Assembly: GCA_035945995.1 (NCBI GenBank)
Contig: DASYZR010000111.1
Span: forward strand, 1-41,641
Length of the DNA: 41,641 nt
Source of the DNA: a bacterium
GTDB lineage: Bacteria; Sysuimicrobiota; Sysuimicrobiia; Sysuimicrobiales; Segetimicrobiaceae
Direction of reading: 5' to 3'
Shown: piece after piece, positions 1 to 41,641 of the stretch
Layout of the letters: each line of letters begins with the position of its first letter
How positions within the stretch are numbered: the stretch's first letter is position 1
Notes under the pieces: model-generated
The model's database searches: none
Seen by the model: only the letters and a program-made list of their open reading frames with translations
What the model was told of the DNA's origin: nothing
Program-made: the position numbers and the translations under genes

Positions 1-2
1 TC

Positions 3-1670
3 CGGCTGCTCACCGGCGGGAGCCGCACCGCTCTCCCTCGCCAGCAGACCTTGCGGGCGGCGATGGACTGGAGCTATGACCTGCTCTCTCCGAAGGAGCG
101 CGCCGTCCTGCGCCGGTTATCCGTCTTTGCCGGGGGCTGGACGCTGGAGACTGTCGAGGCGGTCTGCACCGCGAAAGGCGTCACGGAAGACGAAATTCTG
201 GACGTCCTCACGCAGTTGGTGGACAAGTCCCTGGTGAACGCCGAGACGCTGAGTGGCGAAGTCCGGTACCGGATGACCGAAACGATCCGGCAGTACGCTC
301 AGGGCCTACTCGCCGCGTCGAAGGAAGCTGCCGACGTCCGAACGCGGCACCGCGCGTGGTATCTGAGCCTAGCGGAACAAGCGGAGGCACAGATGTACGG
401 GGCAGAGGACACCATGTGGCTGAACCGGCTGGAGGTGGAGCACGACAACCTAAGGGTCGCGCTGGGATGGAGCACCACCGCGGAGGAGGATGCCGAGACG
501 AGGTTGCGGCTCGCAGCAGCCCTGGAATGGTTTTGGACCAGTCACACCCACTGGAGCGAGGGGCGCAGGTGGCTAGACACCGCCATCGCCGGGAGCCGCA
601 ACATAAAGTCGACCGCTCGGGTGAAGGCAATCTGGGGGGAAGGACGCATGGCAATGTGGCATGGCGATTACAGGAGGGCGCTGGCCCTGTACGAGGAGAG
701 CCTTGCGCTGGCCCGGAAACTGGGGGACCAGAGGGGCATCGCGATGGGGCTCTTTGGGCGCGGGGTCGCGACCATGCGGCAGGGGGACTTCGATACGGCC
801 GCAGTCATGTTTGAGGAAAGCCTCGAGGTATCCCAGAAACTGGAGGACAAGTGGTCGATGGCCAGGGCGCTCGCCCTGTTGGGCAGCGTGGCCCATCGCA
901 AGGGAGACTATACCAAGGCCGTTTCGTTGTGTGAGGAGAGCCTCGCCACGTTCCGGACCCAAGGCGGGAAGCGGTGGATCGCCTATGGGCTTCGTGCCAC
1001 GGGCCACGCGGTGCGGCTGCAAGATGATCTGGAACGAGCGACAGGGCTGTACAGGGAGAGTCTGGCGCTCTCCGGGGAAGCTGGAGACAAGTGGATCGCG
1101 ACGGAGTGCATCGAGGGACTGGCACTCATTGCCAGCGCACACGGGTACGCCGAGCGGGCGTCGCGCCTCTTCGGGGCGGCCGAGACCGCTCGCGAGACAT
1201 TTGGCATTACATATCCGCGCCCCGAAGCCGGAGACCAGGAGCGCTTCTGGGCAGCGATCCGCGAACGGCCACAGGGGACAGCCTTCGCGGCAGCCTGGGC
1301 CGAGGGCCGGGCGATGACGCTGGAGCAGGCGGTCGAGTACGCGCTCGCGTCTGTCGAGTCAGCGGAACCCGCGAGGCCGCGGCGGCGGGCCACACGGCCG
1401 GAGGGCGAGGTCCTGACGTCTCGTGAGCGCGAGGTCGCCGCCTTGGTGGCCCGCGGCCAGACGAACCGCGAGATTGCAACGACGCTCGTCATCTCTGAGC
1501 GCACCGCCGACGCCCATGTGCAGAACATCCTCAACAAACTCGGGTTCGGCTCGCGCGCCCAGATCGCGGCCTGGGCGACGGAGCGGGGGCTGAGGACCGA
1601 CCCAGAGACCGACGCCACCGATTCCCAGGTTCTTCCATATCGTCCGCAGCCGCCTCGCCGCGATACCTAG
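3..1670 (+). CDS. LuxR-family transcriptional regulator with TPR region, 5' truncated by window edge
   Basis: The frame is open from base 3, and the residues before the first possible start (RLLTGGSRTALPRQQ) are the conserved end of an NB-ARC/AAA-type ATPase module, so the true start lies left of the window. The sequence then shows the winged-helix segment (LRAAMDWSYDLLS, LRRLSVFAGGW), a long TPR-like helical repeat region at about 190-400 (repeated A-x-x-L-x-E-E-S-L-x-x-x-R/Q-K-L units) and a C-terminal LuxR/GerE helix-turn-helix (LTSREREVAALVARGQTNRE, then a VQNILNKLGF recognition segment). This is the standard ATPase-TPR-HTH layout of large one-component regulators that couple nucleotide and ligand or protein sensing to DNA binding. 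The inducer and target genes cannot be read from the sequence. No neighbour within 400 bp is co-directional and close enough to be its obvious partner. Confidence 0.9.
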   Translation, partial: RLLTGGSRTALPRQQTLRAAMDWSYDLLSPKERAVLRRLSVFAGGWTLETVEAVCTAKGVTEDEILDVLTQLVDKSLVNAETLSGEVRYRMTETIRQYAQGLLAASKEAADVRTRHRAWYLSLAEQAEAQMYGAEDTMWLNRLEVEHDNLRVALGWSTTAEEDAETRLRLAAALEWFWTSHTHWSEGRRWLDTAIAGSRNIKSTARVKAIWGEGRMAMWHGDYRRALALYEESLALARKLGDQRGIAMGLFGRGVATMRQGDFDTAAVMFEESLEVSQKLEDKWSMARALALLGSVAHRKGDYTKAVSLCEESLATFRTQGGKRWIAYGLRATGHAVRLQDDLERATGLYRESLALSGEAGDKWIATECIEGLALIASAHGYAERASRLFGAAETARETFGITYPRPEAGDQERFWAAIRERPQGTAFAAAWAEGRAMTLEQAVEYALASVESAEPARPRRRATRPEGEVLTSREREVAALVARGQTNREIATTLVISERTADAHVQNILNKLGFGSRAQIAAWATERGLRTDPETDATDSQVLPYRPQPPRRDT

Positions 1671-2114
1671 GTACCGCGACCGCCTTCCAACCACCTCAGC
1701 ATCGCAAAAGATAAGCACCGGCATCGGCCTTTTCCGCGATGTCGCGGGCCTCCATCCCCGCTAGTCTGGGAGTCGCAAGAGACGAGCGGCGGGGAGGAGG
1801 CACCGCTACTTGCTGAAGGCGATCGGCGACCAGAAGATCGTGGAGGACCGCGAATGGGCGGCGCGTTATCGGCTTGCCCTGGAGGCGGATCGGGCACGGC
1901 GCGAGGCTCGGCAGCCCGACAGATCGCCCTGACCGGCCTGCTTCGGATCCTCGCGAGCGCCTTAGGGTTCGGCCGCCTCGTGCAGCCAGCGATAGCCCCA
2001 AAACCGCAGTCTGAACAGGTGCAGGCCGCGGCCTTTGGGTGCCGCACCAGGTACAAGGACGGATTCGCCGTGGCCAGCCGGCCGGTTGGACCCGCACGAA
2101 GGGAGGACGCGACC
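1671..2114. other. intergenic region upstream of the CBS gene
   Basis: This is a 444-base gap with no recognisable conserved gene. The only coding hint is the 40-codon frame at 1810-1932, listed separately. The reverse-strand frame across this stretch has no family resemblance and no ribosome-binding site. I saw no clear promoter or terminator hairpin. Confidence 0.4.
1810..1932 (+). CDS. possible small ORF, 40 aa, TTG start
   Basis: A strong purine run (ggggaggagg, 1791-1800) ends nine bases before a TTG codon. The frame that follows encodes a charged, helix-forming peptide (LLKAIGDQKIVEDREW..ARYRLALEADRARREAR). The codon pattern is GC-rich at third positions. It could be a small real gene or a remnant of a longer one. 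I do not recognise the family. Confidence is low because 40 codons are easily open by chance at this G+C. Confidence 0.2.
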   Translation: MLKAIGDQKIVEDREWAARYRLALEADRARREARQPDRSP

Positions 2115-2513
2115 ATGATCGATGTGCGCAGATCCAATGTCCGAAGCAGCACGATCTCGTCGCCCGTCATCACACCGCGCACGACGGTGGCGACTGCACT
2201 CAAGCTGCTGCGGGAGCACGACGTCGCGGCGTTGCCGGTCTGCGACGGGGGCCGGTTGGTGGGACTGGTGCGTGAGAACGGGTTGCTGCGTCTCACGCCG
2301 TCGGAGGTCGCGACGCTTGGTGTGTACGAGTTGCGCGACTGGCTCGACAGGCTGACGGTCTCCCGCATCATCGAGCCCGTGCCGGCGATCGCCTCCGACG
2401 CGTCGCTCGAAGACGCCGCCGTGCTGATGCGCACCGGGCGCCATGAGGTGCTGCCCGTGCTGGACGGGGACCATCTTGCCGGATTGCTGCCCTGGACCGC
2501 GTTGCTACCGTAG
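2115..2513 (+). CDS. CBS-domain protein
   Basis: A 132-aa protein made of a tandem pair of CBS motifs. The first is at residues about 8-60 (SSPVITPRTTVATALKLLRE followed by DVAALPVCDGGRLVGLV) and the second at about 78-130 (SRIIEPVPAIASDASLEDAA followed by HEVLPVLDGDHLAGLLP). Such Bateman modules usually bind adenine nucleotides and act as regulatory sensors. I chose the ATG at 2115 because agggagg precedes it and both CBS motifs fall downstream. A longer frame is open from 1854, but its extra residues are low-complexity. The linker between the motifs (LGVYELRDWLDRL) is slightly longer than usual. No catalytic partner domain is fused, so it is a stand-alone CBS protein. Its partner is unknown. 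Confidence 0.85.
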   Translation: MIDVRRSNVRSSTISSPVITPRTTVATALKLLREHDVAALPVCDGGRLVGLVRENGLLRLTPSEVATLGVYELRDWLDRLTVSRIIEPVPAIASDASLEDAAVLMRTGRHEVLPVLDGDHLAGLLPWTALLP

Positions 2514-2659
2514 TACCGAACGGCGTGTGAAACTGATCACAGCAAGACGATATTTTGCACGATAGGGTTGCTTTATCCGGCCCTTAATGGCCGAAAATCC
2601 GTGGCGGCCTTCAGGCAGCGGATCAAACTTCAGAGGCGCGACGGACTCGGGCGTGACTC

Positions 2660-3892
2660 ATGACCGAACGGGTGGAGACGGTGATCATCGGCGGTGGCCA
2701 GGCCGGGCTCGCGATGAGCTACCACCTCTCTCGGCTTGGGCGAGAGCACATGGTCCTTGAGGAGAAGTGGCCGGGCCACCGCTGGCGGACAGAGCGCTGG
2801 GATGCCTTCGCGTTGCAGATCCCGAACTGGACGCTCCAACTCCCCGGCTACGCCTACCAGGGCGATGACCCGGACGGCTTTGTCGGACGCGACGAGGTAG
2901 CGCAGTTCGTGGAGGACTACGCCGCGTTCATTCGGGCCCCCGTGCGGTGCGGGGTGCGGGTGACCGCGCTCCGACAAAAGCCAGGAGCAGACCGACTCCT
3001 CGTCGAGAGCAACGATGCGATTATCGAAGCGGCCAGTGTCGTCGTCGCGACCGGTCCGTATCAAAGGCCCGCGGTCTCACCGCTCGCGGCCGCCATGCCC
3101 GGCTGGGTGTTCCAGCTTCACTCAAGCGGCTACCGCAACCCCAGGCAACTCCCGCCCGGTGCGGTCCTGGTCGTGGGGTCGGGCGCGTCCGGCTCCCAGA
3201 TCACCGAGGACCTTTGTGAGGGAGGACGTCACGTCTACCTCGCCGCGGGGAGCCACCGGCGACGGGTTCGCCGATACCGAGGGCGGGACATCGTCCGGTG
3301 GCAATGGGAAATGGGAGTGTACGATCAAATGGTGGAAAACGTGCCTCCCGAAGACAGGCTGGGAGGCCTTGGGAACATCACCGGCGTCCGCGGCGGCCAC
3401 GACATCGACATCCGGCGCTTCGCCGCGGATGGCGTGGTGCTCCTCGGTCATCTTCGAGACGTCCAAGACGGGAAGTTCACCTTCGCCGCCGACCTCGAGC
3501 AGAGCCTGGCCCGGGCCGACGAGTCGTACCATCGCCTCCTGCATGCAGTGGACGACTACATCAAGAAGACGGGCCTCGATGCACCCGAGCCGGATGCGAC
3601 CTCCCCGAGCGCCACGGTTCCGACTCCGATCACTGCGCTCGATCTCCGGACCTCGGGAATCACCTCCGTCGTGTGGTCGACCGGATTCCGCGACGACTTC
3701 GGGTGGATACATCTGCCCGTGTTCGACGGTGCCGCCCGGCCCGTCCATCGCAGGGGTGTGACGCGCCACCCGGGCGTGTATTTTCTCGGGCTTAGGTGGC
3801 TGCACACCATAGCGTCGAGCAGCTTGCTTGGGGTCGGGCGAGACGCCGAGTACCTTGCCGAGCACATCGCTTGCGAGAATGTGAATCGTTGA
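2660..3892 (+). CDS. FAD-dependent flavin monooxygenase (CzcO-like)
   Basis: A 410-aa soluble flavoprotein. The N-terminal FAD-binding Rossmann motif is GGGQAG with an ExxW continuation (residues about 8-35). A second dinucleotide site for NAD(P)H is VVGSGASGSQ (about 170-180). The segment between them (QIPNWTLQLPGY, FVGRDEVAQFVEDYA) is typical of the YUCCA/CzcO/BVMO-like subgroup, as is the late VVWSTGFRDDFGWI and the C-terminal GVYFLGLRWLHT motif. Proteins of this group oxygenate small organic nucleophiles or act as Baeyer-Villiger-type enzymes. The substrate is not predictable here. Length is normal. It stands alone on this strand, and the next 15 bases lead into a decayed methyltransferase. 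Confidence 0.88.
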   Translation: MTERVETVIIGGGQAGLAMSYHLSRLGREHMVLEEKWPGHRWRTERWDAFALQIPNWTLQLPGYAYQGDDPDGFVGRDEVAQFVEDYAAFIRAPVRCGVRVTALRQKPGADRLLVESNDAIIEAASVVVATGPYQRPAVSPLAAAMPGWVFQLHSSGYRNPRQLPPGAVLVVGSGASGSQITEDLCEGGRHVYLAAGSHRRRVRRYRGRDIVRWQWEMGVYDQMVENVPPEDRLGGLGNITGVRGGHDIDIRRFAADGVVLLGHLRDVQDGKFTFAADLEQSLARADESYHRLLHAVDDYIKKTGLDAPEPDATSPSATVPTPITALDLRTSGITSVVWSTGFRDDFGWIHLPVFDGAARPVHRRGVTRHPGVYFLGLRWLHTIASSSLLGVGRDAEYLAEHIACENVNR

Positions 3893-3906
3893 ATCCAATA
3901 ATGTGA

Positions 3907-4308
3907 GCTGAAAACCAACAGCGAGCGGGTGATTCGGGATCGATTCTGTTGACCCCCATGACACCCGTGCTGGAGGAGTGGCTTGCTTTGCTCTCTCGGG
4001 TCCGGCGGCATCACGGGAAGGACGCCTTCGCGGGGCGCGATCACCGTCGACACCTACTGAAAGCCGGCTTCGCACGAACTGAGGCAAGTGCCTTCGGGGA
4101 AAGTGCGGGGTCGCCGGAGCAGACGCGATGCTACGCCGCCCTTTTCAAGGCGCTGCTCCGTGACTGGGCCCAGACGGCGACGGCAGAAGGGTGGGCGGAC
4201 CAAAGGACGATGAACTCAATGATGGCCGAGATGGATGCCGGGGCGGAACGTCCAGATGCGTTCTTCGCCTGGATGTATTGCGCGGCAGTCGCCTGGAAGA
4301 GGAACTGA
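3907..4308 (+). pseudogene. C-terminal remnant of a SAM-dependent methyltransferase
   Basis: The frame reads LTPMTPVLEEWLALLSRVRR, then HGKDAFAGRDHRRHLLKAGF and later RPDAFFAWMYCAAVAWKRN. This is the C-terminal helical half seen after the Rossmann core in UbiE-type class I methyltransferases (P-L-x-x-W, G-R-x-L-x-x-W-x-x-A-G-F, and a final D-x-W-F). The SAM-binding core (D-x-G-x-G) is completely absent. Family-like residues (GDSGSILL) continue upstream of the only ATG (3958) and TTG (3949) candidates as far as a stop at 3904. The visible start is therefore not an authentic one, and the piece is a truncated remnant. It lies 15 bases after the monooxygenase stop. Confidence 0.6.
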
Positions 4309-4326
4309 GCGTGATGCGCCGCTAGA

Positions 4327-5022
4327 TTACAGCGTCGTCCCCGAGTCGAGCAGCGCGATCATCGGTTTGAGGCGGTCGTACAACTGCGCCGTCACGCGCG
4401 CGTCGTCGAGACAGTAGCGCGCGATCTCCTCGCGCCGGCCTTCGCGGTACAGCGCGGCCACGCCGGCGCCGCGAACGCCGTCCTTGGGCGACGCGAGACC
4501 GAACTGGCAGGACCAGAACTCCAGGCCGCCCCTCATCCGGCTCGCGTGCCAGAACGTGAGGACGTCGTACAGGTCGCAGTGATTGTTCAACCGGTACCGC
4601 GGCCCCATGAGGTTGCGGGACGGCGGCACGCCGAGGATCGCGGATCGCAGCAGCAGATACGGCCCGTCGAAGGCCCGGCCGTTGAACGTGACGATGAGCG
4701 GGGAGTCCCGCTCGATGACGGCCCAGAACTCGCGTACCATCGCGGCTTCGGAGCCGCGAAAGATCTGCGTGTCCTCGCTGAACGCCGTCCAGTCCGACGC
4801 CTCACCCTCCACGAGAACCCGCCCCCGGCCGGCGTCCGGATCCCACAGGCCGATCGCGACGATGCGGCCGGTCGCGGCGTGGAGCGCGAGGCGCTCCCGC
4901 GCGGCGTCGGGATCGCCGTCGCCCTTCGACCGTTCATTGAGATAGGTCTGTACCGGCAGGGAGAGAGTCTCCCATTCCTGGCCGACCGTCTCGATGTCCA
5001 GCGCCACCACGGGCCTCGGCAT
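4327..5022 (-). CDS. DEDDy-type 3'-5' exonuclease / ribonuclease H-like protein
   Basis: A 231-aa protein with the three exonuclease motifs of the DnaQ/PolB-like fold: Exo I VALDIET (about residue 6), Exo II VTFNGRAFDGPYLL (about 115) and Exo III EEIARYCLDDARVTAQLY (about 200; Y-x-x-x-D, DEDDy class). It has no polymerase domain, so it resembles the stand-alone predicted 3'-5' exonucleases related to YprB. These act on DNA or RNA ends with two metal ions. The upstream frame extends to 5085, but the ATG at 5022 is preceded by a ggggggagg purine run and starts just before the conserved Exo I strand. It follows the dimeric-barrel gene at 5066-5395 by 43 bases on the same strand, so the two may be co-transcribed. 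Confidence 0.82.
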   Translation of the reverse strand: MPRPVVALDIETVGQEWETLSLPVQTYLNERSKGDGDPDAARERLALHAATGRIVAIGLWDPDAGRGRVLVEGEASDWTAFSEDTQIFRGSEAAMVREFWAVIERDSPLIVTFNGRAFDGPYLLLRSAILGVPPSRNLMGPRYRLNNHCDLYDVLTFWHASRMRGGLEFWSCQFGLASPKDGVRGAGVAALYREGRREEIARYCLDDARVTAQLYDRLKPMIALLDSGTTL

Positions 5023-5065
5023 CACGCCTCCCCCCCATAGCCGCCGCCGCGCGCGCCGATCGCCG

Positions 5066-5395
5066 CTACCGTCCGCCGCCGGCACCCCCGGCGCGCGCGT
5101 AGACGATGTGCTTCCGGTTGGACGTGTGGGGCCGGATCTTGTGCGGCCACGTGCCGCTGTCGGCCGCCTGCTTGAAGGCCTCGCTCTCGGGGACGTCGGG
5201 CCGATCCATCTCGTAGAGCGCCACGTACCGCGGCACCCCGGGGGTGTCCGTACGGTACCGCGCCGCGCTCAGGATGCCCGGCACCTTGAGCAGGGCCGGA
5301 ATATGCTCCCTGTCGTAGACGTCATTGAACGCCGCTTCGACATCCGGGGCGACGTCCATCATCACCACAAACAGATACGGTGCCTGTGCCGCCAT
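5066..5395 (-). CDS. small dimeric alpha/beta-barrel protein (EthD/DUF4286-like)
   Basis: A 109-aa protein. PYLFVVMMDVAPDVEAAFND followed by VYDREHIPALLKVPGILSAA and RYVALYEMDRPDVPESEAFK is the typical beta-alpha-beta layout of small ferredoxin-like dimeric barrels: a strand, an N-x-x-Y-x-x-E-H-I-P-x-L-L helix, a P-G strand, then Y-x-x-L-Y-E. Members include EthD-like and antibiotic-monooxygenase-like proteins and are often heme- or small-ligand-binding. No catalytic residue can be assigned. The C-terminus is Gly/Arg-rich. Its start faces the divergent cupin gene 64 bases away, so the gap must contain both promoters. Confidence 0.65.
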   Translation of the reverse strand: MAAQAPYLFVVMMDVAPDVEAAFNDVYDREHIPALLKVPGILSAARYRTDTPGVPRYVALYEMDRPDVPESEAFKQAADSGTWPHKIRPHTSNRKHIVYARAGGAGGGR

Positions 5396-5458
5396 GCGCG
5401 CGCCTCCCTCTCGTCGTCCGGCGCGTCCCGCACGCGGGAGGCGCCGGGAGGATCATCG

Positions 5459-6052
5459 ATGAAGCCACCGTGGCTCGTGCTCGGTCCCGGGGATGGGGAG
5501 GCGCTGCGCCTGCGTCCGCCGTCCCGCAGCGGCAACGTGACGATCAAGGTGGACCGCAAGACCGTGGGGTCGCCCCGGCTCGCCATGGGGCGTCAGCGCC
5601 TCGGTCCGGGCGCCTCGATCCCGGTGCACCTGCACGAGCATCAGGATGAGATCCTCTTCGTGCACGCCGGCCGCGGCACGGCGGTCTTCGACGGCCGGCG
5701 AGTGCCCGTCCGGACGGGGACGACCATCTTCGCCCGCCGCGGCGTCTGGCACGGTGTCGAGAACACCGGGGGCGCGGACCTGCATCTCATCTGGATTATC
5801 TCGCCGCCGGGACTCGAGGAGATGTTCCGCGACATCAGCGTGCGGAAGGGCCGGCGCCCCCGGCCCATGACGCGGGATGAATTCGCGGCCCTCGTGCGCC
5901 GACACCGCATGCACGTGCGTCCGGCGGGGCGGCCTACGCAAGCAGATGCGGCGCGTGGCGCTCGACGTCCGGCCGCATCTCCCGCAGCGCGTCGCCCACC
6001 GCGGCGGCGCACGCTTCGATCTCGGCGTCGGTCATCGGCACGCAGAGACTGA
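5459..6052 (+). CDS. cupin-domain protein
   Basis: A 197-aa frame with a conserved cupin barrel in its first 130 residues. Motif 1 is PVHLHEHQDEILFVHAGRGT, giving metal ligands H-x-H and E, and motif 2 is FARRGVWHGVENTG with the final His ligand. Cupins of this size are metal-dependent isomerases, dioxygenases or binding proteins, so the substrate is unknown. The start at 5459 follows ggaggatc. The tail after about residue 155 (RPAGRPTQADAARGARRPAA) is low-complexity and Arg/Ala-rich. It is encoded on the reverse of the aminotransferase 3' end, a 119-base convergent overlap. The functional protein probably ends near the start of this tail, and the extension may be chance read-through. Confidence 0.8.
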   Translation: MKPPWLVLGPGDGEALRLRPPSRSGNVTIKVDRKTVGSPRLAMGRQRLGPGASIPVHLHEHQDEILFVHAGRGTAVFDGRRVPVRTGTTIFARRGVWHGVENTGGADLHLIWIISPPGLEEMFRDISVRKGRRPRPMTRDEFAALVRRHRMHVRPAGRPTQADAARGARRPAASPAARRPPRRRTLRSRRRSSARRD

Positions 6053-7289
6053 ACGAGCCGCGCGAGATCGAGTAGATGCCCCGGTTCAACAGGTGCAGGT
6101 GCAGCAGCGACTGGAGGGCCGCGGGCACCGCCGCTCGTGACCGGTAATCCGTCACCGGGCGATCGCTGAACAAGATGCTGGAAAACGATCCAACGCCGGT
6201 GACCTGCGCCCGTATCCCCGAGGCCCGCGCCGTCTCGGACAAGCCGGCCCGCAGCCGGGCGCCGAGGGCGTTCAGCCGCTCGATCTGCGGCTGATCGAGC
6301 AGTCGCAGCACCGCCGCGCCGGCCACCACCGTCGCCCGGTTGCCGTTGAACGTGCCCGAGTGATGGAGAAACCCCGGCCGGCCCGGATCGAACAGATCCA
6401 TCACGTCGCGGCGGCCCCCGAAGGCGCCGACCGGAAACCCGCCGCCGATGATCTTGCCCATCGTGGTAAGGTCGGGCGTGACCCCGAAGAGCTCCTGCGC
6501 CCCCCCGCGGCTGAGCCGCAGCGTCTGAATCTCGTCGAAGATCAGCAGGGCGCCGTGCCGGTGCACGGTCTCCCGGAGGCCGGCGAGGTACCCCGGCGCC
6601 GGCGGCAGGTAACCCAGGCCGCCGGGCGCGGGCTCGACGATGAGTGATGCGATCTCGCCGGGACAGCGCCGGAAGGCGCGGTCCACCGCCGCGAGGTCGT
6701 TGAACGGCACGACCACCACGTCGTCCAGGACGCGCTTCGGGAGGCCTGCCGACGCCGGCACCGGCCGCGGGTCGTCCGCCGGACCCGCGGCGTCGAGACC
6801 GGGCGAAACGCTCACTTCCACCGCGTCGTGCGTGCCGTGGAAACCGCCCTCGATTTTGATGAACCGCTCGCGGCCGGTGAACGCCCGGGCCGCCCGAAGC
6901 GCAAAGAGCGTCGCCTCGGTGCCGGAGTTGCAGAAGCGGACGGCATCCAGCGACGGCACGCGATCCACCAGTACTTCCGCCAGCTCGATCTGCGCGGCGA
7001 GCGGCGCCGCGTACGCCGTGCCGCGCCCCAGCTCCCGCGTCACGGCTTCGAGCACCGCGGGATGGGCGTGGCCCAGGATGAGCGAGGTGTAGTTGTTGAC
7101 GAAATCGACGTAGACGTGGCCGTCGACGTCCCGGATGCGGCAGCCCTCGCCCCGGTCGATGAACAGGGGGTACGGCGGCCAGTAGGCCGACGTGCGGGTG
7201 TCGCCGCCGGGCATCACACGGCGGGCCTGTTCGATGAGCCGCCCGGACGCCGGCGTTCGATGGAGGTAGGTCTCGAGCGCGTTGGACAT
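5934..7289 (-). CDS. class III PLP-dependent aminotransferase, glutamate-1-semialdehyde aminomutase-like
   Basis: A 451-aa protein of normal length for the family. The N-terminus (RRVMPGGDTRTSAYWPPYPL, then GCRIRDVDGHVYVDFVNNYT) and FCNSGTEATLFALRAARAFT, which holds the phosphate-binding G-T-E, are strongly GSA-aminomutase-like. LLIFDEIQTLRLSRGG carries the PLP-N1 aspartate, and TTMGKIIGGGFPVGAFGGR carries the Schiff-base lysine. GSA aminomutase itself makes 5-aminolevulinate for heme. The gene is not with hem genes and has the R-x-S-x-G-G loop of the broader transaminase group, so the substrate is open. The ATG at 7289 has agaggagc seven bases upstream. The MFS gene lies 59 bases upstream on the same strand, suggesting co-transcription and possibly uptake or export of the aminotransferase substrate or product. 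Confidence 0.85.
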   Translation of the reverse strand: MSNALETYLHRTPASGRLIEQARRVMPGGDTRTSAYWPPYPLFIDRGEGCRIRDVDGHVYVDFVNNYTSLILGHAHPAVLEAVTRELGRGTAYAAPLAAQIELAEVLVDRVPSLDAVRFCNSGTEATLFALRAARAFTGRERFIKIEGGFHGTHDAVEVSVSPGLDAAGPADDPRPVPASAGLPKRVLDDVVVVPFNDLAAVDRAFRRCPGEIASLIVEPAPGGLGYLPPAPGYLAGLRETVHRHGALLIFDEIQTLRLSRGGAQELFGVTPDLTTMGKIIGGGFPVGAFGGRRDVMDLFDPGRPGFLHHSGTFNGNRATVVAGAAVLRLLDQPQIERLNALGARLRAGLSETARASGIRAQVTGVGSFSSILFSDRPVTDYRSRAAVPAALQSLLHLHLLNRGIYSISRGSFSLCVPMTDAEIEACAAAVGDALREMRPDVERHAPHLLA

Positions 7290-7348
7290 CGCTAAGCTCC
7301 TCTGCCGCACCGGCGAGGGGGACGTTCGGCCGGAGCCGCCCAAGTCCT

Positions 7349-8602
7349 CTACGTCCGGCCTCCGTCGCGGCGGCCGATCTGTTCCGCGAAGCGCGTCATG
7401 ATCCCGGCGGCCCCCAGCATCGCCGCGGCGCCGACAAAGAAGGCCGATTCCACGCCCCGGGCGGCGCTCGCCGCCCCGAACACGAGCGGGCTCACGATCG
7501 CGGCCACGCGCTGCATGCTCTGCCGGAGTCCCAGCGCGACGCCCCAAAGCTCGGCGGCGACGGATTCCACGAGCAGGCTCATCGTCAGCGGCTGGGTGAA
7601 CCCCAGACTTGCCCCCATGAGTCCCGACGCGGCCGCCAACGGCCAGAACGCGTGGAGGAACGGCGTGACGGCGAACGCGCCGGCGACCAGCACCGTCGCC
7701 CCCACCAGCGACCCCGCGGTGCCGAGCCAGGCCACGCCGCCGGCGAGCAGCGTGCGAACGACCATCGAGGCCAAACTGACCGCGGCGACGAGCAGACCAA
7801 TCATCGGTGCCGGGAGTCCGGCCTTGGCCAGGTACAGCGGATAGAAACTCTGCTGCAGCGCCTGCGCGCACACCATCATCGCGGAGATGAAGAGAATCGC
7901 GCCCACGCCGCGTTGTCGAAGAATGGTGCCGGCCAGCGTGTACGCGGTGCGCAGGGAGACCGCGCGCCGCGGCGACCGCGGCACGTGCCGAAGTGACGAG
8001 GCGACGGCGAGCGACGGCAGCATCAAGATCCACACTGCCGAGAACGCCGCCGCGTACCCGAAGCGGCCGGCGATGAACCCGCCGATGATCGGGCCGGCGA
8101 CCGCGCCGGCGGAGTTCCAGAGCGAGTAGTAGCCGTAATTTCGAATCCGCGTGGCATCCGTGCTCGCCCCTGCGACGATCGCCTGCGCGGCCACGGCAAA
8201 GCCGATGTTGGCCACCGCCATCAAAGTGTACGCCACGCCGATCGCGGGCACCCCGTGCAGCGCCGTCAGGATCGCGCCGCCGAGGCCGAACAACACGACC
8301 GACGCGAGATAAACGACGGGGGATCCCCGCTGGTCGACGAGCGCGCCCGCGTGAATCGAGATCGCGAACGGCGCGATGCCCGAGAGCCCGACCACGACGC
8401 CCACGACGCCCGCGGACGCCCCCTGCGACACGAGGTAGAGCGGAATGAACGGCGTGGCGACGTACCAGGCTCCGTTCGTGAGCACCTGCAGGGTGTTGTT
8501 GAGCCGCAGGAGCGAGCGGGGATCGGCCGCCGCGCGTCCGGCGGTCGGCCTCGTCATGGGGGCGGCGGCGCCGGACGCCGGCGCATCGTGCGAATCGGCC
8601 AT
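7349..8602 (-). CDS. MFS transporter
   Basis: A 417-aa integral membrane protein with about 12 hydrophobic segments in two halves. The conserved MFS loop 2-3 motif appears as GALVDQRGSPVVYLASVV (about residue 80), and an IIGGFIAGRFGYAAAF stretch marks the segment near helix 5. The C-terminal half repeats the pattern (SLVGATVLVAGAFAVTPFLH). This is a sugar/drug-efflux type MFS protein without a substrate-defining motif. The ATG at 8602 has an aggag sequence five bases upstream. The divergent gene at 8751 starts 148 bases away, so this gap should contain two promoters. It lies directly upstream of the class III aminotransferase on the same strand. Confidence 0.87.
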   Translation of the reverse strand: MADSHDAPASGAAAPMTRPTAGRAAADPRSLLRLNNTLQVLTNGAWYVATPFIPLYLVSQGASAGVVGVVVGLSGIAPFAISIHAGALVDQRGSPVVYLASVVLFGLGGAILTALHGVPAIGVAYTLMAVANIGFAVAAQAIVAGASTDATRIRNYGYYSLWNSAGAVAGPIIGGFIAGRFGYAAAFSAVWILMLPSLAVASSLRHVPRSPRRAVSLRTAYTLAGTILRQRGVGAILFISAMMVCAQALQQSFYPLYLAKAGLPAPMIGLLVAAVSLASMVVRTLLAGGVAWLGTAGSLVGATVLVAGAFAVTPFLHAFWPLAAASGLMGASLGFTQPLTMSLLVESVAAELWGVALGLRQSMQRVAAIVSPLVFGAASAARGVESAFFVGAAAMLGAAGIMTRFAEQIGRRDGGRT

Positions 8603-8750
8603 TCGTTCTCCTGGTAAGTCCTGGTGCGTCTGGTACGGGGTTCTCGGGCGCGCCGGCGCGCCCCTCCGCCGCGCCAACCGTGTCTCTTTGCGACGCGAAG
8701 TGGGCATGACAGACGTCGGTAAGTCCAAGGAGGATCAGGGGAGGGGAACC

Positions 8751-10022
8751 ATGGAGTTTGAGCATTTCGAGTACAAGTTCTCCTCCGAAGGCGCCGGGGT
8801 GGGCCGGCGGATCGCCTCGCTGCTGGCCGAACAAGGATACCAGAGCCTGCACCGGGAGGCGGTCGACCTGGTGCGGCGCTATCTGCCCGGCGGGGCGGGC
8901 GCGGAGCCCGCCGACCCGCCCGCGCACGCCGCGACCGTCGACGTGCTCATCCCTCCGGCCACCCCGGCCGTACGGATCCTGGTCTGCGAGCGGCCCGCGA
9001 TCGGCGCCCCCGGCAGCGCGACCGTTGCCGTGGTCGCGGTCGGACGCTCGCTGGACGAGGCGCACCGCAGCCGCACGGCCGCGAAACTCGCGCTCGACAG
9101 CAAGGGAAACGGCGACAATGAGCTGGCCGGGCACCTCACCGCGGACAACGGACGCGCCCGCGCGTCGCGGTTCCGGCCCGAGTGGGCGCAGGCCCTCGGC
9201 CTGACGCATCCGGACGCACCGGGGACGCCGTCGCTCTCTACGCCGCGGCCGCTTGCCTCGGCGCAGGCGCTGTTCACGCTCCAGGGTGCGCAGCCGCTGC
9301 TCGGCCGGCCGGCCGTCGTGCGCTCACGCCTCGACAAGAGCGGCAACGGGACTCACGTCGATCCCGCCGTCCTCGACGGCCTGGTGGCCGAGGGGCTGGT
9401 CGAGCGCAGCTTCGTCCTCATGTGCCGCGAGAGCGGCCAGGTCGTCGGCATCGGCAAAGATGCCGCGGAGGTGCAGGCGGCGATGCAGTTAGCGATCCGC
9501 TGTCCGCACTGCCGGCGGCCCCTCGGCGACGAGAGCCAGGACGTCGTCTACAGCCTCAGCACGCCCGGCGAGGAGTTCATCAGGAGCACCCGTTGGATGC
9601 GCGACGCGCTGGAATCGTCACTCCGGAAGCGGCACTGCGAGGCGGTGCTTCTCGACGGGGCCGCGGACGGCCGTCTCGACGGGGCGGCCTGTTACAAGGA
9701 CGCGGTGTTGCTGTTTCGCCTGAAAGACGGCGCCGCGGCCGACGACGACGTGCGGATGCTGCTGCAGGCGTCGGCGGAGTTTGCGCATGTCGCGCCCGGG
9801 GTCCCGACCCGCAGCGCGATCGTGACGACGCAACCGGCGGCTCCCGCCGCCGGCGGCAACGGGAATCCACCGTGTGTCGTGCTGGATGCGTCGCGCCTGG
9901 ACGAGGGCTTGGACCGGCTGCTCGAGGATGTGAAACGCGAGGCCTTTGCGCGGCTGACCGGGACGATGCTGCAATTCGCCCGGCCGGATCCGGGCACGCT
10001 GTTGTCGCGGACGCCCGCCTAA
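8751..10022 (+). CDS. 423-aa protein of unknown function with a CxxC zinc-knuckle-like motif
   Basis: I do not recognise this family. It is a soluble, Ala/Asp-rich protein. The N-terminal 130 residues look like a compact alpha/beta domain (FEHFEYKFSSEGAGVGRRIA; VRILVCERPAIGAPGSATVA). The middle part (LFTLQGAQPLLGRPAVVRSR, then HVDPAVLDGLVAEGLVERSF) resembles a winged-helix-like unit, followed by a single C-P-H-C-R-R-P-L pair of cysteines at about 250. The C-terminal third contains DAVLLFRLKD, which is weakly like the core of PD-(D/E)xK nucleases, but I cannot place the other catalytic residues. I chose the ATG at 8751 because ggggagggg precedes it. Another ATG at 8706 would add 15 residues. 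The gene converges on the GAF gene with a 12-base gap. Confidence 0.7.
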   Translation: MEFEHFEYKFSSEGAGVGRRIASLLAEQGYQSLHREAVDLVRRYLPGGAGAEPADPPAHAATVDVLIPPATPAVRILVCERPAIGAPGSATVAVVAVGRSLDEAHRSRTAAKLALDSKGNGDNELAGHLTADNGRARASRFRPEWAQALGLTHPDAPGTPSLSTPRPLASAQALFTLQGAQPLLGRPAVVRSRLDKSGNGTHVDPAVLDGLVAEGLVERSFVLMCRESGQVVGIGKDAAEVQAAMQLAIRCPHCRRPLGDESQDVVYSLSTPGEEFIRSTRWMRDALESSLRKRHCEAVLLDGAADGRLDGAACYKDAVLLFRLKDGAAADDDVRMLLQASAEFAHVAPGVPTRSAIVTTQPAAPAAGGNGNPPCVVLDASRLDEGLDRLLEDVKREAFARLTGTMLQFARPDPGTLLSRTPA

Positions 10023-10034
10023 GACCGATCCGTC

Positions 10035-10529
10035 TCAGTTGTCGCTGGGGCGCCCCGGCGCGAATGTCTCTTCGGCGCGGCGGGCCTGGCCGATCGACAC
10101 GGCCAGTTGCGCGGCCAATTGACCGAGGGATTTTCGCCACTTCTGATCGGGCTTCGTCGAACGGCGGCAGAACACATGAAGGGCGCCGAGCAGGCGCCCG
10201 TCGTCGATCAACGGCCACGAGTACTTGGACTTGAATCCATCGCGCCGATCCTGCGGCGGGTGAGTCACGACGAAAGGATCCCGCGCCAGGGCCACGGCAC
10301 CCTCCCCGCCGCCCGCGGAATCGAGCACGAAAGTGTGAAGCCCGAACTCGGTGCCGAACGCCGGCATCGTGGCGTACCGATCGAACAGGAGCACGCAGGC
10401 CGAGTCCACCCCAAACCGCTGCAGCGCCGCGCCCAGGACCATCGTGAGGTCCATGCGAAGATCCAGCGTTCCCGTAATGAGGTCATGGATCTCGCGGAGC
10501 GCCTGCTCGTTCGTTTTCCGGCGTGGCAC
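10035..10529 (-). CDS. GAF-domain protein
   Basis: A 164-aa protein that is essentially one GAF-like sensor domain. It has the N-terminal helix (EQALREIHDLITGTLDLRMD), then strand-helix-strand elements (VDSACVLLFD), the central GFKSKYSWPLIDDGRLLGAL strand pair typical of GAF domains and a C-terminal helix (LGQLAAQLAVSIGQARRAEE). No kinase, cyclase or HTH output is fused. GAF domains bind small ligands, cyclic nucleotides or cofactors. No ligand-specific motif such as the NKFDE motif is visible. The gene converges with the 423-aa gene and lies downstream of a 265-base gap from the GspE-type ATPase. Its role is unknown. Confidence 0.65.
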   Translation of the reverse strand: MPRRKTNEQALREIHDLITGTLDLRMDLTMVLGAALQRFGVDSACVLLFDRYATMPAFGTEFGLHTFVLDSAGGGEGAVALARDPFVVTHPPQDRRDGFKSKYSWPLIDDGRLLGALHVFCRRSTKPDQKWRKSLGQLAAQLAVSIGQARRAEETFAPGRPSDN

Positions 10530-10794
10530 GGCAGTTACCCCCCGGTCGTGATGTCCTCCTAAGGGTAGTGCCCGCCCCGATCCGGCAAAAGAGTGTTGCC
10601 ATCGTTCCGCGCGCGTAAGTTTTGTCGCGAGAAAAACCTGACGATTCGGGGTGCTGGCACATCGCCGTGCCCGCCGGACCCTTGCCGCCTAAAGACTGTG
10701 GAAGAAAACGAAACTTCACTGTAATTTTTCCCGCGGCGCCGGGGAGGTTACAGCGGCCTCCGGGGCCATCGGCCGCTGCCCCGAGGACTGCGCT

Positions 10795-12630
10795 TCAGTG
10801 ACTCAGGTTTGCGCTGTCTTCCTCGGACACGAAGACAACCCGCAGGAGTTCCTCCACGGTCGTGACACCCTCGAGCACTTTCTGCACGCCGTCCTGCCAC
10901 ATAAGCCGCATCCCCTTCTCCTGCGCGGCCTCCCGGATCTGATCCGCGGAGGCCCCGCCGAGCACCGCCGCGCGGAGGCGGTCGTTCATCACCAGCAACT
11001 CGAATACTCCGATTCGTCCCCGATAGCCGGTCCCGTGGCAGTGATCGCACCCGCGGGCGCGGTGCAAGCTCAACCTCGTGTGCTGCGCCGGGTCCAGCCC
11101 CAGCCGGCGCAACGCCTCCGTCGGCGGGGTATACGCCTCCTTGCAGTGCGGGCAGATCACGCGCACCAGCCGCTGGGCCAACACGCCGATCAGCGAGGCC
11201 GTGACAAGAAACGGCTCCACGCCCATGTCCGCCAGGCGCGTCGTGGCGCCCGCCGCGTCGTTGGTGTGCACCGTGGTGAGCACCAGGTGTCCCGTCATCG
11301 ACGCCTGGACGGCGATCTGCGCGGTCTCGCGGTCGCGGATCTCGCCGATCAGCACGATATCCGGGTCTTGCCGCAGAATGCTGCGGAGGCCGCTCGCGAA
11401 CGTCAGCCCGGCCCGCGTGTTCACCTGCACCTGTTTGACGCCGGCCATCTGGTACTCGACCGGGTCCTCGATGCTCACGATGTTGCGCTCCGGCGTGTTG
11501 ATCCGCGCCAGCGAGGCGTACAGTGTCGTCGTCTTGCCGCTGCCGGTCGGCCCGGTGACGATGATCATGCCGTACGGCTTCGTGATCAGGGTCTCCCACG
11601 CGGCCAGGAGCGAGCCGGGGAGACCGAGCAGGTTGAGCGACACGCTCGCGCTCGTTTGATCGAGCACACGAATGACGATGTTCTCCCCCAGCACCGTCGG
11701 CAGGCTGCTGACGCGGAGATCGTATTCCCTGCCGTTGAGCCGCGTGTGGATGTGCCCGTCCTGGGGCAGGCGGCGCTCCGCGATGTCCATGTTGGCGAGG
11801 ATCTTCACGCGCGAGATGAGAGCGGCCTGAAGCTGCTTCGGCGGCGCCATGACCTCCCGAAGCAGCCCGTCGACGCGGAACCGGACCTTCACGTCCTGCC
11901 GGTGCGGCTCCAGGTGGATGTCACTTGCCCCGGCCTGGATGGCCTGCTGGATCACCTGATTGACGACGCGGACAATCGGCGCCTCCTCGACCATCGAGCG
12001 GAGACGCTCCACGGTGATCTCCTCGTCCCGCGCGGAGGTCTCCGGAACTTCGGCGTCCGACCCCGGCGTGGACGTCTTGAGAAACTGCTCTACGTCGGCC
12101 GCGATCCCGTAGAACCGGCTTTGGGCCCGCGTGATGTCCTCCGGGCTGGCGATGACGATCTCGACGTCCAGGCCGGTGAGCAGGCGGATGTCGTCGATCG
12201 CCACCACGTTCGACGGATCGGGCATCGCCACGACGAGCCGGTCCTGCTTGCGGGCGACCGCGACCACGTTGTGGCGTTGGGCCAGATTCCCGGGGACGAG
12301 CCGCGCCGCCTCGGCGTCGACGCCGTCCTCGGCCAGTTCGGTGAAAACCAGTCCCCACCGCTGCGCGAGCGCCCGCGCGAACTGGCGCTCGCTCAAGACG
12401 CCCATCTGCACCAACTCGCGGCTGAGACGCGGCCCATGCTTGCGCAGGACCTCGACCGCCTGGTCCAGGACCTGTTTCGGCAGCCCCAAGTCCCGCAGCG
12501 CCTCGAGCGAACGTCCGAACTCCGCGCGCCGTTTTTTCCCGGTCAGTGTGACTTCGCGACGATCCGCGAGCGTCGTTGTGGTAGAGGCTTTCGGCCCGGC
12601 CATGGCAAATTCGCGAGAGTCTCCCGGCAT
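10795..12630 (-). CDS. GspE/PilB-family type II secretion / type IV pilus assembly ATPase
   Basis: A 611-aa hexameric secretion ATPase. An N-terminal GspE-N/MshEN-like domain (LVQMGVLSERQFARALAQRW, about 75-95; DRLVVAMPDPSNVVAIDDIR, about 130) precedes the ATPase core. The core has the GASDIHLEP box (about 240), Walker A GPTGSGKTTT (about 365), the Asp box, Walker B with IVLIGEIRDRETA, and the His-box segment GHLVLTTVHTNDA. A four-Cys zinc motif follows, formed by C-P-H-C and C-D-H-C-H-G-T-G-Y-R-G-R. It would power pilus or pseudopilus assembly at the cytoplasmic membrane. No other T2SS or T4P gene is within the window, so it is an orphan here. The start overlaps the previous gene by 88 bases; an internal ATG at 12603 would reduce this to 61. 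Confidence 0.93.
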   Translation of the reverse strand: MPGDSREFAMAGPKASTTTTLADRREVTLTGKKRRAEFGRSLEALRDLGLPKQVLDQAVEVLRKHGPRLSRELVQMGVLSERQFARALAQRWGLVFTELAEDGVDAEAARLVPGNLAQRHNVVAVARKQDRLVVAMPDPSNVVAIDDIRLLTGLDVEIVIASPEDITRAQSRFYGIAADVEQFLKTSTPGSDAEVPETSARDEEITVERLRSMVEEAPIVRVVNQVIQQAIQAGASDIHLEPHRQDVKVRFRVDGLLREVMAPPKQLQAALISRVKILANMDIAERRLPQDGHIHTRLNGREYDLRVSSLPTVLGENIVIRVLDQTSASVSLNLLGLPGSLLAAWETLITKPYGMIIVTGPTGSGKTTTLYASLARINTPERNIVSIEDPVEYQMAGVKQVQVNTRAGLTFASGLRSILRQDPDIVLIGEIRDRETAQIAVQASMTGHLVLTTVHTNDAAGATTRLADMGVEPFLVTASLIGVLAQRLVRVICPHCKEAYTPPTEALRRLGLDPAQHTRLSLHRARGCDHCHGTGYRGRIGVFELLVMNDRLRAAVLGGASADQIREAAQEKGMRLMWQDGVQKVLEGVTTVEELLRVVFVSEEDSANLSH

Positions 12631-13529
12631 GATACGTATATGCCCTTCGCAATAAGGTTTTTAGACGGGGGATTCCTGGCCCCGGCCGGTCCGGCGCCGA
12701 TCGCCGTACAGTCGAGGCACTCGTTGGACAGGGAGATCGTGACCTCGCCGGCGACGTGCCCAAGCGTAGGGAGATCACCCGCGACGTCACTTTGGAGGCG
12801 GTCCCACACCGGTGCGCCGTTGATGAACGCGTACGCGATCCGCGTGTGGAGCGTGCCCCAATTGTAGAAAACGGTGAACGCCTGGAGAAGGCCCCGCGCG
12901 TCCACGACCGCCTCCAGCGCATACGGCGGACCGGGCCGAACGATCCGCGACTTCATCATCGGTGATGTGTACAGCCACTTTGCGACCGCCCGCCGCGCGC
13001 CGGTGTCTTCGGTGCGCCCCGATAGCGGTGACCGGTAGGTCGCCATCGTCTGCGTGACGATGTCCCGCCGCACGCCGCCGATCGCGTACCCGTCCTCAGG
13101 CGCGTCGTCGAGCATGAAGAAGTCGTGGGCGTGAAAGTCGGGCAGGTCGTCCGGTTGAGTCTCGATCCGCTCTTTGATGACCCGCTGAACCACCCGCGTG
13201 AACGGCCGCAGCACGAGCGGCAGGCGCATCTCGCGAATGGCGAGCATCCGGTGGAGCGGCTCACCCGGCCTGTGCCACTCCGTAAGCGCCCCCCGGGCGG
13301 TCGCCGTGAGCCGGCCGCCGCCGGCATACCGGACCGCGAGCAGCACCGCGAAATCTGCCTTCATCGTGTAGGCATCCGAGGGCTTCGGCGCGAGGGCGAG
13401 CCGCATCAACTCATCGACCGAAGGGGTCTCTGCGCCACCGGGCAAGGCGGCCGCGAGCGTGAGGAGGACGGCGCACACCGCAGTCCTTCCGGCGTTGATT
13501 CGACTTTTCCGCAACCAGGCACGCACCAT
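12543..13529 (-). CDS. exported protein of unknown function
   Basis: A 328-aa frame with a clear Sec signal peptide (charged RKSRINAGR, hydrophobic AVCAVLLTLAAALPG, cleavage near GGAETP). The mature part (TMKADFAVLLAVRYAGGGRL, WHRPGEPLHRMLAIREMRLP) reads as long amphipathic strands, similar in feel to LolA-like half-barrels, but I see no diagnostic motif. The C-terminal 30 residues (PWPGRKPLPQRRSRIVAKSH) overlap the GspE start in another frame and are basic. The functional end may be earlier. An NECLDCTAIG segment near the end has two cysteines that could form a disulfide. It is upstream of the GspE-type ATPase on the same strand and overlaps it, so translational coupling is possible. Confidence 0.6.
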   Translation of the reverse strand: MVRAWLRKSRINAGRTAVCAVLLTLAAALPGGAETPSVDELMRLALAPKPSDAYTMKADFAVLLAVRYAGGGRLTATARGALTEWHRPGEPLHRMLAIREMRLPLVLRPFTRVVQRVIKERIETQPDDLPDFHAHDFFMLDDAPEDGYAIGGVRRDIVTQTMATYRSPLSGRTEDTGARRAVAKWLYTSPMMKSRIVRPGPPYALEAVVDARGLLQAFTVFYNWGTLHTRIAYAFINGAPVWDRLQSDVAGDLPTLGHVAGEVTISLSNECLDCTAIGAGPAGARNPPSKNLIAKGIYVSCRETLANLPWPGRKPLPQRRSRIVAKSH

Positions 13530-13625
13530 CTCTCACCCGATGGCGGATACTTCGGCATCGGCGTCGCGTTGCTTTCTTTCATGGTAGGCTGGGCGGGACG
13601 CGCGCCTACCCGGATCGGCGACCCG

Positions 13626-14015
13626 CTACTTGACGGCTATCACCTTCGCGTGCATAAACGGATGATTCAGGCACGTATACTCGTACATGCCCGGCCTGAT
13701 CACCGTGACCGTAAAGCTGTGACCGGGCGCCACCTGCCCCGAGTCCCACACGTTGTGGTCCGCCGTCGCGGTATGCGGCACGACATCGTCGTTGGTCCAC
13801 GTCAGCTTCTGTCCAACCTTGATCGTGATCGCCGCCGGCTCGAACGCGAAGTTCTTCACCTGAATCCGGACGCCGGTGCCCACCGGGTTCGCCGATGCCG
13901 CCGCCCGAGGAGACACGCCGGTCCAGGCGACGCCGATCACGAGCAGCAGTGCAGCCATCAGGGTCGCGGCACCGCGCGCCATTGGCGCGCCTCGGAATCT
14001 CGCCCTGCCTGCCAT
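13626..14015 (-). CDS. plastocyanin-like cupredoxin, exported
   Basis: A 129-aa protein with a signal peptide (hydrophobic AALLLVIGVAWTGV, A-x-A site near residue 42) and a blue-copper fold. VKNFAFEPAAITIKVGQKLT is the standard first strand pair. The copper ligands are visible as H81 in DVVPHTATA and C115, H118 and M121 in YTCLNHPFM. Length and ligand spacing match amicyanin/plastocyanin-type single-domain cupredoxins, which carry electrons in the periplasm or at the outer face of the membrane. It lies 214 bases downstream of the ECF sigma-RskA fusion gene on the same strand, with a terminator-like hairpin between them. It could be a target of that sigma factor rather than a co-transcribed gene. 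Confidence 0.88.
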   Translation of the reverse strand: MAGRARFRGAPMARGAATLMAALLLVIGVAWTGVSPRAAASANPVGTGVRIQVKNFAFEPAAITIKVGQKLTWTNDDVVPHTATADHNVWDSGQVAPGHSFTVTVIRPGMYEYTCLNHPFMHAKVIAVK

Positions 14016-14180
14016 TGTGCGCCGTCCTTTTCCACGGTGTGCCGGCGCGCCGACGGAGTCGTTTCGGCCGCGGCCGCCCGTGATTGTTCGCTCAGACGTG
14101 AATACACCGGAACGGGGCGCCCGGATTGGCGTTCACGGATCGGCCCGCCCCCCCTGGCCGGCGTTGGGTTCAATGAGAAG

Positions 14181-14207
14181 GGGGACGACCGGCGTGCGGC
14201 CGTCCCC
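14181..14207 (-). terminator. terminator hairpin after the sigma factor gene
   Basis: A 10-bp inverted repeat (GGGGACGACC / GGCCGTCCCC, one G-T pair) with a 7-base loop starts 23 bases after the sigma-factor stop codon. On the reverse strand it is followed by CCTTCTCATT, a weak U-rich tail. It separates the sigma gene from the cupredoxin gene. Confidence 0.55.
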
Positions 14208-14229
14208 TTTGTTGCGGTCCTCGTTTTCG

Positions 14230-15315
14230 CTACGGGTACGGGTTGCTCGGCGACCCCGGTTGACCGCTCACGATCACCGGCCCGCGCGGGTTCGGGCTCC
14301 CGCGTGCCGGCTCACGCGTGACCTCGATCGCATCCGGCATCACCGCCACCCCGGTCCCCTCGACGATCAGCCGCGCGTCGCCGCGGGCGTCTGGACGCAC
14401 CGTTCCCAACGACGTCCAGGTCCTGCCGTGTCGCGCCCAGGCCTGATAGGTCTCGCCCGCGGGCGCCGCCGGGAACTTCTCCAGCGTCAGCACGGCGATG
14501 GCCGCGCCTGTGTGTCCGCGGTACACGGCATGTGTCTCCGGTGGAACCCCCGCAGTCGCGCGGAGGCGGACGGCGACCGTCTCACTCGAAGTCAGCAGCG
14601 CCAGGGCCCGCGCGTCGAGCCCGCGCGCCGCCTGCTCGTTGCGAATCCCCAGCACGGCCCCAAGGCCTGCGGCTACGAGGACCAGCACGCCGAGCGCGGG
14701 CGCGAGCCCGACGCGGAGCTTCTGCAGACCCGCGCGGATGCGAGTCTTGGCGGTGCCGAGCGGCAGCTGGAGGGTCGCCGCCACCTGATCGTGCGTCAGT
14801 CCCTCCAGGAAGGCCATCTCCAGCACCCGGCGCTGCCCCTGCGGCAGCGCGTTCAGCGCCTCCCGGACTTCCGCCCGCCGCGCCTCGAGATCAACGACTT
14901 CGTCGGGACCGGGCATCGGATCGGCCGCCTCGGCGACGCGCAGGCCGTCGGGATCGTCCTCCAGCTGCGGCTGACGGCTCCGACGTCGCAGCTCGTTCAG
15001 GATCCGGTAATGGGCGATCTGAAATGCCCACGCGCGAAAGGTGCCCCGCTCCGGCGCGAATGTGCCGGCCTTCCGCCAGATCGCGAGGAACACTTCCTGC
15101 ACGATCTCTTCGGCGGTCGTCCGGTCCAGCGTCTGGGCGGCGAGCGAGAAAATCCGCGCCGCGTACCGGGTGTAGAGAGGCCCGAGGGCCTCCTGCCGGC
15201 CGGCAGCCAGCTGCTGCATTAGCTCTTCGTCGCTGCTCTCGCGTCCGCCGGGATTCACGGGAATCCCGCGGGTCTCCCGGTGCCACCTCCACCGCGGATA
15301 CTGCCGCGGGCGCAT
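14230..15315 (-). CDS. ECF sigma factor fused to a transmembrane helix and RskA-like anti-sigma domain
   Basis: A single 361-aa frame carries three parts in order. ECF sigma region 2 is at about 45-110 (ALGPLYTRYAARIFSLAAQT, AEEIVQEVFLAIW, FRAWAFQIAHYRILNELRR). Sigma region 4 is at about 150-200 (LNALPQGQRRVLEMAFLEGL, THDQVAATLQLPLGTAKTRI). One hydrophobic helix is at about 205-223 (LAPALGVLVLVAAGLGAVLG). The C-terminal domain has the RskA/anti-sigma-K signature G-E-T-Y-Q-A-W-A-R-H-G-R-T-W-T-S-L-G-T-V. Normally the sigma factor and its membrane anti-sigma are separate proteins. Here the sigma factor is tethered, so release would need proteolysis or a conformational change. I chose the ATG at 15315. 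TTG at 15375 and GTG at 15258 are alternatives, and no start has a strong SD. Confidence 0.85.
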   Translation of the reverse strand: MRPRQYPRWRWHRETRGIPVNPGGRESSDEELMQQLAAGRQEALGPLYTRYAARIFSLAAQTLDRTTAEEIVQEVFLAIWRKAGTFAPERGTFRAWAFQIAHYRILNELRRRSRQPQLEDDPDGLRVAEAADPMPGPDEVVDLEARRAEVREALNALPQGQRRVLEMAFLEGLTHDQVAATLQLPLGTAKTRIRAGLQKLRVGLAPALGVLVLVAAGLGAVLGIRNEQAARGLDARALALLTSSETVAVRLRATAGVPPETHAVYRGHTGAAIAVLTLEKFPAAPAGETYQAWARHGRTWTSLGTVRPDARGDARLIVEGTGVAVMPDAIEVTREPARGSPNPRGPVIVSGQPGSPSNPYP

Positions 15316-15572
15316 CAGTTTCCGACCGCCAGCGGAGCGCGCATGAACGCGCGGCCGGTGCGCACAAACTCGCAAATCCCGGTACTCGGAAGGGTCACTC
15401 GAATCGCCTCCGACGCCTGCTACTGCATACTACACCGGCGCGCGCGCGTCGGATGTAATCGATCCGACACCGCTATTGTCGCGACATCGTAACAGGACGA
15501 GCGACCCGGCATCCATGCACGCGCCGGGGTGTATCTGAGGGTGAAGAGACTCGGAGAGAGGAGGGAGAGACA

Positions 15573-15797
15573 ATGCGGAAGATTTTTGCGGGCTTCACCC
15601 TGGCCGCGGCGTTGGGCCTGTGCGGATCCACGGCGTTCGCGGGAGACGATCTCCACGACGTTCAGCCCATCGGGGACGCGCCGGTCCGTCTGATGCCCGC
15701 ACAATATGACGCGGGCGCAATGGCCGGGCCCGGGCAGCCTGCCCTGGGGCCGATGCAGCAGATCCGCCAGGCAATCGGGAACGACGGACAGCAGTAG
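15573..15797 (+). CDS. small exported protein, 74 aa
   Basis: It starts with a clean signal peptide (MRKIFAGFTLAAALGLCGST, cleavage after AFA) and leaves about 50 mature residues that are polar, Gly/Pro/Gln-rich and without cysteines (MPAQYDAGAMAGPGQPALGP). A strong SD (gagaggagggaga) sits just upstream of the ATG, and a perfect inverted repeat follows the stop, so it is probably a genuine monocistronic gene. It is divergent from the ECF sigma gene. I do not recognise the family. Confidence 0.7.
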   Translation: MRKIFAGFTLAAALGLCGSTAFAGDDLHDVQPIGDAPVRLMPAQYDAGAMAGPGQPALGPMQQIRQAIGNDGQQ

Positions 15798-15804
15798 GGA
15801 ACGC

Positions 15805-15839
15805 GGCCGGCCGCCCGGGAACCAACGAGGCGGCCGGCC
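15805..15839 (+). terminator. terminator-like hairpin after the 74-aa gene
   Basis: A perfect 11-bp inverted repeat (GGCCGGCCGCC and GGCGGCCGGCC) with a 13-base loop starts seven bases after the stop codon of the small exported protein. There is no U-tract, so it would be a hairpin-only terminator or an RNA-stabilising element. Confidence 0.5.
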
Positions 15840-15892
15840 TACCCTCTACACCACTACGCCACGGCAACCTTGTTCGTGCGGCCGACCCGGTC

Positions 15893-15910
15893 TTATCCAC
15901 ACTGTCCACA
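15893..15910 (+). other. two adjacent DnaA-box-like 9-mers
   Basis: The sequence contains a perfect consensus DnaA box, TTATCCACA, at 15893-15901, immediately followed by CTGTCCACA at 15902-15910 (two mismatches). They lie in a 170-base non-coding gap. No dnaA, dnaN or cluster of further boxes is nearby, so this is more likely a DnaA-regulated site or chance than an origin. Confidence 0.3.
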
Positions 15911-15970
15911 GTTTATTAGAACACTCGTTTGCACCGCTGGATTCCACGGTGGTCGCCCGATTGCCTACAG

Positions 15971-16541
15971 TCAGGCTACGGTGGACGGTTCACGCCGCCC
16001 GAAGGATTTTCTGACAAGCGGTGGCGCGGGCGCCACGGCGTCGGCCAGGCGGGCAATGATCGGATTGCCAAGACCCTCCTCGAGCAAGCGGTGACCGATG
16101 GCTGAAGCATGGTCGGCTAGCCGGCTCGCGAAGTCATTCACCCGCCGGACCAAGACGTCAGGATCGAGGCGCAACTCTTCCGCCATTTTCCGCCGATGAT
16201 GGAGTCGGATATTCCGGAGACGGTATTCGCCGCCCAGTTTCATCGAAAGCGTAACCCTCTGAATGTCGTGATCCGGGTAGGGCAGCACGCTCGTTATATC
16301 GTACAGAGGCGCAAGACGAACGCGGGCGTCTGCGCCGATCAGCAACGAGTAGTTCTTGGCGTGCGCATCCGGTCGCCCCGCCCGCGATCACGAGCCCGTC
16401 AAACTCGAACGGGTCAAGCGACTCCCCGGCCGACGCCAGGTCCGAGAGCAGGGTGTCGAGCGATCGGCCGAACAGTTCCCGGGCGCCACGGTCGGCCAAC
16501 CGGAGCGCTTCCGCGCCAAGCGTGGCGATGTCGACCGGCAC
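15971..16541 (-). pseudogene. hipA-like kinase toxin remnant, frameshifted and N-terminally truncated
   Basis: The distal frame gives DAHAKNYSLLIGADARVRLA followed by PLYDITSVLPYPDHDIQRVT and LSMKLGGEYRLRNI. This is the C-terminal half of HipA, with the catalytic D-A-H-x-K-N loop and the P-x-Y-D metal-binding segment. The upstream part (DIATLGAEALRLADRGAREL, then DPFEFDGLVIAGG) is the preceding helical segment, but it is in a different frame and shifts just before the D-A-H-A-K-N motif (near 16375). A stop lies further upstream in that frame, and the N-terminal half of the kinase is missing. No hipB-like antitoxin is adjacent. It is a decayed toxin gene and should be non-functional. Confidence 0.75.
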
Positions 16542-16613
16542 CGGTGCTCGCCGTGCTTCTCGCCGTTACTGCCGGAAGTCTTTGCGGAGTAGGCAGTTCC
16601 CGTGGGCGGACGT

Positions 16614-17279
16614 CTATTTGTCCCTGGCACTGCTGCACGACCGATCCCGGCTCCACCCGCCGTCCGTGCAACGGTAGTAATTGTGCCCCTGATAGTAGTA
16701 TGGGCGGTTGTACGGATAATTGGACGGCAAATAGGCCGGTGTGTAGCCGTACGGATAGTAGACTGGAGCGCCGGAGCCATACGGGTACGACACGGGCGTC
16801 TGCACCGGAGTGTTGTAGGCCGGGTCATACGCCGGTGCCTGAGCCGGTGGGTTGTTGTGGCCCACGATGTAGCCGATGATGCCGCCGAGCAGCAGTGCCC
16901 CGAGGCCGACGGCAATGGGGGACGAGAGAATGGAGGAGGAGGACGATGGCACGGTCTGCGCCGCGGTCACGTTGACCTGACTCAAGACGAGTTCGTTGTT
17001 GGTCGGAATCACGGCTGCCGCCGCTTGGTCACCAGCGTACGACTGAAGCGAGCACAATGGGACGGCGGCTCCGTTGACGTACGCCGCGGTCTGGGTCGTC
17101 GCCTGGAACGTCTCGTTCCCGGCGCCGGTTGCCATGGTGACTTGTCCAGTGTCGCAATTCACCGTCTGAATGGTGCCCGAAATTTGCACAGCCTGCGGCA
17201 CCTGGGCGCTTCCCGTGCCGGCAAATCCGAGACAGGCAAGCAGGAGCACGGCGACTGCGGCGGTCAATTGACGCATCAT
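16614..17279 (-). CDS. exported or membrane-anchored Tyr/Pro-rich protein
   Basis: A 221-aa protein in three parts. A signal peptide (RQLTAAVAVLLLACLGFAGT, cleavage near GSAQ) is followed by a small beta domain (VQISGTIQTVNCDTGQVTMA; two cysteines). Next is a second hydrophobic helix (SSPIAVGLGALLLGGIIGYI, about 118-140). The C-terminal tail is repetitive, Tyr/Pro/Asn-rich (SYPYGSGAPVYYPYG, YLPSNYPYNRPYYYQG) and ends with a Cys pair. The tail resembles low-complexity surface or glycine-zipper-associated proteins. I do not recognise a family. Two ATG codons in tandem are possible starts. Confidence 0.65.
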   Translation of the reverse strand: MMRQLTAAVAVLLLACLGFAGTGSAQVPQAVQISGTIQTVNCDTGQVTMATGAGNETFQATTQTAAYVNGAAVPLCSLQSYAGDQAAAAVIPTNNELVLSQVNVTAAQTVPSSSSSILSSPIAVGLGALLLGGIIGYIVGHNNPPAQAPAYDPAYNTPVQTPVSYPYGSGAPVYYPYGYTPAYLPSNYPYNRPYYYQGHNYYRCTDGGWSRDRSCSSARDK

Positions 17280-17461
17280 TCTGACCCCCCGCTTCTTCTA
17301 GGCGGCAAATTGGACACGCCCTCACTTCACACACTAAGCGGAGAATCGGAAGAACTGGTGAACAGCCCATGGGAAGATGGTGCGGATCGCATGAAGATCA
17401 CCCACCTTCACTGGGTCCGGCAGGAAACCATGGCTGATCGCGCGAGCCGGCCGGTACGGCA

Positions 17462-17932
17462 ATGCTGAAGCGGCTCGGCGTCCGGGTCTGGCGCTGGCTG
17501 CCCGGCTGGACGCGGGGCGCGCTCACGTGGTGCCTGAATGCGCACTTCATCGTCGGCGCCGTCGCCATCATCGAGAACGGCGAGGGCGGCGTCCTCCTCG
17601 CCCGCCACACCTACCGGCGGGATGCCCCGTGGGCGCTGCCCGGCGGCTGGGTGCAGCGCGGGGAGGACCCGAGTAACACGATCGTCCGGGAGATTCTCGA
17701 AGAAACCGGCCTGACCGTCGAGGTGCTCGCCCCGCTCGCCGTGCAGCGGGAAAGCCCGCGCCACCTCACCATCGTCTACTCAGCCCGCCTCGCAGGCGGC
17801 ACGTTTCGCGCCAGCGTCGAGGTCTCCGCAGTGCGCTTCGCGCCGCCGGGCGCCTGGCCGGTCGACCTTCGTGACGATCACCGTGCGCTGATCGAGCAGT
17901 TCGTCCATCATCGAGGCGTCGGGCGCCCGTAG
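17462..17932 (+). CDS. Nudix hydrolase (copy 1)
   Basis: A 156-aa protein with a complete Nudix box G-W-V-Q-R-G-E-(x7)-R-E-I-L-E-E-T-G-L, which binds divalent metal and cleaves nucleoside-diphosphate-linked substrates. The N-terminal segment LKRLGVRVWRWLPGW and CLNAHFIVGAVAII precede it. A close paralogue of exactly the same length lies at 39567-40037 inside the island. The two agree over almost the whole protein and share about 30 bases after the stop codon (gtgt-cgacgtcgaac). The substrate cannot be assigned. No clear SD precedes the ATG. Confidence 0.88.
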   Translation: MLKRLGVRVWRWLPGWTRGALTWCLNAHFIVGAVAIIENGEGGVLLARHTYRRDAPWALPGGWVQRGEDPSNTIVREILEETGLTVEVLAPLAVQRESPRHLTIVYSARLAGGTFRASVEVSAVRFAPPGAWPVDLRDDHRALIEQFVHHRGVGRP

Positions 17933-18077
17933 CGGGTGGGGTGTACGACGTCGAACCCCGCGGCGAGCGGTCATCTGCTCGTGGCCAGAGACTCAGCATG
18001 CCAAACGCCACTAGCCACGGCTCGATCGGGGCGCCGCCGTCGGACCAAGTCCGGTTTCGGCGCGCGGTGGTTTCCAA

Positions 18078-18641
18078 GTGTGCAATCGGACCAGCAACAC
18101 GGTGAGTCTTGCGATCGCATACTACTCCGGCGACAACGACTTCTTCGTATCACAGGGCTGGTGGAATCTCAACCCGGGAGGCTGCGCCACGGTCTTCCCT
18201 AACAACTCGTATGATAGTCACCGCTACTACTATGCGGAAACGAAAGGCAAGGCGACGACATGGACGAGTGACAACGGCCCCGACGTCGGTATCGACCCCC
18301 AAAACCGGTTTATGCTTGCTCACGCGGACAGCATGTCGCAGTGCCCGAGCCCGGACGTAAGGCAGAGGTTTCACTTCTTCGGCGACAACGACCTGAACTT
18401 AACGGCCGGGGACGCACCAATATACGTGGATGTGGCGTCCATACGAGGGTCTGTCGTACGTGTCCATCCAACAAGTGGACATCAAGAGCCGGAACGCGGA
18501 CGGCTCGTTCATGGTACGGGGTGCTTCGGGGCCCTCTTGAATTCCGCCAACACGACGTGGACGTTTCACGAGGAAATGACCGGCGGTACCCACGACGTGG
18601 GCGCCTGTAGCGGAACCATGCTGTTCACGATCCACGACTGA
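18078..18641 (+). CDS. DUF1036-family protein, probably 5' truncated and frame-disturbed
   Basis: The first 105 codons encode a DUF1036 domain (CNRTSNTVSLAIAYYSGDND, then QGWWNLNPGGCATVFPNNSY, and HRYYYAETKGKATTW). Family members are normally exported, but no signal peptide precedes C-N-R-T. The frame is open upstream only to a TAG at 18012 and contains no start there, so the GTG at 18078 is arbitrary. Between about 18435 and 18525 another frame on the same strand is more gene-like (LSYVSIQQVDIKSRNADGSF) and has higher third-position G+C. The original frame (NTTWTFHEEMTGGTHDVGAC) resumes after it. Two compensating indels, or decay, would explain this. Confidence 0.55.
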   Translation: MCNRTSNTVSLAIAYYSGDNDFFVSQGWWNLNPGGCATVFPNNSYDSHRYYYAETKGKATTWTSDNGPDVGIDPQNRFMLAHADSMSQCPSPDVRQRFHFFGDNDLNLTAGDAPIYVDVASIRGSVVRVHPTSGHQEPERGRLVHGTGCFGALLNSANTTWTFHEEMTGGTHDVGACSGTMLFTIHD

Positions 18642-18820
18642 ATCTTAACCTCACGCGGGCAGGCCAATCCAAAGGATGACACCAATGCGCGGACGGAACA
18701 CGCGGCCTCTCGCGACTGGCTGTTGCACGGCTTTCGACCGCGCCGTGGCGGGATTCGTCGCGGCCGGAAAGGGACGTGCGCCGGAACATGTCTCCCGAAC
18801 TTCGGCGACGATTAAGACGC

Positions 18821-19627
18821 TCAGACTTTCTCCGGCTTCTCCATCTGGAAATGCGCGGTGTAGATCGGGTTGCACGACGGGTCGATGCGCTGAAAGAGCC
18901 ACGTCAGAAACTCCCCGGAGAACAACGGGTATAGCCGCAGCCGCTCTTTGGTCATCGGGACACGGTCGCCGATGGTCGTTACGTTCGTGAACCCTGCCTT
19001 ACGCCCGTGCTCCAGAAGCACTTGCTCCGCAAGCGCACCGGCCAGTCAACCTGCGTAGGCGGCCTCGTTCTCCAACACTTCCTTGGGCAGCGCACCATCG
19101 ATCACGGAATCGGAGAACACCAACCGGCCACCCGGCCGAAGCACGCGGAAGATCTCGCGAAAGAGTTTCCCCTTCGATGTGACGAGATTGATGACGCCGT
19201 TGCTGATCACCGCGTCTACGGCACCAGCGGGCAGCGGGATGTCCTCCATGCGCCCTTCGATGAACTCGACGTTCGAGGCTCCCATCGCCCTCGCGTGCGC
19301 CCGTGCTTTCTCAACCATCACCGGCGTCATGTCGAGACCGATCGCTTTCCCGGAAGGGCCGACCTGGAGCGCCGCAAGCAGCGTGTCGATGCCGCCGCCG
19401 CTCCCGAGATCCAGGATGGTGTCTCCGGGCCGCAGACCCGCGTAGCGGACGGGGTTTCCGAGACCGAGCGCCATCTCCGCCGCGGACGTGGGGAGCGGTG
19501 CCAGTTCGTCCGGCGTGTAGAGGCTCTGCGCCACGCCGGCGTCCGCCGGGACTACGGCCCCGTACGTTTCCCTTACAATCCGGGCGGCCTGATCGTCTGA
19601 CCAATGAAGTTCATTCGTCCCAGGCAT
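18821..19627 (-). CDS. ArsM-like SAM-dependent methyltransferase, candidate selenoprotein (in-frame TGA = Sec194)
   Basis: One frame of 269 codons is interrupted only by a TGA at 19048-19046. Before it: SAM motif I ILDLGSGGGIDTLLAA (about 70-86), motif II IGLDMTPVMVEKARAHA, EFIEGRMEDIPLPAGAVDAV, INLVTSKGKLFREIFRVLRP and GGRLVFSDSV. After it: LAGALAEQVLLEHGRKAGFT, then TAHFQMEKPEKV. In ArsM-type arsenite methyltransferases this place reads W/Y-A-G-C-x-x-G-A-L, the catalytic cysteine corresponding to CmArsM Cys174, so TGA replaces exactly that residue. A bSECIS-compatible hairpin follows. The other usual ArsM cysteines are missing (A-L-G-L-G-N-P instead of x-L-G-C-G-N-P). The substrate may thus be arsenic or another thiophile. 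From memory, Sec-containing methyltransferase-domain proteins have been annotated (MduS); I cannot confirm membership. The start at 19627 has gaaggaga ten bases upstream. No sel genes are in the window. Confidence 0.75.
19012..19048 (-). promoter_or_regulatory. candidate bacterial SECIS element with UGA codon
   Basis: Reading the reverse strand, TGA (19048-19046) is followed by 9 bases and then a perfect 8-bp stem GCGCTTGC / GCAAGTGC (one G-U pair; 19036-19029 and 19025-19018) capped by a 3-base loop GGA (19028-19026). CCGG below it can pair with CTGG. The loop starts 17 bases after the UGA. Bacterial SECIS rules ask for a small apical loop about 16-37 bases after UGA, with a G in its first two positions, and both are met. 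Confidence 0.65.
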
Positions 19628-19928
19628 ATACCGTTGTCTCCTTCGGCGCTCCGTGGCGGCTCAAGCGCGGTGCCTCCTAATGTTCCAACCACGGGCGCGG
19701 GTCTGAGTCGACCACGATTGAACTGGGAACTTTCGTATTACCGCCCTCCTCGCCCACCGCTTCTACTGGCATCCGGCCCACCTGGGCTCATCCTTCCTTC
19801 GGCCCTTCGCTTGAGAGGCACCGGCGGAGCCCCGCCGGGCGTATGAGCGTCCCTCAGGCGGTGTCGGGGGTCGACCCCTCCCGTCTCGCCTGCTGCTGAG
19901 GCTGGGGTCGCTCAGCCCTGTGTCAGAA
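19628..19928. other. non-coding stretch upstream of the methyltransferase
   Basis: Neither strand shows a recognisable protein. The region has a short inverted repeat GCTGAG/CTCAGC near 19890-19915 and a GGCGGAGCCCCGCC hairpin near 19825-19838. It should contain the promoter of the leftward methyltransferase gene. I looked for SAM riboswitch cores and did not find one. Confidence 0.35.
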
Positions 19929-20510
19929 TCACTCCGTGCCACCCGATCCGTGCTGCAGCGCCTCGTTAATGAGACCGAGCAAGACGTTCTTGTAGTTCAA
20001 TTTCATCTTCTCGTCTGCCGAAATATCCTTGAAGCCATGCGCTAGCACTTCTCGGTCAATCTGCACCAACGTGGCGATCGCGGTCTTGCGAGCCTCCTTG
20101 AGTCGCTCCTCAGGTTCGGAGCCGGGCGTCTTCGATTTGGTGATCTCCTCCATAAGATCGCGGTACGATCGCAACACAGACACTAACCGGTCCTCTTGCT
20201 GCGTTAGGTCCTCAAGTGTACGCTCCGGCCTCCCCTCGAGCCAGGCATCGATCCAACCGACTTCGTCAGCCGAAGCACCCTCAGCGCTGAGACGCTCGCG
20301 ATCTTCAGGTGAGAGTCTAGACAGTCCGTGCTGCGCGCCCCCGGAGGGCGACGTCGGTGCGCCCCCCTCATCGGCCAGTGATGGTTGGCGTGATGCACTC
20401 AAAGGCGTTGCAGGTATTGTCGCAGAACGGCGCCGCCAGACCGCAAACGGTCCCACAAGAAGTAACAGTGTTCCAAATCCGGTCACGTCATCACCGTCCT
20501 TTCCTGCCAT
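19929..20510 (-). CDS. small membrane-anchored protein of unknown function
   Basis: From the ATG at 20510 the 193-aa protein has one N-terminal hydrophobic helix (GFGTLLLLVGPFAVW) followed by basic WRRR. After a Ser/Pro/Gly linker comes a soluble helical domain rich in Glu, Lys and Arg (EDLTQQEDRLVSVLRSYRDL, KEARKTAIATLVQIDREVLA, then LNYKNVLLGLINEALQHG), consistent with a coiled coil. The frame is open to 20627, but the additional residues are Cys/Arg-rich and not exported-like. A GTG at 20486 with aaaggacgg upstream is an alternative start. Family not recognised. Confidence 0.55.
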   Translation of the reverse strand: MAGKDGDDVTGFGTLLLLVGPFAVWRRRSATIPATPLSASRQPSLADEGGAPTSPSGGAQHGLSRLSPEDRERLSAEGASADEVGWIDAWLEGRPERTLEDLTQQEDRLVSVLRSYRDLMEEITKSKTPGSEPEERLKEARKTAIATLVQIDREVLAHGFKDISADEKMKLNYKNVLLGLINEALQHGSGGTE

Positions 20511-20843
20511 TGAATTTCCACACGATTGAAAGGGCTTGCGCCTTGTTTTGCGCTCACAAAGGGAAAAAACCCGGCACGTCATTTCCGGCCGGGTTCGCCA
20601 TTCGCTCCCTGCCGCCCAGGCGACCATCTACGGGCTGCGGATCATCGCGTCCGAAAGCCGCACGCGCGGTAGCGTTCCGAATCGCCTCTTCCCCGCCCCC
20701 TCATCCGATAGAGCGCATCGTGGCGGCGATCTGATTGTGACTCCGAACGCTTGGGACAGGTCCGAGGTAGATTGCGAATGAACAATCGGCGGCGTCGGAT
20801 TGCCGTGGGGCCGTTCGGCCCTCCCGACGTTTAATCCTGCTCG

Positions 20844-21236
20844 ATGGGCACCCGTTGCTACACTCCGCGGATCATCCCCGACGCCGCGCGGACGCAGCTC
20901 TCGTCCGCTGAGCACATCGAGTACGTCCTCCAGCGCGTCGAGACGGAGGTCGGCAAGCTCTACGCGCATATCCCCGAATCCATTCGGCTCAAGGAGACGG
21001 AACTGACCGCCGAGGAACGGCGACTGGCGAATTTCGTCGACTTCATCGGCGAGGGCCGCGGGAGCGGCACGCTCGCGCAGGCACTGCTGGAAACAGAACG
21101 CAAGGTCGAGGCGCTCAAGGAAGAACTCGATGGCCTGCGGCGAAATCGTGACAAGATCTTTCAAACCCATCGGGCGACCCTACTACGTCGCCCGAACGTC
21201 CCTCAACGCCTTGGCGCTCCTGGAAATGCCGTCTGA
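20844..21236 (+). pseudogene. C-terminal fragment of a large serine recombinase
   Basis: The frame encodes SAEHIEYVLQRVETEVGKLY, then HIPESIRLKETELTAEERRL, ANFVDFIGEGRGSGTLAQAL and LLETERKVEALKEELDGLRR. This is the coiled-coil-bearing C-terminal part of large serine site-specific recombinases. The catalytic resolvase domain and most of the zinc-ribbon region are absent, and no start or SD fits, so it is a remnant. It lies 38 bases outside the left att-like repeat of the island, which suggests that this locus has been invaded more than once. Confidence 0.7.
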
Positions 21237-21273
21237 GGACGGCAGTGAGTACACCGGTTCGAATTCTTTGCAT

Positions 21274-21319
21274 TGGTGGAGACGACCGGATTCGAACCGG
21301 CGACCCCCTGCGTGCAAAG
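21274..21319 (-). repeat. left attachment-site copy: 3' half of tRNA-Ala(TGC)
   Basis: On the reverse strand this reads from the anticodon loop (CTTTGCACG, anticodon TGC) through a complete T arm (GCCGG-TTCGAAT-CCGGT) and the acceptor 3' strand CGTCTCC with discriminator A and CCA. The U at position 70 fits the G3:U70 identity of tRNA-Ala. The 5' half of the tRNA is missing: bases past 21319 do not form a D arm. Its first 19 bases recur at 41623 where the window ends. It is interpreted as the att duplicate left by tRNA-targeted integration. Confidence 0.8.
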
Positions 21320-21374
21320 TAGTTCCGACCGGTGTCCCTCACCTTCCGTGGTTATCCGCCAACGTCCGCCAAAT

Positions 21375-22472
21375 TCACTTGAACAGGGACGCTCCGTCCC
21401 GAAGCACGGGCTGCATTTCGTTCGCAACCACATCAGGTTCGTAGATTTCCAGATACGTGACGCGGCGCCCCGCGTCGTTCGGCTTCAATCCTTTGTCGAG
21501 CGCCCGTCTCAATGCGAGCGGGGGGTTGCCCGCCGCGCCCATATCTCCGCTGTTGCGGACGCACGAGGTGCGCAGTTGAAAGCCGGTGACGATCTGCCCA
21601 TTGTACCGGATCACAAAATCGGTGCCGGCCCGGACCGGACCCGCATTCCCGTCGAGGTTGCTGTTCTGAAGCGCAAATCGCGTTCCCAAGAGACGAATCC
21701 CCTCGTCGACGATGGTCTGCTTGGTGCGCAGCGGCTCACGCGCATCGCGCTTCCCCCGGTCGTTGATATTGAGACCGGTGCCCGTCGAGAGCGAGACGTA
21801 TTGATTGGGAAAGTCGGCGGCAACGACTTGGAACACCCGCTGCCACGCGTCAGTATATCTGCGCGGCGTGTACGAGGCACCGAGCCACTTCCGAATATCT
21901 TCCGGTCTCTCCGGCAACGTGGACTCCGCGGACACCGATGTCGGTCCGGCGGCCGCGATCACTCGAAAGACCTGGGACTTACCGTACCGGGCGCTGAGTT
22001 GTTTCAGGAAGGCGAACCAATGGGTGAGGTAGACGTCGTCCCATGGCATCGGGAGCCTCTCGACCGTGCCCTTGCCGGGCCCGTATTGGATCGCGAACCG
22101 TTCGGTCTTGGCATCTTTCAGGGCCCATGAGGGAGAAAAGAAGCCCGGGAAGATCAGGAGTTGCACCCATTTGTGAGAAGACTCCGCAGCGGCGAACAGT
22201 TGATCCAGCTTCGACCAGTCCGGTTTTCCTTCGACGGGCTCGATGTCGCCCCAATGGATCTGCAACGCGACGCCGCTGATAAACGGATTGCTCAACGCGT
22301 GCAGAGCCAAGGCTCGGCCGGCCTGGTTCTCGACAACGACAACCAGTCCGCTCGGTAAAGAGCCGGTCGGTGACGGCGGCGATTGCTGGGCAGCGGTCAG
22401 TGTCGTGTTCGGAGATAGCAGCAAGGCGCAAGCCAACAGCGAAGCGATACGCCGACGCGGTAATTGGCGCAT
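21375..22472 (-). CDS. exported TIM-barrel glycosidase-like protein
   Basis: A 365-aa protein with a signal peptide (RQLPRRRIASLLACALLLSP, cleavage near LTAAQQ). The mature part starts like bacterial GH42/GH-A clan proteins: GVALQIHWGDIEPVEGKPDW, then SKLDQLFAAAESSHKWVQLL and a W-A-L strand. Further barrel strands follow (VYLTHWFAFLKQLSARYG, SQVFRVIAAAGPTSVSAE). The acid/base glutamate could be in SAESTLPE, but I cannot assign the nucleophile with confidence, so activity is uncertain. The C-terminal about 110 residues (DFVIRYNGQIVTGFQLRTS, VTYLEIYEPDVVANEMQPVL) recur as a truncated copy at 30637-30966, and a short piece recurs near 24.74 kb. It is the first gene inside the island. Confidence 0.7.
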   Translation of the reverse strand: MRQLPRRRIASLLACALLLSPNTTLTAAQQSPPSPTGSLPSGLVVVVENQAGRALALHALSNPFISGVALQIHWGDIEPVEGKPDWSKLDQLFAAAESSHKWVQLLIFPGFFSPSWALKDAKTERFAIQYGPGKGTVERLPMPWDDVYLTHWFAFLKQLSARYGKSQVFRVIAAAGPTSVSAESTLPERPEDIRKWLGASYTPRRYTDAWQRVFQVVAADFPNQYVSLSTGTGLNINDRGKRDAREPLRTKQTIVDEGIRLLGTRFALQNSNLDGNAGPVRAGTDFVIRYNGQIVTGFQLRTSCVRNSGDMGAAGNPPLALRRALDKGLKPNDAGRRVTYLEIYEPDVVANEMQPVLRDGASLFK

Positions 22473-22527
22473 GGCCCTTCCGTCACGCCGAAATTCGATT
22501 GGGTTCCTCAGACCGCACATCGGGCGT

Positions 22528-23169
22528 CTAGCACGGCGGGCTGTTGATCGTAATCGGCGCGTTGTAATCGTAGTAGTCGGTCGTGGACGTGCTTGCGCCG
22601 CTTGTAGACGGACTGCCTGCGCTGCTTGTGCGCTCGGCCCGGCGCGGCAGCCCGGTGCCGGTCGCGACGTACAGCTTCTCTTTCGACGTTCCCGATGCGG
22701 CCTTGTAGGTGACCTCATAGTCGAGCAAATAGGTCTGTGTGGGCGTGCCGTCGACCGTCGCACGGTCGCCTCGGGTCACCGTGATGGTGACATCGGTCCC
22801 GGGCCCTTGCCAATCGCGCGGATCCGGAGTGGGGATCGAACCCGGCGCCTTCCGGCAGGCGCCGCCGGACATCGTCCACAAGTCCTTACCAACCTTGAAT
22901 ATCTCTGTCGTCCGGCCGCTTCGCGTCATCGTAATGTGAAACCGGTCTGGCGCGACGAACTCGACCATGGTGGTATCCACCAGCCCCCCGGCGCGGAAAT
23001 GTCTGGTGTGCGCGCGCCACGTGTGCATCGACGCCATCTTCTTGTAGACTGCCTTAACCTCGGCCACGACCAGCGGATCACCCTTGAAGGCCGAGCCGGC
23101 GGCCCCGGCGGCGACCCCCGTGCTCACGATCACGCTCAGCATCACGACGAGCAGAGCCGCACGAATCAT
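22528..23169 (-). CDS. exported LolA-like protein
   Basis: A 213-aa protein with a signal peptide (IRAALLVVMLSVIVSTGVAA). The mature part (AVYKKMASMHTWRAHTRHFR, VEFVAPDRFHITMTRSGRTT, EIFKVGKDLWTMSGG) is typical of LolA/LppX-like half-barrel proteins that bind lipid or lipoprotein acyl chains outside the cytoplasm. A K-E-K-L-Y-V-A-x-G-T-G-L-P-R-R strand pair supports this. The C-terminus is a Ser/Thr/Gly spacer ending in DYYDYNAPITINSPPC. A strong SD (gggagggg) precedes the ATG. It is 55 bases upstream of the glycosidase-like gene on the same strand. Confidence 0.72.
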   Translation of the reverse strand: MIRAALLVVMLSVIVSTGVAAGAAGSAFKGDPLVVAEVKAVYKKMASMHTWRAHTRHFRAGGLVDTTMVEFVAPDRFHITMTRSGRTTEIFKVGKDLWTMSGGACRKAPGSIPTPDPRDWQGPGTDVTITVTRGDRATVDGTPTQTYLLDYEVTYKAASGTSKEKLYVATGTGLPRRAERTSSAGSPSTSGASTSTTDYYDYNAPITINSPPC

Positions 23170-23236
23170 GAAGATACCCCTCCCAACTGGACTCCAGGCG
23201 TCGACGCGCAGCGCGCGGTTGAACGGAGCGCGGCGC

Positions 23237-24385
23237 TTAAAAGTACACGACCTTCAGCGACGGGCTCGCGTACTTCGTGAGGCACGCTTCGCTCGTCGGG
23301 GGATTGGGGCCAGGCTGGAGCAGGCCCGCCACAATGAATCCGTAGGCGGCGGCGTATCTTTGGGACGCCCAGACCGACACAATCGGGCTGACGTCAATGC
23401 CGGGCTGCGGATGAGACGAGAGCGTCACCAGCCCGCGCTTGCTGTAGGTCATATTCCCAAGTGGGGAGAGCCGCCACTCCCGGGTCGCGGCGCCGACATG
23501 AACCGCGCACCAACCGCCGCCCTGGAGCGTGAATTTCCCCGAAGTATAGACCAGGGTCTGTACTGACTCGAGCGTCAAAGCGGCCGAATAGAACTTGTGC
23601 CTGGCGAGCTCCCCGAGATCGAACGCCATGCCGGCGAGCGCGTTGACCTGTACGGATGGGTTAGTGCCCTTATAGTTCCCGCTGCAGAACTGCTTGTAGC
23701 CAAAGATATCGGCATGTTGTTGGAGGCTCAACAACGCCGCCTCGGCCCCGGCGTACACACCGAGCACGCCGATCGACCCTGACGTCGGCCGTTCGTTCCT
23801 CAGAGGTGGGAAGAACGCCGTAAAGGCACCTTCCTTGTCGGCGGCTTGGAAAAACGCGGAGGCGGGAAAGGGACCCGACCCACAGTCGACCTTGGACGCG
23901 CTCCACGCGACTTGTGTCTGGGTGAAGCTGGCTTTGAACGAACGCGTCGTCGCCGTCGCGCCGGGCGCATAGCAGTAGCGCGGACTATCAGCGGAGGTCT
24001 GCTTCCCGGCCAACGCCTGGACGGCGAAGCACAGGTTGGCGTAGCCCTCGGACGGCTTCTTCACCAGGAAGTAACGCTTTGTGACCGTCCCCAAGAGTTG
24101 ATGGCCGCCGCCGTCAACCCGAAACACCTTGTACCCGGTCACGGCTTTGTCCGATTCGTCCCAGATTAGTTGAAGATCGCCTTGCTTCACGGCGCTATCA
24201 CAGATCGCCGCGAGCAGGCTAAGCACCGCGACGCAATCCGCTTTGCTCTGCACCGGACGTAGGTGCGTGGGCCGCGCGATCGTGGACTTGGCGGGAGCCG
24301 CACCGGCGGGAAGCGGTGCGCCGAGGATGGACAGACCGAGAATGCCCGCGAGCGCGATCAGGACATAGCCGCGACGCTGAGCCAT
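23237..24385 (-). CDS. exported protein with a fibronectin-III-like segment
   Basis: A 382-aa protein starting with a signal peptide (MAQRRGYVLIALAGILGLSI, cleavage after AGA). Residues about 70-150 (LQLIWDESDKAVTGYKVFRV, LCFAVQALAGKQTSADSPRY) look like a fibronectin type III beta-sandwich. The rest is a beta-rich region with conserved-looking Cys residues (FGYKQFCSGNYKGTNPSVQV; GGGWCAVHVGAATREWRLSP) and ends EACLTKYASPSLKVVYF. I do not recognise the second domain. The frame is open to 24610, but the ATG at 24385 starts the signal peptide. It is 67 bases upstream of the LolA-like gene, and the three left-end genes 24385-21375 may form one transcription unit. Confidence 0.6.
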   Translation of the reverse strand: MAQRRGYVLIALAGILGLSILGAPLPAGAAPAKSTIARPTHLRPVQSKADCVAVLSLLAAICDSAVKQGDLQLIWDESDKAVTGYKVFRVDGGGHQLLGTVTKRYFLVKKPSEGYANLCFAVQALAGKQTSADSPRYCYAPGATATTRSFKASFTQTQVAWSASKVDCGSGPFPASAFFQAADKEGAFTAFFPPLRNERPTSGSIGVLGVYAGAEAALLSLQQHADIFGYKQFCSGNYKGTNPSVQVNALAGMAFDLGELARHKFYSAALTLESVQTLVYTSGKFTLQGGGWCAVHVGAATREWRLSPLGNMTYSKRGLVTLSSHPQPGIDVSPIVSVWASQRYAAAYGFIVAGLLQPGPNPPTSEACLTKYASPSLKVVYF

Positions 24386-24815
24386 GACGCCGCGTCCCCC
24401 ATAAACCAAAACTAAGCGTGCAGATTGCACGTCGGTTTCCCCCCTATCGATTGTGACAGGATCGGCCGGCATGGCACCTCGATTGTCAGTCCCGCCGTAC
24501 ACGCACCCCCTCTGAACGTCATCGGATCGTGACGTGTCCCCGATACCCTCCTCCGGAGTTCCGGTCAATGTCTGGGTCGGGGTGGTTGATCGTGGCCTCC
24601 CAATCGACATCCAATCCGTGCTAGCGTTATAGTGAATCTTGTTCCGAGGCCACCGGAATCTGATGGCTCAGGGCCAACGCATATACCCGATCAAGATCAA
24701 GATACTGAGCACATCTGCAATGGCTGGGGTACTTGGCGGCCGTTTTCATTTGAAAGCCGGTGATTGGAGGCGCTTCGCCACACACCAGAGGGTGATTCGC
24801 GAAGCACCGTGCCTG
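24386..24815. other. intergenic stretch holding a short glycosidase-gene fragment
   Basis: No intact gene is present in these 430 bases. At about 24738-24772 the reverse strand encodes I-T-G-F-Q-M-K-T-A-A-K, which is nearly identical in DNA to the G-F-Q-M-R-T-A-A-K part of the truncated glycosidase copy at 30637-30966. It is therefore a tiny relic of the same gene. The rest shows nothing I can identify. The promoter of the gene starting at 24385 should lie here. Confidence 0.4.
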
Positions 24816-25445
24816 CTAGATGTTGAATTTGTAGCAGTACTTCGGCGTCACCCCCCCGACCTGGCCCCACCCGACATGAGAGGCAAAAACGGACCACTCG
24901 TTGGCCCATTCCTCGCACGTTTGTGTCTCCTCTTTGAGTAGTTTCTCCTTTCCCCCCTTGGCCCACAGCAGACGATATCCGCCCCACCAGGCGCCGCCGG
25001 CGCCGGAGGCTTGCGCGGCCGCGAAGCCCTTGAAGTGTTCCTTGAGGGCCGTGCTCCCGCCTTGCTTGCTCCATCGAAGACCGCCGGCCGGCACGGTACT
25101 CACGTCGTGCTTGGATTCGAATACGTAGGTGGTATAGCCGTCGGCACTCACCAACATCAGGACAACACGGAGAATTCTGTACGGCTCCTGGCGTTTATAG
25201 TCGACGGCAAAGGCGTACTGGCCGTCCGGGTGAACGGTCAGTTTGACTCCTCCTGTTCCGTTCTTGAAACGCCAATTCACTATGATCGGTCCCGTGCCGG
25301 GGGCGACAGCTCGTCTTGGGGTCATTTCCACTGGCTTTTCCGCCGCGACCGACGGCGTCGCGCCGGGCGGCGGAGGCGCCGCAGCAACAGAATTGGCAAG
25401 GAGCATCCACGTCGAAAGCATCGATACGAGCCGAAGATATCCCAT
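24816..25445 (-). CDS. exported array protein, domain family A, copy 1
   Basis: A 209-aa protein with the array-type signal peptide (GYLRLVSMLSTWMLLANSVA). The mature domain is shared with the genes at 32795, 33444 and 34142. Block 1 is PIIVNWRFKNGTGGVKLTV, block 2 DGQYAFAVDYKRQEPYRIL, block 3 a V-Y-x-F strand (YTTYVFESKHDVSTVPAGGL), and block 4 RWSKQGGSTALKEHFKGFAA followed by W-G-G-Y-R-L. Two cysteines sit in the C-terminal region (T-C-E-E-W-A-N and K-Y-C-Y-K-F) and may form a disulfide. It appears to be an all-beta extracellular domain that I do not recognise from any named family. An SD (ggagga) lies within the conserved leader just upstream. Confidence 0.75.
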   Translation of the reverse strand: MGYLRLVSMLSTWMLLANSVAAAPPPPGATPSVAAEKPVEMTPRRAVAPGTGPIIVNWRFKNGTGGVKLTVHPDGQYAFAVDYKRQEPYRILRVVLMLVSADGYTTYVFESKHDVSTVPAGGLRWSKQGGSTALKEHFKGFAAAQASGAGGAWWGGYRLLWAKGGKEKLLKEETQTCEEWANEWSVFASHVGWGQVGGVTPKYCYKFNI

Positions 25446-25448
25446 TAT

Positions 25449-25475
25449 GGTCTCCTCCGACTCGGCATGCGATCC
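25449..25475 (-). promoter_or_regulatory. array leader element, copy 1
   Basis: The reverse strand reads GGATCGCATGCCGAGTCGG followed by AGGAGACC and the start codon of the family A gene at 25445. The element recurs before six other island genes or remnants. The core G-A-T-C-G-C-A-T-G-C-C-G-A is partly palindromic around GCATGC and overlaps the SD. Confidence 0.6.
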
Positions 25476-25485
25476 CTACCGGCGG

Positions 25486-26127
25486 TCACGGCATGACCGT
25501 TGGCATGACAGTCGGCACCGAGACGCTCGCACCTGTCGTAGTGAAAAGCCGTGTGCTTCCGCCGGCGTGGAAACCCGTCACCCTTGGGTTGATCACAGGG
25601 ACCGTCGGCGCTGTGTTGATCAGGATAAACCGTGACTCTTGATGCTGCTTGCATAACAGGTTGGGATCCTTCAAGGTAAACGTTATCAGGGCTCCCGGTG
25701 CGCGGCTTCGCGTGGCTTGTTGAGGCGCCACCGTGCCCAATCCATCTGTCCGGTAGGCAACATTGAATGCTGCACTCGAGAAATTCGCCGTCGCGATTCG
25801 GTTGATAGCGCCTGGACCTGAGGTGCGGCGGATGCGATAGTAGAAGTCGAGTCCCCCCCCCGTGCTCGACCGAACCACTCGGTCTTGCAGCTGGCCCGTG
25901 CACAGAACTGCCCCATTCTTCTTGATCGTGAACGGCAGCGATGCGTCGTGGATCACGGTACCTGCCAAGCCTGGCTCTGCGGCGGCGCTCGTTGCCGGCA
26001 CCGCGATGCTCCCACCCGGTGGGAGAGAAACCGATACGGCCAGCGCGGCTGCCGTTGCTGACAAGACAAGCGCCGCGGCGATCCCAGTTGCCAGCCGTCC
26101 TTTATCTCGTGCAAATCCCCTTGTCAA
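25486..26127 (-). CDS. exported protein of unknown function
   Basis: A 213-aa protein with a hydrophobic N-terminal signal region (LATGIAAALVLSATAAALAV). The mature part is beta-rich (LPFTIKKNGAVLCTGQLQDR, RTSGPGAINRIATANFSSAA) and has two cysteines (V-L-C-T-G and L-L-C-K-Q) suited to a disulfide. It ends in a Thr/Val repeat (SVPTVMPTVMP). The start is a TTG at 26127 with an aggaggggaggg run eight bases upstream. It does not carry the array leader. It lies between two array-leader genes on the same strand, and its stop is 10 bases upstream of leader copy 1. Family not recognised. Confidence 0.6.
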   Translation of the reverse strand: MTRGFARDKGRLATGIAAALVLSATAAALAVSVSLPPGGSIAVPATSAAAEPGLAGTVIHDASLPFTIKKNGAVLCTGQLQDRVVRSSTGGGLDFYYRIRRTSGPGAINRIATANFSSAAFNVAYRTDGLGTVAPQQATRSRAPGALITFTLKDPNLLCKQHQESRFILINTAPTVPVINPRVTGFHAGGSTRLFTTTGASVSVPTVMPTVMP

Positions 26128-26253
26128 AGCGTCAACCCTCCCCTCCTATGTCGATCCTGCAGAGGATATGAACCTGACCCCCAATACGTGATCGCCTTCC
26201 ATTCCTGGGGCCGGCCATGAGCGCATGCGCATTTCGGTGCGCCCACCCGAGTC

Positions 26254-26505
26254 TTAGAGGTGCGCTGCCACCCACGCGGCCAGTGTTCCTTCTTGCTCGA
26301 CCATTTGAGATGTCAACGTTCCCTTCGGAAGAAGGTGGATATCGAAGTGCGCCGTCGGTCCCGTGCTGGCGACAACAGAATGGGCAGGCGTAATGTTCGC
26401 TGCCGCATCTGCCGCGGGCAACATCACCGCCGAGGGCATCGCAGAAGCAGAACGGGCAAGAAACACCCAGACTGCAAAAAGTGAAGCCAGGCGAAGGTGT
26501 CCCAT
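26254..26505 (-). CDS. short array protein: shared signal peptide with a different tail
   Basis: An 83-aa protein. The N-terminus GHLRLASLFAVWVFLARSAS is the array signal peptide, preceded by the conserved leader and SD. The mature part (MLPAADAAANITPAHSVVAS, TGPTAHFDIHLLPKG) keeps the family A lead-in x-x-I-T-P-A-H-S-V-V-A-x-x-G-P. It then diverges into TLTSQMVEQEGTLAAWVAAH instead of the P-I-x-V-N-W block. It is either a truncated and recombined family A copy or a real short product. A GTG immediately before the ATG is an alternative start. Confidence 0.5.
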   Translation of the reverse strand: MGHLRLASLFAVWVFLARSASAMPSAVMLPAADAAANITPAHSVVASTGPTAHFDIHLLPKGTLTSQMVEQEGTLAAWVAAHL

Positions 26506-26508
26506 CAC

Positions 26509-26533
26509 GGCCTCCCCGACTCGTCACGCGTCC
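26509..26533 (-). promoter_or_regulatory. array leader element, copy 2
   Basis: The reverse strand reads GGACGCGTGACGAGTCGGG followed by GAGGCC, four bases before the ATG at 26505. It is a diverged version of the G-A-T-C-G-C-A-T-G-C-C-G-A-T-T-C-G-G leader. The SD portion (ggggagg) is intact. Confidence 0.5.
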
Positions 26534-26588
26534 GCAACGCCTGCAGCACCCTGCGCAGACCCCATCGTAGGTCGGATCGGGAGCGCCT

Positions 26589-26695
26589 TTACGGATGCCA
26601 AGGCGGCGCCGATATGGCGACGGCGTCGTTCGCGTACTCGCGCAGATGCTGAAACGAGACAAACCCATACCCGGCGTTGCCGAAGCCTGTGCCAA
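26589..26695 (-). pseudogene. C-terminal fragment of the papain-like protease gene
   Basis: The reverse strand encodes GFGNAGYGFVSFQHLREYAN followed by D-A-V-A-I-S-A-P-P-W and a stop. This matches the last about 33 residues of the protease gene at 28500-29887 with only a few substitutions (Y to H, I to V, K to S). Nothing upstream of G-F-G-N continues the protease, so it is a partial duplicate left by recombination. Confidence 0.75.
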
Positions 26696-26730
26696 CCTCG
26701 CCCTCCCATCGCTGCGCCATGGGCCCCTCC

Positions 26731-26755
26731 CTTTCCCGCAAGGGGTGCGGGAAAG
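26731..26755 (-). terminator. strong hairpin downstream of the G1-like gene
   Basis: A perfect 10-bp inverted repeat, CTTTCCCGCA and TGCGGGAAAG, encloses a 5-base loop and starts 36 bases past the stop codon of the leftward gene ending at 26791. There is no long U-tract. It is the best hairpin in this part of the island. Confidence 0.55.
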
Positions 26756-26790
26756 TTAGGCGCCCGCCCGTCGACGAGCCGATCGTGCGG

Positions 26791-28173
26791 CTACTTCTTG
26801 CTGACGCATCTTCCCCTATTCGCATCCCACGTGTCTTTGGCTCCACACTTTGTCTCAACCCACTTGACTGCCCCGGTTGGCAGGGTGATGAGGAGATGCC
26901 GGGAACTCTTATTGTTGTCGGTCAACAGGTGGACCCTCGGGTCGGTATTTATCCCCACAAATTTGCCTTTTCCCTTGACACCGTCGCCCTTGATCAGATC
27001 GGCAGACCCATGCATCGTCACTGGCGAGAAAATGGGCCACTCGTGCGAACCCTTGACGACCTGGTTGGTGTCGTTTTCGATGATGAATTCCGTCTGCCAG
27101 CCGAGCTTGCCGTTGCCCAGGTCACCGGCGACTAGCTTGTAGGACGGGCAGTCTGAGCTTTCGGCCTGATCGCATTTCCATTGTGCGTGTTGGGTGATGT
27201 CGACCATGTTCGTGCACTCGTAGCCACCGTTCAGATCCAAGCCTCCCTTGGCGTTGCAATACCACTCCTCGATGGAGATGAGGTCGCCGGGCCTCGGAGT
27301 GAATCGTGTTCCTGCGGTGTCGATTCCCTTGTTGCTGTGAGGGTCAAAAGACTGGCGGTGAATCCCAAATGATGCGGTTGTCGCCGTCGTACGTACGTCG
27401 ATGAGGGCTTGGAAAACATTGTCGAGCCCGTTCCATATCGTCATCGCGGCAGTGGGACCGGGCGTCACCTTTGGGACAACGACGGTTGCCGAACTCGCCC
27501 CGTAACTGAGTGTCTCAGCGGACGTCGCCTTCTTTTGGTAGGAACCTTGAAGGATGACCCCGGTCCAGCCAGACGACGGGGTCGTGTAGACCTTCGCGTT
27601 TAACACGGGGGCCGGCAAAGTTCGGTCAGTACGGAGCTCGTGCACCGGCACGCTCGCCGCAGCCAGCCACCTTTGGTACGCGTCCGGATTCTCTGCCGGA
27701 TCGGGGCGCAGCCCGTAGCCTGCCTTTACCAGTTCTTCCGGCGTGAAGCGACGCGGGTCGCCGGTAAGTGCTGGCCGAACCGCCAGAGTCGTGCGCGATG
27801 CGTCAAACGGGCGCGGTTTGAAAGTCGCCTCCGAGCGAAGATCGACGGAATAGGTCTTGGTCCGTTTATTGGTATCGGTGCAATCGAGCGCCAACCGCTC
27901 GACGCTGCTCGGCAGCTTTGGACGCACCGCGAGAAAGCGGGCCACGCCGTCCTCTTCGGCATTGATGTGGAGTGACTGCCGCGGGTCGTTGTTCCCCGCG
28001 GGGTGGAGCATGCAGTTGCTGCCCGGGAGAACGGCGACCGAGGCCTCCTCAAATTGCCCCGCATCGCCTGGCGCCGCGGCGGAGCGCGCGATGTTGGGGT
28101 ACATCGCCAGACCGACAATCAGCACAAACGCACACGCTACGCCGCGGCGACCGGAGGATCCGTGCCGTACCAT
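26791..28173 (-). CDS. exported G1-peptidase-like (eqolisin-fold) protein
   Basis: A 460-aa protein with a signal peptide (GVACAFVLIVGLAMYPNIAR). After a 170-residue N-terminal region (SLHINAEEDGVARFLAVRPK) comes SSGWTGVILQGSYQKKATS, then a V-V-V-P strand, then MTIWNGLDNVFQALIDVRTT. In eqolisin-type G1 proteins these correspond to the N-W-S-G start, the V-P strand and the W-x-G-x-D-G...L-I-Q-x-G block. The catalytic Gln position appears as Asp here (L-I-D-V), so peptidase activity is doubtful. FTPRPGDLISIEEWYCNAKG and several Cys (ECTNM, KCDQAESSDCPSYK) suggest disulfides. The end holds KWVETKCGAKDTWDANRGRC. An aggagg SD precedes the ATG by five bases. Assignment is by motif order only. Confidence 0.5.
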   Translation of the reverse strand: MVRHGSSGRRGVACAFVLIVGLAMYPNIARSAAAPGDAGQFEEASVAVLPGSNCMLHPAGNNDPRQSLHINAEEDGVARFLAVRPKLPSSVERLALDCTDTNKRTKTYSVDLRSEATFKPRPFDASRTTLAVRPALTGDPRRFTPEELVKAGYGLRPDPAENPDAYQRWLAAASVPVHELRTDRTLPAPVLNAKVYTTPSSGWTGVILQGSYQKKATSAETLSYGASSATVVVPKVTPGPTAAMTIWNGLDNVFQALIDVRTTATTASFGIHRQSFDPHSNKGIDTAGTRFTPRPGDLISIEEWYCNAKGGLDLNGGYECTNMVDITQHAQWKCDQAESSDCPSYKLVAGDLGNGKLGWQTEFIIENDTNQVVKGSHEWPIFSPVTMHGSADLIKGDGVKGKGKFVGINTDPRVHLLTDNNKSSRHLLITLPTGAVKWVETKCGAKDTWDANRGRCVSKK

Positions 28174-28222
28174 GGCAGCCTCCTGAAAATAGGAAATTTT
28201 GCGTTTCAGCCGACGCGATCAG

Positions 28223-28465
28223 TTACCACACGATAATGGGGCCATTCGGAGAACCTTCGCAATACCACGCTCGCCAGGATGCCCAGAACCACTTGTCGTC
28301 CTCTTTCACTTTGCATCGCCGCATCTGGCCTGGAGTTGTTTTCTGTCTTCAACGCTCGCCCCAAACTCATATGACCCGTACCAGGCGTGCTGAGAAAATG
28401 TCTTGAAGGCGTTCTTGAGCACGGCGCTCTTGCCGTGCTTACTCCATCCGGAGTGAGCGCCTGCG
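28223..28465 (-). pseudogene. fragment of an array domain family A gene
   Basis: The reverse strand reads HSGWSKHGKSAVLKNAFKTF, then S-Q-H-A-W-Y-G-S-Y-E-F. This is block 4 of family A (W-S-K-x-G-x-S-A-x-L-K-x-x-F-K-x-F...W-x-G-x-Y). After R-K-Q-L-Q-A-R-C the frame shifts. A second frame (KEDDKWFWASWRAWYCEG) continues to a stop at 28223, as expected for the W-x-x-x-x-W/Cys-rich family A C-terminus. The signal peptide and blocks 1-3 are missing, so the fragment is dead. Confidence 0.6.
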
Positions 28466-28499
28466 CTCAGTGATTGGTTCCTTTCTGCATAACAACGCA

Positions 28500-29887
28500 T
28501 CAGTGCTTGGGGCGCGGGGCGCGCCTGGCTGACGGCCAGGGCGGCGCCTTTATGGCGATGGCGTCGTTCGCGTACTCGCGCAGATACTGAAACGAGACAA
28601 ACCCATACCCGGCGTTGCCGAAGCTTGGGCCAAAACTGTTCCGAAAGATGAAATACCCGCCGCCGGGAAAGGCGCGCGATTCGTGGAACCCGACCAAGTC
28701 GATGGAATGGCCGTCGAACATCGGCGGGTTGGGGCCTGAATTGGCACTGCGGGGATAGTCCTTGAGTAGCGGAACGCCGTCGACGGTCACCGTGGCGAAG
28801 TTCGTGAGCCACCAGATCCCCGTGGCCACGGGCCGGCCGGAACGGAGCGTCGCCAGCACGCGCTGCAGCTCCGCGGGGGTCATCCCCTTGGTGTTGTCCC
28901 AGACCTTGAGGGTAGTAAACGGGTATCGGACCGGAAACATCGCCTTGGCCGCGGCGATGGTCGAGGCGCTCGGCGTCGCGGGATGGGTGGGATCGTACGC
29001 CGGCAGGTACGGCATGCTCGCGTTTGGCGCGATCCCCCACGTCTGATACCCACTGATCATCTTCGTGAAGAATCCGCCGTCGCTGTCTTCGCCGGTCGCT
29101 TTGTTGCCCGCTCAGTTGAGATACTCCTCCGACAGCGCAGCCGCGCTCCCGTGTGCGCTGGTCATCGCGGCCCGCTGGTACTCGATCAGAAACGTCGTCG
29201 CAAACACGGTGCACGTGCCGCGATTCCCCTGATCGCGCACGGCGAGGGCGCGGCGCATGATGATGGGGCGAAGGTCGACCTCCGGCGCGCGACCGGAGGC
29301 GAAGTGCTCTGTGAAGGTGACACGGACCGGTACCGCGGGTCGCCAGTTGGGGTTGCGTCCGGGGTTGGCCGTGGAGATTGTCTGCGGCGGATGTGGTGCG
29401 AACGTCGGCGACGGCGTGACTTTCACAGCCGTCTGGCTCGTGATCCGCACGGTGGACGTGGCCGCGTCCCATAGCACGTCGGCGCCGAGCGCCTGACTCA
29501 CGATACGAAGCGGGACCATCGTGCGGCCGCCGACGAGCACCGCCGGCACGTCCAAAAACTGCGGAGCTCATTTACGGACGCCCCTGTTGACCCGATCCTG
29601 AGGGCAACACGGGTTGCGCCGTGCTGCGCAAGCACCGTCTGCGACGCCGAAGCCCAGGCGACCGTCGCTTCCAGGCGTTCGAAGGCACCGCGCAGAGGAA
29701 CGAGGACCCTTCCCTTCGTGATCACCGGCGCCTGATCGAATTGGACAACACCGCCGTCAACAAGAACCCGGACGGACCGCGTCGGGGTTTGCGCGATTGT
29801 CTGTGAGGTGAGGCCTGCACACAATGCCGCCATCAGGACAGCACCGACGAGCCTCCTGTGGAGTAACTCCGTCTGCGCCGCCACCAT
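28500..29887 (-). pseudogene. exported papain-like cysteine protease with copper-amine-oxidase-type stalk domain, disrupted
   Basis: The original gene ran from an ATG at 29887 (SD ggaggggagggg) to 28500, about 462 codons. It has a signal peptide (LVGAVLMAALCAGLTSQTIA), a stalk/Cu-amine-oxidase N-terminal-like domain (VLVDGGVVQFDQAPVITKGR, VLVPLRGAFERLEATVAWAS) and a C1A peptidase with Q/C in D-Q-G-N-R-G-T-C-T-V-F-A, His in D-G-H-S-I-D-L-V-G-F and Asn in F-R-N-S-F-G-P. Two lesions are visible. A one-base deletion near 29565 shifts V-N-[G]-A-P-Q-F-L-D-V-P-A. A TGA at 29114-29112 replaces the Trp of E-E-Y-L-N-W-A. All three catalytic residues are preserved, so the loss may be recent or sequencing-related. 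It might have processed neighbouring array proteins (inference). Confidence 0.75.
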
Positions 29888-29963
29888 TTCCCCTCCCCTC
29901 CGTTCTTCTTGCCGGCCACGACCCGCAGCAAAGAGGGCCCCACGCGGTGCGCCGGCAGTGTGG

Positions 29964-30482
29964 TCACGGGTCAGCGTTGCCGTCTTTGTCCTGATCCTGT
30001 TCGCGGGACGTCTGTAAGATCACTTGCCGGCCAGGATAAGCCCCGCGCCAGGAATGGCCCTTCTGGTAAATCTGGAAGTCTGACCCAATAGCGGAATTCT
30101 CGCCCTTGCGGCTCCATTTGACGTTCCCGGCCGACGCGATGTTGGAACAACATGGCGGCGGCGGAGAGATTGGGGCTGCCTTTTTCAAACACCACAATCA
30201 CAGCTTCCAAATACTTGCCCTTCGACTCGGGTTCATAGTTGCCGGAAAACTGGTAGCTGCCGTTCGAGTCAACGAGCAGATGGGCTGATCCTTTTCCACT
30301 CTTGAAGGTCCAATTCACCTTGATAGATCGTCCCTTGCCGGCGGGAACCGGATTCTCTGGTGTGGCTTCCACTGCCCGAACAGCCACGGCGACATCGCCG
30401 CAGACGGCGGGGACGTTGCAAAGGCAACATTGGCCGGGAACACCCAGACGGCAAGCAGCGCGACCAAACGAAGATGCTTCAT
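29964..30482 (-). pseudogene. array domain family A copy with two frameshifts
   Basis: The ATG at 30482 opens the array signal peptide (KHLRLVALLAVWVFPANVAF). After P-P-S-A-A-M the frame is lost. Blocks 1-2 continue in another frame (VEATPENPVPAGKGRSIKVN, W-T-F-K-S-G-K-G, LLVDSNGSYQFSGNY). A second shift near 30165 puts block 4 in the third frame (VKWSRKGENSAIGSDFQIYQ, K-G-H-S-W-R-G-A-Y), ending at 29964. Homology to the intact copies makes both shifts clear. The leader upstream is well preserved. Confidence 0.75.
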
Positions 30483-30483
30483 C

Positions 30484-30514
30484 TCGGCCTCCCCGAAATA
30501 GCATGCGTTTTCGG
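30484..30514 (-). promoter_or_regulatory. array leader element, copy 3
   Basis: The reverse strand reads CCGAAAACGCATGC, then TATTTCGGGGAGG, just before the ATG at 30482. CCGAAA and TTTCGG form an inverted repeat around the GCATGC core, and the SD (ggggagg) overlaps the distal arm. The leader is preserved although the gene is frameshifted. Confidence 0.6.
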
Positions 30515-30636
30515 CAAGATGTTGGAGCCCCCCCCGAGCGATCGGTCATTCTCGCGCTTGCGCAGACATCCTCCTTGTCAGCCGCCTGGCAGATCGCCGC
30601 CGTGCCGACTCCCAATTTTCCTCTGGTCAGAAGGCG

Positions 30637-30966
30637 CTATCGCGGAAATAACGCGGCCGCGTACCGCAGATCCGGCTGCATCTCGTCAGCCAAAACGTCC
30701 GGCGCGTAGATCTCAAGATAATTGACGTGCCGACCAGCACTGTTTCGTTTCATCGCGATATCAATTGATTTTCTGAGGGCAAGGAGAGGATCGCCCTCGG
30801 CGCTCATCCTTTTGCTCGCGAATTTAGCAGCCGTTCTCATTTGAAAGCCGGTGACAATGCGTCCGATGTAGCCAATGACGAATTGGTCCTCCGCTTGTGA
30901 GTTGGGAGTGTGAGCGCCTTGGCCCGCATGGACATCGTTTAATTGAAGCGTAAATCGTCGCGGCAC
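30637..30966 (-). pseudogene. C-terminal fragment of the TIM-barrel glycosidase-like gene
   Basis: About 110 codons match the end of the protein at 21375-22472. RRFTLQLNDVHAG aligns with the R-F-A-L-Q-N-S-N segment, DQFVIGYIGRIVTGFQMRTA with D-F-V-I-R-Y-N-G-Q-I-V-T-G-F-Q-L-R-T, and VNYLEIYAPDVLADEMQPDL with the C-terminus. The homology stops abruptly at about 30966, where IS1380-type transposase sequence begins on the other strand. The insertion therefore probably removed the N-terminal 250 residues. No authentic start remains. Confidence 0.75.
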
Positions 30967-31290
30967 CACAACAAGAGAGGAACCGCAGAACAGTGGATCA
31001 AGGAAGGCAAGCTAGCCGTGAAGATGACACGGCTGAGTTGTCACCGGTTCCGGGCCAACGAGGTGGGCTCGCGCTGAGCGTCATCGCCTACAACCTGGGG
31101 AACCTGTGGCGTCGACTCGCCGTGCCGAAGCAGATTGACACCTCGTCGCTGACGAGCTTGCAGCAACGATTGATCAAGACAGGTGGCCGTCTCGTGAAAC
31201 ATGACGGTACTATTGGTTGCTGCTGGCGGAAGGGCACCTGACGCGGCGGTTATTCGGGACGATCGTGCAGCGGCTGGCCACGCCTACCGG
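30967..31290 (+). mobile_element. IS1380-family transposase C-terminal remnant
   Basis: Three successive frames join into a family-typical C-terminus: N-K-R-G-T-A-E-Q-W-I-K-E-G-K and KMTRLSCHRFRANEV, then (shift) ALSVIAYNLGNLWRRLAVPK and LTSLQQRLIKTGGRLVKH, then (shift) YYWLLLAEGHLTRRLFGTIV. IS1380 transposases end with exactly this Y-N-L-G-N-L-W-R-R-L block. The catalytic N-terminal part is absent. The remnant separates the leftward and rightward halves of the array, and its left edge truncates the glycosidase copy. Confidence 0.75.
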
Positions 31291-31625
31291 GGCCCGCAGG
31301 GTAGCAGACGCCATCGTTGCAGCCGCCGTCAGCGGCAAGGAGGCCGAGGGGCATGGTGTCCGAGAAATCGGCTGTCAGCGCGACCGTGCTGAGCTTTGGG
31401 GGTTTCAGGGGTCCCCGAACAGGCCTTCGCATGGGCCACATGATAGAGTCCGGACGAAGAACCTGGCCGGGCTCCGCAAATGGAAGGAGTCGAGGGCCAA
31501 AAAACAGAAATCCCGGTCAACGATCAGCCTACCATCGAGGCAGAATGTAGACTAGGCTACTGGTCACTCATCTGGCAAAGCTTACCTAGGAATCAACGGC
31601 GTCGCACTACCCTTCTAGCCGTATC
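31291..31625. other. non-coding stretch after the IS remnant
   Basis: About 335 bases without a recognisable gene. The first part may be the 3' end of the former insertion sequence. I could not locate terminal inverted repeats or a target duplication. The stretch 31460-31600 is lower in G+C than its surroundings (ccaaaaaacagaaatcccgg). Confidence 0.35.
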
Positions 31626-32213
31626 ATGCGTCGATTGGGCGTGCTCCCGATCGCGTGCCGATTAGGGGGTGTTACGACGAAACGTCTATATCTCGTTTCC
31701 CTGCTTGGCGTCTGGGTGCTCGTTGCCGGTACCGCCGCCCCTGCGGCGCCCAAACCGCCGACGGAGGCGTGCACGCTGCTTCCGGTCGCGCAGGTCGGCA
31801 AGGCATTCGGAACGCCGTTCCACGTCACCACCCGCAATGGGGAGATCGCGCCGCTAGGCCGCAACACCGCCCCGGGATCGCAGTGCAGCTACACCTCCAA
31901 GAAGCGGCTCCCGGGCTTCCGCGAACCCGGTGGAAACCTGGGGATCTGGTACGTCGTGTACGTGGAGTCATCGACGGCCGTCGCTCGGAACGTGTTCACG
32001 AGCTGGCGGTCGTTCATCGACCGAACCACGGGCCGGACCACCACGGTGGCCGGCATCGGCGATGCCGCATTCCGCGACCCCAATTATGTCCTTCATGTGC
32101 GCACAGGAAAGGCGCACTTCGACATGGGCTTCAACCCGGGGGGCTATAAACCCCCGAACGACCAGCAAGAACGACAACGAGATCTGGCCCAGTGGGTGGT
32201 ACGGCACCTCTAA
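31626..32213 (+). CDS. exported DUF3558-like protein on an array leader, start codon degraded
   Basis: The array signal peptide (KRLYLVSLLGVWVLVAGTAA) is followed by a different mature domain: ACTLLPVAQVGKAFGTPFH, C-S-Y-T-S-K-K, then GIWYVVYVESSTAVARNVFT and TTVAGIGDAAFRDPNYVLHV. The C-x-L-L-x-x-x-x-V start, second Cys and G-I-G-D-A-A-F block resemble the DUF3558 lipoprotein-like fold. The leader element lies at 31649-31669, so by comparison with the other copies translation should begin at 31677. That codon is ACG (atg changed to acg). The nearest usable upstream codons are ATG 31626, TTG 31635 and GTG 31641, which would add 12-17 residues before the signal peptide. I give 31626, with doubt. 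Confidence 0.6.
   Translation: MRRLGVLPIACRLGGVTTKRLYLVSLLGVWVLVAGTAAPAAPKPPTEACTLLPVAQVGKAFGTPFHVTTRNGEIAPLGRNTAPGSQCSYTSKKRLPGFREPGGNLGIWYVVYVESSTAVARNVFTSWRSFIDRTTGRTTTVAGIGDAAFRDPNYVLHVRTGKAHFDMGFNPGGYKPPNDQQERQRDLAQWVVRHL
31649..31669 (+). promoter_or_regulatory. array leader element, copy 4
   Basis: GATCGCGTGCCGATTAGGGG matches the leader of the 32795 gene almost base for base. It precedes the array signal peptide codons, but the expected ATG is ACG at 31677-31679. Confidence 0.55.
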
Positions 32214-32432
32214 GACGGTCGCGCCAGAGTACGCACCCAGGCCAACCCGCGGCAATTGGGCGTCAAGCCGTCGATCTCAAGAATACACGAGTTGCAACGA
32301 AGGGGTCGCGAACCGTATGAGGCGGACGTGGGTCTCGCTTAGGGAATTGGTCCCACACCGCAGGTCGTCCGGTTGGCGCCAACGGCGAGCGACACAATGG
32401 TTTGCCTGCCCGCTCGGTCGGGATCGCCCAGC
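32214..32432. other. non-coding stretch
   Basis: No recognisable gene lies between the DUF3558-like gene and the DUF1566-like fragment. Together with that remnant, the DNA from 32214 to 32794 is mostly decayed sequence. Confidence 0.35.
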
Positions 32433-32654
32433 CCGAACGGGTCGATGGGTTGGACGGCAGCGCAAGCGTGGATCGCCGCGATGAAAAAGGCCAACTATCT
32501 GAGTAGTCGCCAATGGAGTCTGCCCGCGACGAAACTTCCGGACCCGACCTGCAGTCAGAAGCCCAAGTCCGCGGCCTTCGGCTCCGGTTTGCAAGAGCAG
32601 CCAGATGGAAGACCTATTAGCGTGGGGGAACTTTCCGGCCCGGAGTGGCGCTAA
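32433..32654 (+). pseudogene. DUF1566-like domain fragment
   Basis: The frame encodes SMGWTAAQAWIAAMKKANYL, then S-S-R-Q-W-S-L-P-A-T and L-P-D-P-T-C-S-Q. This is the W-x-x-A-x-x-W/Y...G-x-x-x-W-R-L-P-T-x...P-D-P-S-C block of DUF1566-type exported proteins. The Leu-Pro pair and P-D-P-x-C are diagnostic enough for a tentative call. It lacks a start, signal peptide and the rest of the domain, so it is a relic. Confidence 0.45.
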
Positions 32655-32767
32655 AGAACGCGGTGCAGAGCGGCGGCGGTTACCAGGGTTCCCGGACGGC
32701 CGGTTGCATAGGACATCCGCGAAAGAGCGCGAACAGGCACTTCCAGTTTCCGGTAACGGCGGATACG

Positions 32768-32790
32768 GATCGCATGCCGATTCGGGGGGG
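32768..32790 (+). promoter_or_regulatory. array leader element, copy 5
   Basis: GATCGCATGCCGATTCGGGG precedes the ATG at 32795 by five bases. GGATCG and CGATTC pair around CATGC, and the G-run acts as the SD. Confidence 0.6.
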
Positions 32791-32794
32791 CACA

Positions 32795-33379
32795 ATGAAA
32801 GTTCTCCGCCTCGTTTCCGTCCTTGCGGTGTGCGTAGTCTTCACCGGCCCAGTCTTTGCAACACCCGCGCCGCCCGGTGTCACGCCGTCGCTGGCGGCGG
32901 AAGTGCCGGTGGAAATCACCCCGGTACATTCCGTGGCGCACGGCAACGGACCGATCGTAGTAAACTGGCACTTCAAGAACGGGACAGGATTAGTGAATCT
33001 GACCGTCAGTCCTGACGGCGCATACCGTTTTTCAGGCGACTATAAACGCAAAGAACCGGGCAAGATTTTCCACGTTGAACTTGCGTTGAAAAGCCGCGTG
33101 GGCGCGGTCTACCTGTTCCGGTATACGGGAGACGCATCGAACGCGGTTCGATGGAGTGAGAAAAGCGGGAGCGCCATTCTCAAAGAGGACTTCAAGTATT
33201 TCGCGCCGGGCCATGAATGGGCCGGGACATACGGCTTGAGCTTGACGGCGGAGGCGAAAAAGCGGCTGCGCGAGCAGCAGAAGGATACTTGTCAGACGAT
33301 GTGGCGGGCAATCGGCTGGAGCTCGGCTGCGTCAGTCAGCTTCCCAAAGTACTGCAAGCAATTTAACACGGCGTGGTAG
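32795..33379 (+). CDS. exported array protein, domain family A, copy 2
   Basis: A 194-aa protein with signal peptide KVLRLVSVLAVCVVFTGPVF and mature family A blocks. These are a Pro-rich lead-in (PAPPGVTPSLAAEVPVEITP), VHSVAHGNGPIVVNWHFKNG, LTVSPDGAYRFSGDYKRKEP, GKIFHVELALKSRVGAVYLF, then RWSEKSGSAILKEDFKYFAP and GHEWAGTYGLSLTAEAKKRL. Two C-terminal cysteines (D-T-C-Q-T-M-W and K-Y-C-K-Q-F) match copy 1 and probably pair. Copies 2 and 3 share near-identical DNA around V-A-H-x-N-G-P-I-V-V-N-W, so they are a recent tandem duplication. The frame continues upstream to 32645, but the leader and signal peptide fix the ATG. Confidence 0.8.
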   Translation: MKVLRLVSVLAVCVVFTGPVFATPAPPGVTPSLAAEVPVEITPVHSVAHGNGPIVVNWHFKNGTGLVNLTVSPDGAYRFSGDYKRKEPGKIFHVELALKSRVGAVYLFRYTGDASNAVRWSEKSGSAILKEDFKYFAPGHEWAGTYGLSLTAEAKKRLREQQKDTCQTMWRAIGWSSAASVSFPKYCKQFNTAW

Positions 33380-33412
33380 CATCGGCGTTCCGCAACCCGA
33401 CTGATCTGACCA

Positions 33413-33440
33413 CGAATCGCATGCCGATTCGAAGGGGGCC
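33413..33440 (+). promoter_or_regulatory. array leader element, copy 6
   Basis: The best-formed copy: CGAATCG, CATGC, CGATTCG is a perfect 7-bp inverted repeat with a 5-base centre (33413-33431), followed by AAGGGGG and the ATG at 33444. It could fold in the mRNA just ahead of the ribosome site or bind a dimeric repressor. Confidence 0.65.
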
Positions 33441-33443
33441 GAG

Positions 33444-34058
33444 ATGAAATATCTTCGTCCTATAGGTTCGCTACTTCCAGTCTTGATGTTCCTCGGCAGC
33501 TCTGTCTCAGCGACGACCCCGCCGCCCACCGGGACGGCTCCCCCCGAGGCACATGTGCGAGTGGAAACCACCCCGGTACATCATGTGGCGCACAGCAACG
33601 GACCGATCGTAGTGAATTGGCATCTCAAGAACGGGCAGGGACAGGCCAATGTGCTCGTCAACCCAGACGGCACATATCTCTTTTCGGGTAACTATACACG
33701 CAAAGAACCAGGCAAGATTCTCGATCTTGCGCTCTTGCTGAAAAGCAAGAAGGCCGGCGTGTATATGTTTCGTTACGTGGGGGACGTGTCGCGTGGCGGC
33801 GTTCGGTGGAGCGCGCACGGCAAGAGCGCCATCCTCAAGGACGACTTCAAGGATTTCGCGCCCGGGCATGACTGGGCCGGGACGTATGGCTTTTCGTTGA
33901 CCGCCGAGGGGAGAGAGCAGCAGCGCAAGTATCAGCTGGCGGTCTGCCACGGGCAGTATTGGGGCGCGAGTCAGGCGGACTATAGGCTCTGGCAAAAGTA
34001 CGAATGGAAGTCGGGATCGATAATGGACCCGAAGTTCTGCGCACAGTATGGCCTTTAG
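33444..34058 (+). CDS. exported array protein, domain family A, copy 3
   Basis: A 204-aa protein with signal peptide KYLRPIGSLLPVLMFLGSSV. Mature blocks follow the family order: TTPVHHVAHSNGPIVVNWHL, KNGQGQANVLVNPDGTYLFS, YTRKEPGKILDLALLLKSKK, then RWSAHGKSAILKDDFKDFAP and GHDWAGTYGFSLTAEGREQQ. The C-terminal segment differs more between copies (YWGASQADYRLWQKYEWKSG) but keeps Cys in V-C-H-G-Q and K-F-C-A-Q. It lies 64 bases after copy 2 and 83 bases before copy 4, each with its own leader, so each may be independently regulated. Confidence 0.8.
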   Translation: MKYLRPIGSLLPVLMFLGSSVSATTPPPTGTAPPEAHVRVETTPVHHVAHSNGPIVVNWHLKNGQGQANVLVNPDGTYLFSGNYTRKEPGKILDLALLLKSKKAGVYMFRYVGDVSRGGVRWSAHGKSAILKDDFKDFAPGHDWAGTYGFSLTAEGREQQRKYQLAVCHGQYWGASQADYRLWQKYEWKSGSIMDPKFCAQYGL

Positions 34059-34112
34059 ATGAGACAGGCTCCCGACGCGCCCGATTGACAATAGTCTTGA
34101 CGGTCTGACGCC

Positions 34113-34138
34113 GATCGCGTCGCGACTCGGAGGAGGCC
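34113..34138 (+). promoter_or_regulatory. array leader element, copy 7
   Basis: GATCGCGTCGCGACTCGG followed by AGGAGGCC, four bases before the ATG at 34142. The central GCATGC is changed to GCGTCGC, while flanks and SD are conserved. A TTGACA hexamer lies at 34085-34090, a possible -35 element without a clear -10. Confidence 0.5.
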
Positions 34139-34141
34139 ACG

Positions 34142-34762
34142 ATGGGACGTCTTCGCCTAACAGGTTCGCTGCTTGCAGTCTGCGTGTTCCTTGCCCGTTC
34201 TGCCTTTGCGACGACGCCGCCCCCCGTTGCGGGGCCTTCGCCGGTGGTAGGGGCACCAGTAGAAGTTACCCGCGCACATCATTCTGTGGCCGACAAAGAC
34301 ATTGCGGCTGGCAAGAAACCTATCATTGTGAATTGGAACTTCAAGGACAAGCAAGGGTTCGCGCATCTCATCGTTAATCCGGATGGCACCTATCTGTTTT
34401 CGGGCAACTACCGGCGCGGGGTGCCGTTCGAGGATCTCGACGTTGTACTGTTGTTGATGACCGGTAAGGGCCGCGCCTACGTGTTCGAGTACAGCCACAG
34501 CGTGAACACGGTGCCGGCCGGCGGTCTGGTGTGGAGCAAGCAAGGCCAGAGCGCACTTCTCAAGGACGATTTCAAGAATTTCGCGGCCGGGCATACATGG
34601 GGAGGCGCATATCGTCTCATATTGACTGCTAAGGGGAAGAAAGCGCAGCATCGACTCTGCACGACATTGCTTAACGATAACAGTTGGAGCTGGGGAGGTT
34701 ACGGGCAGGAAGACTGGGGTTGGCACGCTCCGGCATACTGCCACAAGTTTGACATCTATTAG
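34142..34762 (+). CDS. exported array protein, domain family A, copy 4
   Basis: A 206-aa protein with signal peptide GRLRLTGSLLAVCVFLARSA. The mature blocks are PIIVNWNFKDKQGFAHLIVN, PDGTYLFSGNYRRGVPFEDL, then VFEYSHSVNTVPAGGLVWSK and ALLKDDFKNFAAGHTWGGAY. The SVNTVPAGG and F-E-Y/S-x-H motifs make it closest to copy 1 (24816-25445, D-V-S-T-V-P-A-G-G-L) even though the two lie on opposite sides of the IS1380 remnant. The C-terminus (SWGGYGQEDWGWHAPAYCHK) is Trp/Gly-rich with the conserved final Cys. A Cys in L-C-T-T-L is its likely partner. Confidence 0.8.
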   Translation: MGRLRLTGSLLAVCVFLARSAFATTPPPVAGPSPVVGAPVEVTRAHHSVADKDIAAGKKPIIVNWNFKDKQGFAHLIVNPDGTYLFSGNYRRGVPFEDLDVVLLLMTGKGRAYVFEYSHSVNTVPAGGLVWSKQGQSALLKDDFKNFAAGHTWGGAYRLILTAKGKKAQHRLCTTLLNDNSWSWGGYGQEDWGWHAPAYCHKFDIY

Positions 34763-34855
34763 CACGGCGCTTCGCGGTGCGCCGGCCACGTCACGCACGA
34801 TCTGGGCCGCGGGCCTGATGTCGTGCACCAGGCTGCACGACTCCCCCGCCCACAT
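34763..34855 (-). pseudogene. possible C-terminal scrap of a nitronate monooxygenase
   Basis: The reverse strand encodes WAGESCSLVHDIRPAAQIVR followed by D-V-A-G-A. Many nitronate monooxygenase/enoyl-reductase-like (NMO/FabK) proteins end with A-G-Q-S-x-G-L-V-x-D-I-x-P-A-A-E-I-V-R-x-I. Nothing further upstream can be joined with confidence. The rest of the 34763-35243 gap is without a recognisable gene apart from the promoter region for the oxidoreductase at 35244. Confidence 0.4.
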
Positions 34856-35243
34856 CGGGTGGACGGCGTGATGTGGCTCGACCCAGGCGATGATGGCCGC
34901 ATACCGAACAGCTGGGGCTCGGAGTATTCAGTACGCCACGTCGCCGTCGAACCGAGGATGGTCGCAGCGACCATGGTGCCGATCTCGCCGTCCGACTTCG
35001 CCAGGTGCGCCCGGGTCTCGATCACCCGCGCTACCAGGGCCTGCACCTTCTCCTCACTGCTCATCAGCCGATTAACTGTGCCGTTGGGAAGGCCGCCGCT
35101 GTGGCAGGCTACCACGTTTCAAACAACAGCGAGCAGGAACGCGAAGGCCGCGCGGAATACGCTTCTGTAGTCGCACCTGTGACTACCCCGCGAGTGCCCG
35201 AGACCAGGTCGGGCGTGTAGCCCACGCGAGAGGAGCGCACACC

Positions 35244-36161
35244 ATGCAACTCGGCTTCTTCCTTCCCATGATTGGCACGGCCGCCGACCCGCAGGCGGTC
35301 GTCCAAGTCGCTCGCAAGGCAGAAGAGTTGGGCTACGACAGCGTGTGGGTCACGGAACGCCTGATGTACCCGCTGACGCCCCAGTCGCCGTATCCGGGTA
35401 GCCCTGATGGCTCGTTGCCCGACGTGTACAAGCGCGCCCTCGATCCTGTTGAGACGCTCACGTTCGTCGCAGCCCACACCAGCCGGGTGGCCCTCGGGAC
35501 GAGCGTCCTGGACATGCCGTACTACAACCCGGTGATGCTGGCCCGACGTCTGACCACACTGGACATCCTCTCAGGCGGGCGACTCCGCGTCGGGCTCGGC
35601 CAGGGGTGGTCGAAGGACGAATACGACGCCGTGGGTGTGACACCAAAGGGTCTGGGCCGACGCGCGGACGAGTTCCTCCAGGTTCTCAAGGCGATTTGGA
35701 CCACCGATCCGGTGGAGTTCCACGGCCGGTTCTTCCACGTGCCAAAGTCGATCATTCAACCGAAGCCGGTCCAAAAGCCACACCCACCCATTTACCTCGC
35801 AGCATACTCACCGAGCGCCCTCAAGCGCGCGGCGACGCTGGCGAACGGCTGGCATCCTACCGGAGTGCCGCTCGATGGCCTGAAACAGATGATGGCCGGG
35901 CTTAAGAGCATGGCGCAGGCCGCCGGGAGGGACCCGGCTGCGGTCGAGGTCATCGTCCGCGCGAACTTGTTGATCTCGCCGCGTCCGTTAGGAAAGGATC
36001 GGTGGATGTTTGCGGGCGCGCTGGACGAAATCAAAAAGGACATCGCCACCACCAGGACGCTGGGGGCCAGCGCCTTGGTCGTCGACCCGACGTTCTCCTC
36101 GGACGTGAAGTCCGCTGCCGATTTCATCAGAATCATGGAGCAGATTCGCGGGCTCGCATAG
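35244..36161 (+). CDS. luciferase-like monooxygenase (LLM), F420/FMN-dependent oxidoreductase
   Basis: A 305-aa TIM-barrel protein of normal length. The start MQLGFFLPMIGTAADPQAVV, the EELGYDSVWVTERL strand-helix, then TSRVALGTSVLDMPYYNPVM and LDILSGGRLRVGLGQGWSKD are signatures of the LLM family, probably the F420-dependent branch (G-L-G-Q-G-W, then H-G-R-F-F-H-V and P-K-P-V-Q-K-P-H-P-P-I). The substrate is unknown. The SD (gagaggagcg) fits the ATG. It is one of few apparently intact metabolic genes in the island, has no co-directional partner within 300 bases, and F420 synthesis genes are not in the window. Confidence 0.88.
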   Translation: MQLGFFLPMIGTAADPQAVVQVARKAEELGYDSVWVTERLMYPLTPQSPYPGSPDGSLPDVYKRALDPVETLTFVAAHTSRVALGTSVLDMPYYNPVMLARRLTTLDILSGGRLRVGLGQGWSKDEYDAVGVTPKGLGRRADEFLQVLKAIWTTDPVEFHGRFFHVPKSIIQPKPVQKPHPPIYLAAYSPSALKRAATLANGWHPTGVPLDGLKQMMAGLKSMAQAAGRDPAAVEVIVRANLLISPRPLGKDRWMFAGALDEIKKDIATTRTLGASALVVDPTFSSDVKSAADFIRIMEQIRGLA

Positions 36162-36238
36162 CATCTGACGGGGCCGGGGCTCCATGATTTGGGGCCTGGA
36201 TGCGTCCACCAATCATCCACGGCCTCGGGCCCGATCTG

Positions 36239-36457
36239 TCAGCCGCCCCACCAGGCGACGAGCCGCGCGCGCTGCGGCACCACGAGGTACCCGCGGCCCC
36301 GCACGGTGCCGATGGCGTCCAACGTCACATCGAGCAAGAACGACCGCATCCCCTGGCCAGCGTAATCCCGTCGCGTTCTCGCCATGACGGAACCTTGCAT
36401 CGCCGCTTCGACGTCCGCTTCGGGGTAGACGGTGCGGTACCGGAGTGTGATCTTCAC
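36239..36457 (-). CDS. small conserved-looking protein, 72 aa
   Basis: The frame KITLRYRTVYPEADVEAAMQ, then AGQGMRSFLLDVTLDAIGTV and GYLVVPQRARLVAWWGG reads as a compact beta-alpha-beta unit. I chose GTG at 36457 because gaggag lies eight bases upstream. A second GTG at 36478 would add seven residues. It is divergent from the gene at 36524. Family not recognised; it could be a regulator or toxin-sized protein. Confidence 0.4.
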   Translation of the reverse strand: MKITLRYRTVYPEADVEAAMQGSVMARTRRDYAGQGMRSFLLDVTLDAIGTVRGRGYLVVPQRARLVAWWGG

Positions 36458-36523
36458 GTCCCTGACTCCTCGTATCACGTAGACATTCGCAAGTCAATTC
36501 TTCGCAAAGGAGCGTGACCAACA

Positions 36524-37059
36524 ATGCCCTTCGAAACAACGTGGCCTCCCCAGCAGCCGAATCAGGAATGGCTCGACGCCATCTGGAGGACGATGACAGT
36601 CGGAAATCCCGACTACTCGACCCTACGTGGCCGGGCGCTGTCGGCCTCCCAGAACCTCGCGACGGCCGGAAACGCGCCGGGCGCGACGGGGGTTGGAGCC
36701 TCCACGCAGTACGGTGGGACAGGGCCGACGGTGACCGCTGTTCCGAAGGCCACCGCGACGGCCCGGCCAGCGGCCACCGCGCAGCCGTCCGCGACGGCGG
36801 CGGGCGGCACGACATCGGCCAGTGCGCGGCCGGGACACCGTACTCGCTACTTGCCACGCAGAGCACGGCCCCGACTCCGGCCGGGATACCTCCGACGCTC
36901 AATCCTGCGACCGTGAAGCAGATTTGGAAGGTCATGGCCGATCAGGGCGGGCCGCAGGCTGGCGGGACGGCCGGTGGAACGGGCACCCAGGAGAAGAACC
37001 AATCAGGCGATTTGAACATCAGCGGGAGGAGCGACAGCGCAGACGCGGTAAACGCGTAA
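36524..37059 (+). pseudogene. Ala/Thr/Pro-rich protein gene with one frameshift
   Basis: The ATG at 36524 (SD aaaggag) opens PFETTWPPQQPNQEWLDAIW and TMTVGNPDYSTLRGRALSAS, then a low-complexity region (KATATARPAATAQPSATAAG). Near 36830 the coding signal moves to the next frame and continues (GTPYSLLATQSTAPTPAGIP, LNPATVKQIWKVMADQGGPQ) to a natural end at 37059. Each frame alone turns Arg-rich past this point, which supports a real frameshift or sequencing error over two separate genes. No signal peptide and no known family are visible. Confidence 0.5.
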
Positions 37060-37135
37060 CCCGCACCGATCCGAACCGTCCAGAGGGGGAGGGGTCGCAA
37101 CAACCCTCCCTCCTCGACGGATTGGTCAGCCGGGG

Positions 37136-37696
37136 CTATGTGTGCGCGGGCACGAAGACCGAGACCCCGTTCACCATTCCGGCGTTGGAATATTGCCGGT
37201 TCGTTTCGATGGTGAATGCAATGCCCAGCACTTCGTAGATGTCGTACTTCTCGTTGCCCAAAGTTGTCGTCCGGCTCGGAGGACCAAGGCGCATGCCAAC
37301 GGCCTGCTCTCGGTTCCCAATCGCGAGACCGTCAGGCGTGTGGTATCGCTCATCGGGTGACGGGGCCATGATCTCGATGATCTTCCCTCTGGCATCTGCG
37401 ACGGCCCGGAAGCCTGTCTGATTTGACACCCCAGCCCTGGCCGGGGCTGACCAAATGTAGATCGTTGCGCCTTCCAATTCCTGTTTCGGGAGCACGCTTG
37501 AGGACAGCGTGGATCGGCTCTCCTGGGGATTCCCGAGAACCTTGACCGCCTCCGTGATTGTCATGCCAAGCCGGACCTCGCCGATCCCTTGTCCTGGCAC
37601 CACGAGAAACGGATCGGTAGGCACATGAGCCGTTCCCGACGATGCAAGGCCGAGCAGTAGAACGACAATCCCCGCAATCACTGCTGCGCTTCGCAT
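37136..37696 (-). CDS. exported protein with SmpA/BamE-like motif
   Basis: A 186-aa protein with a signal peptide (RSAAVIAGIVVLLLGLASSG, cleavage after TAH). The mature start contains GQGIGEVRLGMTITEAVKVL followed by G-N-P-Q, the G-x-R-L-G-M-T-x-x-E-x-x-x-x-L-G-x-P pattern of the BamE/SmpA/OmlA fold and related exported proteins. A second similar unit follows (RYHTPDGLAIGNREQAVGMR, L-G-P-P-S). Two half-repeats of the fold are therefore likely. No lipobox Cys is visible. The start codon overlaps the end of a resolvase remnant by 19 bases. Confidence 0.65.
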   Translation of the reverse strand: MRSAAVIAGIVVLLLGLASSGTAHVPTDPFLVVPGQGIGEVRLGMTITEAVKVLGNPQESRSTLSSSVLPKQELEGATIYIWSAPARAGVSNQTGFRAVADARGKIIEIMAPSPDERYHTPDGLAIGNREQAVGMRLGPPSRTTTLGNEKYDIYEVLGIAFTIETNRQYSNAGMVNGVSVFVPAHT

Positions 37697-37929
37697 TTCA
37701 CCTCACCTCCCAGACGACGTAGTGCCCGAGAAACAGCAGAAACGGTCACCCCAAGTTGTCTAGCGGCCTCGCCCCTGCTCATCGTTCCCGCCTCGATCGC
37801 CGGTTTTCGGGCAAGCAAGTTGCCGTTTAGTTTGCAGGGCCTGCCTAGGGTCTTGCCCTGCTTCTTGGTCCTTGCCATCCCGGCCCGGACGCGCTCGGCA
37901 ATCAGGGCCGTCTCGAACTGCGCGAATGA
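37678..37929 (-). pseudogene. C-terminal remnant of a serine resolvase/invertase
   Basis: The reverse strand reads SFAQFETALIAERVRAGMAR, then TKKQGKTLGRPCKLNGNLLA and ARQLGVTVSAVSRALRRLGG. This is the end of the catalytic domain (F-E-x-x-L-I-x-E-R) and the DNA-binding HTH of small serine recombinases. Stops occur immediately upstream and the catalytic Ser region is missing. The lone HTH could still be expressed from an internal ATG (37875), but that is speculative. Confidence 0.75.
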
Positions 37930-37998
37930 CGCTTAACTTCATAACATGCGTATAGCTCATTGCCACGGTATAGCGTAATATCTATATCACAGGCTCTG

Positions 37999-38116
37999 GA
38001 TCGTCGAAGATCAGCGGGACGCTGTCCGGGCACTCCATGCCCGGCAATGAATTGTTCGAGTTGCGGCCTCGCGCGCTCGATGGCGTCGGCAACGTAGTCG
38101 CGGACGATGCGGCGCA
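37999..38116 (-). repeat. about 120-bp repeat flanking the DUF899 gene, copy 1
   Basis: Direct copy of 39098-39218. On the reverse strand both begin with R-R-I-V-R-D-Y-V-A-x-A-I-x-R-A, then x-L-E-Q-F-I/V-A-G-H, and end near L-I-F-x-D-P. They are fragments of one unrecognised protein gene. This copy loses the frame after the A-G-H motif. Confidence 0.6.
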
Positions 38117-38226
38117 TGGCAGGGCCTTGCACGGCGGGCGGCGGACCTGCCGAACGAACAAATAATTGGAGAACATTGATGTGCGGGGCTTATGCGCTCT
38201 CGTTTCTTCGGGAAGGAGAGACAACC

Positions 38227-39000
38227 ATGACGAGTAAGTCGAAGGAAAAGCCAGCCGCTGGTATCTCCGACACATCGGCGATGTCAGTGGTGGTTGACCG
38301 CGCCACGTGGCAGGCTGAATTGGATGCGCTGCGGGTTCGGGAGAAGGCGCACACTCGCGCAGGCGACGTGATTGCGGCCGCCCGTCGGCGGTTACCCATG
38401 GTGGAGGTAGACTCCACCGTTACGCTTGTGGGCCCGCACGGACCGGTGACGCTGCTGGACGTATTCGAGGGCCGTCGACTGCTGATAGCCTACTATCACA
38501 TGTGGTACGCTGGCGAACCTGCGCCTGAACAGTGCGAGGGTTGCACCTTGTATACATCGCAGGTCCGCGAATTGTCCTACCTTCATTCCCGTGATGTCAC
38601 CTACGCTGTGTTGTGCCAAGGCCCCTACGACGAGAGCGTCCGGTACCGAGACTTCATGGGCTGGGACGTGCCCTAGTATTCGGCGCAAGACTCTGCTGGC
38701 GCTCTGCTGACCGGGCGGGAAGTCGGCCATTTCTATCTGGTGTGCTATCTACGCCACGGCGACAGGGTGTTCGAGACCTACTGGACCACCGGCCGAGGCG
38801 TCGAGGTGATGGCCCCGGGCTACGCTGGGCTGTTAGACCTGACCGTGTATGGGCGGCAGGAGACATGGGAGGACTCGCCCACCGGTTGGCCGCAACGCTG
38901 GGGAAAGAACACCCGCGAGCCCAATCCATACCGCACCCACGGGCGTCCCATCGCCCAGTGGCCACGCCTGGAAGCCGGGCGCTCCGACGACCTCCGCTGA
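38227..39000 (+). pseudogene. DUF899-family (thioredoxin-like) gene with in-frame TAG
   Basis: The ATG at 38227 (SD ggagaga) opens a DUF899 protein: VVDRATWQAELDALRVREKA, VDSTVTLVGPHGPVTLLDVF, LIAYYHMWYAGEPAPEQCEG and C-T-L-Y-T-S. After F-M-G-W-D-V-P a TAG (38674-38676) sits where the family has Trp (V-P-W-Y-S). The same frame then continues with family residues (YSAQDSAGALLTGREVGHFY, then RVFETYWTTGRGVEVM, then LLDLTVYGRQETWEDSPTGW). One G-to-A change in TGG explains it. The upstream 149-residue product could still be made but lacks part of the fold. It is bracketed by the 120-bp repeat, suggesting it moved or duplicated as a unit. Confidence 0.75.
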
Positions 39001-39097
39001 GCCGCTGAGCGCCGACGTCTGTTCCGGGGTGGGACGTGTGCCGCGCTCGTCTGTTGATGCGGGCCAGCCGGTAGGCTCGAAGCCAACCGCCCCGCCG

Positions 39098-39218
39098 GGG
39101 TCCGTGAAGATTAGGCGGCACGGCGTCCCGACATTTCGGTGTCCGGCAACGAATTGTTCGAGGTTCGGGCTCGCGCGGTCGATGGCAGCGGCGACGTAGT
39201 CGCGGACGATGCGGCGCA
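39098..39218 (-). repeat. about 120-bp repeat flanking the DUF899 gene, copy 2
   Basis: Second copy of the repeat at 37999-38116, same orientation. Here the reverse-strand frame reads ILVRRIVRDYVAAAIDRASP, then N-L-E-Q-F-V-A-G-H-R and C-R-L-I-F-T-D-P. It continues upstream to a possible ATG at 39318 (MKATRTFGWRDWSPLHRR). The copy may therefore be the 3' part of a small gene at 39318-39100, but I do not recognise the family. Confidence 0.55.
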
Positions 39219-39533
39219 CAAGGATGGCCTTCGCCCGCCGCGTGGCCTTCCTGCCGTACGAACACCGGCGGTGCAGGGGTGACCAATCTCGCCAGCCGAA
39301 GGTACGTGTCGCTTTCATGCCCGTCCCGAGTAGGGTGACGCGGTAGACGACCTGACCCGGCGTGACCAGCAGCGTGCGCTACGCAAACTACAGGGCCCCA
39401 TCAAGGCCAGGCACGCCCGGATGCGCCCGCCGCAGGACGTTTGGTTCTGGCCCCTGCGGCACGGCGTGCAGGGCTTTCTCGGCACCGGCGCGGCGGCTAC
39501 GGCGACGGCGCTCATAGGATCGGCCGGTGCGCG

Positions 39534-39553
39534 ACGTCCCCCACGGGGGACGT
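39534..39553. repeat. GC-rich palindrome, copy 1
   Basis: ACGTCCCCC and GGGGGACGT form a perfect 9-bp inverted repeat around AC. The 20-base core differs by one base from the palindrome at 40482-40500. It lies immediately upstream of the second Nudix gene, where an operator or recombinase site could be placed. Confidence 0.5.
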
Positions 39554-39566
39554 TGTGACCACGCGA

Positions 39567-40037
39567 ATGCTAAAGCGACTCGGCGTCCAGGTCTGGCGAT
39601 GGCTGCCCGGCTGGGCGCGCGGCGCGCTGACATGGTGCCTCAACGCTCACTTCATCGTTGGCGCCGTCGCGATCGTCGAGGACGGCGAGGGCCGCGTCCT
39701 CCTGGCCCGTCACACCTACCGGCGGTCGTCACCGTGGGCGCTGCCCGGCGGGTGGGTGCGGCGCGGAGAGGACCCGAGCGAGACCATTGTCCGGGAGATC
39801 GCGGAAGAAACCGGCCTGACCGTCGAGGTGCTCGTTCCGCTCACCGTCCAGCGGGAGAGCCCTTGCCACCTCACCATCGTGTACGCCGCCCGCGTGATCG
39901 GCGGCACGTTCCGACCCAGCACCGAGGTCGCCGAGATACACTACGCGGCGTCCGGCACCTGGCCGGTCGGTCTCCGCGAGGATCACCGCGTGCTGATCGA
40001 GCGGTTCGTCCACCATCGAGGCGCTCGGCACCCGTAG
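39567..40037 (+). CDS. Nudix hydrolase (copy 2)
   Basis: A 156-aa protein with Nudix box G-W-V-R-R-G-E-(x7)-R-E-I-A-E-E-T-G-L. It is aligned end to end with the gene at 17462-17932 (both start M-L-K-R-L-G-V-x-V-W-R-W-L-P-G-W, both 156 aa). Differences are scattered substitutions, mostly conservative, so both copies seem to be under selection. A GTG at 39555 is an alternative start and would overlap the palindrome arm. By position this copy belongs to the island, so it was either acquired with it or copied into it. Confidence 0.88.
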   Translation: MLKRLGVQVWRWLPGWARGALTWCLNAHFIVGAVAIVEDGEGRVLLARHTYRRSSPWALPGGWVRRGEDPSETIVREIAEETGLTVEVLVPLTVQRESPCHLTIVYAARVIGGTFRPSTEVAEIHYAASGTWPVGLREDHRVLIERFVHHRGARHP

Positions 40038-40164
40038 CGGCGGGGTGTTCGACGTCGAACGCCACGGCAACCCGTCGTCGGCGTGACCCCGGGAGCGCCA
40101 AACACGCTGGCGTTTCCCCACCGGCTGTCCCGCTGGTCGGCCGGTCGCAAAGCCCGGTCACGGT

Positions 40165-40188
40165 GCGCCAAAAAAACTCCTTTGGCGC
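40165..40188 (+). terminator. hairpin downstream of Nudix copy 2
   Basis: GCGCCAAA and TTTGGCGC form a perfect 8-bp inverted repeat with an 8-base loop. The A-run lies in the stem and loop and no U-tract follows. The right arm is part of an 11-base direct repeat TTTGGCGCGCC at 40181-40191 and 40253-40263, so it may instead be an integrase-accessory or regulatory site. Confidence 0.4.
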
Positions 40189-40292
40189 GCCGGACGACAG
40201 TCTGCGGAACGTGCAGATTATTGGGTTTTCCGGGGGCTACTTTCCACTAGGTTTTGGCGCGCCCTCGGCGGGCCGCTGTGCCGCCGGGTGGG

Positions 40293-40420
40293 CTAGGTGG
40301 GCGCCTGACTACCTTCCTCGACGGCCGCGCTGGCCAGAAGCCTCCGTAGCGTGCCGTCGCCGATGCCGAGCGTCCTGACCGCCGCCCGGCGGCGGCTTGA
40401 GTCCCCGGCCAGCACGCGCG
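40293..40420 (-). pseudogene. possible serine-recombinase HTH remnant
   Basis: The reverse strand encodes RPRVLAGDSSRRRAAVRTLG, then I-G-D-G-T-L-R-R-L-L-A. This resembles the G-R-P-R-V...W-R-x-I-A-R-x-L-G-V-G-x-G-T-V-R-R C-terminal HTH of small resolvases. The match is short, the frame has no start of its own, and much of the upstream frame is antisense to the integrase end. Otherwise the 40038-40522 gap contains only the hairpin, the 11-base direct repeats and the second palindrome. Confidence 0.35.
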
Positions 40421-40481
40421 GCCGCCGCGCCGCCTGGCACTCCCCGAAACCGTGAACCGGCGCCTCCGCCCGCTGATGACG

Positions 40482-40501
40482 ACGTCCCCCAGGGGGGACG
40501 C
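40482..40501. repeat. GC-rich palindrome, copy 2
   Basis: CGTCCCCC and GGGGGACG form an 8-bp inverted repeat around AG (40483-40500). It shares GACGTCCCCCA-x-GGGGGACG with the copy at 39534-39553. It sits about 20 bases downstream of the integrase stop codon. Confidence 0.5.
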
Positions 40502-40522
40502 CCGGCCATACCATGACGGACG

Positions 40523-41455
40523 TCACGCTGGTCGTCGACGCGGCCCTTGGAGCCCGTCGAGCCCCAGCCGGTCGATCGCCCCGGCTTCCCGGTGCGCTCG
40601 TTGGAGGTCGGCGCTCACGAGCGACGAGTAGCGCAACGTGGTGTTCAGGCTGTTGTGGCCCAACATGCGCCTCGTCTCGTCGATCCCGACGCCGTTCCGG
40701 AGCCACATGGTCGCGGCGAGGTGCCGCAGCGCGTGCGGGTGCAGCCTCCGCTCCGTCGGCAGTCCAGCGCGGGCGCTCAGCCGGTGCAGCACCGTGATGA
40801 GGCCGCGGTTAGTGAGCGGTCGCCCGTCCCGCTGGCAGAATAGCCATGCCTCGGGCGTCGGTTGCGGGTGAATCGACAGCCATGCCCGGAGTGCCCGCGC
40901 TGTTGTGGCTCCTACGAAGACGGTCCGGTCCTTTGCGCCCTTGCCACTTCGAACGAACAGCGACCGCTCGTGCGGGTGCCAGTCCTCGACCAGGAGGTGC
41001 AGTCCTTCGCTGCGGCGCAGGCCCGCGTCGGACATCACGAGAATCGTTGCGCGATTACGGAGCCCCTCGGCCGAGTCCAGGCAAGCGCGCAGGACAGCCG
41101 CGAGTTCCTCTTCTGTCGGCACGGCGGGAAGCGTCTTCGGGGTGCGGACGGCGAGCCCGTCCAGCGGATTGACCCGCAACGCGCGGATCGCGATCAGCCA
41201 CCGGACGAACGTCTTGATGGTCCGGTACGCCTGATGATGCGTGGATGCCGAGACGGCTCGCTCCCGGAGGGAGACGAAGAACTTCGTAGTCGCGATGGCG
41301 TCGAGGGCGGCGGTGTCCGGGATCACAGCCGCGAGACGATCCAACCAGAACCGGTAAACCTCGATGGTACGGACCGAACAACCGTTCACTTGCTTTTGGA
41401 GCAGGAACGCCTCGGCGGCCTCCGCGATAACACGCGGCGGCTTGTTGGCGCGCAT
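40523..41455 (-). CDS. tyrosine recombinase / integrase of the island
   Basis: A 310-aa phage-integrase-family protein. The N-terminal SAM-like core-binding domain is at about 10-90 (AFLLQKQVNGCSVRTIEVYR, VSASTHHQAYRTIKTFVRWL). The catalytic domain holds Arg in D-A-G-L-R-R-S-E, Lys in S-G-K-G-A-K-D-R, the H-x-x-R pair in HPHALRHLAATMW, His in MLGHNSLNTTLRYSSL and the nucleophile Tyr in the same segment. All active-site residues are present. XerD-like length and the immediate tRNA-Ala neighbour identify it as the likely integrase of the island. It is transcribed away from the tRNA, and its start is 168 bases from the right repeat. A GCGTCCC / GGGACGC inverted repeat lies directly upstream. Confidence 0.93.
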   Translation of the reverse strand: MRANKPPRVIAEAAEAFLLQKQVNGCSVRTIEVYRFWLDRLAAVIPDTAALDAIATTKFFVSLRERAVSASTHHQAYRTIKTFVRWLIAIRALRVNPLDGLAVRTPKTLPAVPTEEELAAVLRACLDSAEGLRNRATILVMSDAGLRRSEGLHLLVEDWHPHERSLFVRSGKGAKDRTVFVGATTARALRAWLSIHPQPTPEAWLFCQRDGRPLTNRGLITVLHRLSARAGLPTERRLHPHALRHLAATMWLRNGVGIDETRRMLGHNSLNTTLRYSSLVSADLQRAHREAGAIDRLGLDGLQGPRRRPA

Positions 41456-41467
41456 GACATCCCCCCT

Positions 41468-41488
41468 GCGTCCCGTCCCCTGGGACGC
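41468..41488. promoter_or_regulatory. inverted repeat upstream of the integrase
   Basis: GCGTCCC and GGGACGC (7 bp, 7-base centre) lie 13 bases ahead of the integrase ATG. The G-T-C-C-C/G-G-G-A-C core resembles the two palindromes at 39534 and 40482. It could be an autoregulatory or excisionase/integrase-binding site. Confidence 0.4.
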
Positions 41489-41622
41489 CCTCGATTGTGC
41501 GCGAGGATGAGGGACTTGTGCGCGCCTCGCAACGGTCTCGGTTGTGACCCGGGATGGGCCCCTGCTTTTCCAGGCCGTTTCCCGGGGGCCTTAGAGCCCG
41601 CAAAGCCTTGGCATTCAAGGGC

Positions 41623-41641
41623 TGGTGGAGACGACCGGATT
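41623..41641 (-). tRNA. tRNA-Ala(TGC), 3' end only (cut by window edge); right att site
   Basis: The last 19 bases are identical to 21274-21292, the reverse complement of a tRNA 3' end (AATCCGGTCGTCTCCACCA). The gene, if complete, extends beyond the window. Its position beside the integrase suggests that this is the functional tRNA and the left copy is the partial duplicate. Confidence 0.65.

Follow-up and report, generated by a model that had tools for sequence, protein, structure and literature searches.

An ArsM-like selenoprotein with a reduced arsenic-ligand site

The gene and its surroundings

The window analysed here is the whole 41,641-nt stretch of contig DASYZR010000111.1, from a bacterium of the phylum Sysuimicrobiota. 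On its minus strand, at positions 18821-19627, lies a gene that, when translated through one internal TGA, encodes an ArsM-like protein of 268 residues with selenocysteine (Sec) at position 194; the assignment is based on this readthrough translation and on homologues with the same TGA. The ATG start codon begins at 19627, a Shine-Dalgarno-like AAGGAG (19638-19643, minus strand) is found 10 nt ahead of it, and the terminal stop (18823-18821) is likewise a TGA. The internal TGA, codon 194 (19048-19046), aligns with Cys224 of CmArsM and Cys206 of human AS3MT, and is followed on the same strand by a SECIS hairpin at 19018-19036, with an 8-bp stem (GCGCUUGC/GCAAGUGC) and a GGA loop. Also on the minus strand are the codons of the SAM-binding motif LDLGSGGG (residues 72-79, 19391-19414), which is conserved in the alignment of a protein whose best Pfam match is Methyltransf_31. 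By alignment, Leu56 (19460-19462, minus strand) occupies the position of the ArsM ligand Cys72, with LGCGNP replaced by LGLGNP, and Gly144 (19196-19198, minus strand) that of Cys174, with SNC replaced by SNG. The selenoprotein contains one Sec and one Cys, the latter being Cys252 (18872-18874, minus strand), which is kept in 4 of the 5 close copies described below and replaced in that of G033.

The locus was first described in a reading made from the letters alone (the sequence-only reading), which proposed a 269-codon frame broken only by the TGA at codon 194, with family homology running on past it. Translation bears this out, and conserved ArsM-family homology is indeed found beyond the TGA; the frame is real, and we add that it lies on the minus strand, which that reading had left unstated. 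Its expectation that annotation pipelines would cut the gene in two is also borne out, as ORF calling with table 11 yields two ORFs of 193 aa and 66 aa.

Elsewhere in the window, a Cyclic di-GMP-II riboswitch aptamer (20578-20661, minus strand; 55.9 bits, over the gathering score) lies about 950 nt ahead of the selenoprotein gene and overlaps the start of a same-strand ORF at 19929-20627 that has no Pfam match. A Nudix hydrolase gene occurs twice (17461-17964 and 39566-40068); the copies, 22 kb apart, share 84% DNA identity, and several further, shorter duplications occur within 25000-39300.

Decoding of the internal TGA

The genome contains tRNA-Sec, selA, selB and selD. The tRNA-Sec (70.8 bits, with ARAGORN in agreement), selA (551 bits) and selB are found together on a 12.6-kb contig (C155), while selD (386 bits, contig C5) contains one TGA of its own, read as MVACAG-U-ASKLSP. 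An fdhA-like gene on contig C88 likewise has a TGA, in the motif RVUHGPT. We take the TGA positions in selD and the fdhA-like gene to be known Sec sites, and on this family knowledge, UGA decoding appears to be in use in the genome. The in-frame TGA of the fdhA-like gene is itself followed by a hairpin with an 8-bp stem and a 3-nt loop (L126, around 1840-1880).

We also observe on contig C24 a second tRNA with a UCA anticodon, which scores 56.6 bits to tRNA-Sec (L061 4245-4331) and stands in tandem with an 87-nt UGC-anticodon tRNA (L061 4355-4441). The two are possibly unusual long-arm tRNAs, and no counterpart of the second UCA tRNA over the cut-off was found in other genomes of its genus. 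Its presence lends something to the idea of UGA being decoded by a different tRNA with a UCA anticodon, one that would insert a residue other than Sec. This we regard as extremely improbable, however, given that the TGA is also kept where the genome has just one, strong tRNA-Sec (G026, for example), that relatives have Cys at the same position, and that the hairpin is of the SECIS type.

In the bSECIS model, an apical loop of 3-9 nt, with a G within its first two positions, lies 16-37 nt past the UGA on an upper stem of 4-16 bp, with an MFE of -7.5 or lower (PMC13188914). The hairpin GCGCUUGC-GGA-GCAAGUGC falls within each of these limits: its 8-bp stem begins 9 nt from the UGA, its GGA loop lies 17 nt from the UGA, and its energy is -10.4 kcal/mol. 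Across six sequences, standard pairs fill 97.9% of the pair cells and two pairs show double compensatory changes, with pairing falling to 12-44% when the partner is shifted by 1-3 columns; the RNAalifold consensus is the same helix. When the window sequence was re-coded synonymously, 47 of 1000 trials attained the stem energy of the native sequence; for the four close homologues, the figure is 8 to 54 per 1000. In five of the six hairpin copies, the stem uses the rare Leu codon CTT, which accounts for 5.5% of Leu codons, and the Gln codon CAA, which accounts for 17.5%. When the window RNA is folded alone over 45 nt, an alternative structure is lower in energy than the SECIS hairpin, and the support for the latter thus comes from conservation and not from single-sequence energy.

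A search of 43 genomes of the phylum reveals four close homologues, three of them in other genomes, each with one internal TGA; codon 194 is TGA in all five close copies. These homologues are found in G026 (84% identical), in a second copy within the same genome (contig C96, about 76-77%), and in G012 and G033 (69% each). In a sister group with about 45-53% identity, the TGA is at the matching place in G036, G041, G005, G003, G001, G017 and G018, and other homologues have Cys at this site. The only Cys form of the close and sister groups within the phylum (L026) is that of G037, a genome whose best tRNA-Sec match is a weak 53 bits and whose genus (g20) yielded no selA. The sequence-only reading had itself raised a read error at 19046-19048 as a way in which it could fail; we reject this explanation, as the TGA is identical in independent genomes and in the second copy, on separate contigs, where an error in one base would not recur. 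The two other outcomes that it had named as fatal, a genome lacking sel genes and relatives showing TGC or TGT with no further TGA forms, were checked as well and do not hold.

Some assemblies are less regular. G012, with its TGA homologue, yielded neither selA nor tRNA-Sec, though completeness here is 72%. In G040, tRNA-Sec is strong (81.4 bits) but selA is missing from the assembly, and the methyltransferase copy, at the end of a contig, is truncated. G034, at 100% completeness, has selA in overlapping pieces and no tRNA-Sec that we could find, and its methyltransferase (L066 5203-5650) consists of the C-terminal third only. The cases of G034 and G040 look like decay or assembly damage, and G034 may represent a loss of selenocysteine use caught under way. 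In all three genomes reached via other records (L051, L052, L053), selA is present.

The two degraded copies of G034 and G040, along with the reading of TGA as stop in table 11, are what can be said for a genuine stop, which would leave a truncated 193-residue enzyme or a pseudogene. After the TGA, dN/dS is 0.20 against the G026 homologue and 0.17 against the C96 copy, indicative of purifying selection, while before it the values are 0.09 and 0.13, respectively; against the more distant copies, dN/dS is higher, at 0.38 (G033) and 0.67 (G012). Purifying selection past the TGA, together with the SECIS, leads us to reject a pseudogene. More broadly, a genuine stop is very improbable in view of this selection, the TGA in five copies, the covariation of the SECIS, the complete Sec machinery and the substitution of Cys in a genome that lacks selA. 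The reading of TGA194 as Sec, proposed initially from the window sequence, is now very well supported by the sel genes, the alignment of homologues at codon 194 and the hairpin.

Active site, distribution and gene context

An AlphaFold model of the protein, with Cys substituted for Sec, has a mean pLDDT of 92, and its best matches among solved structures are ArsM proteins (Z 25.7-25.9), with the next families at about 22. The protein combines the ArsM/AS3MT fold with a SAM motif. Alignment to CmArsM (4kw7) and CrArsM (5evj) places residues 56, 144 and 194 at Cys72, Cys174 and Cys224, respectively, which are here Leu, Gly and Sec. The position of Cys224 (human Cys206) is thus filled by Sec194, while those of Cys72 (human Cys61) and Cys174 (human Cys156) have no thiol. 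The sequence-only reading had recognized the loss of the LGCGNP cysteine, which we confirm, and had missed the second, at the SNC cysteine (SNGVINL, Gly144). With two of the three arsenic-ligand cysteines gone instead of one, altered chemistry is better supported than was first stated. In CmArsM, Cys174 and Cys224 are required in both methylation steps and Cys72 in the first, and arsenite is bound by three cysteines, methylarsenite by two and dimethylarsenite by one (PMC3877260). Set against these requirements, the combination of Leu56, Gly144 and Sec194 means that the canonical arsenite site is absent.

One alternative is an ordinary selenoprotein arsenite methyltransferase, in which As(III) is methylated with small thiols taking the place of the Cys72 and Cys174 ligands. 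The ArsM fold and best structural matches are consistent with it, as is the best NCBIfam model, arsenite methyltransferase NF008823, and Sec-containing ArsM is already a known family. Nevertheless, we consider this explanation unlikely. The score to NF008823 is 233.9 bits, below its cut-off of 263, and Cys174, essential in both CmArsM and AS3MT (PMC3877260), is Gly in every copy of the window gene's clade. Moreover, this genome encodes a further ArsM of the all-Cys kind, which passes NF008823 at 358.6 bits and adjoins a gene for an ArsR-family regulator; arsenite in this organism is probably handled by that enzyme.

We surveyed loci from the phylum, from Chloroflexota and from one Nitrospirota genome, discarding repeated loci. 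Of the 32 proteins with Gly at the 174 site, 26 have Sec at the 224 site, and of the 47 with Cys at the former, 46 have Cys at the latter; some of the Chloroflexota loci in this set had been picked with the model of a Sec family. The association was assessed by a Fisher test on rows related by descent; as the SNG state changes only twice on the tree, its p-value is not that of independent events. In the tree, the five-copy branch of the window gene (support of 99) is sister to a branch associated with a conserved operon, described below, and both lie within a 16-row SNG clade (support of 99). The sole Sec protein to keep both other cysteines is that of the Nitrospirota genome (L052), which passes NF008823 at 326.9 bits, and this suggests that conventional Sec-ArsM and the branch of the window gene differ in their sites. 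Only distant ArsM proteins were found in plasmid records. In one Chloroflexota genome (G288, L104 7916-9455), two different SNG-type methyltransferases lie in tandem, and each has Cys in place of Sec.

Among the genes tested, the five close copies have no common neighbours; the gene thus appears to stand alone, and its context names no substrate. In the sister branch, a conserved order of ECF sigma factor, zf-HC2 protein and methyltransferase (Sec or Cys) is followed, in varying order and composition, by OsmC, cupin, AhpD-like CMD, DUF1326 and PpoB2. This cluster occurs in the phylum and, in part, in Chloroflexota, the loci in the two phyla being L063, L064, L065, L103, L104, L106, L107, L108, L109 and L033. 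Its make-up suggests an operon that responds to stress from reactive or metal species. Having sought the operon genes around all five close copies and found none, we rejected the cluster as a guide to the window gene.

The sister-branch operon bears on a further explanation, in which the enzyme methylates not arsenic but a chalcogen (selenol, persulfide or thiol) or a soft metal. Sec194 would in that case carry the acceptor as a selenenyl bond or a metal selenolate, and the operon, with its OsmC, AhpD-like CMD and zinc-finger protein, would be a thiol or redox stress response. The full set of operon genes, from ECF sigma, zf-HC2 and methyltransferase to OsmC, CMD, cupin, DUF1326 and PpoB2, is in line with such a role, as are an HMA P-type ATPase and a MerR gene near the methyltransferase in L063. 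We nonetheless regard it as rather unlikely: the operon is absent around the window gene and its four close homologues, and a function of the sister clade need not carry over to this one.

Proposed reaction and relation to known families

The explanation that we favor, and consider probable as a whole, is that Sec is inserted at UGA194 into a methyltransferase that would act through a lone selenolate on a soft acceptor with a single protein ligand. In this proposal, SelB, tRNA-Sec and the hairpin just past codon 194 would direct Sec insertion at the UGA, giving a predicted SAM-dependent methyltransferase of the ArsM/AS3MT fold. Sec194, where CmArsM has Cys224, an arsenic ligand that it cannot do without, is the sole survivor of the classical three ligands. 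The selenolate might then tether the soft acceptor via one Se-X bond aligned with the SAM methyl; after methyl transfer, the product would be released through thiol exchange. Such a single-chalcogen site would suit not inorganic arsenite but an acceptor held by a lone protein ligand, for instance a dimethylated arsenical or some other organometalloid or chalcogen species. The metalloid methyltransferase with a selenolate nucleophile put forward in the sequence-only reading is plausible. More tentatively, we think it quite possible that the gene belongs to a widespread ArsM-like branch that has lost two of three ligands, uses a lone selenolate and acts on a substrate other than inorganic arsenite. 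Terminal organometalloid methylation, with selenium making up for the lost thiols, is an example to which we give similarly guarded credence.

Selenocysteine is known mostly from redox enzymes, and here it stands in place of an acceptor-binding ligand of a methyltransferase. Should a single selenolate indeed replace a three-thiol arsenic site, this branch offers a direct test of what selenium gains for metalloid methylation. Related genomes encode Sec, Cys and three-Cys versions, so that native proteins would serve for the comparison. There is also a practical consequence: standard gene calling cuts such genes in two, and naming by homology would label the pieces as "arsenite methyltransferase".

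When compared to solved structures, the protein shares its fold (Z 20-26) with CmArsM (4fr0, 6cx6), CrArsM (5evj) and human AS3MT (8xt7), as well as the SAM site and the position of the last catalytic residue, and differs from them in having Leu56 for Cys72, Gly144 for Cys174 and Sec194 for Cys224. Among selenoproteins, an "Arsenite methyltransferase NF008823 UxxG" is listed as known in Table 1 of PMC13188914, which cites Fomenko 2007, and the present gene is therefore not the first Sec-containing ArsM. Like that type, it has an ArsM-like domain with Sec in U-x-x-G at the Cys224/Cys206 site; unlike it, it falls below the model's cut-off and has lost both other arsenic-ligand cysteines. The family does not appear in the main text of the deep-Sep paper (PMC12013277).

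Three fused ArsM-type selenoprotein families with NCBIfam models are attributed in PMC13188914 to Haft and Tolstoy 2025. ArsM_AhpD_UU (NF041537), ArsM_DUF2284_UU (NF041536) and MTase_UXPK_star (NF047649) also have an ArsM-like domain with Sec in UxxG, whereas the present protein is a single domain of 268 residues without an AhpD, DUF2284 or UXPK part. Its scores to these models, 172.5, 150.9 and 159.2 bits, compare with cut-offs of 510, 575 and 460, respectively, and the match to NF041537, which is defined by 510 bits and an AhpD domain, covers only residues 30-220. No member of the fusion families over the NCBIfam cut-offs was found in 400 Chloroflexota genomes; the Chloroflexota proteins nearest to NF041537 have SNG and Sec as well, and the reduced site may thus be common to the described fusions. 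As judged from the sequence, the present protein is a single-domain variant that lies outside the cut-offs of these models and has an active site predicted to be down to one selenium.
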